The notes under the pieces: generated by a model
Seen by the model: only the letters and a program-made list of their open reading frames with translations
What the model was told of the DNA's origin: nothing
The model's database searches: none
Shown: positions 1 through 64,000 of the stretch, piece after piece
Numbering within the stretch: position 1 is the first letter of the stretch
How the letters are laid out: the number at the start of each line of letters is the position of its first letter
Made by a program: the position numbers and the translations under genes
NCBI RefSeq assembly: GCF_039555335.1
Contig: NC_092647.1
Span: forward strand, 7,067,459 to 7,131,458
DNA length: 64,000 nt
Reading direction: 5' to 3'
From: Amphiura filiformis
Taxonomy: Eukaryota; Echinodermata; Ophiuroidea; Amphilepidida; Amphiuridae

Positions 1-17
1 TTCTCACATAATTTCAG

Positions 18-86
18 GAGCACAAGCATATCCACCTCCAACCGATGAGCCAGGTTTAGAACCAACTAATCCTAGTGCACAACAAG
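18..86 (+). CDS. Internal exon of a single-pass membrane protein (5' part outside window)
   Basis: This exon follows an acceptor (ATTTCAG at 11-17) and ends at a GTAAAT donor at 87. Read with a 2-nt entry phase it is open throughout and rich in Pro, Glu and Thr (motif AYPPPTDEPGLEP), like an extracellular stalk. It leaves one base that joins the next exon as GAC (Asp), so the two exons splice in frame. I do not recognise the protein and the ectodomain lies outside the window. Confidence 0.7.
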
Positions 87-986
87 GTAAATATATACAT
101 GAATACATGCACATGATAGACACTCACACCCTATATGTGAAATAGCCTCCAAAGGGGGGGGGGATGTTGCAGGGATGTTACTCTCCAACTTTCACCGGGT
201 TAATTGGAGACGTACAGAACGATAGGGGATGCACTTCCAAATGTTTATTTATGTTATTAACAGCCCATTGATAGAACATATTTAGAAAGTGAGAGTCCAG
301 GTTGGAATGTAGAGTAACACGCTACCCTCCCCCTTTCGGAGGTGATACTATGTATACCCCCTTTACAAAACTTGTACGTTTGTTATAGTAGCAATAAGAT
401 TGGCAAGTTATGAGTGAATGGAATAAGAGAAATCAAGCCTTAGTGACGACTCATGGATGAGGCACGTATGCTTCACATATATGTTGGCTTCTTGATGGGG
501 TCTCCAGAACAGAAATTTCGTAATTTCAGGTTTTTGTCTTGTCCCCAGCTCAAAGTTTATTCACAAGAACAGTGGTGTAGTTAGAGGGAAACTGGGGCCA
601 GTACCTTCATTACCAACTGTCTGTTGGTACATCACAACCCCGTTCGCAGGGCTGGATTTACCATTGGGCCAGATGGCCCAGGCCAAGGAACCCCAAAATA
701 TGGGGGCCCAAAAAATTGCCCTGTCAGTGTCAGTAAATTTCTCAACATGCCAGTGAAAAAATCTGATTGATGGCCTGCTTAAAACCAAATTTCTCCAATG
801 TTATTAGAAATAAAAATGCAAATTTGTGCATGCTTCCACATGCAATTTTCCTGATAAAGCAGTTGGCCTTGCAAAAGATGTATTCAAACATACATTACTG
901 TACATACAGATAACAGAGGCCACATTTGTATCAATGCAGTCAATGTTGACTACTGTATAAAGTTGTTATGCATTGATTTTTTGCAG

Positions 987-1162
987 ACCTATCTACTGGT
1001 GAGATCATTGGCATAGCAGTAGCAGCTGGTACCGTGCTTCTCATCATTTTAATTGCTGCATATTATCTGTGTATAAAAGAAGAAAAGAAGAAGGGTAGCG
1101 GCGATGGTGAAGCTGCCAATGCAGTGTATGAAATAGACGGAGACGATGAAGAAAAACTTTGA
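987..1162 (+). CDS. Terminal exon: transmembrane segment and short acidic cytoplasmic tail
   Basis: The exon follows a TTTTTTGCAG acceptor and is read in the frame supplied by the exon at 18-86. It encodes a short linker (DLSTGE), about 23 hydrophobic residues (IIGIAVAAGTVLLIILIAAY), a basic stop-transfer stretch (KEEKKK) and an acidic tail ending in DDEEKL and TGA at 1160-1162. The positive residues directly after the helix fit a type I membrane protein with a cytoplasmic C-terminus. The tail has one tyrosine in an acidic context (AVYEIDGDD). The family is unrecognised. It could be a receptor, adhesion or mucin-like protein; only the membrane anchor is certain. Confidence 0.8.
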
Positions 1163-1168
1163 AATAAA
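1163..1168 (+). promoter_or_regulatory. Polyadenylation signal AATAAA
   Basis: AATAAA begins one base after the stop codon of the membrane-protein gene and a T-rich stretch follows. If used, the 3' UTR is extremely short. Confidence 0.5.
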
Positions 1169-1227
1169 AACTTTTTTTGTACAGACTCTAATATCTGATG
1201 CAGTTTCAGTGGTTGGTTTGAGAGCAT

Positions 1228-1413
1228 TGGGCAATTCCAGTTGAAATCCATACACCCTATGGAAGACATGACCTTAATTTTCCACACAGGAAGTGCAAAT
1301 TTCAAATGGGACAACCTGAATGGGTGAGTTCATTTGAAATCGACGCACCCTGTGTGGGAGATTAAAGTCATGTCTTCCATAGGGGGTGTATGGATTTCAA
1401 CTAGAATAGCCCA
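1228..1413. repeat. Fold-back MITE, family A copy 1
   Basis: The two halves are inverted copies of each other: the left arm starts TGGGCAATTCCAGTTGAAAT and the right arm ends with the inverse, ...GGATTTCAACTAGAATAGCCCA. Both carry the CATACACCC and GGAAGACAT blocks. Related copies lie at 4091-4228 and 26287-26460, with a fragment at 24871-24907. Confidence 0.8.
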
Positions 1414-2877
1414 TTTAGATGGTATATTACCATCTTGAGCCTAATTAGTACCTCAGGGGTATGACCCAATCACTGCATGCATCTCACACACTACACCTCA
1501 AAGTTTGTGTGGTATTTTAAGAATAATACCAAAGAATGCGGATGCAGACAGGTAATAGTAGCATGACATACGTCAATATGTGGTGATCAATTAATTGATA
1601 GAAATGTAAAATTGCTAATGATATATATTTTTGCTACAAGTGCAATTCGATAATCTTATTTGCTGCAATACTTAAACATGAGCCAATGATCTTGGAATTA
1701 GGATCCCCTAGATGCAAACTACTGTACATGTTCACATAACCTCCAACTTATTTACATAATTTTGGATACCAGGATTGTATTCTGATTCGTTGAACTTCTA
1801 ATTAGCATACTTTTGGATACCTCCATATTTGGGTTTACCTAATTAATTATTAATGACCAGTAAGTTGTTTACATCATGATTAGAGCTTGTCACTTGTCCG
1901 ATGTGAAACAAACATTTGAACTTTTCTTTCCATTAATGTTATATCGTGAAATACCATATAACGGAAGTGTTAGTTTTTTATATTAGGGAAATATTTCTGC
2001 CAATGACCCCATGTTGACAATAGCCAAATATGCTGTATTGATTCTGGAAAAGGTCCGGCGATTTGTCCGCCATATTTATTTTTACCTTTTGAGGTCATTT
2101 AGTAGACTTGCTCACCAGTTGTTTTTGTTATCCTACTAACTACAGTTTGCACATTGAAAAGTGAACTTCGATGTACGTGGTGCGAAAATTCTTGCCGTAC
2201 CTTTTTTGATTGATTTACATGCATGTTCCAGCCGGGACAGTTAAGTTTGCGACCATGCATCGGTATACAGTTGTTCAGATCTAGCTTATACTAATTCCAA
2301 TATCTTTGACATGAGCTCAAAGTTCAGTATGAGGTACGGCAGATGAATATCATGAAATGCAAGCATATTTTTCAGTCAGTTGGGGAATGATAATAATATT
2401 TAAAAATTGATATCCCCCTTTGTTTTGACCTACCAAAATTGCTTAATTCACCCAAGCTTTAATATATTATAGGCCTAGGTAATCTCATACTCAAAATTCA
2501 ACTGCCCTATGGCCATGTGTAGATGAGTACAATGTACTGCTTGAAGCTATTGCACTTACCCACTTCTGGCACTGAGCAGTCAAATTATAGTATTGTATCT
2601 CCTGCCTGTTTTATAGGTTAATGACTGTACAACACTGGTTCTTTTAAAACCAGTTTAGTGTACATTATCCATTATATGTATGAAATCTGAATGCCTTTTG
2701 TACAATACGTAATTTTTCACATGTATTTAATTGGTAGTGAAAAATAAATATCAGTGATGGTTCTCTACAGTTTTGTGTCCTTGTATATATCAGTTTTTTG
2801 AGATGTGTACTTTTTATGGCCGCGGGCATAAACAATCCTATCATGCCCTCAATTCTATTAATGAACCCCTAAGCCAA
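1414..2877. other. Intergenic, nothing recognised
   Basis: AT-rich sequence without long open frames, protein-like similarity or clear inverted repeats. Confidence 0.5.
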
Positions 2878-3150
2878 CGAAAACCCCCCTGTTCTACGCA
2901 GACGGACCTTCAAGTAGGGTCGGTTGGTCGGGCATTTTTTTCTGGAGGCTAAAATTACTCTAAAATTTCACCAAAATCTAAAAAATTCTGAAGATTTCTT
3001 GCAAACATATTTTTTAAACTTACAAAATTAGTTTTGGCCCCCAAACAGCTGATTTCACATGATTTTAGCGAAATTTTAAAAACAAAAAATTTCTCCAAAA
3101 CGCAAATTCTGGGTCGGTCGGGCCTGTAGAACAGGTTTTTTTTTGTCGCC
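2878..3150. repeat. MITE with inverted ends
   Basis: The left end reads AACCCCCCTGTTCTACGCAG and the right end GTAGAACAGGTTTTTTTTTG, an imperfect inverted repeat. GGTCGGTTGGTCGGGC near the left end recurs as GGTCGGTCGGGCC near the right. No coding capacity. Confidence 0.6.
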
Positions 3151-3329
3151 TAATTTAGATTTTCACAGAATTGTATACTTTTTCCAAACAAACTTTATTG
3201 AACAAAAATGTTGCAAATAATGATTTGACTAGCAGTGTTGTTTTTGCAGAATTGCTTTATTACATGAATTGAATGAAGAATTCCACTAAATATCAATAAA
3301 TTTACACCTACCATTTCAAATACACTTTC

Positions 3330-3660
3330 CAGCAAACAAAAAATGTTTTTAAAATGTTATAAATGCATCTTGGCTTTGGTCAAAACATTTTAATCACATT
3401 TAAATGTTGGGTTTATAAAAGTCATGAAAACATTTTTTATAACATTTTATTTGAAATAAAAAAACCCCACTACAACAACAACATTATAAATGTACATATA
3501 TTGCAATTTAATATTGTTTGGCAAACATTTTTGGAAAATACTTTATCAACAATTAATAAAATTATGTTACAATAGTTGTTTCAAAAATGTTTTCTGAATA
3601 TTACAATGTTTTTGCCCTTAATATAATCCAACATTCCAATGTTTTCTCTAAAGCATTTTG
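3330..3660. repeat. AAACATTTT-rich dispersed repeat
   Basis: It starts with CCAGCAAACAAAAAATGTTTT and holds many short AAACATTTT/AAAATGTT motifs in both orientations. The start resembles the MITE end at 21443 (CCAGCAAACACAAAACGTTTT). A related end, TTTGTGTTTGCTGGG, lies at about 4079-4093, so the element may extend to there. Confidence 0.45.
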
Positions 3661-3860
3661 GGCCAATTTCTTGAAGCATGGCTAGTAGTAGCTTCCTAAG
3701 CCAGCAGGCTGAAGCCAATTAGTCCTATACCAGTGCTTACAATTTCACATTGTACATCACATAGAAAGATATACATTGGATAAATCAACAGAGGCCCCAC
3801 ATTCTTTTATCGATTGGCTCCAAACAAAGGATTTGAACCGGTGTCCTTCAATCAAATGTT
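3655..3860 (-). repeat. Possible tRNA-derived SINE fragment
   Basis: On the minus strand the segment contains a B-box-like GGTTCAAATCC preceded by tRNA-like sequence. No cloverleaf can be drawn with confidence, so this is a weak call. Confidence 0.3.
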
Positions 3861-4090
3861 GTCATCAACCTATTTGATCGTAGTGCAGGGTTATGTGTGT
3901 GAGACGAACTGTCACGGTAGATGGCAATCATGCTTTTGTTGAATGCATTTGAGTAGTCCGCCATATTTACGGGATGATACGTCATATGCAGGGCCTCTAT
4001 AAAATAGATCCATATTGGTAGGGCTAGACTGTTGACTAAGGAAGCCTGACCACTAGCTAAGCTTCGAGAAAACGGACCTTTGTGTTTGCT

Positions 4091-4228
4091 GGGTTAAAAT
4101 CTACACACCCCCTATGGATGACAAGACCTTCATCTGCCACAGAGGGAGTGTGAATTTCAAATGGGATTACCTGAATGGGTTATTCCATTTGATATAGGGG
4201 TGAATGGATTTCAACTAGAATAGCCCAA
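4091..4228. repeat. Fold-back MITE, family A copy 2
   Basis: Shares the CACCCCCTATGGATGACAAG and TTTCAACTAGAATAGCCCA arms with the copy at 1228-1413. Confidence 0.7.
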
Positions 4229-5833
4229 TTTATTCAAAACATGCTTACCATGATTTTCAATCCCTTAAATGAATGCCTGCTTAAAGCCGGTAATATTATA
4301 ACAGTTGCCGGGATATGTTTTTCAAAATTCTGATTTCTATGTATAAAATGAACTAACATACTCAACAAAAATCAAGGCCATACATGTGTAGTGCTGTATC
4401 AGTGACAGAATGTGAGCTTTTAATAAAACAACAGAACACATTGTTTAATTCATATACAATATTCAAAATTGTATATCGCTGAAATGGCCTATAATACTGA
4501 TATATTAAAGGACATTCACTCTTAATGGTATGTCTTATTCATATGTCCATTCTTGAATCTACGGAATGTTCATCCGATCAACCTCATTAAAGATCAATAC
4601 ATTGACCATATAAATCACAAAATGTACACATAAATATATTTTTAAAACCTGCATTTGTTTGCATTTTTCCAAGTATTGATGTGGTAAGACAAAACCCAAT
4701 GTTGGAAGCTTCTGTCCAATACGGAGATACAGGGTTCCCCTGAAGTCTTTTTAAAATAAACAGAAATGTCGCAACCCACTAGCTATCTAAGGCAGCCCCT
4801 TTCACTGAGTCACTTGGCCTGGTGGAATTATGTCCATGTTATTTCCCTGATTTCGCCTGCTAGATATGCTTGACTGGTTTAAATATAAAATATTTTTAAC
4901 CCTAAAAATTGACTGACAAATCAGTATTGATTGTTTTACCAAAGAATTATCATTCCAACATGATTTTATTGATTCATAAGTGTGATCTGAATACAGGTTG
5001 AATTCAGATTTCAAACTGAACAAAATAGAAAGGCATGGTCACTTTTGTATTGGCGCAACCTCTCCTATTATTGGTTGCATTGATAATTGCTAATACTTAG
5101 GAAAAATAATAATAATTGTAAAATTAATGCTCTCAATATGTACACAACCATAATTACAGTTAATATATAGATTCAAATTCCTCAGTGGATGTCTTAATGA
5201 AGGCGAAAAGTGGCTTTAAAAATGAGATTCAAAATATCTGTGTATTGATATAGAATGGTGTGCACAAAGTTGGGCGACAAAGTTGGCACTTATGGAGTAT
5301 GTGGCTGACTGAATTTATGCAAGTGTAAGCTGGGATTTTGTAATAAAAAACGAATATTTTTCACCAATTATAAGCCAAACATACTTAAGAGATCTTGACA
5401 ACCAGGATGGACCAAATTTACATTATTTTTCCCTTGCAGCATACATGCTGCTATGTAAAATAAAAGGGTAAAATATTATCAATTGAATGGCAACTTCAGT
5501 TACAATTCTCTGTCATGCTTCACACAACTATTTGAATACATTGTCACCCCCTTAAATGGGCAGTCACAGAATTTTAGCTTCATGTTTTAAATTCAAAAGG
5601 TAGTTCATGACAAAGAACACTGGGTAAAGAATGATATTACCAAACAAGCTAATGTCATATAGATATATATCATCACATGATTCAAATCAGCCAATCATAG
5701 ATCAGGAGCTCGCCTACCACATTTAGGTATGAGGCCAATTTCAGTCATTTGCGCAGTGCATCCACTCTACCTGTCTCTTAAAGGTCAGAAGTCTGCTATA
5801 TTTTGTTTCCACATATTTATCTGCATGGAAAGC
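4229..5833. other. Intergenic downstream of the dehydrogenase gene
   Basis: No gene seen. At 5241-5345 lies a dispersed repeat (TGTATTGATATAGAATGGTG ... GCAAGTGTAAG) that also occurs at about 8599-8700 and, as a fragment, near 17114. Confidence 0.5.
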
Positions 5834-5924
5834 TTATTTCTTCTTTGGTGTAGGTAATATCCCCAAATATTTGCATATAATTGCTAACATTACTTCATCT
5901 GCTCCACCTCCAATAGACAGTAAT
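5834..5924 (-). CDS. Acyl-CoA dehydrogenase exon 9 (C-terminus)
   Basis: Encodes [20 protein letters not shown] and [10 protein letters not shown], then TAA at 5834-5836. The G-G-G-A-D-E motif aligns with the G-G-T-N-E of LCAD, where MCAD would have its catalytic Glu. The C-terminus is not a peroxisomal SKL-type signal. Confidence 0.95.
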
Positions 5925-8900
5925 CTGTGAAGAGAAGAAGAATAACCATGTTGCATTATTATTAGTTTAAAAACATGCATGTACACACAAAATTACACTA
6001 AACATGTCACCACAGGATCATGGGTTCGAGGCTCGGCAGGACCAAGTGTATCAAAGATAGCGCAGGATACTTCGATCAATTTACACCTCATCATCCTCAT
6101 GGCTAGGCAATTTGTAACAATATAATCTTGGGACTTTCAAACCATTTTGTGTTATCAGAATCTTTCATTTGACCTCATTATTTTTGTCTAAGATGGTCAG
6201 AAAACCTCCATGACAGTCATTACTAATATTACTATGGCATGTAACAAAAGCTCTCATGTATGTATGTATTACTTTATTATTTGTGATGCGATCAAGCAAA
6301 ATCAGTTGGAACTGGGAAATATTAAATGTTCAGTTTCGTATAGGATAGTAAAAAATCCTTACAAATCTGGATTTTGCAGAAAACCCCATTGAAATTGAAC
6401 AACCAGTTCCAAAGATATGAGCAATTCAAGAGTTTCCAAAACAACAGGAAACAAAAGGAAAAATTTCCTCTGTAAGGCTATATCTCAAAATCAATATTTC
6501 CAAGTTCCGACTGATTTTGCTTGATTTTGTAACAGCAATAACAAAACAAACATTTGACAGAATTTGTATATCATAGCTTTACAAACTCACCTGCCATCTC
6601 TGAAGAATCTGCTAACAAGAACTTCTTTTGTGAATCCCATACCACCCCAGTATTGTAGACAAGAGTCGGTCACTTCTCTAGTGAGTCTACCAGCCTTCAG
6701 TTTGGCCATGGAAGCTAGTTTTGTCACATCTTTCCCTTGCATATGTAAACCTGAAAATAAGTGTACATAACAAGATTTAGTAACTTAAGTTTGATACAAA
6801 TATTTAAGCTGTTCTCCTCATCTTATGGAAAATACAATGAAATATCTGAGTTTAAAAGCTGCTGCACAGGTTTAACTGCTACATGGGCACTACCGGCTGA
6901 ATTATTGGCTTCTAAGAACTATTTTGATTGGTTACAAAGAGGGGTATATCATGTAATAAGCCAATCAGAGATATGGTAAGAAAGGTGAGTAAAGGTTGAA
7001 GGGGAGTAAAATTGCTATGAGATCTAAAAGCTGTATTTTGATTGGTTACTCAGATGATTACATCATGTAATTATCCAATCAGGGTCACTGTAAAGGCAGC
7101 AGTGGTTAAGATGTGTCAGCTTGAACAGATGCCAATCATCGCAACAGCTAACTAGTGCAAAGCTGCATTTAAAATTATAGGCAGCCATTTTCAGCCCTTT
7201 GATAAATTTTAAAGTTGCTTTATAAATGTCTATATGTATGTAACTAGGCCACACCCACTGATTAGTATAATCTACAAAACTGCCCCGACAGCCAGAGCGA
7301 GATCATAATCGGTGAGACTTATCACAGCACGCATTAATATCAATATATTTTATTTCGAGAATTGTCTTGTGACATCTTACCAGAAGCATCACAAATTATC
7401 AGTTCAAGTCCTAAACTTTGTCTTCTTTCTTTTACAAGCACAATAAATACCAAACAGTTCAACTATATTACTCTTAACATCGGTCTAATTTTCGGCAGAG
7501 TGGTAAAAGCCTAACTATTTCCGCCGATTACGAGCTGATCAAGGTGTAAACATGTATCAACTGAAAAATCAATGTGCAACTCTAAGTGAAAGCCAGTTGT
7601 CATAAATATCCCATTTTTCTTACCTACAGCTCTGTATACAAGAGACCTGAGTAGTTCCAGTTCTGTTTCAAGCTCTGCTAATCTATAGTGTACTACCTGG
7701 TTGTCCAGTATCACACCACCAAATGCCCTCCTTTGGCCTGTGTACTCTGCCGTTTGCCTCAAAATTTTCTTCAATGACTCCAAGACTGTGGGAAGTAATG
7801 AATACAATAAGATGAAGGAAAACTGGATAATGAAGGGTTATTCAAAAAGATCTACCTCCACCCTCATATCTCAGCTTCTGAGATCTTTTTCTGTGTGTTG
7901 AAGGTGCAGTAAAGATTAAATCAGGATTTGGTGTCATGGAAACGGAGGAAAAACCTCTACATGTACATATCTACAAAGAAGACTTCAGTAGACATGACCA
8001 TAAAATACAATTTGGTCACTTGACCATTTGGTCAATTTGTTGGGAATACATTTTTTTGCAATGAGTTCAGATTTACTGAATTAAAGTTCCATGGATTAAT
8101 CACATTTCAAGCAGCTTACACTGAAAATAAAACACTATCGTTTTGTTTTCAGCCACTTAATTAGCCACTTAAAAGTGGCTAATTTATTGACTCCCAATTA
8201 ACGTTTCTGTGAAAAGTGATCACATCAGTGATTCTCAAAGACGGTTCCTTCAAAACCAAGTTGTTTAACAGTGATATTTTGTACACTCATTTCATCCCGC
8301 CAGCCAGACTTACTTGATACTCCAGCAAACAACCTCTCCTGTTGAAACTGTAGCATCTGATATGTAAATCCCATGCCTTCCTCACCAATCAGATACTTCT
8401 GAGGGACTCTTACATCCTCAAAGAACAACTGAGCAGTGTCTGAACTCCACATACCAATCTTCTGAATCTTCTTTGCACGTATCACACCTGTAAATTCAAA
8501 GATGAGAGTCACTGGAGGCACTTTCATTAGATCCATCGATCCTATACTATAGTTCATTTGGCTTATAATTGGCAAAAAAGAGACTCATAACAATGTGTAT
8601 TGATATAAAATAGTGTGCATGCTAGTTGCGTGTTGCATAATGCGTGACTGGCGAACATTTGCGTGAATTCATGCGAGTGTAAGTTGGTACTTTAATGACA
8701 AGGGAAGTAACAAAAACCAAATAATTCATGCCAATTTGGTTGATTCACAATACGATGCGCCTCCAGCGGTAGCTGGGGAAAGGCCAAAATACGCAGTGCA
8801 TCATGGGAAAATGTCGACATCCAGGGCCCGTGTAATATGAATACAACACAAGAACATGTCATTGTTTGTTTACATGTCAATATAATTATGTTACACGCAA

Positions 8901-11900
8901 ATGTACAATAAACAGCAGTATTCAATTGAATACCTGAGTGGAAGAAGGGCCCAACTCCATCAAAACTGTTTTTGAGATATTAAAGGTGAACCTCATTGAA
9001 AATAAAGTTATATATCAATGGAAAGCTTATGATGCCAGGAAGCAGAAAAGAATATTTTTTATTTGCCTAACGCACCAGGATAGACATAATCTTCATGAAA
9101 AGATTGGATATTGGCACCCCCTAAATTACAAAAACGAAATCGTTCAAATTGGGCGCTTTCGATGATGATGTCATCACGGCGACACACAGTTACTTCCGGG
9201 TTTGATTGTAAACACAATGTCCATGCATTACGGTACTGTGGCATGCATCGGGCCAATGCACGAACTCGAGTCAGTCATTGTCAACTTACTTTACATGAAA
9301 AATATCTTCAATAAAATAAGAATAACATGAAGGAAACATCATGATCAAATCAAGAATGAAGTTCCTGAATAAAGTGTGGATTAAAAAATGGGAAAAGTGC
9401 TGGCGGGGTGATTTGGGATAGGCCAAGCCATCCACGATATGCAGGGAATATTACAGTAAAGCACGGAGGGCGAAGATTCGGCGAAGAACCGGAATGAAAA
9501 CAGATTGCAAAAAATAACTGCTAGTGCTACCAGTTCAGATCGTCACACCAAGTTGAGATGAACTTATCACAATGAGAAAATGAAGGAATAGAATAAGGTA
9601 CATGTACGGGATTTCTTAATTATTTCTTATCTTTACAACCGGTCATGTATGATAGGCGAACTCGTAGATACATACGGGGTGAACTCAGTCGCCGAGTGTT
9701 CCGTATCCGCGACTGTATACGTACTGTACTTGCAGACAAAATGACCGATTTGATATTCACATTCTGATATTTCCAACTTATTGCTACTTCATCAGCAAAA
9801 TTTATTCCTGTAAATGTTCCAAATATAAGGGATGTTCCAAATATAAGGGAACGATTGATCAAATCTGCTGAAACACGGTGCTAGTGCTACCGGAGTGACG
9901 AAGCGAGTCGCTGTGTTTGCCCACCTTGATCGGCGCGGCTCCTGTAATTTCTTCAGCATCAATTTACGCAATTTACGCATCGTGTTCGGTAATCCATAAA
10001 ACATGAATGTTTCACTTTTTCAGTACACTGATTGTAGTATCATTAAAAGAATCGTGACACAAGTGACAATGTTTTAATTTTATTCAGATTTCAGAATTCC
10101 ATCAAATAACGGTCTACTATACCGTACCTAAATTGTATTTATTTTATAATAAAGTATTGTGATTGTGTGGAAAGAATGTACCGGGAGAATGTATGACCGC
10201 AATGCGCTAAATATGAAAACCTTTATGGGCTGGATTTGATGAAATCAGCGGGTTTTTTTATTAATTTTTTGATTACTACAAGACGATATTTTTAAAAATC
10301 AGATATTTTAAAATGAATCAAGAATAGGGAATGTCACAAACAAGTTATTTAATTTGTTATTCGATCATGTTTATTCAGTCCATGACATGAACGGTATACG
10401 GTAGCAGCAAGCATTTGCGCATGGAATTGATCCCAGCGCTTGAAATTCAAACTCAATTACCCAGTTATACCCAGCCAGTTATGACTGATTTTGTCAAAAA
10501 TTTACGGAACATTTTCGTGTTGACAATAATTCTATTATTTCTAATATATAAGAAGGAATCAGCAGCTTGAAGATTCTTCTCATTTCAAGCTTTATTGTGA
10601 AAATCAGACTTGCCAGGCAGCTTGCAAAGTACAGGAAGCAAGTCTTGTTTACGTGTTTCCTAGTAGGATCACATGACTCACGAACCCTGAGCTTACGTCA
10701 CGAGCATTCCCAAGGTAAAGACGATTGATTTGGGTGCTTTTTGGGCGCCTTAAAAAAGACCAAAAAATTCATTCATTTTTTTAATTTTTCAGCTTTATTG
10801 GCCATGAAAAAAATCGGAAAAAATTATTTTTAATATCCTGATATCATAAGCTTTCCATTGATATATAACTTTATTTTCAATGAGGTTCACCTTTAAGAAA
10901 AAACTTAATATTTGGAAAAGTTTTATAGGCAGAATGTTTTCATCTTCAGGGGACCTTTAGTACATGAACATACAATATTACATACACACGAAATTATATA
11001 TGATGTTTCCATGGCAACGGTACAGGTCTTAATACGAGCTGGAGTTGGGCCCTTCTTCCACTAATATACTGAAAGTGTCAGTTCTGTGTTATAAATAGCT
11101 ACAGAAATTAGGTAATCACCATTAATTGCACAAGTAGCACTCATGTAATATGTTAGCAAGAAGGTTTATAGTAGTGAAAAGCAGATTTCATGGATGAACA
11201 AAATTCCTCTTTAACCCTATATTTGTGGAAGAAGGGCCCAACTCCACGTAGTTGGGCCTTTCTTCCATGAAAACCATGATTAAGTGTACATGGAGACTAT
11301 TTAGAGAGTGGATTTTGGCTCATCTTTCACACATAAGGAAGAACAGTCTGCTGGCAATAAAATGCTGGGTCTAACTCATTTTTATAAAAAATTGGAGTTG
11401 GGCCTTTCTTCCACTCAGGTATTCAATTGTAGTAGAGCCATTTTTGATCTATTGATCACGGGGATGATGCGGAATCCTTTGTGGAGCTGTTTTCAGCATT
11501 ATTATCACACACGCTTAAAAATCCAACAGTGGCTAGGAAGGCGATGTCGACCCTGGAGGTCAAAAATTGGACTAGCAAGAGCAACCGTTGACGGCGCATT
11601 GTATTATGAATCGCGAGAATTAGAAACTGAACTATACACACTTTCCCCCAAACATGTAATTTTTGCATACATGTTTAGAATATTGTCTAATGTAGTAACC
11701 ATAGATGAATAAATAAACTGATTGGAATTTTCCATGCCTGTGCCCCCTAGGCGTATTAGAATTCAGCTGACGCCGGTACAGCATTCAGACCTGGCGACAT
11801 CGCTTATCTTATGCGTGAATTTTTTTTTGTGTACACTCGCGTTATTGCGCTATTTTTGAGTTTGCTCACGTGGTTCCTGACTTAGTGTCGATCTCCACTG

Positions 11901-14900
11901 GCAACATGTCATGTTTCCGCGGTATGGTAGTAACCATGTAACTCATTTCAAGTTGAGAGTAACGCCATGTTGGATTTCACTGTGCCAGATTAGATTAGTG
12001 CACACGATTCAAATCTGCCACTGTGAAATCCAACATGGCGTTACTCTCAACTAGTCTGTCTCAAACGAGACAGACTCTAACCGCTACAAAGAATAAGCTG
12101 GATACTGTGTCTTCATGTCAAGAGAGATAAAAATCTTTGAAATTCTTTATGCAGGAATTCCATGCAAATCTAATAGAGTACGTGATCTCAAAGATGGACG
12201 TAACCATTCAGTGTGCTTATATTTTGATATTTCTGATTTTTTTTCTGATTTATTAACTGTTCCTGGATCATGGGATTTACTGCTAAATTGCTATAAAACA
12301 TTTTCACAACCTTATACATGTAATTAATATTTAAATGTTCTTGAACAAAACCCAAAACCGTTTAGATTGCAAACCATGGCCAGGTGTGGCCGCTACCTGG
12401 CTTGATCTGCAACAACGTTTGTTTTAAGGACATGCACAGTCCTGAAGATGTTAGTATCAAGCCCAGGTTATACTTCATCCTGTTGTCAATTCACTCAGTA
12501 GACTGCAGCTGCCCCTGACTTAGGATGGGCGGCGGTGGGTTGAGCGCTAGCACCGGAATCCTCTCTCTCAAGCTGCAGATACTGTCATGACATCAAATGG
12601 ATTTTATGCTTCTCCATCTAAAAAAGATTTCTTCAAATATGTAGCCTGTTGAATGTCTCAAAAAATGCACCAGGCACAGACCAGCCAACCAAAGAATAGA
12701 TCAAGCACCAGTTAGCAGCTATAGATGAGTTGACTTCTGATGTCAATGCCTGGCAGTATGCGCACGCATCATGACAATTTCCATTGTGTTTTGCCTGGCA
12801 GTATGCGCGCGCATCATATTTTGCTAAGGGCTAGTGGTTTTAAAACTCCTGCCACATCACAATAAGGTTATTGAACAGTGTGGTGGTTACATGGGGTTCA
12901 CTCAAGCATATCGATATTACCAGTCCCTCTGCCTTTGTTGATAAATATTGAGGTCAACTCATCTATACTAGTACCATGGCAACATTTACAACATTTTAAA
13001 AACATATAAATTTGTGTACATCTCACAATCTCAAACAATACACACAATTCTCACCTTTACTATCCAGAGGCACACATATAAGTGACTTATTCCTGTGAGC
13101 TGGGCCATCACCTGTGTTAGCTAGTAAACAGATCCAGTCCCCTTGTAGGCCATTGGTTATCCACAGCTTGCCTCCGTTGATTACATAATCATCACCTTGC
13201 TTTACAGCTGTTGTTTTGATATCTGTCAAAGAAGATATCGAAAAAATAGTGAGATAGTGAGCAAGAAGAGAGAGGAGTGATAGGGGTGAGAGAGAGAGAG
13301 AAGGATGAGAGAGTGGGTGGGACCATTTTGTCAAATCCCCCCCCCCTTTGCCCACCCTCTGAAAAAGTGCTGGCTTTGCCACTGCGCCAGACTCAGACAT
13401 AACATTCTCTCTGCTGGTGACTTATAACCAAATGGGAGTCAAATTTGTCCAGTTTTAGCCATATAACTAAAAACTAAAAAAAACCTGCAGTGTACTTCTT
13501 AATATCATTATCAATTCATTGATCTTACAGGAAATGAACCAAGGAAGCATTTATATTTCTAAAGGTTTTGCGGTTCTTGAGTCAAGGCCAATAATTTATC
13601 AAAACAAGTTTTGGACATTTTCCCCCTCCTGAAGAAAAATCATACACATGTGGCGGAAATGACACCCATTATATCAAATCAAGCCTTGGGATCTCTTTTA
13701 TAGAACCCATACCATTCTTCTTGTGTGTCAGCTTTATTTGTCTAATATTTGAGTGAAAACACCATGGAGTAACCATCTGAAAATTGAGAGGTAGGAATAA
13801 TTTTTCTTGTGTTTGGATCAAAAGTTTAATCAATCACTATCTATCAAGCTGTACTCTACACAATGAATATGATACCCACAATAATGGAGGCATCTCTTCC
13901 ACCCTTCTATCAGGAGATAGGGTTTGTAGGTAATCCCACAGATGGAATAATGGAGGCATCTCTTCCACCCTTCTATCAGGAGATAGGGTTAGTAGGTAAT
14001 CCCACAGATGGAATAATGGAGGCATCTCTTCCACCCTTCTATCAGGAGATAGGGTTTGTAGGTAATCCCACAGATGGAATAATGGAGGCATCTCTTCCAC
14101 CCTTCTATCAGGAGATAGGGTTTGTAGGTAATCCCACAGATGGAATAATGGAGGCATCTCTTCCACCCTTCTATCAGGAGATAGGGTTTGTAGGTAATCC
14201 CACAGATGGAATAATGGAGGCATCTCTTCCACCCTTCTATCAGGAGATAGGGTTTGTAGGTAATCCCACAGATGGAATAATGGAGGCATCTCTTCCACCC
14301 TTCTATCAGGAGATAGGGTTTGTAGGTAATCCCACAGATGGAATAATGGAGGCATCTCTTCCACCCTTCTATCAGGAGATAGGGTTTGTAGGTAATCCCA
14401 CAGATGGAATAATGGAGGCATCTCTTCCACCCTTCTATCAGGAGATAGGGTTTGTAGGTAATCCCATAGATGGAATAATGGAGGCATCTCTTCCACCCTT
14501 CTATCAGGAGATAGGGTTTGTAGGTAATCCCACAGATGGAATAATGAAGGCATCTCTTCCACCCTTCTATCAGGAGATAGGGTTTGTAGGTAATCCCACA
14601 GATGGAATAATGGAGGCATCTCTTCCACCCTTCTATCAGGAGATAGATATGTGGCCATGTGTCTTGAACTCGCCCCATTTTGCGTTGCGCAGCCTTTTTG
14701 AGCTTATTTACATCTTCCGAGGTTTAAATTGACATAAAATTTTAAATATGCACTCCACCCTATACAAACTATACATTTCCTGAAAGGAAATTGCATGGGC
14801 AATCCAAATATGCCATTAAAAAAAATGTAGGGGGTATTGTTAAGTTGTCCAGACTGAAATTGTCAGCTAAAATTTAACTTTTTCATTTTTTATATTTCAA

Positions 14901-17900
14901 GACATATCTTTTTAACCTCTGCCCCTATCTTTAATTGCTCATCATATTTGAACTCCCCATGAAATTTCCCTTCAGAAAATGTATACTTGTATAGGGGTTG
15001 GGCATATATACCTATTTTCTTACTCTTTCGGAAAATGACCTTAAATGACCTTTGACCTTTGACCCCGCCTTTGACCTAAAACATAGTTTATCTAGTACCT
15101 CTTTACTTAATATGGACACTTGGGTCCAAGTTACATGGAGAGGGGCCTAATAATTTGCAAATGGGAGCAATTTAAAAATATAACTGACAATGCTCATGAT
15201 GCTGTGACTTCCATAGGGATTGTACAGCCCGCTTCCTCAGCCACCGCTTCCTCAGCCACCGCCACCCTAAATAGTCCAAAAACTTATGGACATATCTCCA
15301 ACACCCTAAAACACACATTAATGAATTTCGCACAGTATGTAGTATGGAGTTTCAGCTTTAAATTGACACCAAACTTATGTCTATAACTCATGTGGTTGTC
15401 AAGATATAAACATTTTTGGCGAAAGGATCTGGAAAAAATGCAACGTCGCCACCTTTTTTGCGTGGCGAGTTCAAAACACATGGCCATGTAGGTAATCCCA
15501 CAGATGGAATAATGGAGGCATCTCTTTCACATTTCTATCAGGAGATAGGGTTTGTAGGTAATCCCACAGATGGAATAATGGAGGCATCTCTTTCACATTT
15601 CTATCAGGAGATAGATATGTAGGTAATCCCACAGATGGAATAATGGAGGCATCTCTTCCACACTTGTATTAGGTGATCAATGTGTAGGTAATCCCACAGG
15701 CACATACTTACTTGCTACGTCTGAGCCAGCTCCGGGCTCACTAACTCCAAGACAAGCTACCATATCACCTGCTATGGATGGAGCTAAAAATGTCTTCCGC
15801 AATTCATCCGATCCAAAGCTGTGATAGAAAATAAGGAGACAAGTTATTTTACCGCTACATGAGGGGCAATTTTCAAACCAAGGGGTGGATCCATTACGGC
15901 TACATATCCATGGTATCTCTCTATTCTCCTTAATGAATAAGCCACATTTATTCAGGTCATCATGTCTTTCCTATGAAGTTGATAGGCATGTTGTGTGTGT
16001 AAAAAATATTGAGGGTCCTCCCAAGAAATCCTGGAGCTCTCACTTATTTTTACGGGCATTTGGCCTAAGGCCTAAAAAGTCCTGTTTGATTAGCGTTATA
16101 AAAATATTAGGGTAATTTATTTTATTTAATTATTTTTTGGTAAAAGACTACCAAATCTGACCTGTCTCTGAATACTAAACAAAATATGCATTATTATACT
16201 TTTAACTTCAAACAAGGACCCCTCGCATCCCACGCACATGATCACTGATCTGTAGCTACTGATGAGGTTAGGCTGCCCTGGGCAGTAATTCCCTGGGTAT
16301 ATATGACTTAGGCTGGTTGCGCCATCAAGTCACGTGGAATGCATGCACGTAAAGTGATTTTAATAGTGAGCTTTAGCGAGACTTGGTTGGGTTAGGGTTA
16401 CGGAGGTCTAAATCTGGGAAACATGTGTTAATTAACCCCAACCCTACCAGTGGATTTTTTGCTATCAGAAGGGAAAGAAGAAACGAAAAAGGAGAGAAGG
16501 TGAAGAAAGAAGTCACTTGGTACCCCGGGATTCGAACCTGGGACCCCTCGCATGCCACGCACACGATCACCGACCTGTAGCTACCGAGGTTAGGCTGCCC
16601 CGGGCAGCAATTCCCTGGGTATATATGACTTAGGCTGATTGCATCATCACGTCACATGGAATGCATGCACGCAGAGTGGTTTTAATAGTGAGCTTTAGTG
16701 AGACTTGGTTGGGTTAGGGTTAATTGATAATATTTGCATACATACTTTGCTAATGCTGGGGTGGCCATGTCTGTTTGCACACCAATTGCCATAGCGATAG
16801 ATCCACAGTTGATGTTTCCCAGTTCCTCTGCCACTGCCATACTGTAGGAAAAGTCTAACCCAAGTCCTCCATATTCTGTTTTAAAAAGAAAGTTAATCAT
16901 TATACAAAGATTGCAATTGTCTCAATATTTGAGCGAAAACACCACTAGGTCATGCTCTCTTCCGACCTGCCTTAAGCAAAAAAATTACGACTTGGGCAAC
17001 AGGCCAGACTTGGTACGAAGTCTAATGAGGAACAGCAAGGTCTACAAGACTTGGACTACTTTTAGTTAAAGTTCATACAACTTGTTATACCTTGTTATAC
17101 TTAAAATATCATGGATTGATATAGAATGGCACACACAGTTGGGCGCAGACGTTTGAAAGAATCAGAAAACTAAATATTGGTAATTTTTGTTGGATCAATT
17201 CTTATCTGGGTGAATTTCACTAACTGTACAACTATAGTCCTAAACCCATTATAACTAGTCCCAAAACCTATCGTTACAAACTTCTGACGGGTTTAAAAGG
17301 ACTTAATACATCATAATATGTTGTTAAAACAAATTATATTTTAGTAAAGACTTTTGCTCACTCTCATAACATTTGAAAGCATTTATTTCCATAATATGAG
17401 TACATGTATTGATGAATTGCAAAATATATACAATATTCACCTGTAGGTTTATTGACTCCAAGGAACCCTGCATCACCAAGCTTCTTGAACACCTGATGAG
17501 CTGGGAATGCTTCTGCTTCTTCCCATGCATCAACATACGGGTTGATTTCTTTCTCTATTAGCTGTAAAGAGTAATAAAAACAATTTAATTATATAATACT
17601 GGACACTTTAACATCCGTATCTGCCTTTATACTCACAGCACTTTGTCAAACAACATATAATTATAAATATACATTAATAAATGCGTACATGTATCACTTG
17701 TTGGGAGTGAAATTATACAAAATAATGCATGCGTATTGAGATTTTTTAATGCACAAGCCCAAAGTTGAGAGTGCATTATACCTCAACATCTCAGTACAAG
17801 TGCATTATTTTTTCAATTTCTCTAGCAACCGGTAATACACATTTATTTTACCTATTTCATACACGAGAAAAAAAAACCATGTGATTTTTGCTATTTTTAT

Positions 17901-20900
17901 ACAAAAATTATCACTAAAAGTATTTGAAAATAGAACCAAATATAAATGCATCAACCGCCTGAAAAATGAATCGATCCTACCCGATGCGAACACATGCAAA
18001 ATCACTGCTGCACGTAGTACACAGAGTGCACATTTATACATAATCAATGCACTGCGTATACTTTTCTAACCACTTTTCTGATTGGCTGCTTTAATATACA
18101 TGTAGGAGTGTATGAATGATATATGAATTATAATTAGAGAGGGCGGTCCACCTGCTGTGTTCTAGCAGGATATCAAATATATAAATTCTCAGTTTGATCC
18201 GGGGGGCACTCACATAAATGGTCTGTATCGCATGACCAAAAAAAACAGTAAACAGGTGGTTTTTTTAAGGCAAGGCAAGTTACGTGTGTGACACATTTAG
18301 GGTCTAACAAACACTGATTTTCAAGTGTAAAGGTAATTTTCTGAAACTGAACAACTGGTATACTATAGGGTACCTTTTCAACTTCAAGTTTTCAAATTTT
18401 TGGTAATTACAAGTCCAAAAAGGATACATTTTTTCAATTTTTACTTGCCAAAAACTCATTAGACAAGCGGCTAGGGGACGCAGGAGTAACCTTGTCAATC
18501 AAATACTTCATCTATTGTGTCCAATACTTAATCCGATAAGTGATCGATGTATATCGATAATTTAGATCAAGATCACGATTTTAAGCTACGGCGGCGCGCT
18601 TTCATACTTTACCATGTTTACGAGGAGATTCAGCCAGGTACCTGGATTCAGCACTCAACAACAAGTTGTCATGACTTAATTTATTCTTCATGATTACGAT
18701 TTAAAAAAACAATAATAAAAATATAAACAAAAAAATGATAATATTATAAGAATATAAGGTATATATGATTTTTTTTTATTAAAGAAATTAAACATTTTTT
18801 TATCATTATCATAGGCCTAAATATGAATTCGTAACGTTATACATTATAAATATCCGCACGAACAGCATGACTATATATAGCTTGTCATAAAATGTAGGCC
18901 TAACTTGAATACAAATACCAATTCAATTTAGCAGAAAAATGTCATATTAAAATGCGCTTTGTGATTTTTTATTTGGTTAAAACTAAGCACTTTACTTACT
19001 TACTCTTACTCCGTCGACTCTTGCTGTCGGGCATCAATGATGGCTCGCCATAACCGCCTGTCCTGCATGCTGGTCTCAATTTCTGCAACTGTGTATCCTG
19101 TGTCTTGTTGAAGCAGGTCCACATAGGTCTTCTTGGGACGTCCTTTGGCTCGTCTTCCTTGGGTGGGCTTCCATGTAACCAGATCAGATGTAATCCTCCC
19201 TTTGGCTCTCTTACAGTGTCCCGCAAACCGTAGCCGTCTTGTGCTGATTTTTGAGGTCACAGGTGGAATGTCCCCATACAATTCCTTATTGGTCATATGC
19301 ATTTTCCAGCTCACATTTAGTGCTGATCTTAACATTCTTGTATAGCAGCCATCCATTGCTTTGCCAATTTTCTTGGTAATGGTCCAGGTTTCACAACCAT
19401 ACAGCAGGACGCTTTCTACAGTAGCTTGGAATAGGTGTGTTTTGAGGTGTCTGGGTAGAGACGATTTCCAAATATTATTGAGCTTGTTACAAGCTTTCCA
19501 TGCCATTGCCTTTCTTACTCTGATGTCTTGCTCAGTACTTCTGACCCATGACCCCAAGTACTTGAAGTCTTTTACTTCTTCCAGGAAGCTGCCATCCTCG
19601 GTTTGGATTTCAACATCTGTTGAATGGTTGTACACCATGAATTGTGTTTTCTTTGCATTCATGTGTAATCCTACACGGTGCAGCGCTTTTCTACGCTTAT
19701 GAGCAGTTCCTGTGCTTGGTTGGCAGTATCAGATAGTAGCGCAATGTCGCTCTGCTAAGTCAAGATCAGTTATGTTCAGTGGACCAACTCGTCGGCTTCT
19801 TCTAGGTTTTATTGTGAAGCCTAATCTCTCCTCCCTGCCGTCTATTGGAGATCTGAGGCAATAGTCTAGGACGATGATGAACAGATATGGTGCCAGCGTA
19901 TCACCTTGTAACACACCTGCTAAAATTTCAAATTCATCTGTGTCACCATCTGGGGTCGCCACTTTAGCCTCTGTACCTTGGTAGGTGTCTTCAATTGCAT
20001 TCACAATGATATCTGGGATGCCATAAGCTTTCAAGATCTTGATCATTTTCCTCTGTGGACGGTATCGAAAGCTTTTTGAAATCAATAAATGTTACCACTG
20101 CAGAGAGGTTCTTTTCTTCAATGCCCTCAATAATCCTTCTCAAGGCAAGAATCTGCTCAGTGGTCGATCTCTTTTCTCTAAAGCCACATTGATTCTGTCT
20201 GCCGAGTGGATTCAGGGCACAACTGGATTATGTTTTAATCAGGAAGAAGTGGAAAAATTGTGTAATTAATACACAAGCTTACAACTCTTTCGCAAGCACA
20301 GGTTCAGATCATAGGATAGTGACTGCAAACATCCGACTCAGTCTAAGAGCCAACAACAAATCACCTTCAAAGAGAGTGAAATATGATTGGGCTAAACTAG
20401 CAACAGACCCTGAACTTCAGGACAGGTATACTCTGGAGATTAAAACAGATATTCTGTTTTATCTGATGATAATTGTGCAGACCAAACACAAAAATATAAT
20501 AACCTGATTCAGGCCAACAAGGAGGCTGCTGAAAAGTAATGCCTAAACTGCCAAAGAAGCAAAGAAAAGCACTTTGCTTTGACTCAAGAGTTGAACAAGC
20601 TAGACAACACCTAACAGAAGTCAACAAGAGACACGCCAAAGAGAATACCAAAGATACTCATTTAGAATTTGAGCAGAGCAAGGATGAACTTGACCAGGCA
20701 TATGAAAGAGCAAATAGGGAGTTCATAGAGAACAAGTTGAAGGAATATGAAGAGGCCAATCTGAACCACAGACATAAACTAGCATGGGGTATCATCAATT
20801 GTGTTAGTGGTACATGTAGGAAAAAGGCAAGGAGTGGAAGACTAAAGGATGACAACAAAGAAGAAAGACTGAAGAAATGGCATGACCATTTCAAGAACCT

Positions 20901-23584
20901 ACTAGGGAATCCACCACAAGTGACAATGGAAAATGAGGATATACCAACTATATTTCATGAACTACCCATCAGAACAGATGCTTTTGATATGGAGGAATAC
21001 CAGAAAGCAAAGATGGCTATTAAGGAAGGCAAGAGTTATGGAGAAGATGGTATTCCACCAGAGGTGATCAAGAGATGCAATATTGACATAATCATACTTG
21101 ATTTTTGCAATCAAGTACTACTAAACCGACAAAAACCTAACCAGTGGTCCATCTTGAATCTCATCCCAGTACCTAAGAGCGGCGATCTCAGCCTAACAGC
21201 CAACTACAGGGGAATCAGCCTAAGCTCAATAGTTGCTAAAACATTCAACAGGATGCTCTTGAACAGGATCAGACCACACCTTGATGATAATAATAAGTCT
21301 CAAATTGTTAATACAAATAGGAAGGCGTCTTTTGAGTATAGGCCTAATACATATTTAGGCCTATTAGTATTATAGTTTTGCAATATTATTTTTGTTATTA
21401 TTTATATATTGTGTTATTTAATTTTGATTTATGTTCAATTATCCCAGCAAACACAAAACGTTTTCGAAGTTTTCGACATCATTCGCAAAAGGTTAGAAAA
21501 GGTTGCCAGAAAATGTTTAAATGTCGGGCTATATAAAGGGTATGTATATAAAGGGAATAAAACTTTTTCATAACATTCAAAAACATTTTTTGATAACTTA
21601 CTGCAAATATTCTCAAACATATCATTATTTAAGTGGTGACAAAATATTTGGCAAAAAATGTTTGCAGAAAATATTTTTCAATAACATTTTGAAAACATTT
21701 AAAAAATATTTTTGTAGTGTGTTTCCATACAAAACGTTTTAAAATGTTTTTATGACCTTTATTTAACTCGACATTTATTGTTATTAAAACGTTTTTACCA
21801 AAACCGAAACCCAAAAATATAGGCCTAACCTGTTTGAAACGTTTTAAAAACGTTTTGTGTTTGCCGGGATGGCCTTTCAGACCTTCACATTAAAATGTAG
21901 ATTACTTGCTAGCTTTATATTATAAATGGTCAATGATTTAATATAAAAGTTATTAAAAAATATTATCATTATTTATAACATTGTGATGATTTTTCATTAT
22001 TATTATAAATTTTTATTTCATCATTTCAAATTGTAATATTTTATAATTATTTAACTTTTATTCCATGCAGATTTATGCGCCCACGTTAAGGGCTGGGGTA
22101 TGAACGTTTGGACAGTATTTATTGTGGGACATTAGAGTCATTAGAGCACATCAGACATATCGAATTGCATTCTGAATACGAAGAATGCCATTCTGATATC
22201 AAATAATTTTGATTTTTTGAAATTCGCAATTTAATACACATTTTATGGCAAATCATTAAAAATTGATATTTTTGATATTTAACAGTAGTTACAGTACTTG
22301 AAGTAAACTTTATAAATCTGATGATTTATACTTAAAGTGTATGTAGGTGGGATGAAAAGCCGACGATCAATTGAAAATTTTGACCTTTCGTATTGAAGAT
22401 ATGGATTTTTTTTCCCAAAACACCAAAAAAATTAGGTCTTTTTGGGAAAAAATCCATATCTTCAATATGAAAGGTCAAAATTTTCGATTGACCGTCGGCT
22501 TTTCCTCCCTGCTACATACACTTTAAGAATATATCATTAGATTTATATAATTTACTTCGAGGACTGTTATATATCAAAATTTGAAAAATATCAAATTTTT
22601 ATAATTTGTCATAAAATTTGTATTATATTGTGATTGTCAAAAATGAAAATTATTTGATATCAGAAAGACATGCTTCAGATTCAGAATGCAATTCGATAGG
22701 TCTGAGGTGCTCTCATGTCCCACAAAAATACTGTCGAAACCCAATAAACGCTCATTTTAGATCCCTTAAACTTGGTCAATTTCGCACAGTGGTCCTCTGG
22801 GGATAATTGCCTATCGATTGGATTGACCATGGATATAAACGTATTGGTGATGTCATAAGCTTAACTTTGGTGGACAATAGAATAACCATTGATTGACAAG
22901 GTTACCCCTGCGTCCCCTAGCCGCTTGTCTCATTAGGGGTAAATTCTATATTTTAAAAGGGGCTAAATTTGCTGGTAGGGTAAAACTCGTTTAGGGGGTG
23001 TTACAAGAAAATTTGGTTAGGCATGCGTACACTAATGCTGGTTTCATACTACCCTGCCGCTTGCAGCTGAGCGGCGTGGCGCTACGGATTGCAAACAAAC
23101 GGACACAATAAAGGCTTGTCATTGGTTGAAACGCCCTGCCACTTGCCGCAGCGGCAAGCGGCAGGAAAGTATGCTGGACTGGATCTGGAGGCTTTATATT
23201 AAAGTCTTATTCAGATTTCATTTGACAGCTTAACCATCGCAGATACGCACGCGACGTCAAGCGTGTGCATTGGACCTTGTGCAAATAATACGCGCTGGAC
23301 GGCTAGCAGTACGCTTAATTTGTAAAAGGAAATCTGAATAAAACTTAATCATACTTTTTAGAAGTGGCCCCCTGTTAACTTTTTAAGCTTACCTTGTTCA
23401 AGGCCTGTCTAATTTCTGCGTGTTGTGCAGTAAAAATAGGCTCATCGCACAAGTCATCATAGTTGGTGTATGAAGTACTAGCACTAGTGGCAGATGCAGA
23501 GGATTTCAGCCGCACTATTTGCGAAAATCTGCTTGAAATCCGAGGAACAAATTGACGTGAAATGTTTATCAAGTGAGCTGCCAT
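5834..23584 (-). CDS. Mitochondrial acyl-CoA dehydrogenase, LCAD/IVD-type active site (gene span, 9 exons)
   Basis: Nine minus-strand exons join in perfect phase: 23393-23584, 17441-17561, 16746-16875, 15712-15818, 13055-13222, 8314-8487, 7624-7785, 6591-6750 and 5834-5924. Together they are 1305 nt, or 434 codons plus stop, the usual length for the family. The enzyme would oxidise an acyl-CoA to the 2-enoyl-CoA with FAD and pass electrons to ETF. An Arg/Ser-rich, acid-free N-terminus suggests mitochondrial import. Family signatures are [10 protein letters not shown] (residues 172-181), [13 protein letters not shown] (196-208) and QYWGGMGF. The MCAD-type catalytic Glu is missing near the C-terminus ([10 protein letters not shown], 408-417). 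Instead a Glu precedes the conserved Arg in QQER (Glu290), as in long-chain and isovaleryl-CoA dehydrogenases. Overall similarity looks closest to LCAD-like or so-called acyl-CoA dehydrogenase 6 proteins. Substrate chain length cannot be read from the sequence. No break was seen. Confidence 0.95.
6591..6750 (-). CDS. Acyl-CoA dehydrogenase exon 8 (family signature 2)
   Basis: Encodes [20 protein letters not shown] and then [20 protein letters not shown], which carries the Q-x-x-G-G-x-G-F signature. Acceptor TTTTCAG, donor GTGAGT. Confidence 0.95.
6880..7100. repeat. Dispersed repeat, copy 1
   Basis: Contains AACTATTTTGATTGGTTACA and GTATTTTGATTGGTTA with their inverse CCAATCAGA. A second copy lies at 30046-30330. 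Intronic, no coding capacity. Confidence 0.6.
7290..7540. repeat. MITE-like repeat, copy 1
   Basis: Shares TTAATATCAATATATTTTAT and GAGAATTGTCTTGTGA blocks with 60640-60880. Ends are roughly inverted (AGCGAGATCATAATCGG versus CCGCCGATTACGAGCT). Confidence 0.6.
7624..7785 (-). CDS. Acyl-CoA dehydrogenase exon 7
   Basis: Encodes [20 protein letters not shown] followed by [19 protein letters not shown], helices of the C-terminal domain with the conserved Q-R-x-A-F-G motif. Acceptor CCCACAG, donor GTAAGA. Confidence 0.95.
8314..8487 (-). CDS. Acyl-CoA dehydrogenase exon 6 (catalytic Glu region)
   Basis: Encodes [34 protein letters not shown] and [10 protein letters not shown]. The Glu of QQER (residue 290) sits at the position used as catalytic base in LCAD and IVD. 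Donor GTAAGT. Confidence 0.95.
8920..11429. mobile_element. Non-autonomous DNA transposon with inverted ends, composite
   Basis: The left end CAATTGAATACCTGAGTGGA and the right end TCCACTCAGGTATTCAATTG are inverse copies, each continuing into GAAGAA(G/A)GGCCCAACTCC. Inside, a second inverted pair lies at about 8940-9010 and 10830-11062 (AAAGGTGAACCTCATTGAAA and its inverse), and a short palindrome of the same motif lies at 11227-11270. The region fills most of intron 5 of the dehydrogenase gene. No intact transposase was found. A broken THAP-like stretch ([12 protein letters not shown] ... PSTICREYY at about 9380-9450, plus strand) is a weak hint at a P/Kolobok-type parent. Confidence 0.6.
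11953..12051. repeat. Short hairpin MITE
   Basis: GTTGAGAGTAACGCCATGTT and GGATTTCAC return as the exact inverse at 12021-12051 around a loop of about 40 bases. Confidence 0.8.
12052..13054. other. Intron 5 remainder
   Basis: No gene or clear repeat. The phrase CCTGGCAGTATGCGC(A/G)CGCATCAT is present twice (about 12749 and 12788). Confidence 0.4.
13055..13222 (-). CDS. Acyl-CoA dehydrogenase exon 5
   Basis: Encodes [20 protein letters not shown] and ITNG, part of the middle beta domain that covers the flavin. Acceptor TTTGACAG, donor GTGAGA. Confidence 0.95.
13881..14647. repeat. 66-bp minisatellite, main array (about 11.6 copies)
   Basis: Near-identical 66-bp units start every 66 bases from 13881 (ATAATGGAGGCATCTCTTCC ... 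CCCACAGATGGA). Because 66 is divisible by three, several frames stay open for 229-289 codons in both directions; these are artefacts of the repeat, not genes. Only a few point variants separate the units, so the array is young or homogenised. It lies in intron 4 of the dehydrogenase gene. Confidence 0.97.
14648..15487. mobile_element. MITE inserted inside the minisatellite
   Basis: Left end TATGTGGCCATGTGTCTTGA and right end TCAAAACACATGGCCATGTA are inverted copies (about 35 bp, continuing with ACTCGCC). The minisatellite unit is interrupted on the left at ...AGGAGATAGATATG and resumes on the right at TAGGTAATCCC, so the element landed within an existing array. No coding capacity. Confidence 0.8.
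15046..15077. promoter_or_regulatory. Overlapping nuclear-receptor DR1 motifs
   Basis: TGACCTTTGACCTTTGACC is, on the other strand, three AGGTCA-like half-sites each spaced by one base (DR1). A further TTTGACCT follows at 15070. DR1 is the classic site for HNF4 and PPAR/RXR-type receptors. It sits inside the MITE in an intron of a fatty-acid oxidation type gene. Function is inferred. Confidence 0.4.
15488..15700. repeat. 66-bp minisatellite, right fragment (about 3 copies)
   Basis: The same unit as at 13881 but a diverged subfamily (CTTTCACATTTCTATCAGG in place of CTTCCACCCTTCTATCAGG), with the last unit decaying. It ends about a dozen bases from the exon 4 splice donor. Confidence 0.9.
15712..15818 (-). 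CDS. Acyl-CoA dehydrogenase exon 4 (family signature 1)
   Basis: Encodes [17 protein letters not shown] and the FAD/substrate-binding signature [15 protein letters not shown]. Donor GTAAGT. A 66-bp minisatellite begins only about a dozen bases into the downstream intron. Confidence 0.95.
16215..16402 (-). repeat. tRNA-derived SINE-like repeat, copy 1
   Basis: Same body as 16519-16725 (GAGGTTAGGCTGCC ... ATGCATGCACG ... TTGGGTTAGGGTTA) but the tRNA-like head is truncated. Confidence 0.55.
16519..16725 (-). repeat. tRNA-derived SINE-like repeat, copy 2
   Basis: The minus strand shows a tRNA-like head with B-box GGTTCGAATCCCGGG and an A-box-like GGTAGCTACAGGTCGG. A body shared with the copy at 16215 follows, so the pair forms a near-tandem duplication in intron 3. 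Confidence 0.6.
16746..16875 (-). CDS. Acyl-CoA dehydrogenase exon 3
   Basis: Encodes [20 protein letters not shown] and then [16 protein letters not shown], the end of the N-terminal helical domain. The donor is GTATGT, cutting after GCAAA. Joining to exon 4 gives NFGSDE, matching the family pattern N-[FH]-G-[ST]-[DE]-E, so the GTATGT cut at 16745 is preferred over the GTATGC four bases further into the intron. Confidence 0.92.
17441..17561 (-). CDS. Acyl-CoA dehydrogenase exon 2
   Basis: Acceptor CTTTACAG and donor GTGAAT. Encodes [20 protein letters not shown] and the [12 protein letters not shown] strand of the N-terminal helical domain. Enters in phase 0 and leaves one base. Confidence 0.93.
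17562..18454. other. Intron 1, left part
   Basis: AT-rich sequence without recognised genes or elements. Confidence 0.4.
18455..18520. repeat. Inverted repeat arm (partner at 22880-22940)
   Basis: AGACAAGCGGCTAGGGGACG continuing to CCTTGTCAATC is the inverse of 22899-22938, with 2-3 mismatches. The two arms enclose the LINE and MITE cluster of intron 1. Confidence 0.6.
18990..20205 (-). mobile_element. LINE, 3' part of ORF2 (reverse transcriptase C-terminal half), degenerate
   Basis: Reading leftward from 20205, the frames give [20 protein letters not shown], a broken FDTV box, [19 protein letters not shown] and then a frame-shifted ITDLDLA(E/D)D catalytic box at about 19750. The typical LINE tail follows: [24 protein letters not shown] and RLRFAGHC. 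At least two 1-nt lesions interrupt it. The 3' end at about 18990-19013 is a short AAGT-type tandem tail, as in RTE-like elements. The 5' half is inverted next to it (20206-21300). Confidence 0.85.
20206..21300 (+). mobile_element. Inverted 5' half of the same LINE (endonuclease end and RT N-terminus)
   Basis: The plus strand gives the end of an APE-type endonuclease ([30 protein letters not shown]) and a linker. The RT N-terminus follows ([33 protein letters not shown]), ending at NRIRPHLDD near 21290. That is just where the minus-strand half begins (NQCGFRE), so the two pieces are one element with its 5' part flipped. Confidence 0.85.
21443..21868. repeat. MITE with AACGTTTT-rich ends
   Basis: Left end TCCCAGCAAACACAAAACGT and right end ACGTTTTGTGTTTGCCGGGA are inverse copies; the interior is rich in AAACATTTT/AAAACGTTT motifs. 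Confidence 0.75.
22092..22744. repeat. Large fold-back element (about 650 bp)
   Basis: Almost the whole segment is an imperfect palindrome centred near 22420. Matching pairs include GGACAGTATTTATTGTGGGAC with GTCCCACAAAAATACTGTCG, CGAATTGCATTCTGAAT with ATTCAGAATGCAATTCG, and AATCCATATCTTCAATA around the centre. No coding capacity. Confidence 0.85.
22880..22940. repeat. Inverted repeat arm (partner at 18455-18520)
   Basis: GATTGACAAGGTTACCCCTG and then CGTCCCCTAGCCGCTTGTCT, inverse of the left arm. Confidence 0.6.
23037..23175. repeat. MITE with GC-rich inverted ends
   Basis: Left GTTTCATACTACCCTGCCGC and right GCGGCAGGAAAGTATGC are inverse copies; in intron 1 close to the first exon of the dehydrogenase. 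Confidence 0.6.
23393..23584 (-). CDS. Acyl-CoA dehydrogenase exon 1 (start, targeting peptide)
   Basis: The ATG is at 23584 reading leftward ([11 protein letters not shown]). The first ~40 residues have Arg and Lys, many Ser and no acidic residue until the Asp-rich stretch NYDDLCDEP, so a mitochondrial presequence is likely. The exon is 64 codons, ends ...RQALNK at a GTAAGC donor and leaves phase 0. Possible 5' UTR exons were not identified. Confidence 0.9.
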
Positions 23585-24643
23585 CTTCAATAAAGGTCAT
23601 GAAAGTGCATTGTGGGTCAGATTTCATAACGTTAGACTTGGTTGCAGTCTCAATAGTATTTTATAATAATTTTAAATATTCAAACAAACAAAAAAATATT
23701 GGATAATACAATTAAGAATTGAAGTTTCCACCCATAAGAATATTTTTCAGAACAATTTTCCCTGTCTAGATTGAAAAAAAAAGTGATATTTTTATACAGT
23801 CTTCAAGTCTTGGTTCATTCTAATTAATTGGCGACGGGCTGTGCGAAAAGCAGTCAATACGGAAATTCCCAATTTGGTGGAAGTGAATTTTTGCCTCTGA
23901 AGTGAAAGCAGAGATCGGGACAAAAAATAGGACAAAATAAGGACAAAATAAGGTACAAATTTATGATTGCGCTGGCCGCCAACTATTCTATCTCATCTGC
24001 CGTGGGCAATCCTTCAGTTATCATTATTTCGCCCAAACGCCTATCCGGGAATGCTATATAAATACCAGGGCTTGAAGTTGAAATAAGCCTCAGAATCAGA
24101 TCCAGGACTTGGGGCAGTTGCCAAAGGTGTGAGTTTAAACGTAACGGTAATATCATACTGTACATGTAGGTAACTATGAGAGGCAAACCTTTAACACATT
24201 TGCTAGTCAGCCAAATTCGCCTAGACTGGGGCCCAAACACAATACATATTTACATAAAAATTTAAAAGAAAAGATTGGACTGGACAGCCTGGTCAAGGAA
24301 ACCTACATGTACAAATGTACAAATATTAAAATATGTTGTCTATAGGGCCTACTTCACTTGACCCAAATTATTTGCTGGAGGCGCATCATATTGTGAAACG
24401 CGGGAATTCAAATCAAATAGCAATATTTTCAAGTTAATGTTACATTGTCAAGTTTGGTGCTGTGATATTGCTAGATTAAGCATGTATAATTTATAAGATA
24501 AATATATTTTATGAAAAAGTTATACATGTACAGTGCACTATCACGTCTTGGTAACAGCACATTTAAAAGTTAGGGTAGAATAATAAAATATACTGAAGTA
24601 TCAATCTTATGTTCATTTCTTCCTTAGATAAACAAAGTAACTG
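23585..24643. promoter_or_regulatory. Head-to-head intergenic region (candidate bidirectional promoter)
   Basis: The two start codons face away from each other about 1.06 kb apart. The region holds no recognised gene. An acceptor-like TTCCTTAG ends at 24626 shortly before the esterase ATG, so a 5' UTR exon of that gene may lie within this interval. Shared regulation is inferred from geometry only. Confidence 0.4.
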
Positions 24644-24697
24644 ATGATGACTTCTTCTTGGCCAAAAATCATCTTATTTGGCGATTCCATAACTCAA
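24644..24697 (+). CDS. IAH1: IAH1 exon 1 (block I, catalytic Ser)
   Basis: MMTSSWPKIILFGDSITQ, ending at a GTAAGT donor in phase 0. In-frame TAA at 24638-24640. Confidence 0.95.
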
Positions 24698-27600
24698 GTA
24701 AGTATGGTAATCAAGTGATTGATTAGAGGAATTAAATGGTAGAACATTTTCATTGGAAAAGTTTTTTTAATTTTATATAATTGACTTCAGATTCAGATTG
24801 TTTCTAATAATGTCCACACATCAAGGTTCAAATGAAAAAGCATGATTGATTGATGGACTATGATGAAGTATTGGGTTATTTCAGTTGAAATCCATGTCAC
24901 CCTCTATGGGGGGGCAGCATCAAGAGTGAAAATAAGAGAGCTTGAACCAGGGGCCACTTTGGCAAAAAAAGTGGCCACTGGTTCATCAAAATTTGGAAAA
25001 ACCAGGGGCCATTTCCAATTACCAAGGGGCCAATAAAAATAAAGATGTGCTGGATGAGTTAAATAAGCAGTATTTGCTTGTAATTTGATAATTTTGGTTC
25101 ACTATCCAGGGGGCCAGTTTTGTGAGAAAAGTGTCCCCTGGTCAACTAAAATTGAGATGGAACCAGGGGCCATTTCAGAGTTTCTGGGGGCCAAACGGCT
25201 CCTGTCTCCCACTTAATTTCACCCCTGGGCAGGATACGTATAAGAAGCTGTGTGAAAGAAAACATGGATTTTGGGTGGATTTAAAGCTCTAGCAAAACGA
25301 GGATCCGCGATTAGGGTCTCAAAGCACTCATTTTACTGAAAGAAGGGATATTTTTTTTAAAGAACGATCCTCGCATAGGGTAGTTTTTAAAAATTACCCA
25401 ATTAATGGCCATTAGTGGTGACATATTTATCAAGTTATTCTGCACAAAAGAGTGCTTTCCGAAATATTTTACACACCAGACTTCAACAGACTTCATTTAA
25501 ATCAAATTGATAAAAAAAATTAAAAATCGCTGATTTAAATCAAATTTTTTACTAATTTGATTAATTATGGACGATTAATAATCATCTGCATTATCCTATT
25601 TTCGATTTTCTGTGGGATTTTAATTAATTTAACAACCCTTTGTAGGTTTTTTACCAGTTAGAATTTTTGTCAGTGGAAATTGCATTGATTTAGGGGGCTT
25701 CCATTTTCTTTGTTACAAGGAGGGTCATGAATATATCGGTGACTGAAATTTTTTATGATCCCCCTATCTTGGGTTGAAAATTTGTATGACCTCCCTTCTG
25801 CCCACACAGATTTCTTGTTGGAACTACAGATTGTGCACATATTTTGACTGTTAAGACAAAAGAATGTGAATGTTCTGTGTGGAAATTTTGAGTCCCAGCC
25901 TTAATAATTTTACAACTCCCCTATTTTTGGTGTAAAAAAATTAAGAACGACTGAACCTCCTATTTTTGGTATAGAAATTCTGTGACCCCCTGTTTTTCAT
26001 GATGCCTTTCTGAAGAAAATGACAGCCCCTGCTCTTAATATTTCCAAGTTTTGACATGTTCAAGACACCAATCAAGGTCCTGATGCCTTATGAAATTGTA
26101 ATTTATTTTATATAATTTTAAAGAAATTAATGATTGGTTTATTTACAAAATGTACAGTTCTCTTTTGGCGAAGGAGGATGGGGTGCTTTCATTGCTGATA
26201 AACTGCAGAGGTAAGATTGTTTGTTTTTCTGTTTGTTTGTTTTTTTGTTTGTTTGTTTCATTTTTGTCAGAGTTAATCATGCTCATAATGGGATATTACA
26301 TTTGAAACCCATACACCCCTATGGAAGACATAATCTTAATCTCCCACACAGGGGGTGTAGATTTCAAATGAAGTCACCCATTCAGGTAACCCCATTTGAA
26401 ATTCATACCCCCTGTGGGAGATTCAAGTCATGTCTTCCCTAGGGTGTTTATGGAAAAACCTATTGCCAATGTTCAAAGTAAGATGGGTCCTTGGGCCAAT
26501 TATAGCCTGTGATAATTACAGAGGGCCTGAAAATAAACAACCCTTCAGTGCCCACTATTCAGTACAGATGTAAAGCTGATTTCAGCATCAGTCAATGGTA
26601 TTACATTAATACTTATTGTTGATTTGGAAGTCTGAAGTCTTATAAAGTGTCACAAAATGAGGACCAGTATAACACATAATCCTAAATTTTAGTTCAGGCC
26701 TTGAAGTTGAACATTGATTATTAGGGCCACAGATTTCAAACCCAAAGGCTGTTCTATTAAACTGGCCCTCAAAGATTTTGGCTTATTTTGAACACTGATC
26801 ATTGTTATGTTTATTCCACACAATAAATCTACAGTTATGTACACTGGCGTAGCCTGGTTAATGTAAGATGTGAACTGTTGACCCCTAATTTCTTGGCCCA
26901 GTGTGCTCAGAATCTAAAAAGGAGGAGGGAAGGGTTCAGAGCAAACTTTTCAAATTTTTTTCATGCACTGTTATATATAGGCCTACTATTAACTTATGTA
27001 GCAACATAAACAGACAGAATGGGGGAACATGTACTTAGTTTCTTCACCATGCACAAGCAGTGCACACAGAAAAATACAGACAACAAGATGAAACATGGAA
27101 ACTAAATTGAATCACTGTGTGTTGTTATCTACATTTTTTTAATATATTTTAATATCAACTTTACAATTAATTTTAATTTAACTTTTATACCAATTTTACT
27201 GATCTTTTTATTGAAATTCTGCAAGTCGCCATTTTATACCAATTTGACACATTCTTTTCATAACAAATTTGCACCTTATATCAATTATTAGGTACATTTA
27301 TTTCATTCAAATTATACACTTTATAACAATTTTAGACATTCTTTTCATTACAATTCTACATTTTTACCAATTTTAACAAAATTTCATAAGAATTTTACAT
27401 ATTCTCTCTCATTTTTGGCAGAAAATGTGACGTAGTGAATCGTGGCCTTTCAGGATACAACACCAGCCTTGCCAAGTTAGCCTTACCAAGACTACTCCCT
27501 AAATCACAGATACCACAAGTATCAGTCCTTACCCTGTTTATGGGAGCTAATGATGCTGCACTTGAAGAATTGTACCCTCAGCAGTATATTTCAGTCAGTA

Positions 27601-30600
27601 GTTATGTAGCCAATATGAAGGTTGGTGTTGAGATTAGTATTCTGTTGGTTAATTTATTTTTTAATAGATGCACTCATCCTGTACATTATGACACTGTATT
27701 GAATCCAATGCAACCGCTGAATCAAAGTTACAAGTATTTGAATGAACTAAGGTCTAAAGTGACACTTTGGCTTATACAAGGAAAAAAGATTCTCATCGAG
27801 AGCACTTTATGACTTTGCACAGCCAATAATGGTGGTCACACAAAATATTGATGCAAGCAAAGGGACAGAGAAGAAAAAAGTGAAGGAAAAATTTACTGCT
27901 TCTAATAAAGCTTGATTGAAAACAAAATGTTGCCTATTTGGTGTGCTGGTTAGAATCTTTTGTCGCTTGTATAGGCCAAAGTACCGCTTTTAAAATGGGA
28001 CATTTTGTTTATTCAAATGCCTGTAACTTTGCTTCTAGAGGTTGCATTGGATTCAATACAGTGTCATGATGAGTAGGATAAAATTTAAAAAATTTATCTA
28101 TATGGTTTAGTTTTAACATTATGATTTTTTTTCAAGTGTTCGGATACTTTCCGGGCGCAGTGTACATTACAATAGCACTCAGTATATACTCAGTTGGTGG
28201 CATGTTTCATCTTGATTTGTATTCCAATGTTTGAATTCACAAAATTACAAGAATAAATAATTTTTCATTATTACAATATCAAAATTAATGTAGCAATAAT
28301 ATAGATTTTAGTGATTACTGTAAAACCCCGTCTACAAGCATATAGTGTGCTTCTGATGAAAGCTACATTAATCCAGTCGCCATTATGGAGTTTGAGCAAA
28401 TAAATTACGGATTCAAGCATATACAAAAAGTATTATTTTAAGACCGATCAATTGTATTGGTATATTAACGCTTGCTTTGAATTAATTAAGCTTTTATAAA
28501 AAACACTATATATGCTTGTAGACGGGGTTTTACGGTATATTGACATTCACTTCTCCTTTACCCCATAAAATTGACTTTTGTTTTTGCACATGAAGAAGTT
28601 TATTTTTCAAAAATCCAGAACTTATCATGCCCAGCTTGAGATACATATGCTTAGGAACCAGGGGCTTGGGGGGGTGCTCAGTCCCTCAATTATTTTGGTG
28701 TGGGCTGGAATACCTTTCAGCCCCACCCCCATAATTCAAGGTGAAGTTAAAAAATTGTGATTAGATATAGGGAAAATGGGTGTTTGTGACCTATATTTTG
28801 CAAAATTTTCTGACACTGAGGGTGGAAACCCCCCTCCAGGGTAGCGCACAAAATATTTGTCAATTCTTGCCCCCCCATGTTGAAAATCTTCCTAATCCTA
28901 AGCCAATGAGATATGTTTCCTGTACATGATATGAACAAAATTTTTGACAGCCTCACTACTCCTCCCTACCTCACCCCATAAAATTGAGAATTTAGCATCA
29001 ACTGAAACAATTCCAACTATGAAACAAACAGTGCTAATTATCATATTTATGTACTATTGACATGCAATGGGATGCAGTGGAAGTGCCAGGGGAGGGGGGA
29101 TCGGAAATCCTCTCAGTCTTGGGATTTGCTGCCCCTCCTAATTTCCCCCTCCAGTCAAAATGTTAGAAATCAGGAAAATATCCCCTTTGGGGGCAAAAAA
29201 AAAGTTGTTGGCAAATTTTCAGACCCCCCTAAAATGTATGGCCATCATTGCCATTCTGGGGACACCACTAATGGGAGGTTCACTCAATATGAGATGATAC
29301 AGGGTGATGAAACCATCTTCTACCCCTCTCTCACTCTTATTCTGAAGACCTGCTTTTGAAAGCCACATTGTTGGAAATCTGGGAAAAGAAGTGTTTCTCT
29401 CAATCATTCAGGTCACAAATAACACTTGTTCAGTGCCAATAAGGGTACCATGACAGGCCCTTGCTGACACTGCAAATTTCTCCCAGTTCTCCGTGGTTCA
29501 ATAGCTGCCTTGAAGCCATGTGCAACCCCCCCTCAAGGAACTGGAACAAGTCCCAAAACTTTAGAACTTTAAAATTTTCCCCAAGCATCAAAACAGTTTA
29601 ATAGAACACTAAATACCAAACATTTCAGTTTAAATTTACATTTTTTATCCACTACAAATATTAGTACCGGTATTATTTTAATTGCAGCATACCTATCAAA
29701 ATGAAAGTTGAGTGCCCATCCCAATGAGTGCTATTGTAATGATTTATTTTGCTTTGTATCTTTTTCTTTTAAATGATTGTAAAACTAAAACGGGTAAATA
29801 CAGGAAATGTGATATAGTAAATCGTGGATTCTCAGGATACAACTCAACACTTGGAAAAGTTGCACTTCTTAAGGTGATCCCTAAAACTGCCATTCCTGCA
29901 ATCACCATGGTAACAATCCTATTTGGAACCAATGATGCAACACTTGACAGTAGTAATGCAAAATATGTATCCAGTGATGACTTTTGCTTAAATATAAAGG
30001 TACACCAATTTGTTTGATATTTTAAAATAAAATTATCATTAACACCACATGGTCACTACCAGCCAAATTATTGGCCTCTAAGAACTATTTTGATTGGCTA
30101 CAAAGAGGTCTATATATATCACATATTGAGCTAATCAGAGAGGTGTTAAGAATGGTCAGTTGGGCTGAAGGAAATTAGGCAAAAAATTGCAAAGAGATCT
30201 ATTTTGATTGGTTATTCAGCATATCATTACATGTAATGAACCAATCAGAACCACTGTAAGAAAGGTAGTATTCAGCATATCATGTAATGAACCAATCAGA
30301 GCCACTGTAACTTAAGAAAGGTAGTAGTGCCCATGGGGTTAAGAAAGAGAAAATACATTTTTGCTTTTGCTCTATATACTGATTAGAAGCACATTTTTTG
30401 CATTTATGGAAACTGTCCTAAAACTTGCATCTTGTGGGTTTTTTTTTAACAAGGCAATGATAGACTACTTGCAAGAAGGCGGACTGGAGGCGAGTAAAAT
30501 TGTTCTCATCACTCCACCGCCTATTTATGGTGAAGGATGGAAGAAACATTGTCAGACCACTTATGGTAAGAAACATTAAACATCAGGATCGATTGCCGAA

Positions 30601-32990
30601 TAGGGTGCAACTCTACTAGTCTTATTACAAGACTGCCCTACCCCAACCATAACCCCTAACCCTGAACTCCGTAAATGAGGACTAATTAGAGGTTAAAGCC
30701 ACAATGGATGATTTCTGTCAAATTTTAATTTTGTTATTCTTTGCCAAAAGTTATTACTATAATGAACACGTATTACTTATTGGGAGAGAAATTAGACAAA
30801 ATAATGCAAGTTTTCTTATAAAAACTCAAATTTTACTTAAATGAAAGCACTTCAGGCTTAGTCTTTATTCACATGGTATTTTAGTACACCATTGGGCATT
30901 AAAATCATGCAAAAAATAGAAATTTGATAGAAATTGAAGGCGTTGCTGTGGAGCAAATCACACATGTCTGTATGGACTAGTTGTGATTTTGTTGTGGTTC
31001 AAATGAGTGAACAAATGCCTCAATATTTGTGATGTGTCATGTCAAAAGCAGACACTTTTGGGCAGGTTATCAATTTTAAGGTTTTTACATATCTTAAATA
31101 TAGAGATATTTTGCTCCACAACGCCGTTTTCCCCATAAAATCGGACATTCCTAAGCGAAGATATTGAGTTCGTAAGTTATGGTATTATAAAATTGGAAAT
31201 TGAGATATCGGCCTTTGAAAATATTATTGACAATGTTGAGAGTAGGAATTACCTTGAAAAATGTCTCAAAAATACCAGATGCCAGTTACAGACAATATTT
31301 TAACATTAATAACATCACAAATTCGCAACAAACCAAAATTGTGAAAAAATTACCCCGGGCAGAATTTTGGCTATATCTCCATTAACGATCCTGCCCAAAA
31401 GTGTCTGCTTTTGACATGACACATCACATTTTTGCCATTCAACTCAATCATATTCAGTCATATACCTCATTCATTAACATCAGGTGAATTGCCTTTTAAC
31501 ACAATTGAAATCCCAAATTAATGGCCAATCACTCATTTGCAATTGACATGACTTGTTCATTACCTCGTAATAAATGTTTGAAGAGATGCACTAGGCTTTT
31601 GTGTGATTTTGGCCCGATAATATGGTCCAGGACCATATGGAGCATGTACTTAAATTGAAAATATTTATAAGTCAAACATCCTCCTGTACCATATGGTGCA
31701 GGACCATAATGTGGCAATCTCTTATTGGTTATTTTGCATCATGAACATTTATGCATTTATGAATATTCAATTATTTTGATAAGATCAATACCAAACTATT
31801 TTGCAATGTCATTTTTACAACTTGTTGTTTTTTTTTGTGTGTGTCAAACAGGCGTAGCTCAAAATCGAACCAATGCCAACACAGGGTTATATGCCAAGGC
31901 ATGCTGTACAGTAGCAAAGGATCTTGGGATTGAGGTGCTTGATATATATACCATCATGCAACAGGAGCCAGTAAGTATATCATGGCTTTGACTTAATTTG
32001 CTCTCAATTCCACAGCAGAAGTACAGCATTGATATTTATATGTTATGACCCTTCACACCAGGTTTATGGAGGATGTTAGAAATTATAACTACTATACTAT
32101 GTAGTTGTGTTGGCTTATGAGTATCTGGAAAATACTAAGCAGATTGCCCCATGTTCACTGATAGGTTGGTAGCTCTGAAAAGAGTTGCAAAAAAGCAGAT
32201 TGACACTATCTACTGTAGATTGGTGGCCCTGAAAAGAGCCGTTGAAGGGAACTGCCAAATTGGTGGCCCTAAAAAGAGCCGTAGGCTGCACCTTGTCTAT
32301 GCAAATTATATGGTAAATATATGTAACAAAGTAGACTGCTGCAAAATAGGATAACATTTGCATATATCAGCATGTTTTATCTGATTAATCATATTTTTTT
32401 CAGTCATAAGGCTAAAGAAAAAAGAAAAATTAATGTTATGAGAAAAAAGAAAATTAACATTATGTCTCAAAGCCCTTGGCAGTTTGAAAAACAAATGCAG
32501 AATGCATTTTTTTAAAAAGATTTTTTTAATTTCAATTTTGAATTAAGATGTCTGATGTCATTTCTGAGTGGTCAAAAGTACACAGCCTAACATTTGCGCA
32601 ATCGAAGTACAAATATCAATTCTTAAACAATGCAATATTTCTCAGAATGTTTATGGCAAAAACCTAAAAAAAAAAAAAAAGGAAATAAAAATGAACTTGT
32701 TGTTCCAGCTGAAATGGACACGCTAATAAAAACGAACATGCGGGGGCCTTTGAGACATATACAATGTAGCATTTGTTTTACCCTTATTTGATTTTCTTTT
32801 TTTCTTCTTTTTGTCACAGAAGTGGGAAAGATATTTATTGGATGGCCTTCACTTGTCCCCGGATGGCAATCAATTTCTCGGCGAACAACTTTGGAAAATG
32901 CTAGAACCTAAGACAAGGGATTTGCCAATGCAGCTACCAGATTGGAAAGATGTTGATCCAAATAATCCAGAGGAAGCACTTTTAAAATAA
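24644..32990 (+). CDS. IAH1: SGNH/GDSL esterase, isoamyl acetate-hydrolysing esterase 1 family (gene span)
   Basis: Exons 24644-24697, 26158-26210, 27422-27620 (3a) or 29804-29999 (3b), 30454-30565, 31852-31970 and 32820-32990 join in phase to 235 codons with 3a or 234 with 3b (human IAH1 is about 248). The family hydrolyses small carboxylic esters. SGNH blocks are present: block I LFGDSITQ (nucleophile Ser15), block II NRG(L/F)SGYN with oxyanion Gly47, block III G(A/T)ND with Asn79, and block V DGLHLSPDG with Asp187 and His190. No signal peptide is seen, so a cytosolic enzyme is expected. An in-frame TAA lies two codons before the first ATG and fixes the start. Exon 3 is present twice; see the separate entries. 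Confidence 0.95.
24871..24907. repeat. Fold-back MITE family A, fragment
   Basis: GGGTTATTTCAGTTGAAATC and CACCCTCTATGGGGG match the left arm of the copy at 1228. IAH1 intron 1. Confidence 0.5.
26158..26210 (+). CDS. IAH1: IAH1 exon 2
   Basis: FSFGEGGWGAFIADKLQ plus two bases (AG) of an Arg codon. Acceptor TGTACAG, donor GTAAGA. Confidence 0.95.
26287..26460. repeat. Fold-back MITE family A, copy 3
   Basis: Contains CACCCCTATGGAAGACATAA, TCCCACACAGGGGGTGTAG and their inverse. IAH1 intron 2. Confidence 0.75.
27422..27620 (+). CDS. IAH1: IAH1 exon 3a (blocks II and III, version a)
   Basis: Encodes KCDVVNRGLSGYN, LPRLLPKSQIP, FMGANDAALEELYPQQY and ending YVANMK (66 codons plus the split Arg). 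Acceptor has a strong pyrimidine tract (TCTCTCATTTTTGGCAG). The donor GTTGGT is weak. Its GAND matches the common IAH1 form. Confidence 0.9.
28316..28538. repeat. MITE with 30-bp terminal inverted repeats
   Basis: TACTGTAAAACCCCGTCTAC and AAGCATATAGTG return inverted as CACTATATATGCTTGTAGAC and GGGGTTTTACGGTA. It lies between IAH1 exons 3a and 3b. Confidence 0.85.
29804..29999 (+). CDS. IAH1: IAH1 exon 3b (duplicate of 3a, candidate mutually exclusive exon)
   Basis: Encodes KCDIVNRGFSGYN, KVIPKTAIPAITM, LFGTNDATLDSS and ending CLNIK (65 codons plus the split Arg). Entry and exit phases are identical to 3a and all SGNH residues are kept, so it looks functional rather than decayed. Identity to 3a is roughly half by eye. 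Acceptor pyrimidine tract is weak; donor GTACAC. Confidence 0.85.
30046..30330. repeat. Dispersed repeat, copy 2 (see 6880)
   Basis: AACTATTTTGATTGGCTACA, TATTTTGATTGGTTATTCAG and GAACCAATCAGA match the copy at 6880-7100. A short internal segment (CAGCATATCAT ... CCAATCAGA) is duplicated. Confidence 0.6.
30454..30565 (+). CDS. IAH1: IAH1 exon 4
   Basis: AMIDYLQEGGLEASKIVLIT and PPPIYGEGWKKHCQTTY, matching the ILITPTP region of the family. Acceptor TTTAACAAG (ends AAG), donor GTAAGA. Confidence 0.92.
30826..30935. repeat. Dispersed repeat, copy 1 (see 63732)
   Basis: AAAGCACTTCAGGCTTAGTC, CACATGGTATTTTAGTACAC and GGGCATTAAAATCATGCAAA match 63732-63838. Confidence 0.65.
31029..31428. repeat. 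MITE with 39-bp inverted ends
   Basis: TGTGATGTGTCATGTCAAAA and GCAGACACTTTTGGGCAGG return inverted at 31390-31428. IAH1 intron 4. Confidence 0.8.
31852..31970 (+). CDS. IAH1: IAH1 exon 5
   Basis: GVAQNRTNANTGLYAKACCT and then KDLGIEVLDIYTIMQQEP. Acceptor TCAAACAG, donor GTAAGT. Confidence 0.95.
32165..32285 (-). repeat. Three histone-type 3' stem-loops in tandem (minus strand)
   Basis: The minus strand has three stem-loops at 32265-32280, 32225-32240 and 32171-32186, of the form GGCTCTTTTCAGGGCC followed by ACCAA and preceded by ACG or CAA. This is the arrangement of the metazoan replication-dependent histone mRNA 3' end. Stems are imperfect in two copies (GGCTCTTTTTAGGGCC, AACTCTTTTCAGAGCT). 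No histone coding sequence is nearby. IAH1 intron 5. Confidence 0.6.
32820..32990 (+). CDS. IAH1: IAH1 exon 6 (block V, Asp-His; C-terminus)
   Basis: KWERYLLDGLHLSPDGNQFL continuing to PDWKDVDPNNPEEALLK and TAA at 32988-32990. Contains the D-x-x-H of the catalytic triad. Confidence 0.95.
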   Translation, partial: KWERYLLDGLHLSPDGNQFLGEQLWKMLEPKTRDLPMQLPDWKDVDPNNPEEALLK

Positions 32991-33788
32991 ACCATTCTGT
33001 ATACATTTTACTCTTTAGAGTGCCTTAATTGAATACTTACAAAATGTGGGTTTGGACTCAAGTGTCTATTTGTATTATGTAAATCATGTCTGGGTAAGCT
33101 TTTCTAAAAAATGGACCAAATATGTTGTATATCGAAATCATGCCAGGCCATGGGTGGTTCAAGTACAGACAAAAGCATGTGATGATGTGTGATTTGCACA
33201 CTTAGTATGAGTAAATGTGATATTACGGTGCATGTGATTGGTCTTGAGCAGTTCCTAAACAGCATTTTAAAATGCCTGGTTGCTACATTATACGTAATAA
33301 TTGAAGAAATAAAGGGTAATGCCAAATCCTTTACACAAAACACTGAAATTCATTGTTACTACATTCCATAGGTTTTATACAGGGTGGTCCAGAATGATTT
33401 ATACCGAGAAAGTTTAATTTTGTTAGGTAAGAATAGCATTGCTATAGGTCATGTTGGTCGTATTGTTTTAAATTCTAAGTTCTACATATATTTAGCTTTC
33501 TTGGGAATTCTAGATTTAAAAAAATTGAATGTTTCTAATAGAAGTTACAGAAAATTGCTTAAAAGTGGTGAATTCTTAGTTTTGACAAAACAACCTATTT
33601 TTGAATTAATTAATTATTGATTTCTCTAATATATTACACATTATGGCTGGACGGTGGTGATAAAGCATCCATATGACATGCAGGTAGCATTAACTTTCTT
33701 GCATAGTGACCGATATGGACTGTTCCATTCAACTTTGCTGCACCTCGTTGAATGGGAGAGTCCATAATTCACTTCCAACTCATGAAAA
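32991..33788. other. IAH1 downstream region
   Basis: No gene recognised. AATAAA at 33308-33313 is one possible IAH1 polyadenylation signal. An open stretch at 33384-33620 has no recognisable domain. Confidence 0.4.
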
Positions 33789-33801
33789 TATTCTTATTGT
33801 A

Positions 33802-34780
33802 AATTAGTAGATAATTAAATCTGGTCAACCAGAAAAAACTCACTTTTTGGTCAGATGGAATCACCGACGTTTCGGCCAAAACCTTTGGCCTTCAGCTGGG
33901 TGGATGATGTAGGGTCATCCGAGGTCAATCGATGAGTGTAGTGAATACTCTTTATCACAGGGCCGATACCATCATCACAAAGGACTCTGATAAGATCAAT
34001 GAGCACCAACACTTGCGCCACGCCTTGAAAACGTGTGGTTACAAAGACTGGGCAATTGACAAGGCCCTAAATCGTGGTGAGAAAGACGCTAAACCAGCCA
34101 GCGAACCCACCACGCCTTCTGGTACCAAGACTTTTGTCACCATCCCCTACCATGGGGATGTTTCAGAGAAATTAAAGAGGATCTACCGCGATCACGGCAT
34201 CACTACACACTTCAAGCCAACCAATACCCTGCGGCAGTCGCTAGTACACCCAAAGGACAAACAGCCCAAGGGCCGTTTAAGTGGTGTTGTGTATGGTGTC
34301 CAGTGCGCTGAAGATCAGGTGTGCCAAGACCATTACATTGGTGAAACCGGCCAACCACTGCAGAGTCGCATGTCCCAACATAGACGCGCCAGTTCAAGTG
34401 ACAACGATTCAGCTGTCTACAAACACCTTAAGGGCAGTGGTCACAGTTTTGACATTGACGACGTTGTAATTTTGGACCGTGAACCCGTTGGTTCGAACGG
34501 GAGTCAAAGAAAGCAGTGTGGGTACGAGGCGAACAACCGTCACTCAACAGGAGCGGGGCGTTAGAGTGAATCTGTCACATGGTTGGGATCGGGTCATCAA
34601 GCAACTTCCTCATCGATTGACCTCGGATGCCCCTCAATCATCCACCCAGCTGAAGGCCAAAGGTTTTGGCCGAAACGTCGGTGATTCCATCTGACCAAAA
34701 AGTGAGTTTTTTCTGGTTGACCAGATTTAATTATCTACTAATTGATCAAATCCCAGATGACTGAAAGTATACACAGTGTT
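33802..34780 (+). mobile_element. Penelope-like cassette bounded by long inverted repeats
   Basis: Left arm 33802-33936 and right arm 34609-34743 are near-perfect inverted copies of about 135 bp (AATTAGTAGATAATTAAATC ... GACCTCGGATG region). A 12-bp direct repeat, ATTCTTATTGTA, lies at 33790-33801 and again at 34781-34792 and looks like a target-site duplication. If so, the element spans 33802-34780 with about 37 extra bases on the right. It encodes only the Penelope endonuclease region; the RT is absent. Confidence 0.8.
33932..34564 (+). CDS. Penelope-type GIY-YIG endonuclease ORF
   Basis: A 210-codon frame. The N-terminal part, NTLYHRADTIITKDSDK and LKTCGYKDWAIDKAL, matches the connector that follows the RT thumb of Penelope-like elements. 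A GIY-YIG nuclease starts at GVVYGVQC and continues through HYIGETGQPLQSRMSQH, with the extra Cys residues typical of Penelope elements. The C-terminal part after REPVGSNG probably shifts frame: family members continue with a Trp/Arg/Glu helix, whose trace is in the next frame (VRTGVKESSVGTRR). The active centre looks complete, but the ORF starts inside the left arm and lacks an RT. It is either a non-autonomous unit or a deletion derivative. Confidence 0.8.
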   Translation: MSVVNTLYHRADTIITKDSDKINEHQHLRHALKTCGYKDWAIDKALNRGEKDAKPASEPTTPSGTKTFVTIPYHGDVSEKLKRIYRDHGITTHFKPTNTLRQSLVHPKDKQPKGRLSGVVYGVQCAEDQVCQDHYIGETGQPLQSRMSQHRRASSSDNDSAVYKHLKGSGHSFDIDDVVILDREPVGSNGSQRKQCGYEANNRHSTGAGR

Positions 34781-34792
34781 ATTCTTATTGTA

Positions 34793-35099
34793 GTTTATTG
34801 TACAATTAATGTGGGGTATGTTAGCATTTTATTTTCTTAAATAAATTTCTTAAACTGTGACTGATTTCTGATGAGTGTGTTATTTATGGTTCTGTTCCAC
34901 ATGCACTGATTGAGTTTGCCATGGAATTCATGTGAATTCCTGAGAAGGTGAGAATCTTCATCATGCAGTATGTTCAGTATGTGGTTTTCAGATGCCGTTT
35001 TCATTTAAACCTCAAGCAGAGCTAGGAAATTGGAATACCAATGGGCTGTTCAAAAGCCTTGGGCGCTGATACACAAGAAGAGTCAAAGAGAATGGATCA
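34793..35099. other. Intergenic, nothing recognised
   Basis: AT-rich spacer without recognisable features. Confidence 0.4.
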
Positions 35100-35310
35100 A
35101 AAGTCAATGGATGTCTTGAAGCCATTGATCAGTGTGGTGCTTGAAATATGGTCTCATGCCACAGATTATGTGGCCACTCACAGTCTACGAGGTAGCAATA
35201 ACTCGTGATCGGGTAAGGGCAATGGAGCGGCAGATCAACAACTTTGTCAAGAAGTGGCTTGGAGCTCCAAGGTCGCCAAAGCAGTTTCAAGGTTGCCAAA
35301 GCAAGATCAT
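35100..35310 (+). mobile_element. REL-type LINE fragment, left piece
   Basis: The plus strand reads YGLMPQIMWPLTVYEVAITR and then NNFVKKWLGAPRSPK. This motif set follows the RT in non-LTR elements whose C-terminus carries a zinc knuckle and a restriction-like endonuclease. It is continued by the piece at 36140 after an insertion. Confidence 0.65.
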
Positions 35311-35344
35311 TTATGACCCTGAGAGACTCAAAGGACCCGGTAAT

Positions 35345-36125
35345 CAAGAAAAAAATATCTTGGTTCCATGATGGGCTCTAGCACCAGTGACCTCTCCCGA
35401 CGGAAGGCGCTTGCTTGGTATGCATTTTGGAAACTGGAGCACCTGTGGAGAAGTCCAACAATCACTGTTGCAACAAAAGTCAAGCTGTTTCACACCACTT
35501 GTGTTACAGTATTGCTCTATGGCTGCGAGTCCTGGGTGATATCTACTGACATGGAAAATAAGATCAACGCTTTTGGTACATCATGTTACAGGATAATGCT
35601 GAACATCAAGCGCACTGACCATGTTAGAAATGAAAGGGTATATACCATCACCAACACTGTGCCTCTTATCAACTCTGTCATATCACGACAACTACGATTC
35701 CTTGGACATATCCTGAGGATGCAGGAAGATGAACCATGCAGAAGATATGCTCTCTACACCCCATTACATGGTAAAAGAAGACCTGAAAGGCAAAGAACAT
35801 CCTACTTGCCTTATGCGCAAAAACTGTTGGGGGATTTCGACAACTTTCTACTGCCAGATGCAAATGAATCAAGAACACCCAGCCAGATGTTAGGTCAGGG
35901 AGAAAGTGGACAGCCATCTTGGTAGTTGAGGAAGCAGAATCAAGACTGAAGCACAAGGAGATGTTTGGCGCTACCCAGCTAGGCTGTCAGGGGCTTGGTT
36001 GGACTGCACAAATGGTGGTCATCTTTAGACAAGGAACGCCACATGCTGGTTTCCCAGGAGATATAAAGAGAGGCAGAAGAGGAGAAGAGACTGGCTACAG
36101 TGGCTTATTTTAAAGCTAAATAAGG
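35345..36125 (+). mobile_element. LINE RT 3' fragment nested in the REL-type LINE
   Basis: An open frame encodes LSRRKALAWYAFWKLEHLWR, LLYGCESWVIS, RQLRFLGHILRMQEDEP and KRRPERQRTSYLPYAQKLLG, the typical C-terminal tail of an APE-type LINE ORF2. It interrupts the older element on both sides. Confidence 0.75.
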
Positions 36126-36139
36126 CGCTTGGGCACAAT

Positions 36140-36830
36140 GGAGGAGTGTTGAACAAGGCAACATTTATTGGGGCATACTTTGGCAGATGGAACCTCTTCG
36201 GATCTCATTTCTGTGCAGGTCAACATAGGATCTATTGCCAACACCAGTCACAACCTGAGCGTCTGTTATGAGGATAAGAAGGGTTCTTTGCAACATATTC
36301 TGAGTGTATGTACACCTGCTCTTGCAAGTATGTACACCTGGATGAGGCATAATGAGGTCCTCTGAGTGATAGTGGAGGCAGTCAAGCTGCCAGTTGGTCA
36401 AAATAATGTTTCACAAGCTCCAACCATCATGAAGCACTACATTCATTTGTGAAGGAGAGCTCTCAGTGCAGGTCATACAGTTCCACTTCAAGATCGAGCA
36501 TCCTTTCTTCAGCAAACGACTGGTGCATTAAAGCTGATCTGGATGGCAAAGGAGGATTTCCAGGAGAGATATTGTGACCACTGCACTCGTCCAGATATTG
36601 TCATGGTCAGAGGGTGGAAATAAAGTGATCATTGGAGAGCTGACTCTCCCATGTGAAGACAGCATTGGTGAAGTTCATGAGAGAAAATTGACCAAGTATT
36701 CAGAATTGAGAGTAGAGGTTGAAAGGCTTCTTCCTACCCATTCAAAGTCAGCTGCCTTGGTTTTGTTGCACACACTTTGCAGAAGTGTTTGCGAGATCTA
36801 GGCTTAAACAGAGGAGAGATAAAGTAAGTT
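36140..36830 (+). mobile_element. REL-type LINE fragment, right piece (zinc knuckle and endonuclease)
   Basis: In shifting frames: LWQMEPLRISFL and DLLPTPVTT, then CYEDKKGSLQHILSVC (Cys/His knuckle), then MYTWMRHNEVL. A restriction-like nuclease region follows: RPDIVMV, EGGNKVIIGELTLPCEDSIG, EVHERKLTKYSEL and a frame-shifted VSCLGFVAHTLQKCL. Stops and shifts show it is dead. Confidence 0.65.
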
Positions 36831-37859
36831 AGCAGGGGAACGTCAGAGGCTGCAGAATCATGATCGTTGTTGTGGGTGTGGTCCAAGTATACATTCAGAA
36901 GAGTAGATAATCTGAAAGTGAAGTACATCAGCAGTCATGTCCTTAGCCAGGTCAGGCAGATCAGCTACTAAGTCTTGTTCCCATTCCTTCATATCAACCC
37001 CAGTCAGCTAGGGCATAACAGTTAAGTAATTGCGGCTGCGTGGTAGGGTTAGAGGCGCCGGATACCGTCTGCTTACTACAGAATAGTCTTTGGTACACAG
37101 ATCCCCTTTTGACGATGATGGAGTATCCCTATGGGTAAAGCGTCTTGTTTGGTCAATCTGACATATTATGGGTGCTAATCATTGCTGACTGGTGCTTGAT
37201 CTCTTCTTTTGGTTGATCTCTTCTTTTGGCCTGTGCCCGATACATTTTCTGAGAAGCAGATTATTTAGCAGCAGATGCTAGAAACATATTTTTAGTTTAT
37301 TAGTAGCTCAACAGTGGGAGGTGGTGTTTTTCCACTGCTGGCCCCCACCTCGAGGGAGTCTTGATTATAAGAGGGTCGAAACTCCCAAAGACAGGTGGCA
37401 ATCAACTGGTGATCTCGCTGGTGAAAGCACAAGACAATATCCATCTGTGGTCTTTGTGTATATTTACCTTAACATGCATGTGTGTAGAATGTCTTGTGCA
37501 TTTGAGTGGCATTGTGCTATGATCGATCGGTCCACCAAAAAACATTTTTTATGCACTGATTTGCCCTATACGTGTTAAAAGAGAAACTAAAGAGTTAAAT
37601 TACGTAATTTTGGTTCATTTTAGCACTAAATTCAGGCTAAATTGTAAAAATTCTGCACTAGCATTCGTCCTAGTAAATTCATTCTGAGGGAGTCAATTTT
37701 TCCCTTCTTGGAACTTTTGAGAAAATGTTAAGCAACTTGGTGTAACTTTTGAGTAACCTTATGGAATTTTGGACACGGGGCATGGAGCGGAAATGGGGTC
37801 TGGGAACATTCAATGGTGAATTTGGTACGCATGTGGTGGTCAGCATCTGGAGCCCAGAG
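36831..37859. other. Probable LINE 3' flank and intergenic sequence
   Basis: May include the 3' UTR of the REL-type LINE (to about 37450; CCCACCTCGAGGGAGTCTTG near 37350). Nothing else recognised. Confidence 0.3.
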
Positions 37860-38120
37860 AGAGATCCAAGGCTCTTGGTGGTCAGAATAATACGACACGT
37901 TTGTAAATATTCACCGGGATATTCACCAACCTGTGATATTGCACGTCGGTCAAACTACTGTGCCAAACTGGGATTGTTCAACCACTCGGCGTTAAATACT
38001 GGTAAACTCAGGTCCTCAATGGGTAGCCCAAACCGTTTCAGACGATTTCCGATGATGAGTATGGTCTACATAGTCAAAGGCCTTGGAAAAACCTGTCACA
38101 CACGAAATAACTAATAGTAG
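37860..38120 (-). mobile_element. Short LINE RT fragment
   Basis: The minus strand reads GFSKAFDYVDHT near 38090, a typical RT F-S-K-A-F-D-x-V-D-H motif. The remainder is too decayed to place. Confidence 0.4.
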
Positions 38121-39651
38121 GGATGACCAATGAACCATCAACTTGATTAGAACACTCCCATAGACATGCAGGGAGCTCAACTGTGCACTGCTTGCACAGA
38201 CATTTCTAAATTGATCTCATTCTTTTATTTTTCAATATTTTTCTGTACAAATTGGGGAAGTTAATGCCAATTATATTTTGTAACTATCTTGCAAATTACA
38301 GCAACATAACTTATTTAATTTTCCTGTAAGTGCGAATCAAAATTGGTCCATCACCACAGTGCGCTTAATTGCCAGTGGCTGAGTTCAGCACTGCTCAAGA
38401 ATGGCACAAAATATTCATGTCAATAATTTCAGGTGAAAAACGTGGCCTACTGAGCTGAAATTTGACAGAGTTGCCAGTAATACCTCTATCATACCCTCTG
38501 TACAAAGGTTAAAATATTGAACAAGTAGATCTCGAGTTAAAAATTAAATCACCAGCTTCCCTTTGGAATTTTCATATTCCTTTCGAATCATGCTAAGAAG
38601 ACACCTTTCTGAACATAAATGTGAAGTTTCGTGCTCATTTGATGTATTTTTCACCTGATTTCAACCCTAAACATTTTCTTATATTTATACCATCTGCACT
38701 GATTTGCTGCTAAACAAGCACAGGAGCTGTACTTTTAAAATACGCGCCTAATCAATAATGAGTCTTTCACTCCATTGTTAAAGTATTGTGCTCCCTGTAG
38801 CATATAAAGTGACCAGGCCCTGGAGTGTGATGGTTTTGTAGCACATGACAGTGGTCATTCAAGCCTATCAAGGTCAGTTATTAGCCACTTGCTGAATGGC
38901 TGGGCATTTTCAGCTATCAAAGAGATACCTTATGCTACTGCCAATCACAATAGAGGTTAAACATTTTGTTAAAACCCCAGAAGTGATATCAGGACAAAGC
39001 TGTGCATGTTGGTACTTGATTGTTTGGATTCCTATGTTGAAAATCCCTTGTAGTACATTAGTATTTTTCTTATGTGTAGTGTATATTGTTGTGGAAAAAA
39101 GTTCACCTGGACTTTTGATTTTGTGCCACTTTGGCCATTATGGATGATTTTTGGCAAATGTTTTCTAAAAGCATGATTTGAGTGCCTCGTTTAGAAGAAA
39201 TACTTAATGCTATTGACTAGTAAAGTGCCATTTCATATGAAACCACTTTGATACTTTCACAATATGCTTGTTTCATGTTTGCATATATATTAAAATAAAG
39301 AAATATAAAAGGTAAATATATGCTTATACCAATTTTGCTCACATTGCTATATTTAGACTTTGTCAATTTATTTCGTTCCAATGACCGGTCAGAATGGGAA
39401 ACTTTGAAAATTCATAATTCGAAAAGTTTTTGACCGATTTTGACCATTTAACCACCAAAATACTTCTGTTGATGAGTTCTTTCCAGAAAACAATCTTTTG
39501 TAGCAATAGGGCAACATGAAATTATGATGGTCATCCCTACATAGCGTTGCATTTATCATTGCCCCTGTAATAAAACCATACTTGAGACTATCGATGGTCT
39601 ATGGTAAAACACATCCAAGTAGTTCAATCGGGTGCAGCCTGTAGGCTTACT
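38121..39651. other. Intergenic, nothing recognised
   Basis: No coding, RNA or clear repeat signal was found. Confidence 0.4.
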
Positions 39652-40110
39652 GTCACTCAGAAGACCCGGTAGAAGCTAGTAGAGAAGACCCGCTATTCAG
39701 AAAACCCATTATTCAGAAGGCCCGCTACTCCGAATTTTCTGTGTAGCGGGCCTTCTAAATAACGGACTTTAGTAGCCTAGTGGGCCTTTTGTTGAATTAT
39801 TATGTAAAAGTCCCGACTTCTGACTATAGCGTGCTGTATCCAACCCTAACCCTAATCCCAACCCCTAACCATAACCCCTTACCATAACCATAACCCTGCA
39901 AAGGCCCGTTAATCCGAAGGCCCGCTACTCGGAAAATACCCGCCTCCTATACAATTTTTATGAGTAGCGGGCCTTCTGATTAACAGGTTTTCTAATCAAC
40001 GGGTCTTCTGGTTAGCGGGTCATTTTAAATGAAAACAAGCCCGCTATACAGAATTTGGCGGGTTTTCTGAATAGTGGGCCTTCTGAGTAACGGGTCTTCT
40101 GAGTGACGGT
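39652..40110. repeat. Foldback array of GGCCCGCTA units
   Basis: Units of about 15-16 bp, TCAGAAGRCCCGCTAYT, occur at least ten times. They run in one orientation at the left edge (39658-39730) and inverted at the right (40050-40109), with mixed orientation between. The centre (39840-39900) is a run of CCCTAACC-like repeats. Confidence 0.75.
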
Positions 40111-40675
40111 TGCCCCCCCCCCTTGCAATCAAGCAATGGGTAGGCCTATTATTAGTGGAAGGGCCTTTGTAGGTTGGTTGTGTGAGATGTGTGTAGGGTG
40201 GGGTGTTTGGGTAGGTATTAAGGGTTGTGTGTGTTATGGAATGGTGAGTCGGTGGTTTACCATCAGTGGTGGTGCCACGGGGGCATGGTGGAAAGCCCCC
40301 AGTCAACTTTTGCCCCCCTGTTTTCCCCAGTAAAAACTCAAAATTACAAAAATTCACACTTTTTGCGGCAATTTTGCCCAAAATTGGTTGATTTTGCTCC
40401 CCCTGAAATTCACTTTGCCCCCCCCCCGAAAAAATTCCTGGCGCCGCCACTGTTTACCATGATTAGGGGCTGTGCAATAATTATGAGCCCTCCCCCCCGG
40501 GTAAAATTTCCGAACGGGCCGCCAAAAATAGCTTTCCTCCCTCTCGGCTTGCCAAAAATCGCTTACCCTCCTCTCGGCCCGCCAAAACCCTTCCCCCCCT
40601 TTACACATGCCAAATTTGTGGGATCCCAATTTGCAACCCTTAAGTGGCCTAGATATAAACACCTGAAATGAAATA
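40111..40675. other. C-rich dispersed repeat region
   Basis: Short units of the form CTCGGC(C/T)(C/T)GCCAAAA(A/C)(T/C)CGCTT are repeated near 40500-40590 and recur at 41340-41395 and 49540-49570. Long open frames here are compositional. Confidence 0.45.
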
Positions 40676-41215
40676 AGTCCCCCTCTGAACATGACTGTTT
40701 ACTAAGTGCTGTGTGAAAATGAGAGATTTCCATGACTTCAGGGCTGAATGAGCCTAAATTGAAGACAAAAAGTGCCCTTTCCAAAAGTCACAAAGTAGGC
40801 CTATGCTTGTTAACTGCAAGGCGTATTGGGACAAGGAATGGAACTGACCATCTTACAACTCACTGTGCTGAACTCTGCACCAAGGGGATTTGCATGGCTG
40901 AATGATCAAGAATCGATGCAGCGATGCACATTACAGTAAATGTTCACTTGGTGAGGATTTTAAACTGCACTCAAACACATGGGGTTTTCCATTAGTAACA
41001 AGCCATGAATCAACTTTTGTGACAAACATAGACCTACTTTGTGACTTTTGAAAAGGGCAGTTTTTGCCTTCAATTTAGGCTCATTCAGTACTGAAGTCAT
41101 GGAAATCTCTCATTTTCACACAGCACTTAGTAAACAGTCATATAATTATTTCAAAGTTAGTTTTGTTGGTACAAAATGAAACCTTACGATGTTATGACGA
41201 CATGTTCAGAGGGGG
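40676..41215. repeat. Foldback element with arms of about 110 bp
   Basis: GTTTACTAAGTGCTGTGTGA and GAAAATGAGAGATTTCCATG on the left return inverted at about 41095-41145. AAGTCCCCCTCTGAACAT at the left edge returns inverted at 41203-41220. Confidence 0.8.
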
Positions 41216-42514
41216 ACTTATTTCTTTTGAGGTGTTTAGTCTACCGTATGTTGCGAGCAAGAAAATTTGCATATCACAAAAGCGTTTTATTTAAACGGCG
41301 CCCCATGAATGTGTACCAAAAATCGCTTGCTCCCCCCCCCCCTCTCGGCCGGCCAAAAATTGCTTGCCCCCCCCTTTCGGCTCGCCAAAAACAAAACAGG
41401 GGTTACTTTTTTGATTTACGTATACTGCACATAATAATGTGTGCAGTATCTTTAAAGTCTCTGTGGAGAACCGAATATTATTAAAAATATCACTCACTTT
41501 GATATTTTTAAATAGTTAACATTTAGACGAAAAAAACGGGCGAAAAATTAATTTACCACATTAACTGCTGCATGTTGCCCGGAACAATTGTGTTCAATAT
41601 CAGTTGGAAATGGGAATTATGTAATGATTAAAAACACGTGTTGTTTCATTAAAGCTGTACATCTGCAATTCTGCATATTGGCATCTGCATATTAAATGTT
41701 GAATTCCGTTTGTTAGACGCGCAATTTGCTACAACTTTCACCTAAAATTATATGGAGCAACTTAAATTTTGACCCTTATGCAAACTGGAAATTTACCCTT
41801 GATCTGTTGCGGGACCCAACTTCTGAAAGAGTGTTACTTTTTATCGAGTTTCGAGTTCGAGTTCGAGTTTCGAGTATTGAATTCGAGTTTCGAGTATCTG
41901 AACCATATAGGTCGTATTGAATTAAAAATTACATATTGTGATCCTTGGGCCTAGGCGAATAATTTGATACACTTTGAAGTAATATTTGAACACTTTCAAT
42001 TTTTGACCACTGTATAACCCTATGGGGTCATTTTGGGGGTAATTTATTTCAAATTGCTCAAGGTGCCAGGGTGGCACTCCCGCCAGATACCGGACCAATA
42101 GGCCTCAGAGATATTCGTCAGTCTTCGCAGACTATGGAGTAGCGCCGTCTGAGGTGGTTGAAATTAAAGCATCGTCTTGTGTGGCTGAATAGACCGATGC
42201 TAGACTTACAGATTTTGTTGTCGACCTGGCATCTGAAGACTGATGCATCTGATAGGGTTGGTATTTCTGTTTCAGCACCAGACTACATGGATCAATTTAC
42301 ACCCATTATGATCTCGGGATTATGATAAACCCTGCACCCAACACTACTGTATCAATCTTTTAAGATTAAAATACTATGGCTATTGGATTTTTATAGGAAC
42401 GAGGACTTTCCCAGTTCCGGATCTTGCTGAAGTAATAATTATTTGCTAGTTTCGAATAACCATATGTATAGGCGATAGCCGCCAGGCCTACAAAATAACT
42501 ATAACAGTCATACT
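41216..42514. other. Intergenic; one low-complexity GAGTTTC tract
   Basis: Short repeats of TCGAGTTTCGAGT at about 41843-41897 and a C-rich repeat at 41330-41400. No gene. Confidence 0.4.
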
Positions 42515-44124
42515 TTTGCTTAAAAAGTTACCTTTTTCAGAGTCATCATTGAGCAGGGACGTAGCTTGCGACACCATCATGGTCACATGACCACCCGATG
42601 GGTGGTCAAGTGGCAGCAGATCATTGTAGATGGCGGGCAGGTCGTATCCGGCATCCCTGTTGAGCAGGCTTTGAGCGTGGGCTTTTGTGTCTTTATCTCT
42701 ATGGCTTCCCTGATCTTCCTGTTCCAAAAATGGTCTTCTCTACCGATAACTTCCACATCTTCAATACTGATATCATGTTTATGATCAGCTTTGTGGTCAC
42801 CGACTGCTGTTCGGGGGGTGGTGGTTCTAGTATGTTCTTTGAAACGGGTGCCGAGAGATCTACTTGTCTCACCAACATAAGTGTTCTCACAATCGGGGCA
42901 ACTGATTTTGTAGATTACACCACATTTGTTTGGTTTTGGGGTTTTGTCCTTCGGATGTACTATGATCTGATGGTATTGACCGGAACATTGATTTTTCGCT
43001 CATACTGTCTGGTTGTTTCCTTGCGATCTTTCTTTTTCTTTGGTTTGGGGGTTTCAAACATCCAGGACTTTAGCCGTTTGCCTTGAGTGCAGATTTTACA
43101 TGGCTCGTTTCCTGTTGTTTGTCCTCCTCTATGGTGACTAATTTGTCTACTCTGTCCATAAACGTTCTAACTACTGACCGTTTGTGCTCCAGATGGTGGT
43201 TCGAGTCAAAGTTCAGGTATTGGTCAGTGTGCGTTGGTTTGCGATATATGGTAACCTTGGTGCTACCGTCGTCCTCAACATGAATGCACGTGTCTAAAAA
43301 CGGGAGTTTACCTTCTTGTTCGGGTTCGTTTGTGAAATTAATGTTCTTGTCAAGACTATTGATGTGCGCTGTGAATCCATCAATGTCATATTCATGGATG
43401 AGGACGAATATATCGTCGACATAGCGAAACCATTTCGACGGGGGCGAGGGGCTGTAGCAAGAGCCTTGACCTCGAAACTTTCCATGTACATGATGTACAG
43501 GTTGGCCACTATTGGAGAGACTGGGGAACCCATCGCCGCACCATTGGTTTGCTTGTAATATTGTCCTTTGTATACCAAATAAGTTGTATTAAGACAAAAA
43601 GTGAAGAGTTCCAGGATGTGGTTTATTTTAAGGGGAGTGCGTTCGCGTCTGGTACGGGAATGCTCGTGAAAAGGGCAGAGACATCATATGATATCAACCG
43701 TCTGCCTTGGAGGTACTTCCAAGTTCTTAACTTTTTCCACGAACTCACCAATGTTGTGAATGTGGTGTTCAGTTTTATCTACTAAGGGACTGAGAATATT
43801 GGCAAGTACTTTGGCTGCATTGTAGCTCAGACTACCAATGCTGGACACTATGGGTCGAAGTGGAGCTTCCGGTTTATGAATTTTGGGAGTACCGTAGACT
43901 CTAGGAACTTCCTCAGTAGTTGGGTAGATTTTATGTTTGATGTATTGGGGACATCAAACAAATGTCTTGGTCATTTGACCACCCATCGGGTGGTGATGTG
44001 ACCGGAGGATTGTAAACAATACATCACTACGCTGAATGAAGACGCCGTGATGGTGTCACAAGCTACAGCTGAAGCTACGTCGCTGCTCAATGATGACTCT
44101 GAAAAAGGTAACTTTTTAAGCAAA
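42515..44124 (-). mobile_element. Penelope-like element (RT and GIY-YIG) with terminal inverted repeats, degenerate
   Basis: Reading leftward, the RT N-terminus gives EEVPRVYGTPKIHKPEAPLR, then SSIGSLSYNAAKVLANILSP and [20 protein letters not shown]. The RT core follows ([20 protein letters not shown] and, after a frameshift, RYVDDIFV). The GIY-YIG domain is at about 42920-42750 (CGVIYKISCPDC, NTYVGETSRSLGTRFKEH). Several frameshifts break it. The ends are inverted copies (TTTGCTTAAAAAGTTACCTT ... TCATTGAGCAG and inverse), and the right arm has two extra internal segments. Confidence 0.85.
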
Positions 44125-44250
44125 TGTCAAACATGACAGAGTCCAATATCAGTATCCATGCTGCAACAGTCATACTGTTTAGCAGATAAACCTCACTGGT
44201 CTACCCATTGGAATTGTCATAATTATAAAATTTACAATACCGTATTGCAG

Positions 44251-44450
44251 GTTTGTGTTGCAGCCTGTCAAAAACTTGGGAGTGTCACAATTCTGGAATT
44301 ACGACAGTTCAGGTTGGGGTATCGCAATTATGTAATTTTGACAGTTCCAAGTTAGCTCAAGTTTTTGACAGGCTGCATTAAAACCCTGGAACTGTCGCAA
44401 TTCTAGAATTGCGATAGAGGAACCTGTCAAAATCTTGGAATGGTGACTAT
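44251..44450. repeat. Inverted-repeat element
   Basis: GCAGCCTGTCAAAAACTTG at 44260 returns inverted as CAAGTTTTTGACAGGCTGC near 44355. A third partial copy (CCTGTCAAAATCTTGG) follows at 44422. Confidence 0.6.
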
Positions 44451-45030
44451 TCGTGTCATTTGACACGATGCAGGAACGAAATAACTTCCGTGCTGGTGAA
44501 GAAGGAGGCTGATTGGTCCATGATGTGCTTGTCAAAATGATGAAGGGTAAGTTCTTCTAATTATAAAAAAAAGTCCCGGGAAAAAAGTACGCAAATGAAA
44601 TCCTATTCCCGCTATTTGTTTCTACCGATTCCTAAAATTATTTTATAGACAGGCCTATTCCGGAACTTTGATAATTTGCCAAAAATTGTTCTAAATAGGC
44701 ATGCTATTAAAATAAATGACTAAGAATTTTCTCCTTCCTTCCTCCCATTAAAGATAGAGTCGTTAATTAAATGGTTCCATACATCTGCTGCTGGTTCACA
44801 GCTGCAGCTAAAGTGGATATTTTATATTCTTGTTGAATTTTTATTTTGATGATAATAAAGTTTTATTTTGTTGCTGCGTTTATGGGATATAATGATTGTA
44901 CAGCATAGGTTAACGATATTTATTTAATTGCAGCCCATAATGCACACGCTATTTAGTATTATGTGTTACTACTAATAATATTGAAATTTCCCTGCACGGA
45001 ATAATCACACTCACACACATAAAAATCAAA

Positions 45031-45307
45031 ATGGCATTGGCATTAGTAAATGATACGGGCAAAATTATACATGAAGATATTCAGATAGAGTGCGAATATG
45101 AAGGTACACAAAAAGAGCCTAAAAACGGTATCGTTAAACAAAAGGTTTACGTCTATGATGAAAGCCAGGAAATGAAATGTTTGCAAACAGCCAATCCGAT
45201 CGTGATGGTGTTAGCTTGGACAGTGATGTTTGTGATGGTATTTTGTATTTTATTTTACGCTGTACGCAACACCAATTTGCTGAGCAAATACGTAGATTTC
45301 AACTCAG
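45031..45307 (+). CDS. Membrane-anchor first exon, version a
   Basis: Starts MALALVNDTGKII and has an acidic tail with VYVYDESQEMKCLQTANPI. One hydrophobic segment (about residues 57-78, VMVLAWTVMFVMVFCILFYA) precedes RNTNLLSKYVDFNS. It ends at a GTAAG donor leaving one base (phase 1). No signal peptide. Closely related to the exons at 48991 and 59024, sharing V-Y-D-(D/E)-S-(Q/E)-E-M-x-C-L-x-x-A-N-P and V-M-F-x-x-V-F-C-I-L-(F/Y)-Y. It can join 46496 to make a 117-residue protein, or in principle the Kunitz exon at 61834. Confidence 0.75.
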
Positions 45308-45839
45308 GTAAGATAACGTGCGAAAATGCACACTGATAAATGGATGGTATAACTGAAGATATAGCTGTAGACAATGGATAAATGTGTTGTCACATGCTTA
45401 AATTCGAAGATTGGTACATGGTGTTGTCTTTCCTTCAATGGTGTACCCCAATAATCAAGAGACAAATGCTGTCTTTCCGTTACTTGGGTGTCCCAATATC
45501 AAATTGACAGATAAGTTTTGTCGTTCCTTTACTTGGGTGTCAATGTTAAATTGCCAAATTGGTTTTGTGTCTTGTTTAGTTGCACCAATGTTCAACGCGA
45601 GAAATTAGTGTTGTCTTCCGTCAGTTTGGGTGCCCAAATGTTAAACGTGTGTTAAACTGAAAACCTAAAACGACAGAAATTTCTAATATGAGCCAGCAAG
45701 ATTATGAATGTTTTGAGTCATCCAGTATTCTGGACACACCAATATGAGTTTCAATAACCGAGTTTTCATCAGACTTGCATTGTGGTTTGGTCACGTGATG
45801 ATAATCCTCACCACATGATGTTTGATATCATTCCTCATG

Positions 45840-46382
45840 TGATATATTTCCGACTTCTACCAAATATCCACATGTCCCAACCGATCCCAGTAAGACCGAT
45901 AGCCGGCAGCATCGGTTCACCTGACCTATATAATTTGGACATACCGTACGCCAAGATAATTGCTCCGTTAGGTGACAAACACCCTCCTCTACATTTAGAA
46001 TAGTCGATCGTTCGTAGAAATTGTCAAGAACATTGGCATCTTACGATGTTAGCGCCATTCCGTCTGTTGATATTCTAAAAGCAGTTATAAAGTCCCTTGA
46101 TAAAGACTCCAACCGCAGCGACTGCACAAATCTGTATATAATCGGAGTTATCCATCTGTCTCAACACCGCGTATTTCTTGTACAAAGAACAATACTATAA
46201 ATATATTCATGGGTATGTTATGGGACATCCATTTTCGCTAATTGGTATTGACTTACTTATGGAAGATTTTGAGCAATACCCCTGAAACATTCCCCAGGCA
46301 AACCTCCGAGACTTTGGCTCAGATACGTGGACGATATTTTTGTTGTTATTGATCAGAACGATCAAAACAACTTTATCAAGTA
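45840..46382 (+). mobile_element. Penelope-like RT remnant
   Basis: In broken frames: PIPVRPIAGSIGSP, FVEIVKNI, then CLNTAYFLYKEQYYKYIHGY with VMGHPFSLIGIDLLMEDFEQ, and finally [20 protein letters not shown]. It stops abruptly near 46382. It lies between exon a and its possible exon 2. Confidence 0.75.
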
Positions 46383-46495
46383 GGCTAGGCTATATCAAAC
46401 AAGTTGAATTTACATTGTTCAAATTAAGACGAGAATGAAACGAACAAGTTTTAACAATAATTGCGTTTTCATTACTTCTTTTTTTTCTTCGTTAG

Positions 46496-46572
46496 GTGGA
46501 GAGAATATAACCCAATTAACACAATCCACAGCATCGTATGAGGACATGGACATGTATGTGACACCTACTTAA
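46496..46572 (+). CDS. Possible short terminal exon for the version-a membrane protein
   Basis: Follows a pyrimidine-rich acceptor (TTTTTTCTTCGTTAG) and enters in the phase left by 45031-45307. Encodes GENITQLTQSTASYEDMDMY and VTPT, then TAA. The Thr/Ser-rich, acidic tail has one N-x-T sequon. The codons after the stop contain two further GAGGAC...ACCTAGCATAA units (to about 46690), so the end of this exon may be a decayed repeat. Confidence 0.5.
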
Positions 46573-47339
46573 CACCATATCAAACTTCTTGGTCAAGTTG
46601 GACGGTCATCGAGGACAGTTCTCTTACACCTAGCATAATACCCGTGTCTCCTTTTTCTGTAGGAATGAGCGAGGACGTTTCTGTTTCACCTAGCATAAGA
46701 TCATGTATAAATATCACAAATAAAACAAACATTTTTTTGAAACAAGGCAAGTTAACGAGAGTCGCAAAAGATCTCATTGTTGGACAATGTTGTCCACAAA
46801 AGCCAATGCCATGCCACAGAGGCGACTGAAGACAATTTATGGATACACTGAAAAAAACGTTGGTTCAATATCAACAGTCTGAATTAATGACAGGGTGTAA
46901 ACCAGCTCTTTCTTGATCGGGGGGGATAAAAATGTCGGGGAAAAGACGAAAATATACCGGGTGTTTAGAGAGACTGTACATGTAAAGTCTTAATCTTCGA
47001 GCTTCCAAAAAAGGCTTTAATCGGGTGAATTTTGGGCTCCTTCCCCATTTTCTTTCCTTTTACCCCGTTTACATTGAGCAAAAGTCGTAATCGACTTAAG
47101 CCGTATTTTGAATTACGACAGCAGATTAATTCGTTTGGTGGGTCTTTACACTGCATCGACTTAATTCGATTTCAAATTCGCATTCACGAATATCGAATTC
47201 GTTTGTAACCAATGGTTACGGCAGGTAATACGAATTCCACAACGTGTTCGTTTACATTAGCGAAAAGTCGTAATTAATGACGACTTATTCGAATTCACTT
47301 GAAATGAATGATGATACAAGTCATCATTGGAATTACGTG
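46573..47339. other. Intergenic or intronic, AATTCG-rich MITE fragments
   Basis: CGTTTACATTGAGCAAAAGTCG near 47069 recurs as CGTTTACATTAGCGAAAAGTCG near 47248; related sequence (CCCGTTTACACTTTATTAAC) lies at 61755. No gene. Confidence 0.4.
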
Positions 47340-47564
47340 AAGGGTGAAGAGAGCACCATTTTGGATCAAGGACATTGAGAAATAGAACAACAAGAAGCCT
47401 TCTTGTTGTTCTATTTCTCAATGTCCTTGATGTACATCCTGATTCTCTTGTCCTGCGAAGATCACTGTTCAGCGAAGTCCACCGAAGACTTTTATATCCT
47501 TTGCATACAGAATCCTCGCACAGATAACAATCTCCAAAATGGTGCTCTCTTCACCCTTCACATA
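47340..47564. repeat. Inverted repeat with a perfect central palindrome
   Basis: 47366-47433 is a perfect or near-perfect palindrome (AAGGACATTGAGAAATAGAA ... centre AAGAAGGCTTCTT-like ... TTCTATTTCTCAATGTCCTT). Flanking GAAGGGTGAAGAGAGCACCA at 47340 returns inverted at 47545-47564. Confidence 0.8.
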
Positions 47565-47800
47565 ATTTCTTCAGGAAAACAGGCCTGCCTCCATATCCGC
47601 CCTGTTTCCACTAACATTGACAGATAGTGTTGTTTCATAAACCAGACTTCAGCAAGTCGACAGAAGAATATTTTCCTTTCTTGGAAGAGGTACTCACTTT
47701 GACATATTCTAGATCTTCTCCGATATTACTGGATAGTAGTACATTGACTGCATAAGATATGCCTGGTTCGCAATGTCCTTCCTTTGAAGGCACATGAACA
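47445..47800 (-). pseudogene. Block shared with 52425-52730, possible decayed minus-strand exon
   Basis: Nucleotide similarity to 52425-52730 is high by eye (AAGATCACTGTTCAGCGAAG, AATCCTCGCACAGAT). Minus-strand translation of 47800-47690 gives VHVPSKEGHCEPGISYAVNV and LLSSNIGEDLEYVK before a GTGAGT donor. The matching copy gives LQIEVPVNQSFFIADNIKGD and FEYTK. The family is unknown; I infer a duplicated, partly decayed exon. Confidence 0.4.
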
Positions 47801-48115
47801 GTAAGCACACTAAACTAGCCCACAAAAACATTGACATGTGAAGAATTGTGTTTACATTTTCTTATGTACTAAACACCAGAAAACCCTATTATATTAATAG
47901 CCAATTACTACCTTCACAACATTATGATGTAATCTGGAAACTCCCAAGTCTCAATTATAGACATTCACCTTTCATATTAGAACACTTCCTTGGGAAATTC
48001 CAATATGAATATGATGAGTTATGATGTAATTTCACATTCTAGGGGAATACTCAATCCATAGCTAGTCCTGACTGTTTATTGTGGTAATAGAATAGAAATG
48101 AAGGGTGCAGCATTA

Positions 48116-48238
48116 TCCTTTACACGCAAATAATGTGTCCTCGGCAGTAAAAACGTTTACATAATGGGTTCGGCTGCACCTCACCCATTATTTACGTTTT
48201 ACTACCTCGGACACATTATTTGTGTATATAAAGGAGAA
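48116..48238. repeat. Hairpin MITE
   Basis: ACGCAAATAATGTGTCCTCG and GCAGTAAAAACGT return inverted as ACGTTTTACTACCTCGGACA and CATTATTTGTGT. Confidence 0.75.
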
Positions 48239-48990
48239 TGCATTACTTACCCTTTATTTCTTAAATCAAATTACTCAGTGCACATCACAATGTGCTCTAA
48301 GGTCTCACAAAAAATACTGTGCAAACGTCGCTATCCGATCCCTTAATATGATGCTTATAATATAATGTCCTGCACGACCACTGAAAATCATTGTTCTCTA
48401 GTACAGTTACAGTTATCCTGACTTTAATAAAAGCATGGTGAAGAACTGGCCTATATTATGTGGTGAATGAATAAAATGAATTATTATTCCCAATAGATGG
48501 GAAGAAACAATACAATCATCAATAACGAAATCCATATTTCATGATGACATTGAACCTGTTCACGTGCTGGAGTTTATTGAGATCAATTTTGCACATATCG
48601 CTGTAGTGCGAAAGATTATCGCTGGCCAATAGAGCGGCTTGTTATATTTTGTACCAAAAAGCACGATTCGGTTTATTGGTTAGGAGCATTCGAACATTGT
48701 TGCTTCTTCGTTGTGGCGATGAAACAGAAACTTAAGCTATAAAGCATAGTCTTTTACGATCACACACTGAAGTCATGACCGATGTATTTTCCCTGCACCT
48801 TTAAAACTTCAAACACTCAAAAAGTGATAATAGAGGACTTGCTTGGTATGCCTAATGGGATCAGCTGATGCGAATTGACAAAGCTCAATATTTACGGAGT
48901 TACCTATCTATTTATCTATCTGGTTGTGTATGATACGTCGTACTATCTATTAATGTTAGCAGTTCCAATACTACTACTTACACGGAAACC
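48239..48990. other. Upstream region of first exon b
   Basis: No gene seen. ATCAGCTGATGCG near 48862 recurs upstream of exon c near 58845, so a short promoter-proximal element may be conserved between the paralogous first exons. Confidence 0.35.
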
Positions 48991-49282
48991 ATGTCTTCAT
49001 CAGCAAATTATGTTGATATCACAAATAAATCAGAAAGGAAAATCATTGATGACAATGAAAGTGACGACGTTGCGGATGGCCTATTGGATGAAAATGGAAC
49101 AAATAATCGTCTAAGAATTGATAATGACGAGTATGTGTACGTGTACGACGATAGCCAAGAAATGCCATGCCTGACAATCGCTAATCCTATGACGTTGATT
49201 TTGGCTTGGTCTGTGATGTTCACAACGGTATTCTGTATATTGTATTATGGTATAATGAACAGCAGATTCTTGGCAAGACCAG
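48991..49282 (+). CDS. Membrane-anchor first exon, version b
   Basis: Starts MSSSANYVDITNKSERKIID, followed by a strongly acidic tail and VYDDSQEMPCLTIANP. A single membrane segment (TLILAWSVMFTTVFCILYYG) and IMNSRFLARP follow. It ends at a GTAAG donor leaving one base, the same phase as versions a and c. No matching downstream exon was recognised between here and version c, so it may splice to the Kunitz exon at 61834. Alternatively it reads on as a short protein ending in intronic stops. Confidence 0.75.
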
Positions 49283-50510
49283 GTAAGTGTCAAAAGACTT
49301 CAACGCTCTGCGTGCTAGCCATAGACTTCAGCATAAAGAGTCCCAGCTTTGAGATATTCCTCAAAATATCAAGAGCTATCTTAAGAACCACTGAACCAAT
49401 ACTAGGCTTATTTTTACTTATTTTAATGTACTTTTTATGCTGATTGAGAGAGCAGAAAAACTTAACCTCTTTCTGTTCACCGTTTTAGGCGTAATGTCGA
49501 AACGGTACCCAATGTCCAAATATCTGTGCCGAAAATTGCTTTCCCCCTTTTGGCCTGCCAAAATAATTCACCATCTGGGGGTTCACAAAATATTGCACCA
49601 CCCCTTAAGCTAATCGTAGATCCATGCTTTGCGCTCATTTTATTGATAATATTTTTTACCCCAGCACCTTTAATGTGTGTTGGAGAACCCTATACCATAG
49701 GTTTAATTATAACGTCAATGATTTTCATTTTGCTCTTGTAAAACTTTTGCAAGGTGTATTGACTCTTACTTGGTAGCTGAAATAGTTTGCCTTTCATATT
49801 AGGAGAAAATCCAGTGAAAATCGCATGTTCATAAAATAGTTAGCCGAAAAATCAATTTTGCCTATACTTTTGTACATAGTCTGCCCAATTTTGCGAGGGC
49901 GCGTCCCCCGGGGGCGCGTCCCAGGGCACGCGTGCAGATTATGATCGACGTAATAGCGACATCATGAGGGTATCATTTTGTACTTATGTTTGGTATCACT
50001 GGACGGAGAAGACCTATAGCTATACATTGGTACCAAATACAACAGTGTATGACGTTTATGATAAAAAAATAAGGGGTGGAACAATCACATCCCATGATCA
50101 TCCCTTCGAAGTTCGTGTTACAAAATATGGCTCAATATTAAAAAATTATAAAAGAATTGTTCAGCGACTTGTAGCTAGTTTGGCATATTGCAATCATATT
50201 GACCTTTGCTTGTTGGTGCAGTAGTATTGTGAAGGGACTGATGCCAGGAGTTACAAACTATAAAAGTATTCAGGACCACTGATTGTTACTCTAAAGTTCA
50301 AAAGTCAAATCAAATTGGATATGATTTCATATTTTATAGCCTCTTTGAGAATAATTCTGTTTTGAAACAGAAGAAGATGACATGAATGGAAGCAGCAGGT
50401 GTTATAGTTTCAAAATGTTTTGTAAAATGTTTTATCAAGTTAAGTCAATGTGCATGGAAGCTTCAATTTATCGAAACTTTGATATGTATAATTATCTAAC
50501 TGCTAATTTA
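49283..50510. other. Intronic or intergenic
   Basis: C-rich repeat fragment at 49540-49570; a (CCCGGGGGCGCGTCCC)-like palindrome near 49905. An open stretch after an acceptor at 50371 (EEDDMNGSSRCYSFKMFC) runs in a compatible phase but resembles no known domain. Confidence 0.35.
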
Positions 50511-50516
50511 GCAGTC

Positions 50517-50893
50517 AAGTTAGCTCAATCGTTAAGGCGTTCGACTATGGTGCGAGAGGTTGCGGGTTCGAACCCTGGCGGTGCCTAGTATGCTCTCGTG
50601 GAATATTGAGTTAGCTTGAAATTCCCCTGGACAAGGAACTTACTGCTAATTGTCTCGTTGTAACCCGTACGAAAGTCGGGGAGCTGATCCTGGTTGCGAT
50701 GGTTATTTGTGGAATGTCTAGGGTGTGCGCTCTTATAGCAGCAAAGTCCCTGATTTGTTGTTAAATGGTTTATGGAATGATGTGGGGCCGTTGTGGTCAG
50801 CGACAACCTGTAAAGTGTGCTGAGGCTTGTGGATCAACGTTTAGGCGTTGTGCCTGTGCGTATAGCGCACTATAAATCACTGCGCTTTTTTTT
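50517..50893 (+). repeat. tRNA-derived SINE
   Basis: The head (50517-50588) has an A-box TTAGCTCAATCGTTAAGG and a B-box GGGTTCGAACCCTGG. A body of about 300 bp follows, ending in CGCACTATAAATCACTGCGC and a T-run. It is too extended and imperfect for a functional tRNA gene. Confidence 0.75.
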
Positions 50894-50911
50894 ATATGTT
50901 CATGGCAGGTA

Positions 50912-51030
50912 TAAAAACAAGTAAAGGGAATTATAATTCAGTTCATCTGGATTATTATTTTAAATAGATATCTAGCGTAGCTTTACCGTAGTTATAGTTA
51001 GTCCAGATGAGCTGAATTATAAGTTTCTTT
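50912..51030. repeat. Hairpin MITE
   Basis: AATTATAATTCAGTTCATCT returns inverted as AGATGAGCTGAATTATAAGT. Confidence 0.7.
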
Positions 51031-52259
51031 GCGTTCTAATACCTAGTGTGTCCCATAAAAAAGCGGTTTCCAACAAATGTTGTGGTATTTGGAAATGTGT
51101 TTTCCACCATCATTCAGTGTGTACATGAATGTGAAAGCCCCATCTTTACATCCCAGATCATTATATAATCTTCAAAACAATATTATCAAATGAGCTATGG
51201 GTTTCTGCAAATTATAGCTATGATGTGCCCGGAGGGGGGTTCTCCCTGGTTGAAGGTACGGGGATGTGACACGGTTGGGGGGGTACCTTTTTAGCAATTT
51301 TGGTATATCGATGGGTGGGTTTTCAGTGCAGACAAATGCGCTTAATTGGGCGCATATGGGCAAAGGTGCCCCTAAAAGCGCCCAATTAGGGCAAATATGG
51401 GTGCTTTTTGTGAAAAATTTGTATACTGATGGGTGGCAAAAACAGCAAAAAGTAAGTATAGAGAAAGTCAGCATCCGAAAGTCTGAGTGGCACATCCCCA
51501 TAAAAAATTTTTTCGAAGCCCCCCCCACCCCGGGATGATGTGGTTATCACATAATGTACTGAATGACGGTTGAAAACACATTTGAAATATCACCGCATTC
51601 GTTAGGATCCGATTTTTTTATGCGACACCCTGTGCCTGTTGTTATGAGCCGCACTGATTCAAGGCCAAAATCACCTTTTCCCAGTTTTTTCCCCAGCGAA
51701 TGCATAACAATAACACACGGTTTGATTAAAGCCAATGTGTGATTTACTTCACAGCGACGCCCTCAATTCTACTCGGATTTCTACTTTTTGCATAATTATA
51801 ATGCCCAGTGGTATACTAAAATACCACGTAAACGACTAAGACTGAAGTGCTTTGCTAACAGTAAAATTGAACTTTTTGTATTAAAACCGGGTCGACCCGG
51901 TTTTATTGAGAGTTCAACGATCGAGTACTCGCTAACATGTACCGTGCATGTCAGCTTGTATGTACACACGTCGAGCGCGATGCTCCGTGCAGTTACATGT
52001 AATACGATCGGCGAGCGTAGTACACGCATTGTAGGCGTTGGAATGAATCGCAATTTTCTTCGTTATACCTCATTTTGTTTGGCTCGAAATTGAAAGGGGA
52101 TAATGTGATCAGGGAAACAAACATCTAAATAAGAATCTATTCTTTATGCAAATCACACATTATTGCTTTAAGTTAACAAAATCTGAATCTTTAATGAAAA
52201 GCATAATATTATTGACAATGACTTTGCACATACACAAACATGTATAGACTTTATAAATC
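51031..52259. other. Intronic or intergenic; one perfect 20-bp palindrome
   Basis: AAACCGGGTCGACCCGGTTT at about 51885-51904 is a perfect palindrome. No gene recognised. Confidence 0.4.
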
Positions 52260-52330
52260 TCACGTGTACTCAAAATCTCCTTTGATATTATCGGCTATGC
52301 AAAATGACTGGTTTACAGGTACCTCTATCT
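52260..52330 (-). pseudogene. Partial copy of the block at 52655-52720
   Basis: TCAAAATCTCCTTTGATATT and ATCGGCTATG(C/A)AAAATGACT occur identically here and at 52657-52715. Minus-strand reading LQIEVPVNQSF(C/F)IADNIKG in both. Confidence 0.45.
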
Positions 52331-52424
52331 GAAGGCACTGCTTATCCAGCAGCAGTCTTCTTTTTGTAAATTACAAAGTTCTGTTGTACTCAATGTTCCG
52401 GACGACTGATGTGTATTCTGATCC

Positions 52425-52730
52425 AAACTTTTCCTGCAAAGATCACTGTTCAGCGAAGTCTACCTTTGAGTGTAAAATCCTCGCACAGATGACAATTTCC
52501 AAACTGGTGCTACTTTCACCAATCATATACTTTCTCCAGGAAAGTTTTTTCTCTGCATTGATTAATATCAAAGGTGTGGTGTTTCGTAAGCCAGACTCCA
52601 GCAAGTTGATAGAAGAATAGTAATACCTTGGGGAGGAGGAACACTTTCGTGTACTCAAAATCTCCTTTGATATTATCGGCTATGAAAAATGACTGGTTTA
52701 CAGGTACCTCTATCTGAAGGCAAATAATTA
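52425..52730 (-). pseudogene. Second copy of the block at 47445-47800
   Basis: See 47445. The same order of similar stretches is kept (GATCACTGTTCAGCGAAG, CCTCGCACAGATGACAAT, CCAGACTCCAGCAAG). Supports a tandem duplication of a segment that also included the membrane-anchor exons. Confidence 0.4.
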
Positions 52731-52826
52731 TAGACAACCAACACATTAGAGAGCCTTCTGTCTTTTCTGTTTTATACCAAAGTAGTAAAACTTGCTTTCT
52801 GATCAAAACGGGATTCCCCTAAAATT

Positions 52827-52829
52827 TGT

Positions 52830-52900
<71 letters not shown>

Positions 52901-52945
52901 TTCATTTATTTATTTATTTATTTATCATTTATTTATTTACATTCG
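52827..52945. repeat. (TTTA)n microsatellite
   Basis: About 28 copies of TTTA with a few interruptions. The apparent FIYLFIYL frame is an artefact. Confidence 0.97.
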
Positions 52946-53319
52946 GTCGAAGCCAGGCGAAGCCCAATAAATTCAAGGGATGCCATCCGCATATGACGGG
53001 ATTCTTGCATGATTACTTGAATACATGGAGAAGGCCTGTCTAATTAGCATGAGTCCAATTGTTATTTAAATAGAGTGTTGTTATTAAAAGAACTTGCTAG
53101 AGTGCGTCAATATGTTAGCAGACATGTGGCAAACGATCCAATCCAGTCTTCCTATTAATGATCACAGTGACTCTGCCATCTGTTGTTATTAAGTTTATGC
53201 CGTATATAAACCGTTTTAAAACTATATTTGACACCATAAAATATTAAAACATGTAATTTGATAATTAAAATTCCTCAATGAGGTGTGGGGAAGGTTGGGG
53301 ACGAATCGGCTCTAAAAAA
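52946..53319. other. Intronic or intergenic, nothing recognised
   Basis: No feature seen before the 5'-truncated LINE. Confidence 0.4.
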
Positions 53320-56300
53320 CAAAAGGGTCACACTTTGGATTTGGTTATGGTTAAAGAGAATGATCATGTTGTCAAGCCATATGTGACCCGGCAGCACAAA
53401 CGAGCCGTAAATTCCCTAAATTGTATTCTGAGTTATGGTGTAAAATGTGTACGAAGGTCGTATTCATCGGTCACTTAAAGTGAAAGCCCCACTTTTGGTT
53501 CAAGTTCCTTGGGGAATTAGTCAAGGTTAAAATTTATCCATGTAAATTCTGTTCTGTCTGTCATCAAAGTAACAGGTGTAAGTCAGTTCTTCAGTGGAGA
53601 ACTGGCCAGATGGGGCTTCCTGTTTAAGCTGGCGCGACATCTGTCTTATTTGGATAGTCACAATACCAATCAATAATCCTATTATTGAAGTGGATAATAA
53701 GCTTCTACCTTAGATGGCTATAGAACTTTTAATAGCTCTGGTCTTTGTTTGCTTTTGCTAAATCCTTTTCAAGTGGTGTGTTATTTGTATAGATATGCAT
53801 AACCAACAATTAACAATGAGAGAACCTTCTTAAACCTCGTTGACTTGGGGATGATTTGAAATGACCGCCAATTATGACTGTTTGATATTTATTGCCAGCA
53901 ATGTGGAAAAAGAGACACACATAGAAACGAAAAAAGCTATAATTTTGTTGAAGGAGCAAAGTTTAACTAACCATAACTCCGCTTCTAGATATCGTTTGAA
54001 GTCAAATGATATACCATTTTTAAGTTTATGATGTTTATTTTTTAAACACGAAATAAAACAAAATTGACCGGGGGAGGAATTTACGGCTCATTCGCCGTGG
54101 ACGGTCACATATGACATCCACCCTGTTCATGTTTCTGATCATTTTCTCATACTTTGTGACATTGATTTTAAGAAGCAGTCAATTGTCAGAGCCACCAATG
54201 TGTACAAAGCGCGTAATTTCCGCAATATTGATCCTGTTGCTTTTGAGGAAGACCTTGTGTTCAAGCTCAATACCACTGATGATTCCATGGATGAGGCACA
54301 TGTCGACCTTGTCCAGTTTTATAACAAAACCTGTAGCCAAGTACTTGAGACCCATGCACCTGCCAAAGAAAAACCATGTACCGTTCGCATCAAACCTGAA
54401 TGGTTTAATCAAACTGTTCAGGATGCGCGACGCTTACGTAGGCGGAGTGAACGGCGCTGGCGTAAAACAAGGACTGAAGTTGACCGTCAAGCCTATATTG
54501 ATTCCCAGGGAAGCTGCAAAAACCATTAGCAAAGAGAAAGCATCTTTTTATAATGAAAGGCTACTCAATTGTAACACTAAGGACATGTATAAGACTATAA
54601 ATGCTCTTTTGAATAAGACCTCACGTGACCTTCCAGATAGTAGCTCTCTAGCTACATTAGCTAATGATTTCTGTAAATATTTCATTGGTAAAGTAGAAAC
54701 AATTCGTGCTGATGTTGATGCTGTCCATGCTATCCCTTCAAACACCACTTCTCAATGTTCTACATCTACTAGCACATTGCAATGCTCGTTTGACAAATTT
54801 GAAGCTGTGTCTGAAGAAGATAATAACGCCATGGACCTCCAAGTCATGTGACCTAGACCCCCTCCCGACCTGGTTGTTAAAGAAACATATCCATATTTTT
54901 CTCTCTATTCTAACTAAGATTGTCAATAACTCCCTCCTTTCTGGCTGCTTTCCTGCTGAACTACGTAGGGCTACCATCACGCCTGTGCTAAAAAGGTGTC
55001 CCTTGACAAACAGCAGCTCTCGAACTACCGGCCTGTCTCCAATCTGGCCTTTGTTGGCAAACTGATTGAGAAGGTGGTCAGTGTTCAGCTCACCGAGTAT
55101 GTCGAGTGCAATAAACTGGCTGAGCCTTTGCATTCAGCGTATCGGGCTGCTCACAGCACCGAGACAGCACTCTTGGCTGTTCATAATACCATTCTCAGAG
55201 CTATTGATGACAACAGGGCTGTCTTTGTGGTGTTTCTGGACTTGACTGCCGCATTTGATACGGTGGATCATCGTATTCTGTTGCAGCGATTGAGCCAAGA
55301 ATTTGGCATCATTGGTGATGCCCATAGAGTGTTCCAGTCCTACCTTGAAAATCGCAGTAGTCAGGTCTTTGTGAAGGGATGCTATTCTGATAAGGTTCAT
55401 CTGCCTTATGGTGTCCCCCAGGGATCGGTCATTGGCCCGATATTGTTCACCTATTACACTCGTGCCAGCGGGAACATTATTCGTAATCATGGCCTCCAAT
55501 ATCACCTCTATGCTGATGATGTTCAGCTGATTATCACCTTTAATCCTGCCATCCCGGGTGATGCAGCTTGTGCCTTGTTCAAACTTCCCAACTGCATCCA
55601 TGAGCTACAAGCTTGGCTCATCAGTAACAAGCTCAAGCTCAATATGACGAAGACTGAGTTTTTTGCTGCCTCTTCTGATTATCACTACATTAATCTCAAA
55701 CATCTCGCCCTTTATTTGGATGGGTTGGAGATCTCTGTATCTTCATCCATAAAGAATTTAGGGGTCATTTTTGACCATGACATGAAGATGTCCAGTTATG
55801 TTGCTCATTTGTCCAAAACTTTGAACTGGCAGATTGGCAATATTTGGAGGATAAGGCGTTTCCTTAGTTTTGATGCGTGTACCAATGCGGTTAGGACTAG
55901 ACTTGTCCTGTCCAAGATTGATTACTGCTCCTCCTTGCTTAATGGCATCTCCCAGAAAAACCTCACCCGACTACAGCTTCTCCAGAACAAGTGCGCCAGA
56001 CTCATTTTCAGAGAACCAAAATATACGCATACTTCTCCTTTGCTTCATAGTCTGCACTGGCTTCCAGTTGCTAAACGTGTCCAGTTCCGCACTCTCGTCC
56101 ATGTTTATAAGGTTCTTGCTTCATCTACACCTGAATACCTGTCCTCCATCCTTCACACCCGTCATTCTGGGTACTCTTTGCGCTCTACTGCTGCCACTTG
56201 TCTTTCCATTCCAAGATCCCACAAGTTGGCTGGTGACAGAGCATTTTCCACCATTGCCCCTGTTCTATGGAATGGTTTGCCTTCCCACATTCGTGACTTT

Positions 56301-56425
56301 CAAAAAGAACCTAAAAACTCACCTTTTCACCTAATGTTTCCTCCCTCTTGCATTTTTCCTTTTCCATAGCGCTTTGTTTCTTCATTTAAAAAGCGCTCTC
56401 TAAATCTGTGTATTATTATTATTAT
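53320..56425 (+). mobile_element. CR1/L2-group LINE, 5'-truncated, with nearly intact RT
   Basis: The endonuclease piece KKQKGHTLDLVMVKEND (53320-53380) is interrupted by a MITE and resumes at 54110 (HPVHVSDHFLILCDIDFK). A linker with two frameshifts follows. The RT at 54996-56369 is one 457-codon frame: NYRPVSNLAFVGKLIEKVV, AAFDTVDHRILLQRL, YGVPQGSVIGPILFTYY, catalytic YADDVQL and the C-terminal WLPVAKRVQFRTLVHVYK. The 3' end is a short (ATT)n run at 56411-56425, as in L2/CR1-like elements. The RT looks recent although the element as a whole is broken. Confidence 0.9.
53381..54115. mobile_element. DNA transposon/MITE inserted in the LINE
   Basis: Left CATATGTGACC ... CGAGCCGTAAATTCC and right GGAATTTACGGCTCATTCGC ... 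GGTCACATATG are inverted copies of about 40 bp. Removing it rejoins the LINE endonuclease frame. No transposase. Confidence 0.8.
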
Positions 56426-56629
56426 AAGTGCTCAGAAACAATATTGTTCATTATTATGTCTTCAGAATCTGGGCTCCTATACTTTGTACATAACCTGGCT
56501 GTCTGATCAATTTGTGTATCGGTCCCCTGGAGCTACAGGGTTTTTGTGTATCGGTCTGTAACCTCTTCATAGAGTGCACAGTTCATATACTTGATATGCA
56601 GAAATCTCCATGTATGTCTATTTAGGTGT

Positions 56630-56955
56630 GATTTTTGACCAAAAATCACATTTTTGACCAAAAATCACATTTTTGACCAAAAATCACATTTTTCACATTT
56701 TTGACTAAAAATCACATTTTTGACTAAAAATCACATTTTTGACCAAAATCACATTTTTGACCAAAATCACATTTTTGACCAAAAATCACATTTACGACCA
56801 AAAATCTCATTTTTGACAAAAAAAATCAGTTTTGACCCTAAAATCACACATTTGACCAAACACATTTTTGAAAAGAAATCACATTTTTAAGCAAAATCAT
56901 ATTTTGACCAAAAATCATTGTTTTTTTACTAAAAATCGTGTTTTTGACCAAAAAA
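56630..56955. repeat. Short tandem repeat ATTTTTGACCAAAAATCAC
   Basis: About 16 degenerate copies of a 17-20-bp unit; the unit is itself near-palindromic (TTTTTGACCAAAAA). Confidence 0.95.
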
Positions 56956-56964
56956 AGATTCTGA

Positions 56965-57133
56965 AGACATAATAATGATAAAATTGGATGGATACTTTCG
57001 CATGATACCTGAATTTATCGATCTCGCTAGAGTTTTCAAATATCACGCTCGACTTCGTCTCGCGTGATATTTGAAAACTCTAGCTCGACCGATAAATTCA
57101 GGTATCACGCTCAATCCATCCAATTTTATATCA
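56965..57133. repeat. Hairpin element
   Basis: AAAATTGGATGGATAC and GATACCTGAATTTATCGATC on the left return inverted (ATAAATTCAGGTATC, ATCCATCCAATTTT), with TTTTCAAATATCACGC close to the centre. Confidence 0.85.
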
Positions 57134-57644
57134 AGGTTGCCCACAGGGTTACAAAGGCACAATTAGCACTCAAATCAGTAGTAGTCAAACTATAACTATA
57201 AATAATAGCCCCCGAAAGAAGGCAGGACCTAAAGAATGAGCCACTCCAATCGCAAAGCTAAGGACAGTGTGAGCTCAGGACCTTGTGTAAAAGCTGGGTA
57301 GAGTATAAGAATCTGTCCTGCACAGACAAAAAGGTGACTATCATGAATGCGTAATGAGCTGGACCCTGAACATGCGCAGATGCGATGACCAAATGTGATT
57401 CTCGTATAAATAAAAACGTCTTTTCTCATAATTTTTTGAAGATCTAAGTAAAGTATCTGTTTCACAGAAAAAATAATTTTTTTAAATTACCTTTTGAAAA
57501 CAAAATGTGTGGCAGTGTTACCTATTTAGATTTGTTTTTATATTCTTTATTACCAATTTAAACCCAGTAATTCTAACTCGCTGTGCATGGTATTATAGCA
57601 ATAATTCAACTCGCTGATAGATGTATTATGCCTAAGATGCCTAA
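57134..57644. other. Intronic or intergenic, nothing recognised
   Basis: No gene or repeat identified. Confidence 0.4.
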
Positions 57645-58045
57645 GGAGAGCGTGGCGCAATGGTTAGGGTACTTGCCTTTAGTGCATGAGGTCCCGGGTT
57701 CGATTCCCGGCGGTGGCGATTTGCTGGGATATTGACTTGGAAAAAAAAGTCTGAAATTAATTGGCAACTTCTGTAGATTAAATTCAGACTTCCGCTCTCC
57801 CCATGGTTCATTTAGAATTGGGTAAATGAATCATGAAAGTACTCCGTCCTTCGGAGGGGACGTTAAGCCGTCGGTCCCGTGGACAGAGAGCCATACCTGT
57901 ACATGTATCTCGCAGCCAGTTTCGAAAAGAGTAGGGTGTTAACCCCTGACTGTTCACAACCCGTCCCGGTGTTCAAATGGACCCCAATGGAAATAAGCTT
58001 CAATAGAGGCTTTCTTGGGTTATCCAGGGTTGTCAAAAAAACCGA
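57645..58045 (+). repeat. tRNA-derived SINE
   Basis: The tRNA-like head 57645-57718 has an A-box (GTGGCGCAATGGTTAGGG) and a B-box (GGGTTCGATTCCCGG). The body carries the CCTTCGGAGGGGACGTTAAG motif, known from several invertebrate SINE tails, and CCGTCGGTCCCGTG. Confidence 0.75.
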
Positions 58046-59023
58046 ACAAATCAAATCAAAGACATCTCGGTACCATTTGGTTGAAGCTATCTTCAGTAGA
58101 TAGCAAATATTTATTCAGATTACGTTCAAAGTCAGCCTTGAACAATAAGAAATGTTTGGTGCTATGTTGTGTCTGTCTGGTTAAAAGGGCCTAGGGTATT
58201 TCGTGATCCACAGCATCAACCCCCCCCAACTTTTTTTTTAAGTGGATATTTTTATATCACTGGAAACCTCTGGCTACATAATGTTTATGTATAAAATATT
58301 TCTTGCAGATGAATTATTTTAGCAAAGATATCGTGAAATTTGAATTTCGTTCTGGTGCATGAAATTGAAATTTGAAAAATAATACCCATAATCATGCATA
58401 ACCATGATAACTCTCAAACGCAAAATCGGATTCCACTGAATATTGATATCTTCTGAAAAATGTCATAAAAGGAGGGGGCTTGGATCACGAAATACTGCTT
58501 TAATATATGCCTATTATAATACAAGCAGCTAATGTTTAACGATGGGAAGACCGATATTGTTCGGTTCCACGTCACGGTTTTGCCATTCAGAAGCTGACTC
58601 CTCCTTGGCTATGCCTTCAGTTTTAAAACATCGAACCTTCTTCAATTGAGCCTGCAGATGGTGCTCGCGATCTCGGAGTCTTTCTTGATGAGTCTCTCAG
58701 CATGTATATCTTGTAAACAATGTTTATCGATCATCTACCATGTCTACTGTCATGACTGTCTACAGCACTCGTTTAAATCACCAGTAACAAATGATCGTGT
58801 CTGACTAGTTCATATATCATAATGCCTATAATAATACAATCAGCTGATGCGTGCAATGGTTTGTCATACAATGAAATACACTTGCTACAGAGTTCATTAT
58901 ACTGTTTATTAACTGATCCATTTCAATAAACAAATCGCAAATATTGTGGTACGACAATGCGCCATATCTATTTTGGCAGTCAAATACCCGGCATCATTCA
59001 GTTGATCAGTTCTATATAGAATC
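58046..59023. other. Upstream region of first exon c
   Basis: No gene. Contains ATCAGCTGATGCG near 58845, also present upstream of exon b. TAATACAA(T/G)CAGCT occurs twice (58517 and 58832). Confidence 0.35.
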
Positions 59024-59299
59024 ATGTCTTCGTCAGCATATACTGTTATCAGAGCCGATTCAGAAAGGAAAGCTCTTGACAATGGAGATGTCACGGATAA
59101 GGATGGCCTGTCGAAGGAAAATGGAACTGTAAGCAAACGCGTTGGTGAGGGGAGTATGTGTATGATGATAGCGAAGAAATGGAATGTCTGAAAGTCGCCA
59201 ATCCTATAACGTTAGGTTTGGCCTTGGCCGTGATGTTCACAATGGTATTCTGTATTTTGTATTACAGTATAATGAACATGAAATTATTGGCAAAGTCAG
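59024..59299 (+). CDS. Membrane-anchor first exon, version c, with a 1-nt frame lesion
   Basis: Starts MSSSAYTVIRADSERKALDN, very like version b. The exon is 276 nt, one short of the 3n+1 needed for its phase-1 donor. Just after KRVGEG, in a run of four G at about 59149-59152, the frame shifts. Downstream the conserved EYVYDDSEEMECLKVANPIT, LALAVMFTMVFCILYYSIMN and KLLAKS continue in the other frame to a GTGAG donor. One more G in the run would restore the family frame, so this is either a homopolymer sequencing error or a recent null allele. The donor phase fits the Kunitz exon at 61834. Confidence 0.65.
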
Positions 59300-60639
59300 G
59301 TGAGTGTGCAGTATAGTGCCGAATATACCCCCCCCCGGGATCCATCACATTCCCAATGTCAAACAAAACCTTCAAAAAAGTGTACTAACACCTGGTGGAA
59401 GTTGGTGTCCAGTTTTGGTTACTCCTTCGTGTGATTTTACGCGAAATTAGGGTTAAGGTTAGTTTAGTGTTAGGATTAATAGGCTCAGGCTTAGGATTAG
59501 CTTACACAAAATAAGTACATTAAGGATCACCCTAAGTTCGTGAATGCCTTTGCATGCAATTCTTTAACCTAAAATCATGATCGGATGAGGTTAATATGCT
59601 CAAACACCACGCGCATTTGGGTAACATTGGGGAATTATTGCATGTCCATCCTACTTCGTCGAATATTGGGGGATTTGGTGGGTCACTTGCGTATACTTCT
59701 CTTTTTGTACTTCTCAATATCCCATACGGGATCAGGCATATGTATGTAGCAACATAAATCGGGCAAATTGTGGCAAGTTGTTATAGCAATATGACAATAG
59801 ACATGTCTTCAACAATGGAAAACTCCGGGGGAAAACTTTAACAGTGAAGTGTCTTGTCCAACCAGAAACACAAAATCAACACGGTCATTATGACACGTCA
59901 TGTGTTGAAATAATATGTTAATAATAACTGCCAAGAAAGCTTTCTGCCCATTTATAGCCGAAATAACAAGGTAAAGTTAAAGACCGTATTCAATTGCAAT
60001 ACCAGATTTCTGTAGCCAATTCAATGGATAAGGTCCATTGCAAGCATATCTGAATATCATTGCACACTCTGTGTTGCTAAATACAAATTCATTGTTAACA
60101 TGTAATGATTAATGTGTTTTAATATCGCAGAATATCAGTAAAAAGGTTGCCATGAGTACCGTAAACGGAATGAATACCCGGGGTGATAGGGCAGGCTGTT
60201 TACATATTGTTCGTGCCAAACGCCGTCAAGTAGAACGCAAGTTGGCGGGAATCAAGATCGAAATGTGACAGTTATTGTACTGGAAAGCAAAAACAGAACT
60301 GTAAGCGATTTAATTGCTATTGCAAAAACAAAACAAAAAATAAACAAAAAATGAAGAGAAATTATATTTTCTTGTAATGTTAAAGATGTCTACCGTAGTA
60401 TCAACTCTTTACTGAAGACAAATGTATTTCATCTACCATTTAATGACATCTTGTCAATCAATTTTCAACATATTTTGTAAAAAAGATAATCATAGGAATG
60501 ATTTTCATAATCTGCTTGCTATACCTTGTGATTCCTTCCTTAACCCATCTTAAACCATCCCACCGTTGGAACTTTGGAAACTTTTCGACCAGCCACTCTT
60601 GACGAAATATTAACGGCATGTATTAACCAAATTGTCAAT
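59300..60639. other. Intron between exon c and the Kunitz exon, left part
   Basis: Nothing recognised apart from AT-rich sequence and a short run of TTAGG-like motifs near 59450-59500. Confidence 0.4.
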
Positions 60640-60880
60640 ATAGCTTAATCAGCTCGTAATCGACGGGCCTTGTCACATCGCGGATTAATATCAATATATT
60701 TTATTTTGAGAATTGTCTTGTGATAGCTCGCCATTAAAAGCATCACAAATGATTAATTGAATTCTATACTTCGTCTACTTTTTAACACGCAGATAGACAG
60801 TTTAACTACATGTACGAGTATGTATATCACTATTAACTTTTAAACTACTTTTTGGCGTAGTGCTACTAAAAGCTAACTAT
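60640..60880. repeat. MITE-like repeat, copy 2 (see 7290)
   Basis: TTAATATCAATATATTTTAT, GAGAATTGTCTTGTGAT and the end AGCTCGTAATCGACGG match 7290-7540. Confidence 0.6.
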
Positions 60881-60889
60881 AGTAAATCC

Positions 60890-61640
60890 AAACGCATGGA
60901 TCCTCTTCCTACGTCATCGTCGTCGTGGTCCTATGACTGACCTTTGCGACCCTGTTAATGACGGTACTCCAGAAGCTTATGTCTTGAGCCGGACATTGAG
61001 CTGTGGTAAAAGAAAAATCTGTTGATTGTGTAATTCCATCAGTCCATCTAAGCTTCTGTCTACCTCTTCTACGACTGCCTTCTATGTGACCTTGCCTGCG
61101 TTATCTTCTTAATGTTATCACCATCTCATCTACAAATGTGGCTAAAATACTTCAATTTGAAGCGTTCTATATTTTGGCACATGGTAGCATTTTCTCCAAT
61201 TTGGTTTTTTGAACATTGATATTCTCAAGATCTTCCGTTAATGTTGTTTATCTTTTACCCACCAACTGATACCTGACCTGTGTCCTCATGATGTACTCCG
61301 CATGTTGAAAAGGTACGGTGACAGAATGCATCCTTGACGTACACCCTGGCCAATTGTGTCCCACTCACTGTCTCCACTCTCTGTTCTAACGGTGGCTTTT
61401 TGATTGTGATATAGTGAGCGATCAGTCACATGCTCAGAGAAGACCGTTTCTCTCATTATTTCATTTCTCATAGCTACCCTATGCCACACACAATCAAATA
61501 TATTCCAGTAGTCAAGGAAGCAAAGGTATAATGATTGTTGGTATTCCTTATTGTGGCCATTAGATTCCATAAGTTGCTGGTTTAGTTTCTTGTTTCTCTC
61601 CCTCACCCTTCTAAAGCCAGCCTGCTCTGGCAGTCTGGTG
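60890..61640 (-). mobile_element. LINE ORF2 3' remnant
   Basis: Reading leftward: LYLCFLDYWNIFDCVWH, SLYHNQKATVRTESGDSEW and GQGVRQGCILSPYLFN (RT core). After a gap near the 3' end comes RQKLRWTDGITQSTDFSF. The YADD box is missing, so it is an internally deleted dead copy. Confidence 0.75.
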
Positions 61641-61833
61641 GTAACTCATTCTCAAGTCAAGATGATTTCGGATTCTCTATTTTTTAGCCTTAGTTGTGTA
61701 GAATCTAGATGCAAATATGGTCAGAGGGCAGCTATTTCAGATAGGGTCGTTTACCCCGTTTACACTTTATTAACCCATCGATGGGTGTTATAGTTAATCG
61801 ACTTAATCGCAAATCTTTTTGTCTTCTGAACAG

Positions 61834-61995
61834 AAATTTGTCTGCAACCCATCGAGCCAGGACCATGCGATTCTAACAGCACACGGTGGGGTTATAACGC
61901 TGAGCTAGATGAGTGTGTCCAATTCATGTATGGAGGGTGTGATGGAAATCTTAATAAATTTCTTACTGAAGATGACTGTCAGAGCAAATGTGGTG
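61834..61995 (+). CDS. Kunitz/BPTI-type domain exon
   Basis: One complete Kunitz domain in one exon. Six Cys are spaced C-x8-C-x15-C-x7-C-x12-C-x3-C (CLQPIEPGPC, WGYNAELDEC, VQFMYGGC, DGNLNKFLTEDDCQSKC), with the conserved Y-N and Y-G-G-C-x-G-N-x-N-x-F. The P1 position, right after the second Cys, is Asp instead of the Lys/Arg of trypsin inhibitors, so classic trypsin inhibition is unlikely. Acceptor TCTGAACAG and donor GTAAGT. It enters with two bases, completing the phase-1 codon left by exons a, b or c, and leaves one base for the exon at 63459. The fold needs disulphides, so this part should be outside the cell. Confidence 0.92.
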
Positions 61996-62610
61996 GTAAG
62001 TTGACTAATATGCATAGGCATAGATCCAGGGAGACGAATTCCCCAAGTGATAATAGGGGGGTCTGGTCCATAAAATCACCCCCATATTAATGCCCGTATG
62101 GGTTTTTGACCAAATTAGCTTCATATTTGGTAATTTTAGCTTACAAAGTGCCCATTTTTGCTCTCTTGTGATGATCCACAGCCTTAACACGGAAAACAGT
62201 GGCATGATCGACGGGAATTATATAAATACACATTTTTATCAGGTTCGCCGTCACAAATAATAAAGGAGACAAACAGCCTTATCCCCCCCCCATTTCAAAC
62301 TTTTTATACCCTTTGAAACTGGTTACATGATGTTTGTGTGCAAAATATTTCTACAGATTCATTCGCTTGGCAAAATATTATCAAATTCAAAGCTTATGTA
62401 ATACACATGTATTACTCGCTAATACAAAATTGGATTCAACTCGGGAATACTCTTTTTCTACTGATAAAATACTGAAACATGTGATACCATAAAAAGAGGA
62501 TGATAGAGTCATAAAATACTCCTTTAATACCACAAAAAAATTTGAATTTTTATAATCGACTAGATAGAGTTCCTAATCTTTATACTTGTTGCACTTAATA
62601 TCAAACTTCA
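61996..62610. other. Intron, nothing recognised
   Basis: AT-rich intron sequence. Confidence 0.4.
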
Positions 62611-62611
62611 G

Positions 62612-62820
62612 TGAACGGCTCTTTTCAGAGCCACCAAAACCATTAAATTGAGCAGGTAGGCGAGGTCTGCTTGTTTTCTGTGGACAGTGGACAGTTTTCA
62701 GTGACCGGCTCTTTTCAGAGCCACCAAACAAACCTTTAAAATAGCAGATAGACAAGATCTGTTTGTTCTCTACTGGTAAGGGGTAGTCTTCAGAGAACGG
62801 CTCTTTTCAGAGTCATCAAT
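62612..62820 (+). repeat. Three histone-type 3' stem-loops in tandem (period about 90 bp)
   Basis: GGCTCTTTTCAGAGCC stems at 62617-62632 and 62707-62722 are perfect matches to the metazoan histone mRNA 3' stem-loop, including the ACCAAA flank and an upstream AAC/ACC. A third at 62800-62815 (GGCTCTTTTCAGAGTC) is slightly decayed. The sequence between stems is also weakly repeated. No histone gene is present. It lies in the intron after the Kunitz exon. Confidence 0.75.
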
Positions 62821-62989
62821 AGGCAAGGGGCGACCTACATGTCTCATTCTTAGGTACTTTGTCCTGAAGAAGTCAGAGCTACTCTTAACGAAAGCTTGAC
62901 AGTTCTTAACTTGTCTGACGGCGAACCCGCTAAAAACCCACTAACTGTTTTGAATTCCCGTCGTAAAAGCATATCTCACAATATAATAA

Positions 62990-63405
62990 CAGATCTTCAG
63001 CAGGCAGCATAATAGATACACCTGTAATAATACATCTTCAGTATATGGCATGACACATAATAATGTATCTTCAGTAGATAGGACAATACATTTACTAATA
63101 ACACATCTTCAGTAGATAGGACAATACATGATAACACATAGTAGATAGCACAACACATAATAATGTATCTTCAGTAGATAGCATAATATATTATATTCTT
63201 CAGTAGATAACATAATTGATATAATTGCTTATAACAAATCTTCAGTAGACAGCATAATAGATACATCTGTAATAATACATCTTCAGTAGTTGGCACAATA
63301 CAAAATATCACATCTTCAGTTGACAACATAATACATAAATATGTAATAACATTTCTCTAGTAGATAATAGATCAATCTTAGATGATACATCTTACAATAG
63401 ATTGC
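62990..63405. repeat. Degenerate tandem repeat with ATCTTCAGTAGATAGCA units
   Basis: About ten units built around ACATCTTCAGTAGATAG(C/G)A and ATAATACAT, spaced irregularly at 35-50 bases. Confidence 0.85.
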
Positions 63406-63458
63406 CAATAAATGAATCTAAGTAAATAACATTGTCTTTCTATTAATGTATGAAATAG

Positions 63459-63627
63459 GACTACCCATCGTGCCATCTAGACCCCAAATTACTACGATTT
63501 TGGTTGTTGAGAATAACAATGACACATCACAGGCTCCAGTAGAAATAAGCAGCGTTACAGTTGCGAATGGTTCCACACTGTATGACGCAATGGTTGCGGC
63601 TCAGCAGCAGTATCCAAACGATTTCAG
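63459..63627 (+). CDS. DUF4430 / transcobalamin C-terminal-like domain, first exon
   Basis: Acceptor TGAAATAG, donor GTTAGT. Encodes LPIVPSRPQITTILVVENNN, then VEISSVTVANGSTLYDAMVA and AQQQYPNDF. The pattern V-x-V-x-x-G-S-T-L-x-D-A-M-x-x-A is the beginning of the beta domain found at the C-terminus of transcobalamin and intrinsic factor (Pfam DUF4430). N-glycosylation sequons (NDT, NGS) fit an extracellular location. In phase with the Kunitz exon and the next exon. Confidence 0.8.
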
Positions 63628-63731
63628 GTTAGTAGTGTTTGGAATGGCGAGCCTGCTATAGCCACAGTCTATGACCCTCACAGACTTAGCGAGCGTAACC
63701 ACTCGATCGGAGATCTCCAGTTTTAATGTTA

Positions 63732-63838
63732 AAGCTTAAATTTTACTCTAACTAAAGCACTTCAGGCTATAGTCTTTCACATGGTATTTTTGTACACCGT
63801 TGGGCATTGCATTCATGCAAAAAGTATATAGAATTGTT
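63732..63838. repeat. Dispersed repeat, copy 2 (see 30826)
   Basis: AAAGCACTTCAGGCTATAGT, CACATGGTATTTTTGTACAC and GGGCATTGCATTCATGCAAA match 30826-30935. Confidence 0.65.
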
Positions 63839-63858
63839 TTGCGCTTGTCTGGTTTCAG

Positions 63859-63977
63859 CTTTGATACTACGACGTCTTCTGTTGGCCGTTCCATTACGAC
63901 CATCAATGGTGTTACTAGTGTGGATCTATACTACTGGTCCATCTTAATAAGTGTGAACAGGGACTACGCCACAACAG
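63859..63977 (+). CDS. DUF4430 / transcobalamin C-terminal-like domain, second exon (gene continues beyond window)
   Basis: Acceptor TGGTTTCAG, donor GTATTT. Encodes FDTTTSSVGRSITTINGVTS followed by DLYYWSILISVNRDYATT. This matches the core of the domain: G-x-x-I-T-x-I-N-G then Y-W. It leaves phase 1, and at least one more exon is expected to the right. Confidence 0.8.
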
Positions 63978-64000
63978 GTATTTCAAATGCGTTTTTTCTC

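Follow-up and report, generated by a model that had tools for sequence, protein, structure and literature searches.

The IAH1-like gene and its surroundings

The 64,000-nt stretch of Amphiura filiformis DNA analyzed here (the window) contains an IAH1-like SGNH esterase gene at 24644-32990 on the forward strand, and exon 3 of this gene is present in two versions, 3a and 3b (Table 1). An in-frame TAA, read off the sequence, lies two codons 5' of the exon 1 ATG, and the boundaries of every intron in the gene are GT-AG. Both isoforms are open reading frames, with a length of 235 amino acids when 3a is used and 234 when 3b is used. In both, GDSIT (exon 1), NRG and GxND (exon 3), and DGLH (exon 6) lie in one frame; we take these motifs to be SGNH blocks I, II, III, and V, with Ser, Gly, Asn, and Asp/His in the catalytic roles. 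A first-pass annotation of this DNA had given coordinates and splice dinucleotides for 3a and 3b and had described each copy as encoding blocks II and III, with GLSGYN and GAND in one and GFSGYN and GTND in the other. Re-derivation returned the same boundaries and dinucleotides, and the motifs are present.

Table 1. Features of the IAH1-like gene, followed by other features of the window
Feature	Position	Strand	Remarks
Exon 1 (coding)	24644-24697	+	SGNH block I GDSIT
Exon 2	26158-26210	+	last codon has two bases at the exon end
Exon 3a	27422-27620	+	199 nt; block II NRGLSGYN, block III GAND
Intron 3a-3b	27621-29803	+	2183 nt; contains two fold-backs and an inverted pair with perfect 17-nt arms
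Fold-back element	27676-28079		3a-3b intron; begins about 55 nt 3' of the exon 3a donor
17-nt inverted pair, left arm	28165-28181	+	possible RNA-pairing element, a lead only
Fold-back element	28316-28537		3a-3b intron
17-nt inverted pair, right arm	29725-29741	+	ends about 60 nt 5' of exon 3b; a lead only
Exon 3b	29804-29999	+	196 nt; block II NRGFSGYN, block III GTND
Exon 4	30454-30565	+	
Fold-back element	31028-31428		another intron of the IAH1-like gene; 39-nt perfect arms
Exon 5	31852-31970	+	
Exon 6, coding part	32820-32990	+	block V DGLH; stop TAA 32988-32990
Acyl-CoA dehydrogenase middle-domain stretch	13026-13421	-	PF02770, 37.1 bits (cut-off 33.3)
Tandem array	13880-14646		66-nt unit, 11.6 copies, 99% matches; long open frames in both directions
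Transposable-element reverse-transcriptase frame	19732-20091	-	PF00078, 20.3 bits (cut-off 29.6, not reached)
Frame head to head with the IAH1-like gene	23393-23584	-	may be the first exon of the acyl-CoA dehydrogenase gene; no Pfam match
Frame with YVYD(E/D)SQEM motif	44941-45336	+	no Pfam match
Frame with YVYD(E/D)SQEM motif	48934-49443	+	no Pfam match
Transposable-element reverse-transcriptase frame	54969-56366	+	PF00078, 102.7 bits
tRNA match	57651-57712		
Kunitz domain frame	61830-62087		72.2 bits
Rfam Histone3 stem-loop	62702-62747	+	35.1 bits, barely over the gathering score of 34

The family assignment was based on Pfam and on solved structures. Lipase_GDSL_2 (PF13472, cut-off 32.9) matched the 3a isoform with 85.3 bits and the 3b isoform with 90.0 bits, and Lipase_GDSL (PF00657, cut-off 23.6) matched them with 80.5 and 75.1 bits, respectively. 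Among the 10 listed PDB sequences per isoform, a comparison set without animal IAH1, yeast IAH1 (PDB 3mil) was the best solved relative of both (84.8 bits for 3a and 83.5 bits for 3b); it aligns with the 3a isoform at 30% identity. The gene is a predicted IAH1-type SGNH/GDSL esterase.

Two of the other features were also inspected by eye. The two similar frames that share the YVYD(E/D)SQEM motif each contain a stretch resembling a membrane-spanning segment (LAWxVMF...FCILxY), and the two may encode a membrane protein in paralogous tandem copies. Near the Histone3 stem-loop, no histone-like frame was seen among the 25 listed frames of at least 60 amino acids in 57000-64000.

Relation of the two exon 3 copies

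Of 65 aligned residues, the peptides of 3a and 3b have 29 in common (45%), and one in-frame codon indel comes in addition; the 36 positions that differ agree with the earlier description of about half. The two exon lengths are exactly one codon apart and equal modulo 3. In tblastn searches of the 64-kb window, 3a matched 3b at E = 3e-18, with the next match at E of about 0.9, and the peptides of all seven exons revealed neither a third copy of exon 3 nor another duplicated IAH1 exon. The identity is unevenly distributed: 11 of 13 residues in the block II region, 6 of 16 in the following helix, 8 of 18 in the strand with block III, and 4 of 19 in the stretch after block III, the names of these parts being our reading of the alignment. 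In this alignment, similarity peaks around block II and is lowest after block III.

At the nucleotide level, 44% of the aligned positions differ, and the differences are distributed as 30/16/40 over codon positions 1/2/3 (third versus first two, Fisher P = 0.0007). The NG86 method gave dN of 0.48 and dS of 2.70, and maximum likelihood gave a dS of 4.64; pairwise dS is saturated by both methods, so dN/dS serves as a rough guide only. Read in this way, the pairwise ratio is not near 1, the value that the first-pass annotation had named as speaking against its claim that both copies were kept. Its further claim that the duplication is old accords with the residue identity, the nucleotide difference, and the saturated dS. 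With yeast IAH1 as an outgroup, 6 sites are matched by 3a alone and 9 by 3b alone, and these counts do not single out either copy as the older one.

The two exons were also compared by blastn together with 600 nt of flanking sequence on each side. One strong same-strand match (67% identical) starts 3 nt ahead of the exon and extends to roughly exon nucleotide 144, and over the last quarter of the exon the likeness between the copies is recognizable at the protein level only. No other same-strand DNA match in these flanked sequences was better than E = 0.3. An inverted 67-nt match (E = 4e-5) was found between the intron stretches 27903-27969 and 29582-29647, and the 17-nt inverted pair was recovered in the same comparison. 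The pair might instead have arisen in the assembly, as an artefact or by the joining of two alleles end to end; nothing was found in favour of this, and it was ruled out by the 44% nucleotide difference together with the flanks unmatched in the same orientation, and we give it a negligible chance.

Reading frame, splice sites, and constraint

Both copies are entered after two codon bases supplied by exon 2 and left at a codon end, so the equal entry and exit phases claimed for them are borne out by translation. Splicing 3a to 3b reads ...Asn-Met-Lys-Glu-Met-stop, and joining exon 2 to exon 4 reads ...Leu-Gln-Arg-Gln-stop-stop; the immediate stops that had been described for joint inclusion and for skipping both copies are therefore present, and both lie 5' of later exon junctions. 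The first-pass annotation had concluded from this that phase enforces mutual exclusion. The part of this conclusion that holds is that single inclusion alone is productive; phase does not enforce the choice. Phase filters the products, because double inclusion and skipping are useless, and does not direct splicing. The phase lock follows automatically from the copied exon having a length of 3n+1, which imposes it on any tandem copy. It is also not special, because 377 (60%) of 629 human mutually exclusive clusters likewise contain exons not divisible by three, and reads joining the exclusive exons were found for 83 of these 377, according to the available text of the source (PMC5740500). As a splicing case, the pair is ordinary.

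The same stops bear on another function for the pair, in which it mainly sets the expression level through unproductive joint inclusion or skipping and the isoform difference is secondary. Control of expression by unproductive splicing is known (PMC7764535, available text), and joint inclusion and skipping here both stop at once, upstream of later junctions. However, if an exon were retained solely to disrupt the frame, its block II and III residues could have been lost over a divergence this large, and both copies have them. We consider it highly unlikely that this is the main role of the pair; a role in expression level and a role in making isoforms are compatible.

Splice sites were scored with a simple score from a frequency table, of which only the ranking within the window is meaningful. 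Among all AGs in the window, the 3a acceptor is strong, at percentile 98.5; the 3b acceptor is weak, at the 55th, and so is that of the constitutive exon 2, at the 46th. The donors of 3a (94.9) and 3b (91.9) are the weakest of the six, the other four lying at 98.3 to 99.8, and weaker donors on both copies would suit a regulated choice. By eye, none of the donors resembles the U12 consensus, and no sign of mixed U2/U12 splice-site classes was seen in this inspection. AG-free zones were compared as a sign of distant branch points. Before 3b, 75 nt are free of AG, more than at any of the other five acceptors, but this is close to the 68 and 64 nt of the constitutive exons 5 and 4, and the comparison gave no clear sign of a distant branch point. 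Crowding of donor and branch point does not account for exclusion, given the 2183 nt between the two copies.

The 17-nt inverted pair in this intron was considered as a possible element for RNA pairing, as in exclusion by competing docking and selector structures. After masking of the fold-back elements, 2 of 2000 shuffles of the intron contained such a pair, and the 17-mer was not found elsewhere in the 64-kb window at up to 3 mismatches. An inverted pair of that length is, however, present in 23 of 57 unmasked 2.2-kb pieces of the window, and because pairs this long are common in this repeat-rich window, its presence does not prove RNA-directed choice. RNA folding around 3b gave no unusual signal (z 0.27). 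The pair may be a repeat relic.

The low acceptor and donor scores of 3b would be in keeping with one copy, more likely 3b, being a dying or dead exon, with the other alone spliced in. Against this, 3b is open throughout, differs from 3a by a single codon in length, and retains its AG and GT. It also fits the esterase family as well as 3a, as measured with a profile that contains no sequence from the window. Scans with the two isoforms alone returned no relatives in the prokaryote or the viral set; with yeast IAH1 added, the prokaryote scan returned 12 distant bacterial relatives, and all 12 were taken into the profile together with yeast IAH1. The 3a isoform scored 91.7 bits and the 3b isoform 92.1 bits.

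Neutral evolution of each copy was then simulated with substitutions only, no indels, and all rates equal. At the observed divergence, none of 300 open simulations from each copy reached either isoform score; the means were 59.9 and 60.4 bits and the best value in the 2 x 300 was 78.1, with 5331 and 3147 tries needed to obtain the two sets. Of 5000 runs started from each copy at this divergence, none for 3a and one for 3b ended in an open sequence with 29 or more identities. When a smaller share of sites drifted, the score of the other copy was reached in 0/96 and 0/146 open simulations at 30% of sites, 0/148 and 1/260 at 20%, 8/359 and 10/507 at 10%, and 45/564 and 91/698 at 5%. Long free drift of either copy is therefore unlikely, and both 3a and 3b look to be under protein-level constraint. 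A recent loss of one copy, with about 5% of sites drifted, may be compatible with these values, and overall we think it unlikely that either copy is dead or dying.

Two predicted esterase forms and comparison with known systems

The arrangement is, with good probability, an ancient tandem duplication of exon 3 within a single IAH1-like gene, kept as a mutually exclusive pair; this judgment is made from genomic sequence. Each mature mRNA would carry either 3a or 3b, giving two forms of the esterase that would share the catalytic Ser and the Asp/His encoded by exons 1 and 6 and would differ in the segment holding blocks II and III and the residues that follow block III. If an mRNA contained both copies, or neither, translation would meet a stop no more than two or three codons on, and nonsense-mediated decay of that mRNA is to be expected. 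We infer that both copies are used in RNA, that decay clears the remaining products, and that substrate or regulation distinguishes the isoforms, for which the first-pass annotation had envisaged different substrate pockets. This one gene is probably able to produce two versions of the esterase.

A more specific version of this interpretation is that, by exchanging the segment with the oxyanion hole together with the residues after block III, one gene supplies different tissues with two esterases of different substrates, the choice being directed by pairing of the 17-nt inverted elements; we give this combination only a slim chance. To our knowledge, mammalian IAH1 has no settled physiological substrate. 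A lineage that has retained an old doubling of the exon with the oxyanion-hole residues would offer a swap experiment made by nature on what this region determines.

A duplicated exon 3 in IAH1 was not found in the open-licence literature searched by title and abstract opening, a search with subscription papers mostly and annotations wholly outside it. Human IAH1 has been linked to an AP event, which we read as an alternative promoter and not as exclusive exons (PMC9712015, available text). IAH1 is absent from the accessible main text of a study of tandem duplicated exon events in humans (PMC9741552), and reading-frame terms were not found in the accessible part of PMC9013439. Mouse Iah1 knockouts are the subject of PMC7224509, as far as its available text goes.

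Related arrangements are described in the available portions of four papers. In OGDH, exons 4a and 4b are likewise an ancient duplicated enzyme exon in exclusive use; exclusion there is achieved by distant branch points and the intron is short in birds and mammals, whereas the intron here is 2183 nt (PMC7969005). Exon 10 of the oyster alternative oxidase is also a duplicated invertebrate enzyme exon with two diverged copies, but it is terminal, carries a stop of its own, and is used in a stress-dependent way, in contrast to the internal and phase-locked pair described here (PMC5589949). In C. elegans coq-2, the mutually exclusive exons 6a and 6e alter the enzyme core, and the choice between them changes the substrate of the enzyme; the enzyme is a different one, and genetics stands behind that case where sequence stands behind this one (PMC8659336). 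Human CYP4F3A and CYP4F3B, which use exon 4 or exon 3, resemble the present gene in that one enzyme gene has alternative exons for one stretch. The enzyme is unrelated, and Km and tissue use were measured there, whereas the present pair is known from its DNA; the swapped region of CYP4F3 is 27% identical and is tied to substrate preference, compared with 45% (29/65) for exons 3a and 3b (PMC12380495). A duplicated, interchangeable exon is a well-known kind of arrangement, and this gene is a further case.
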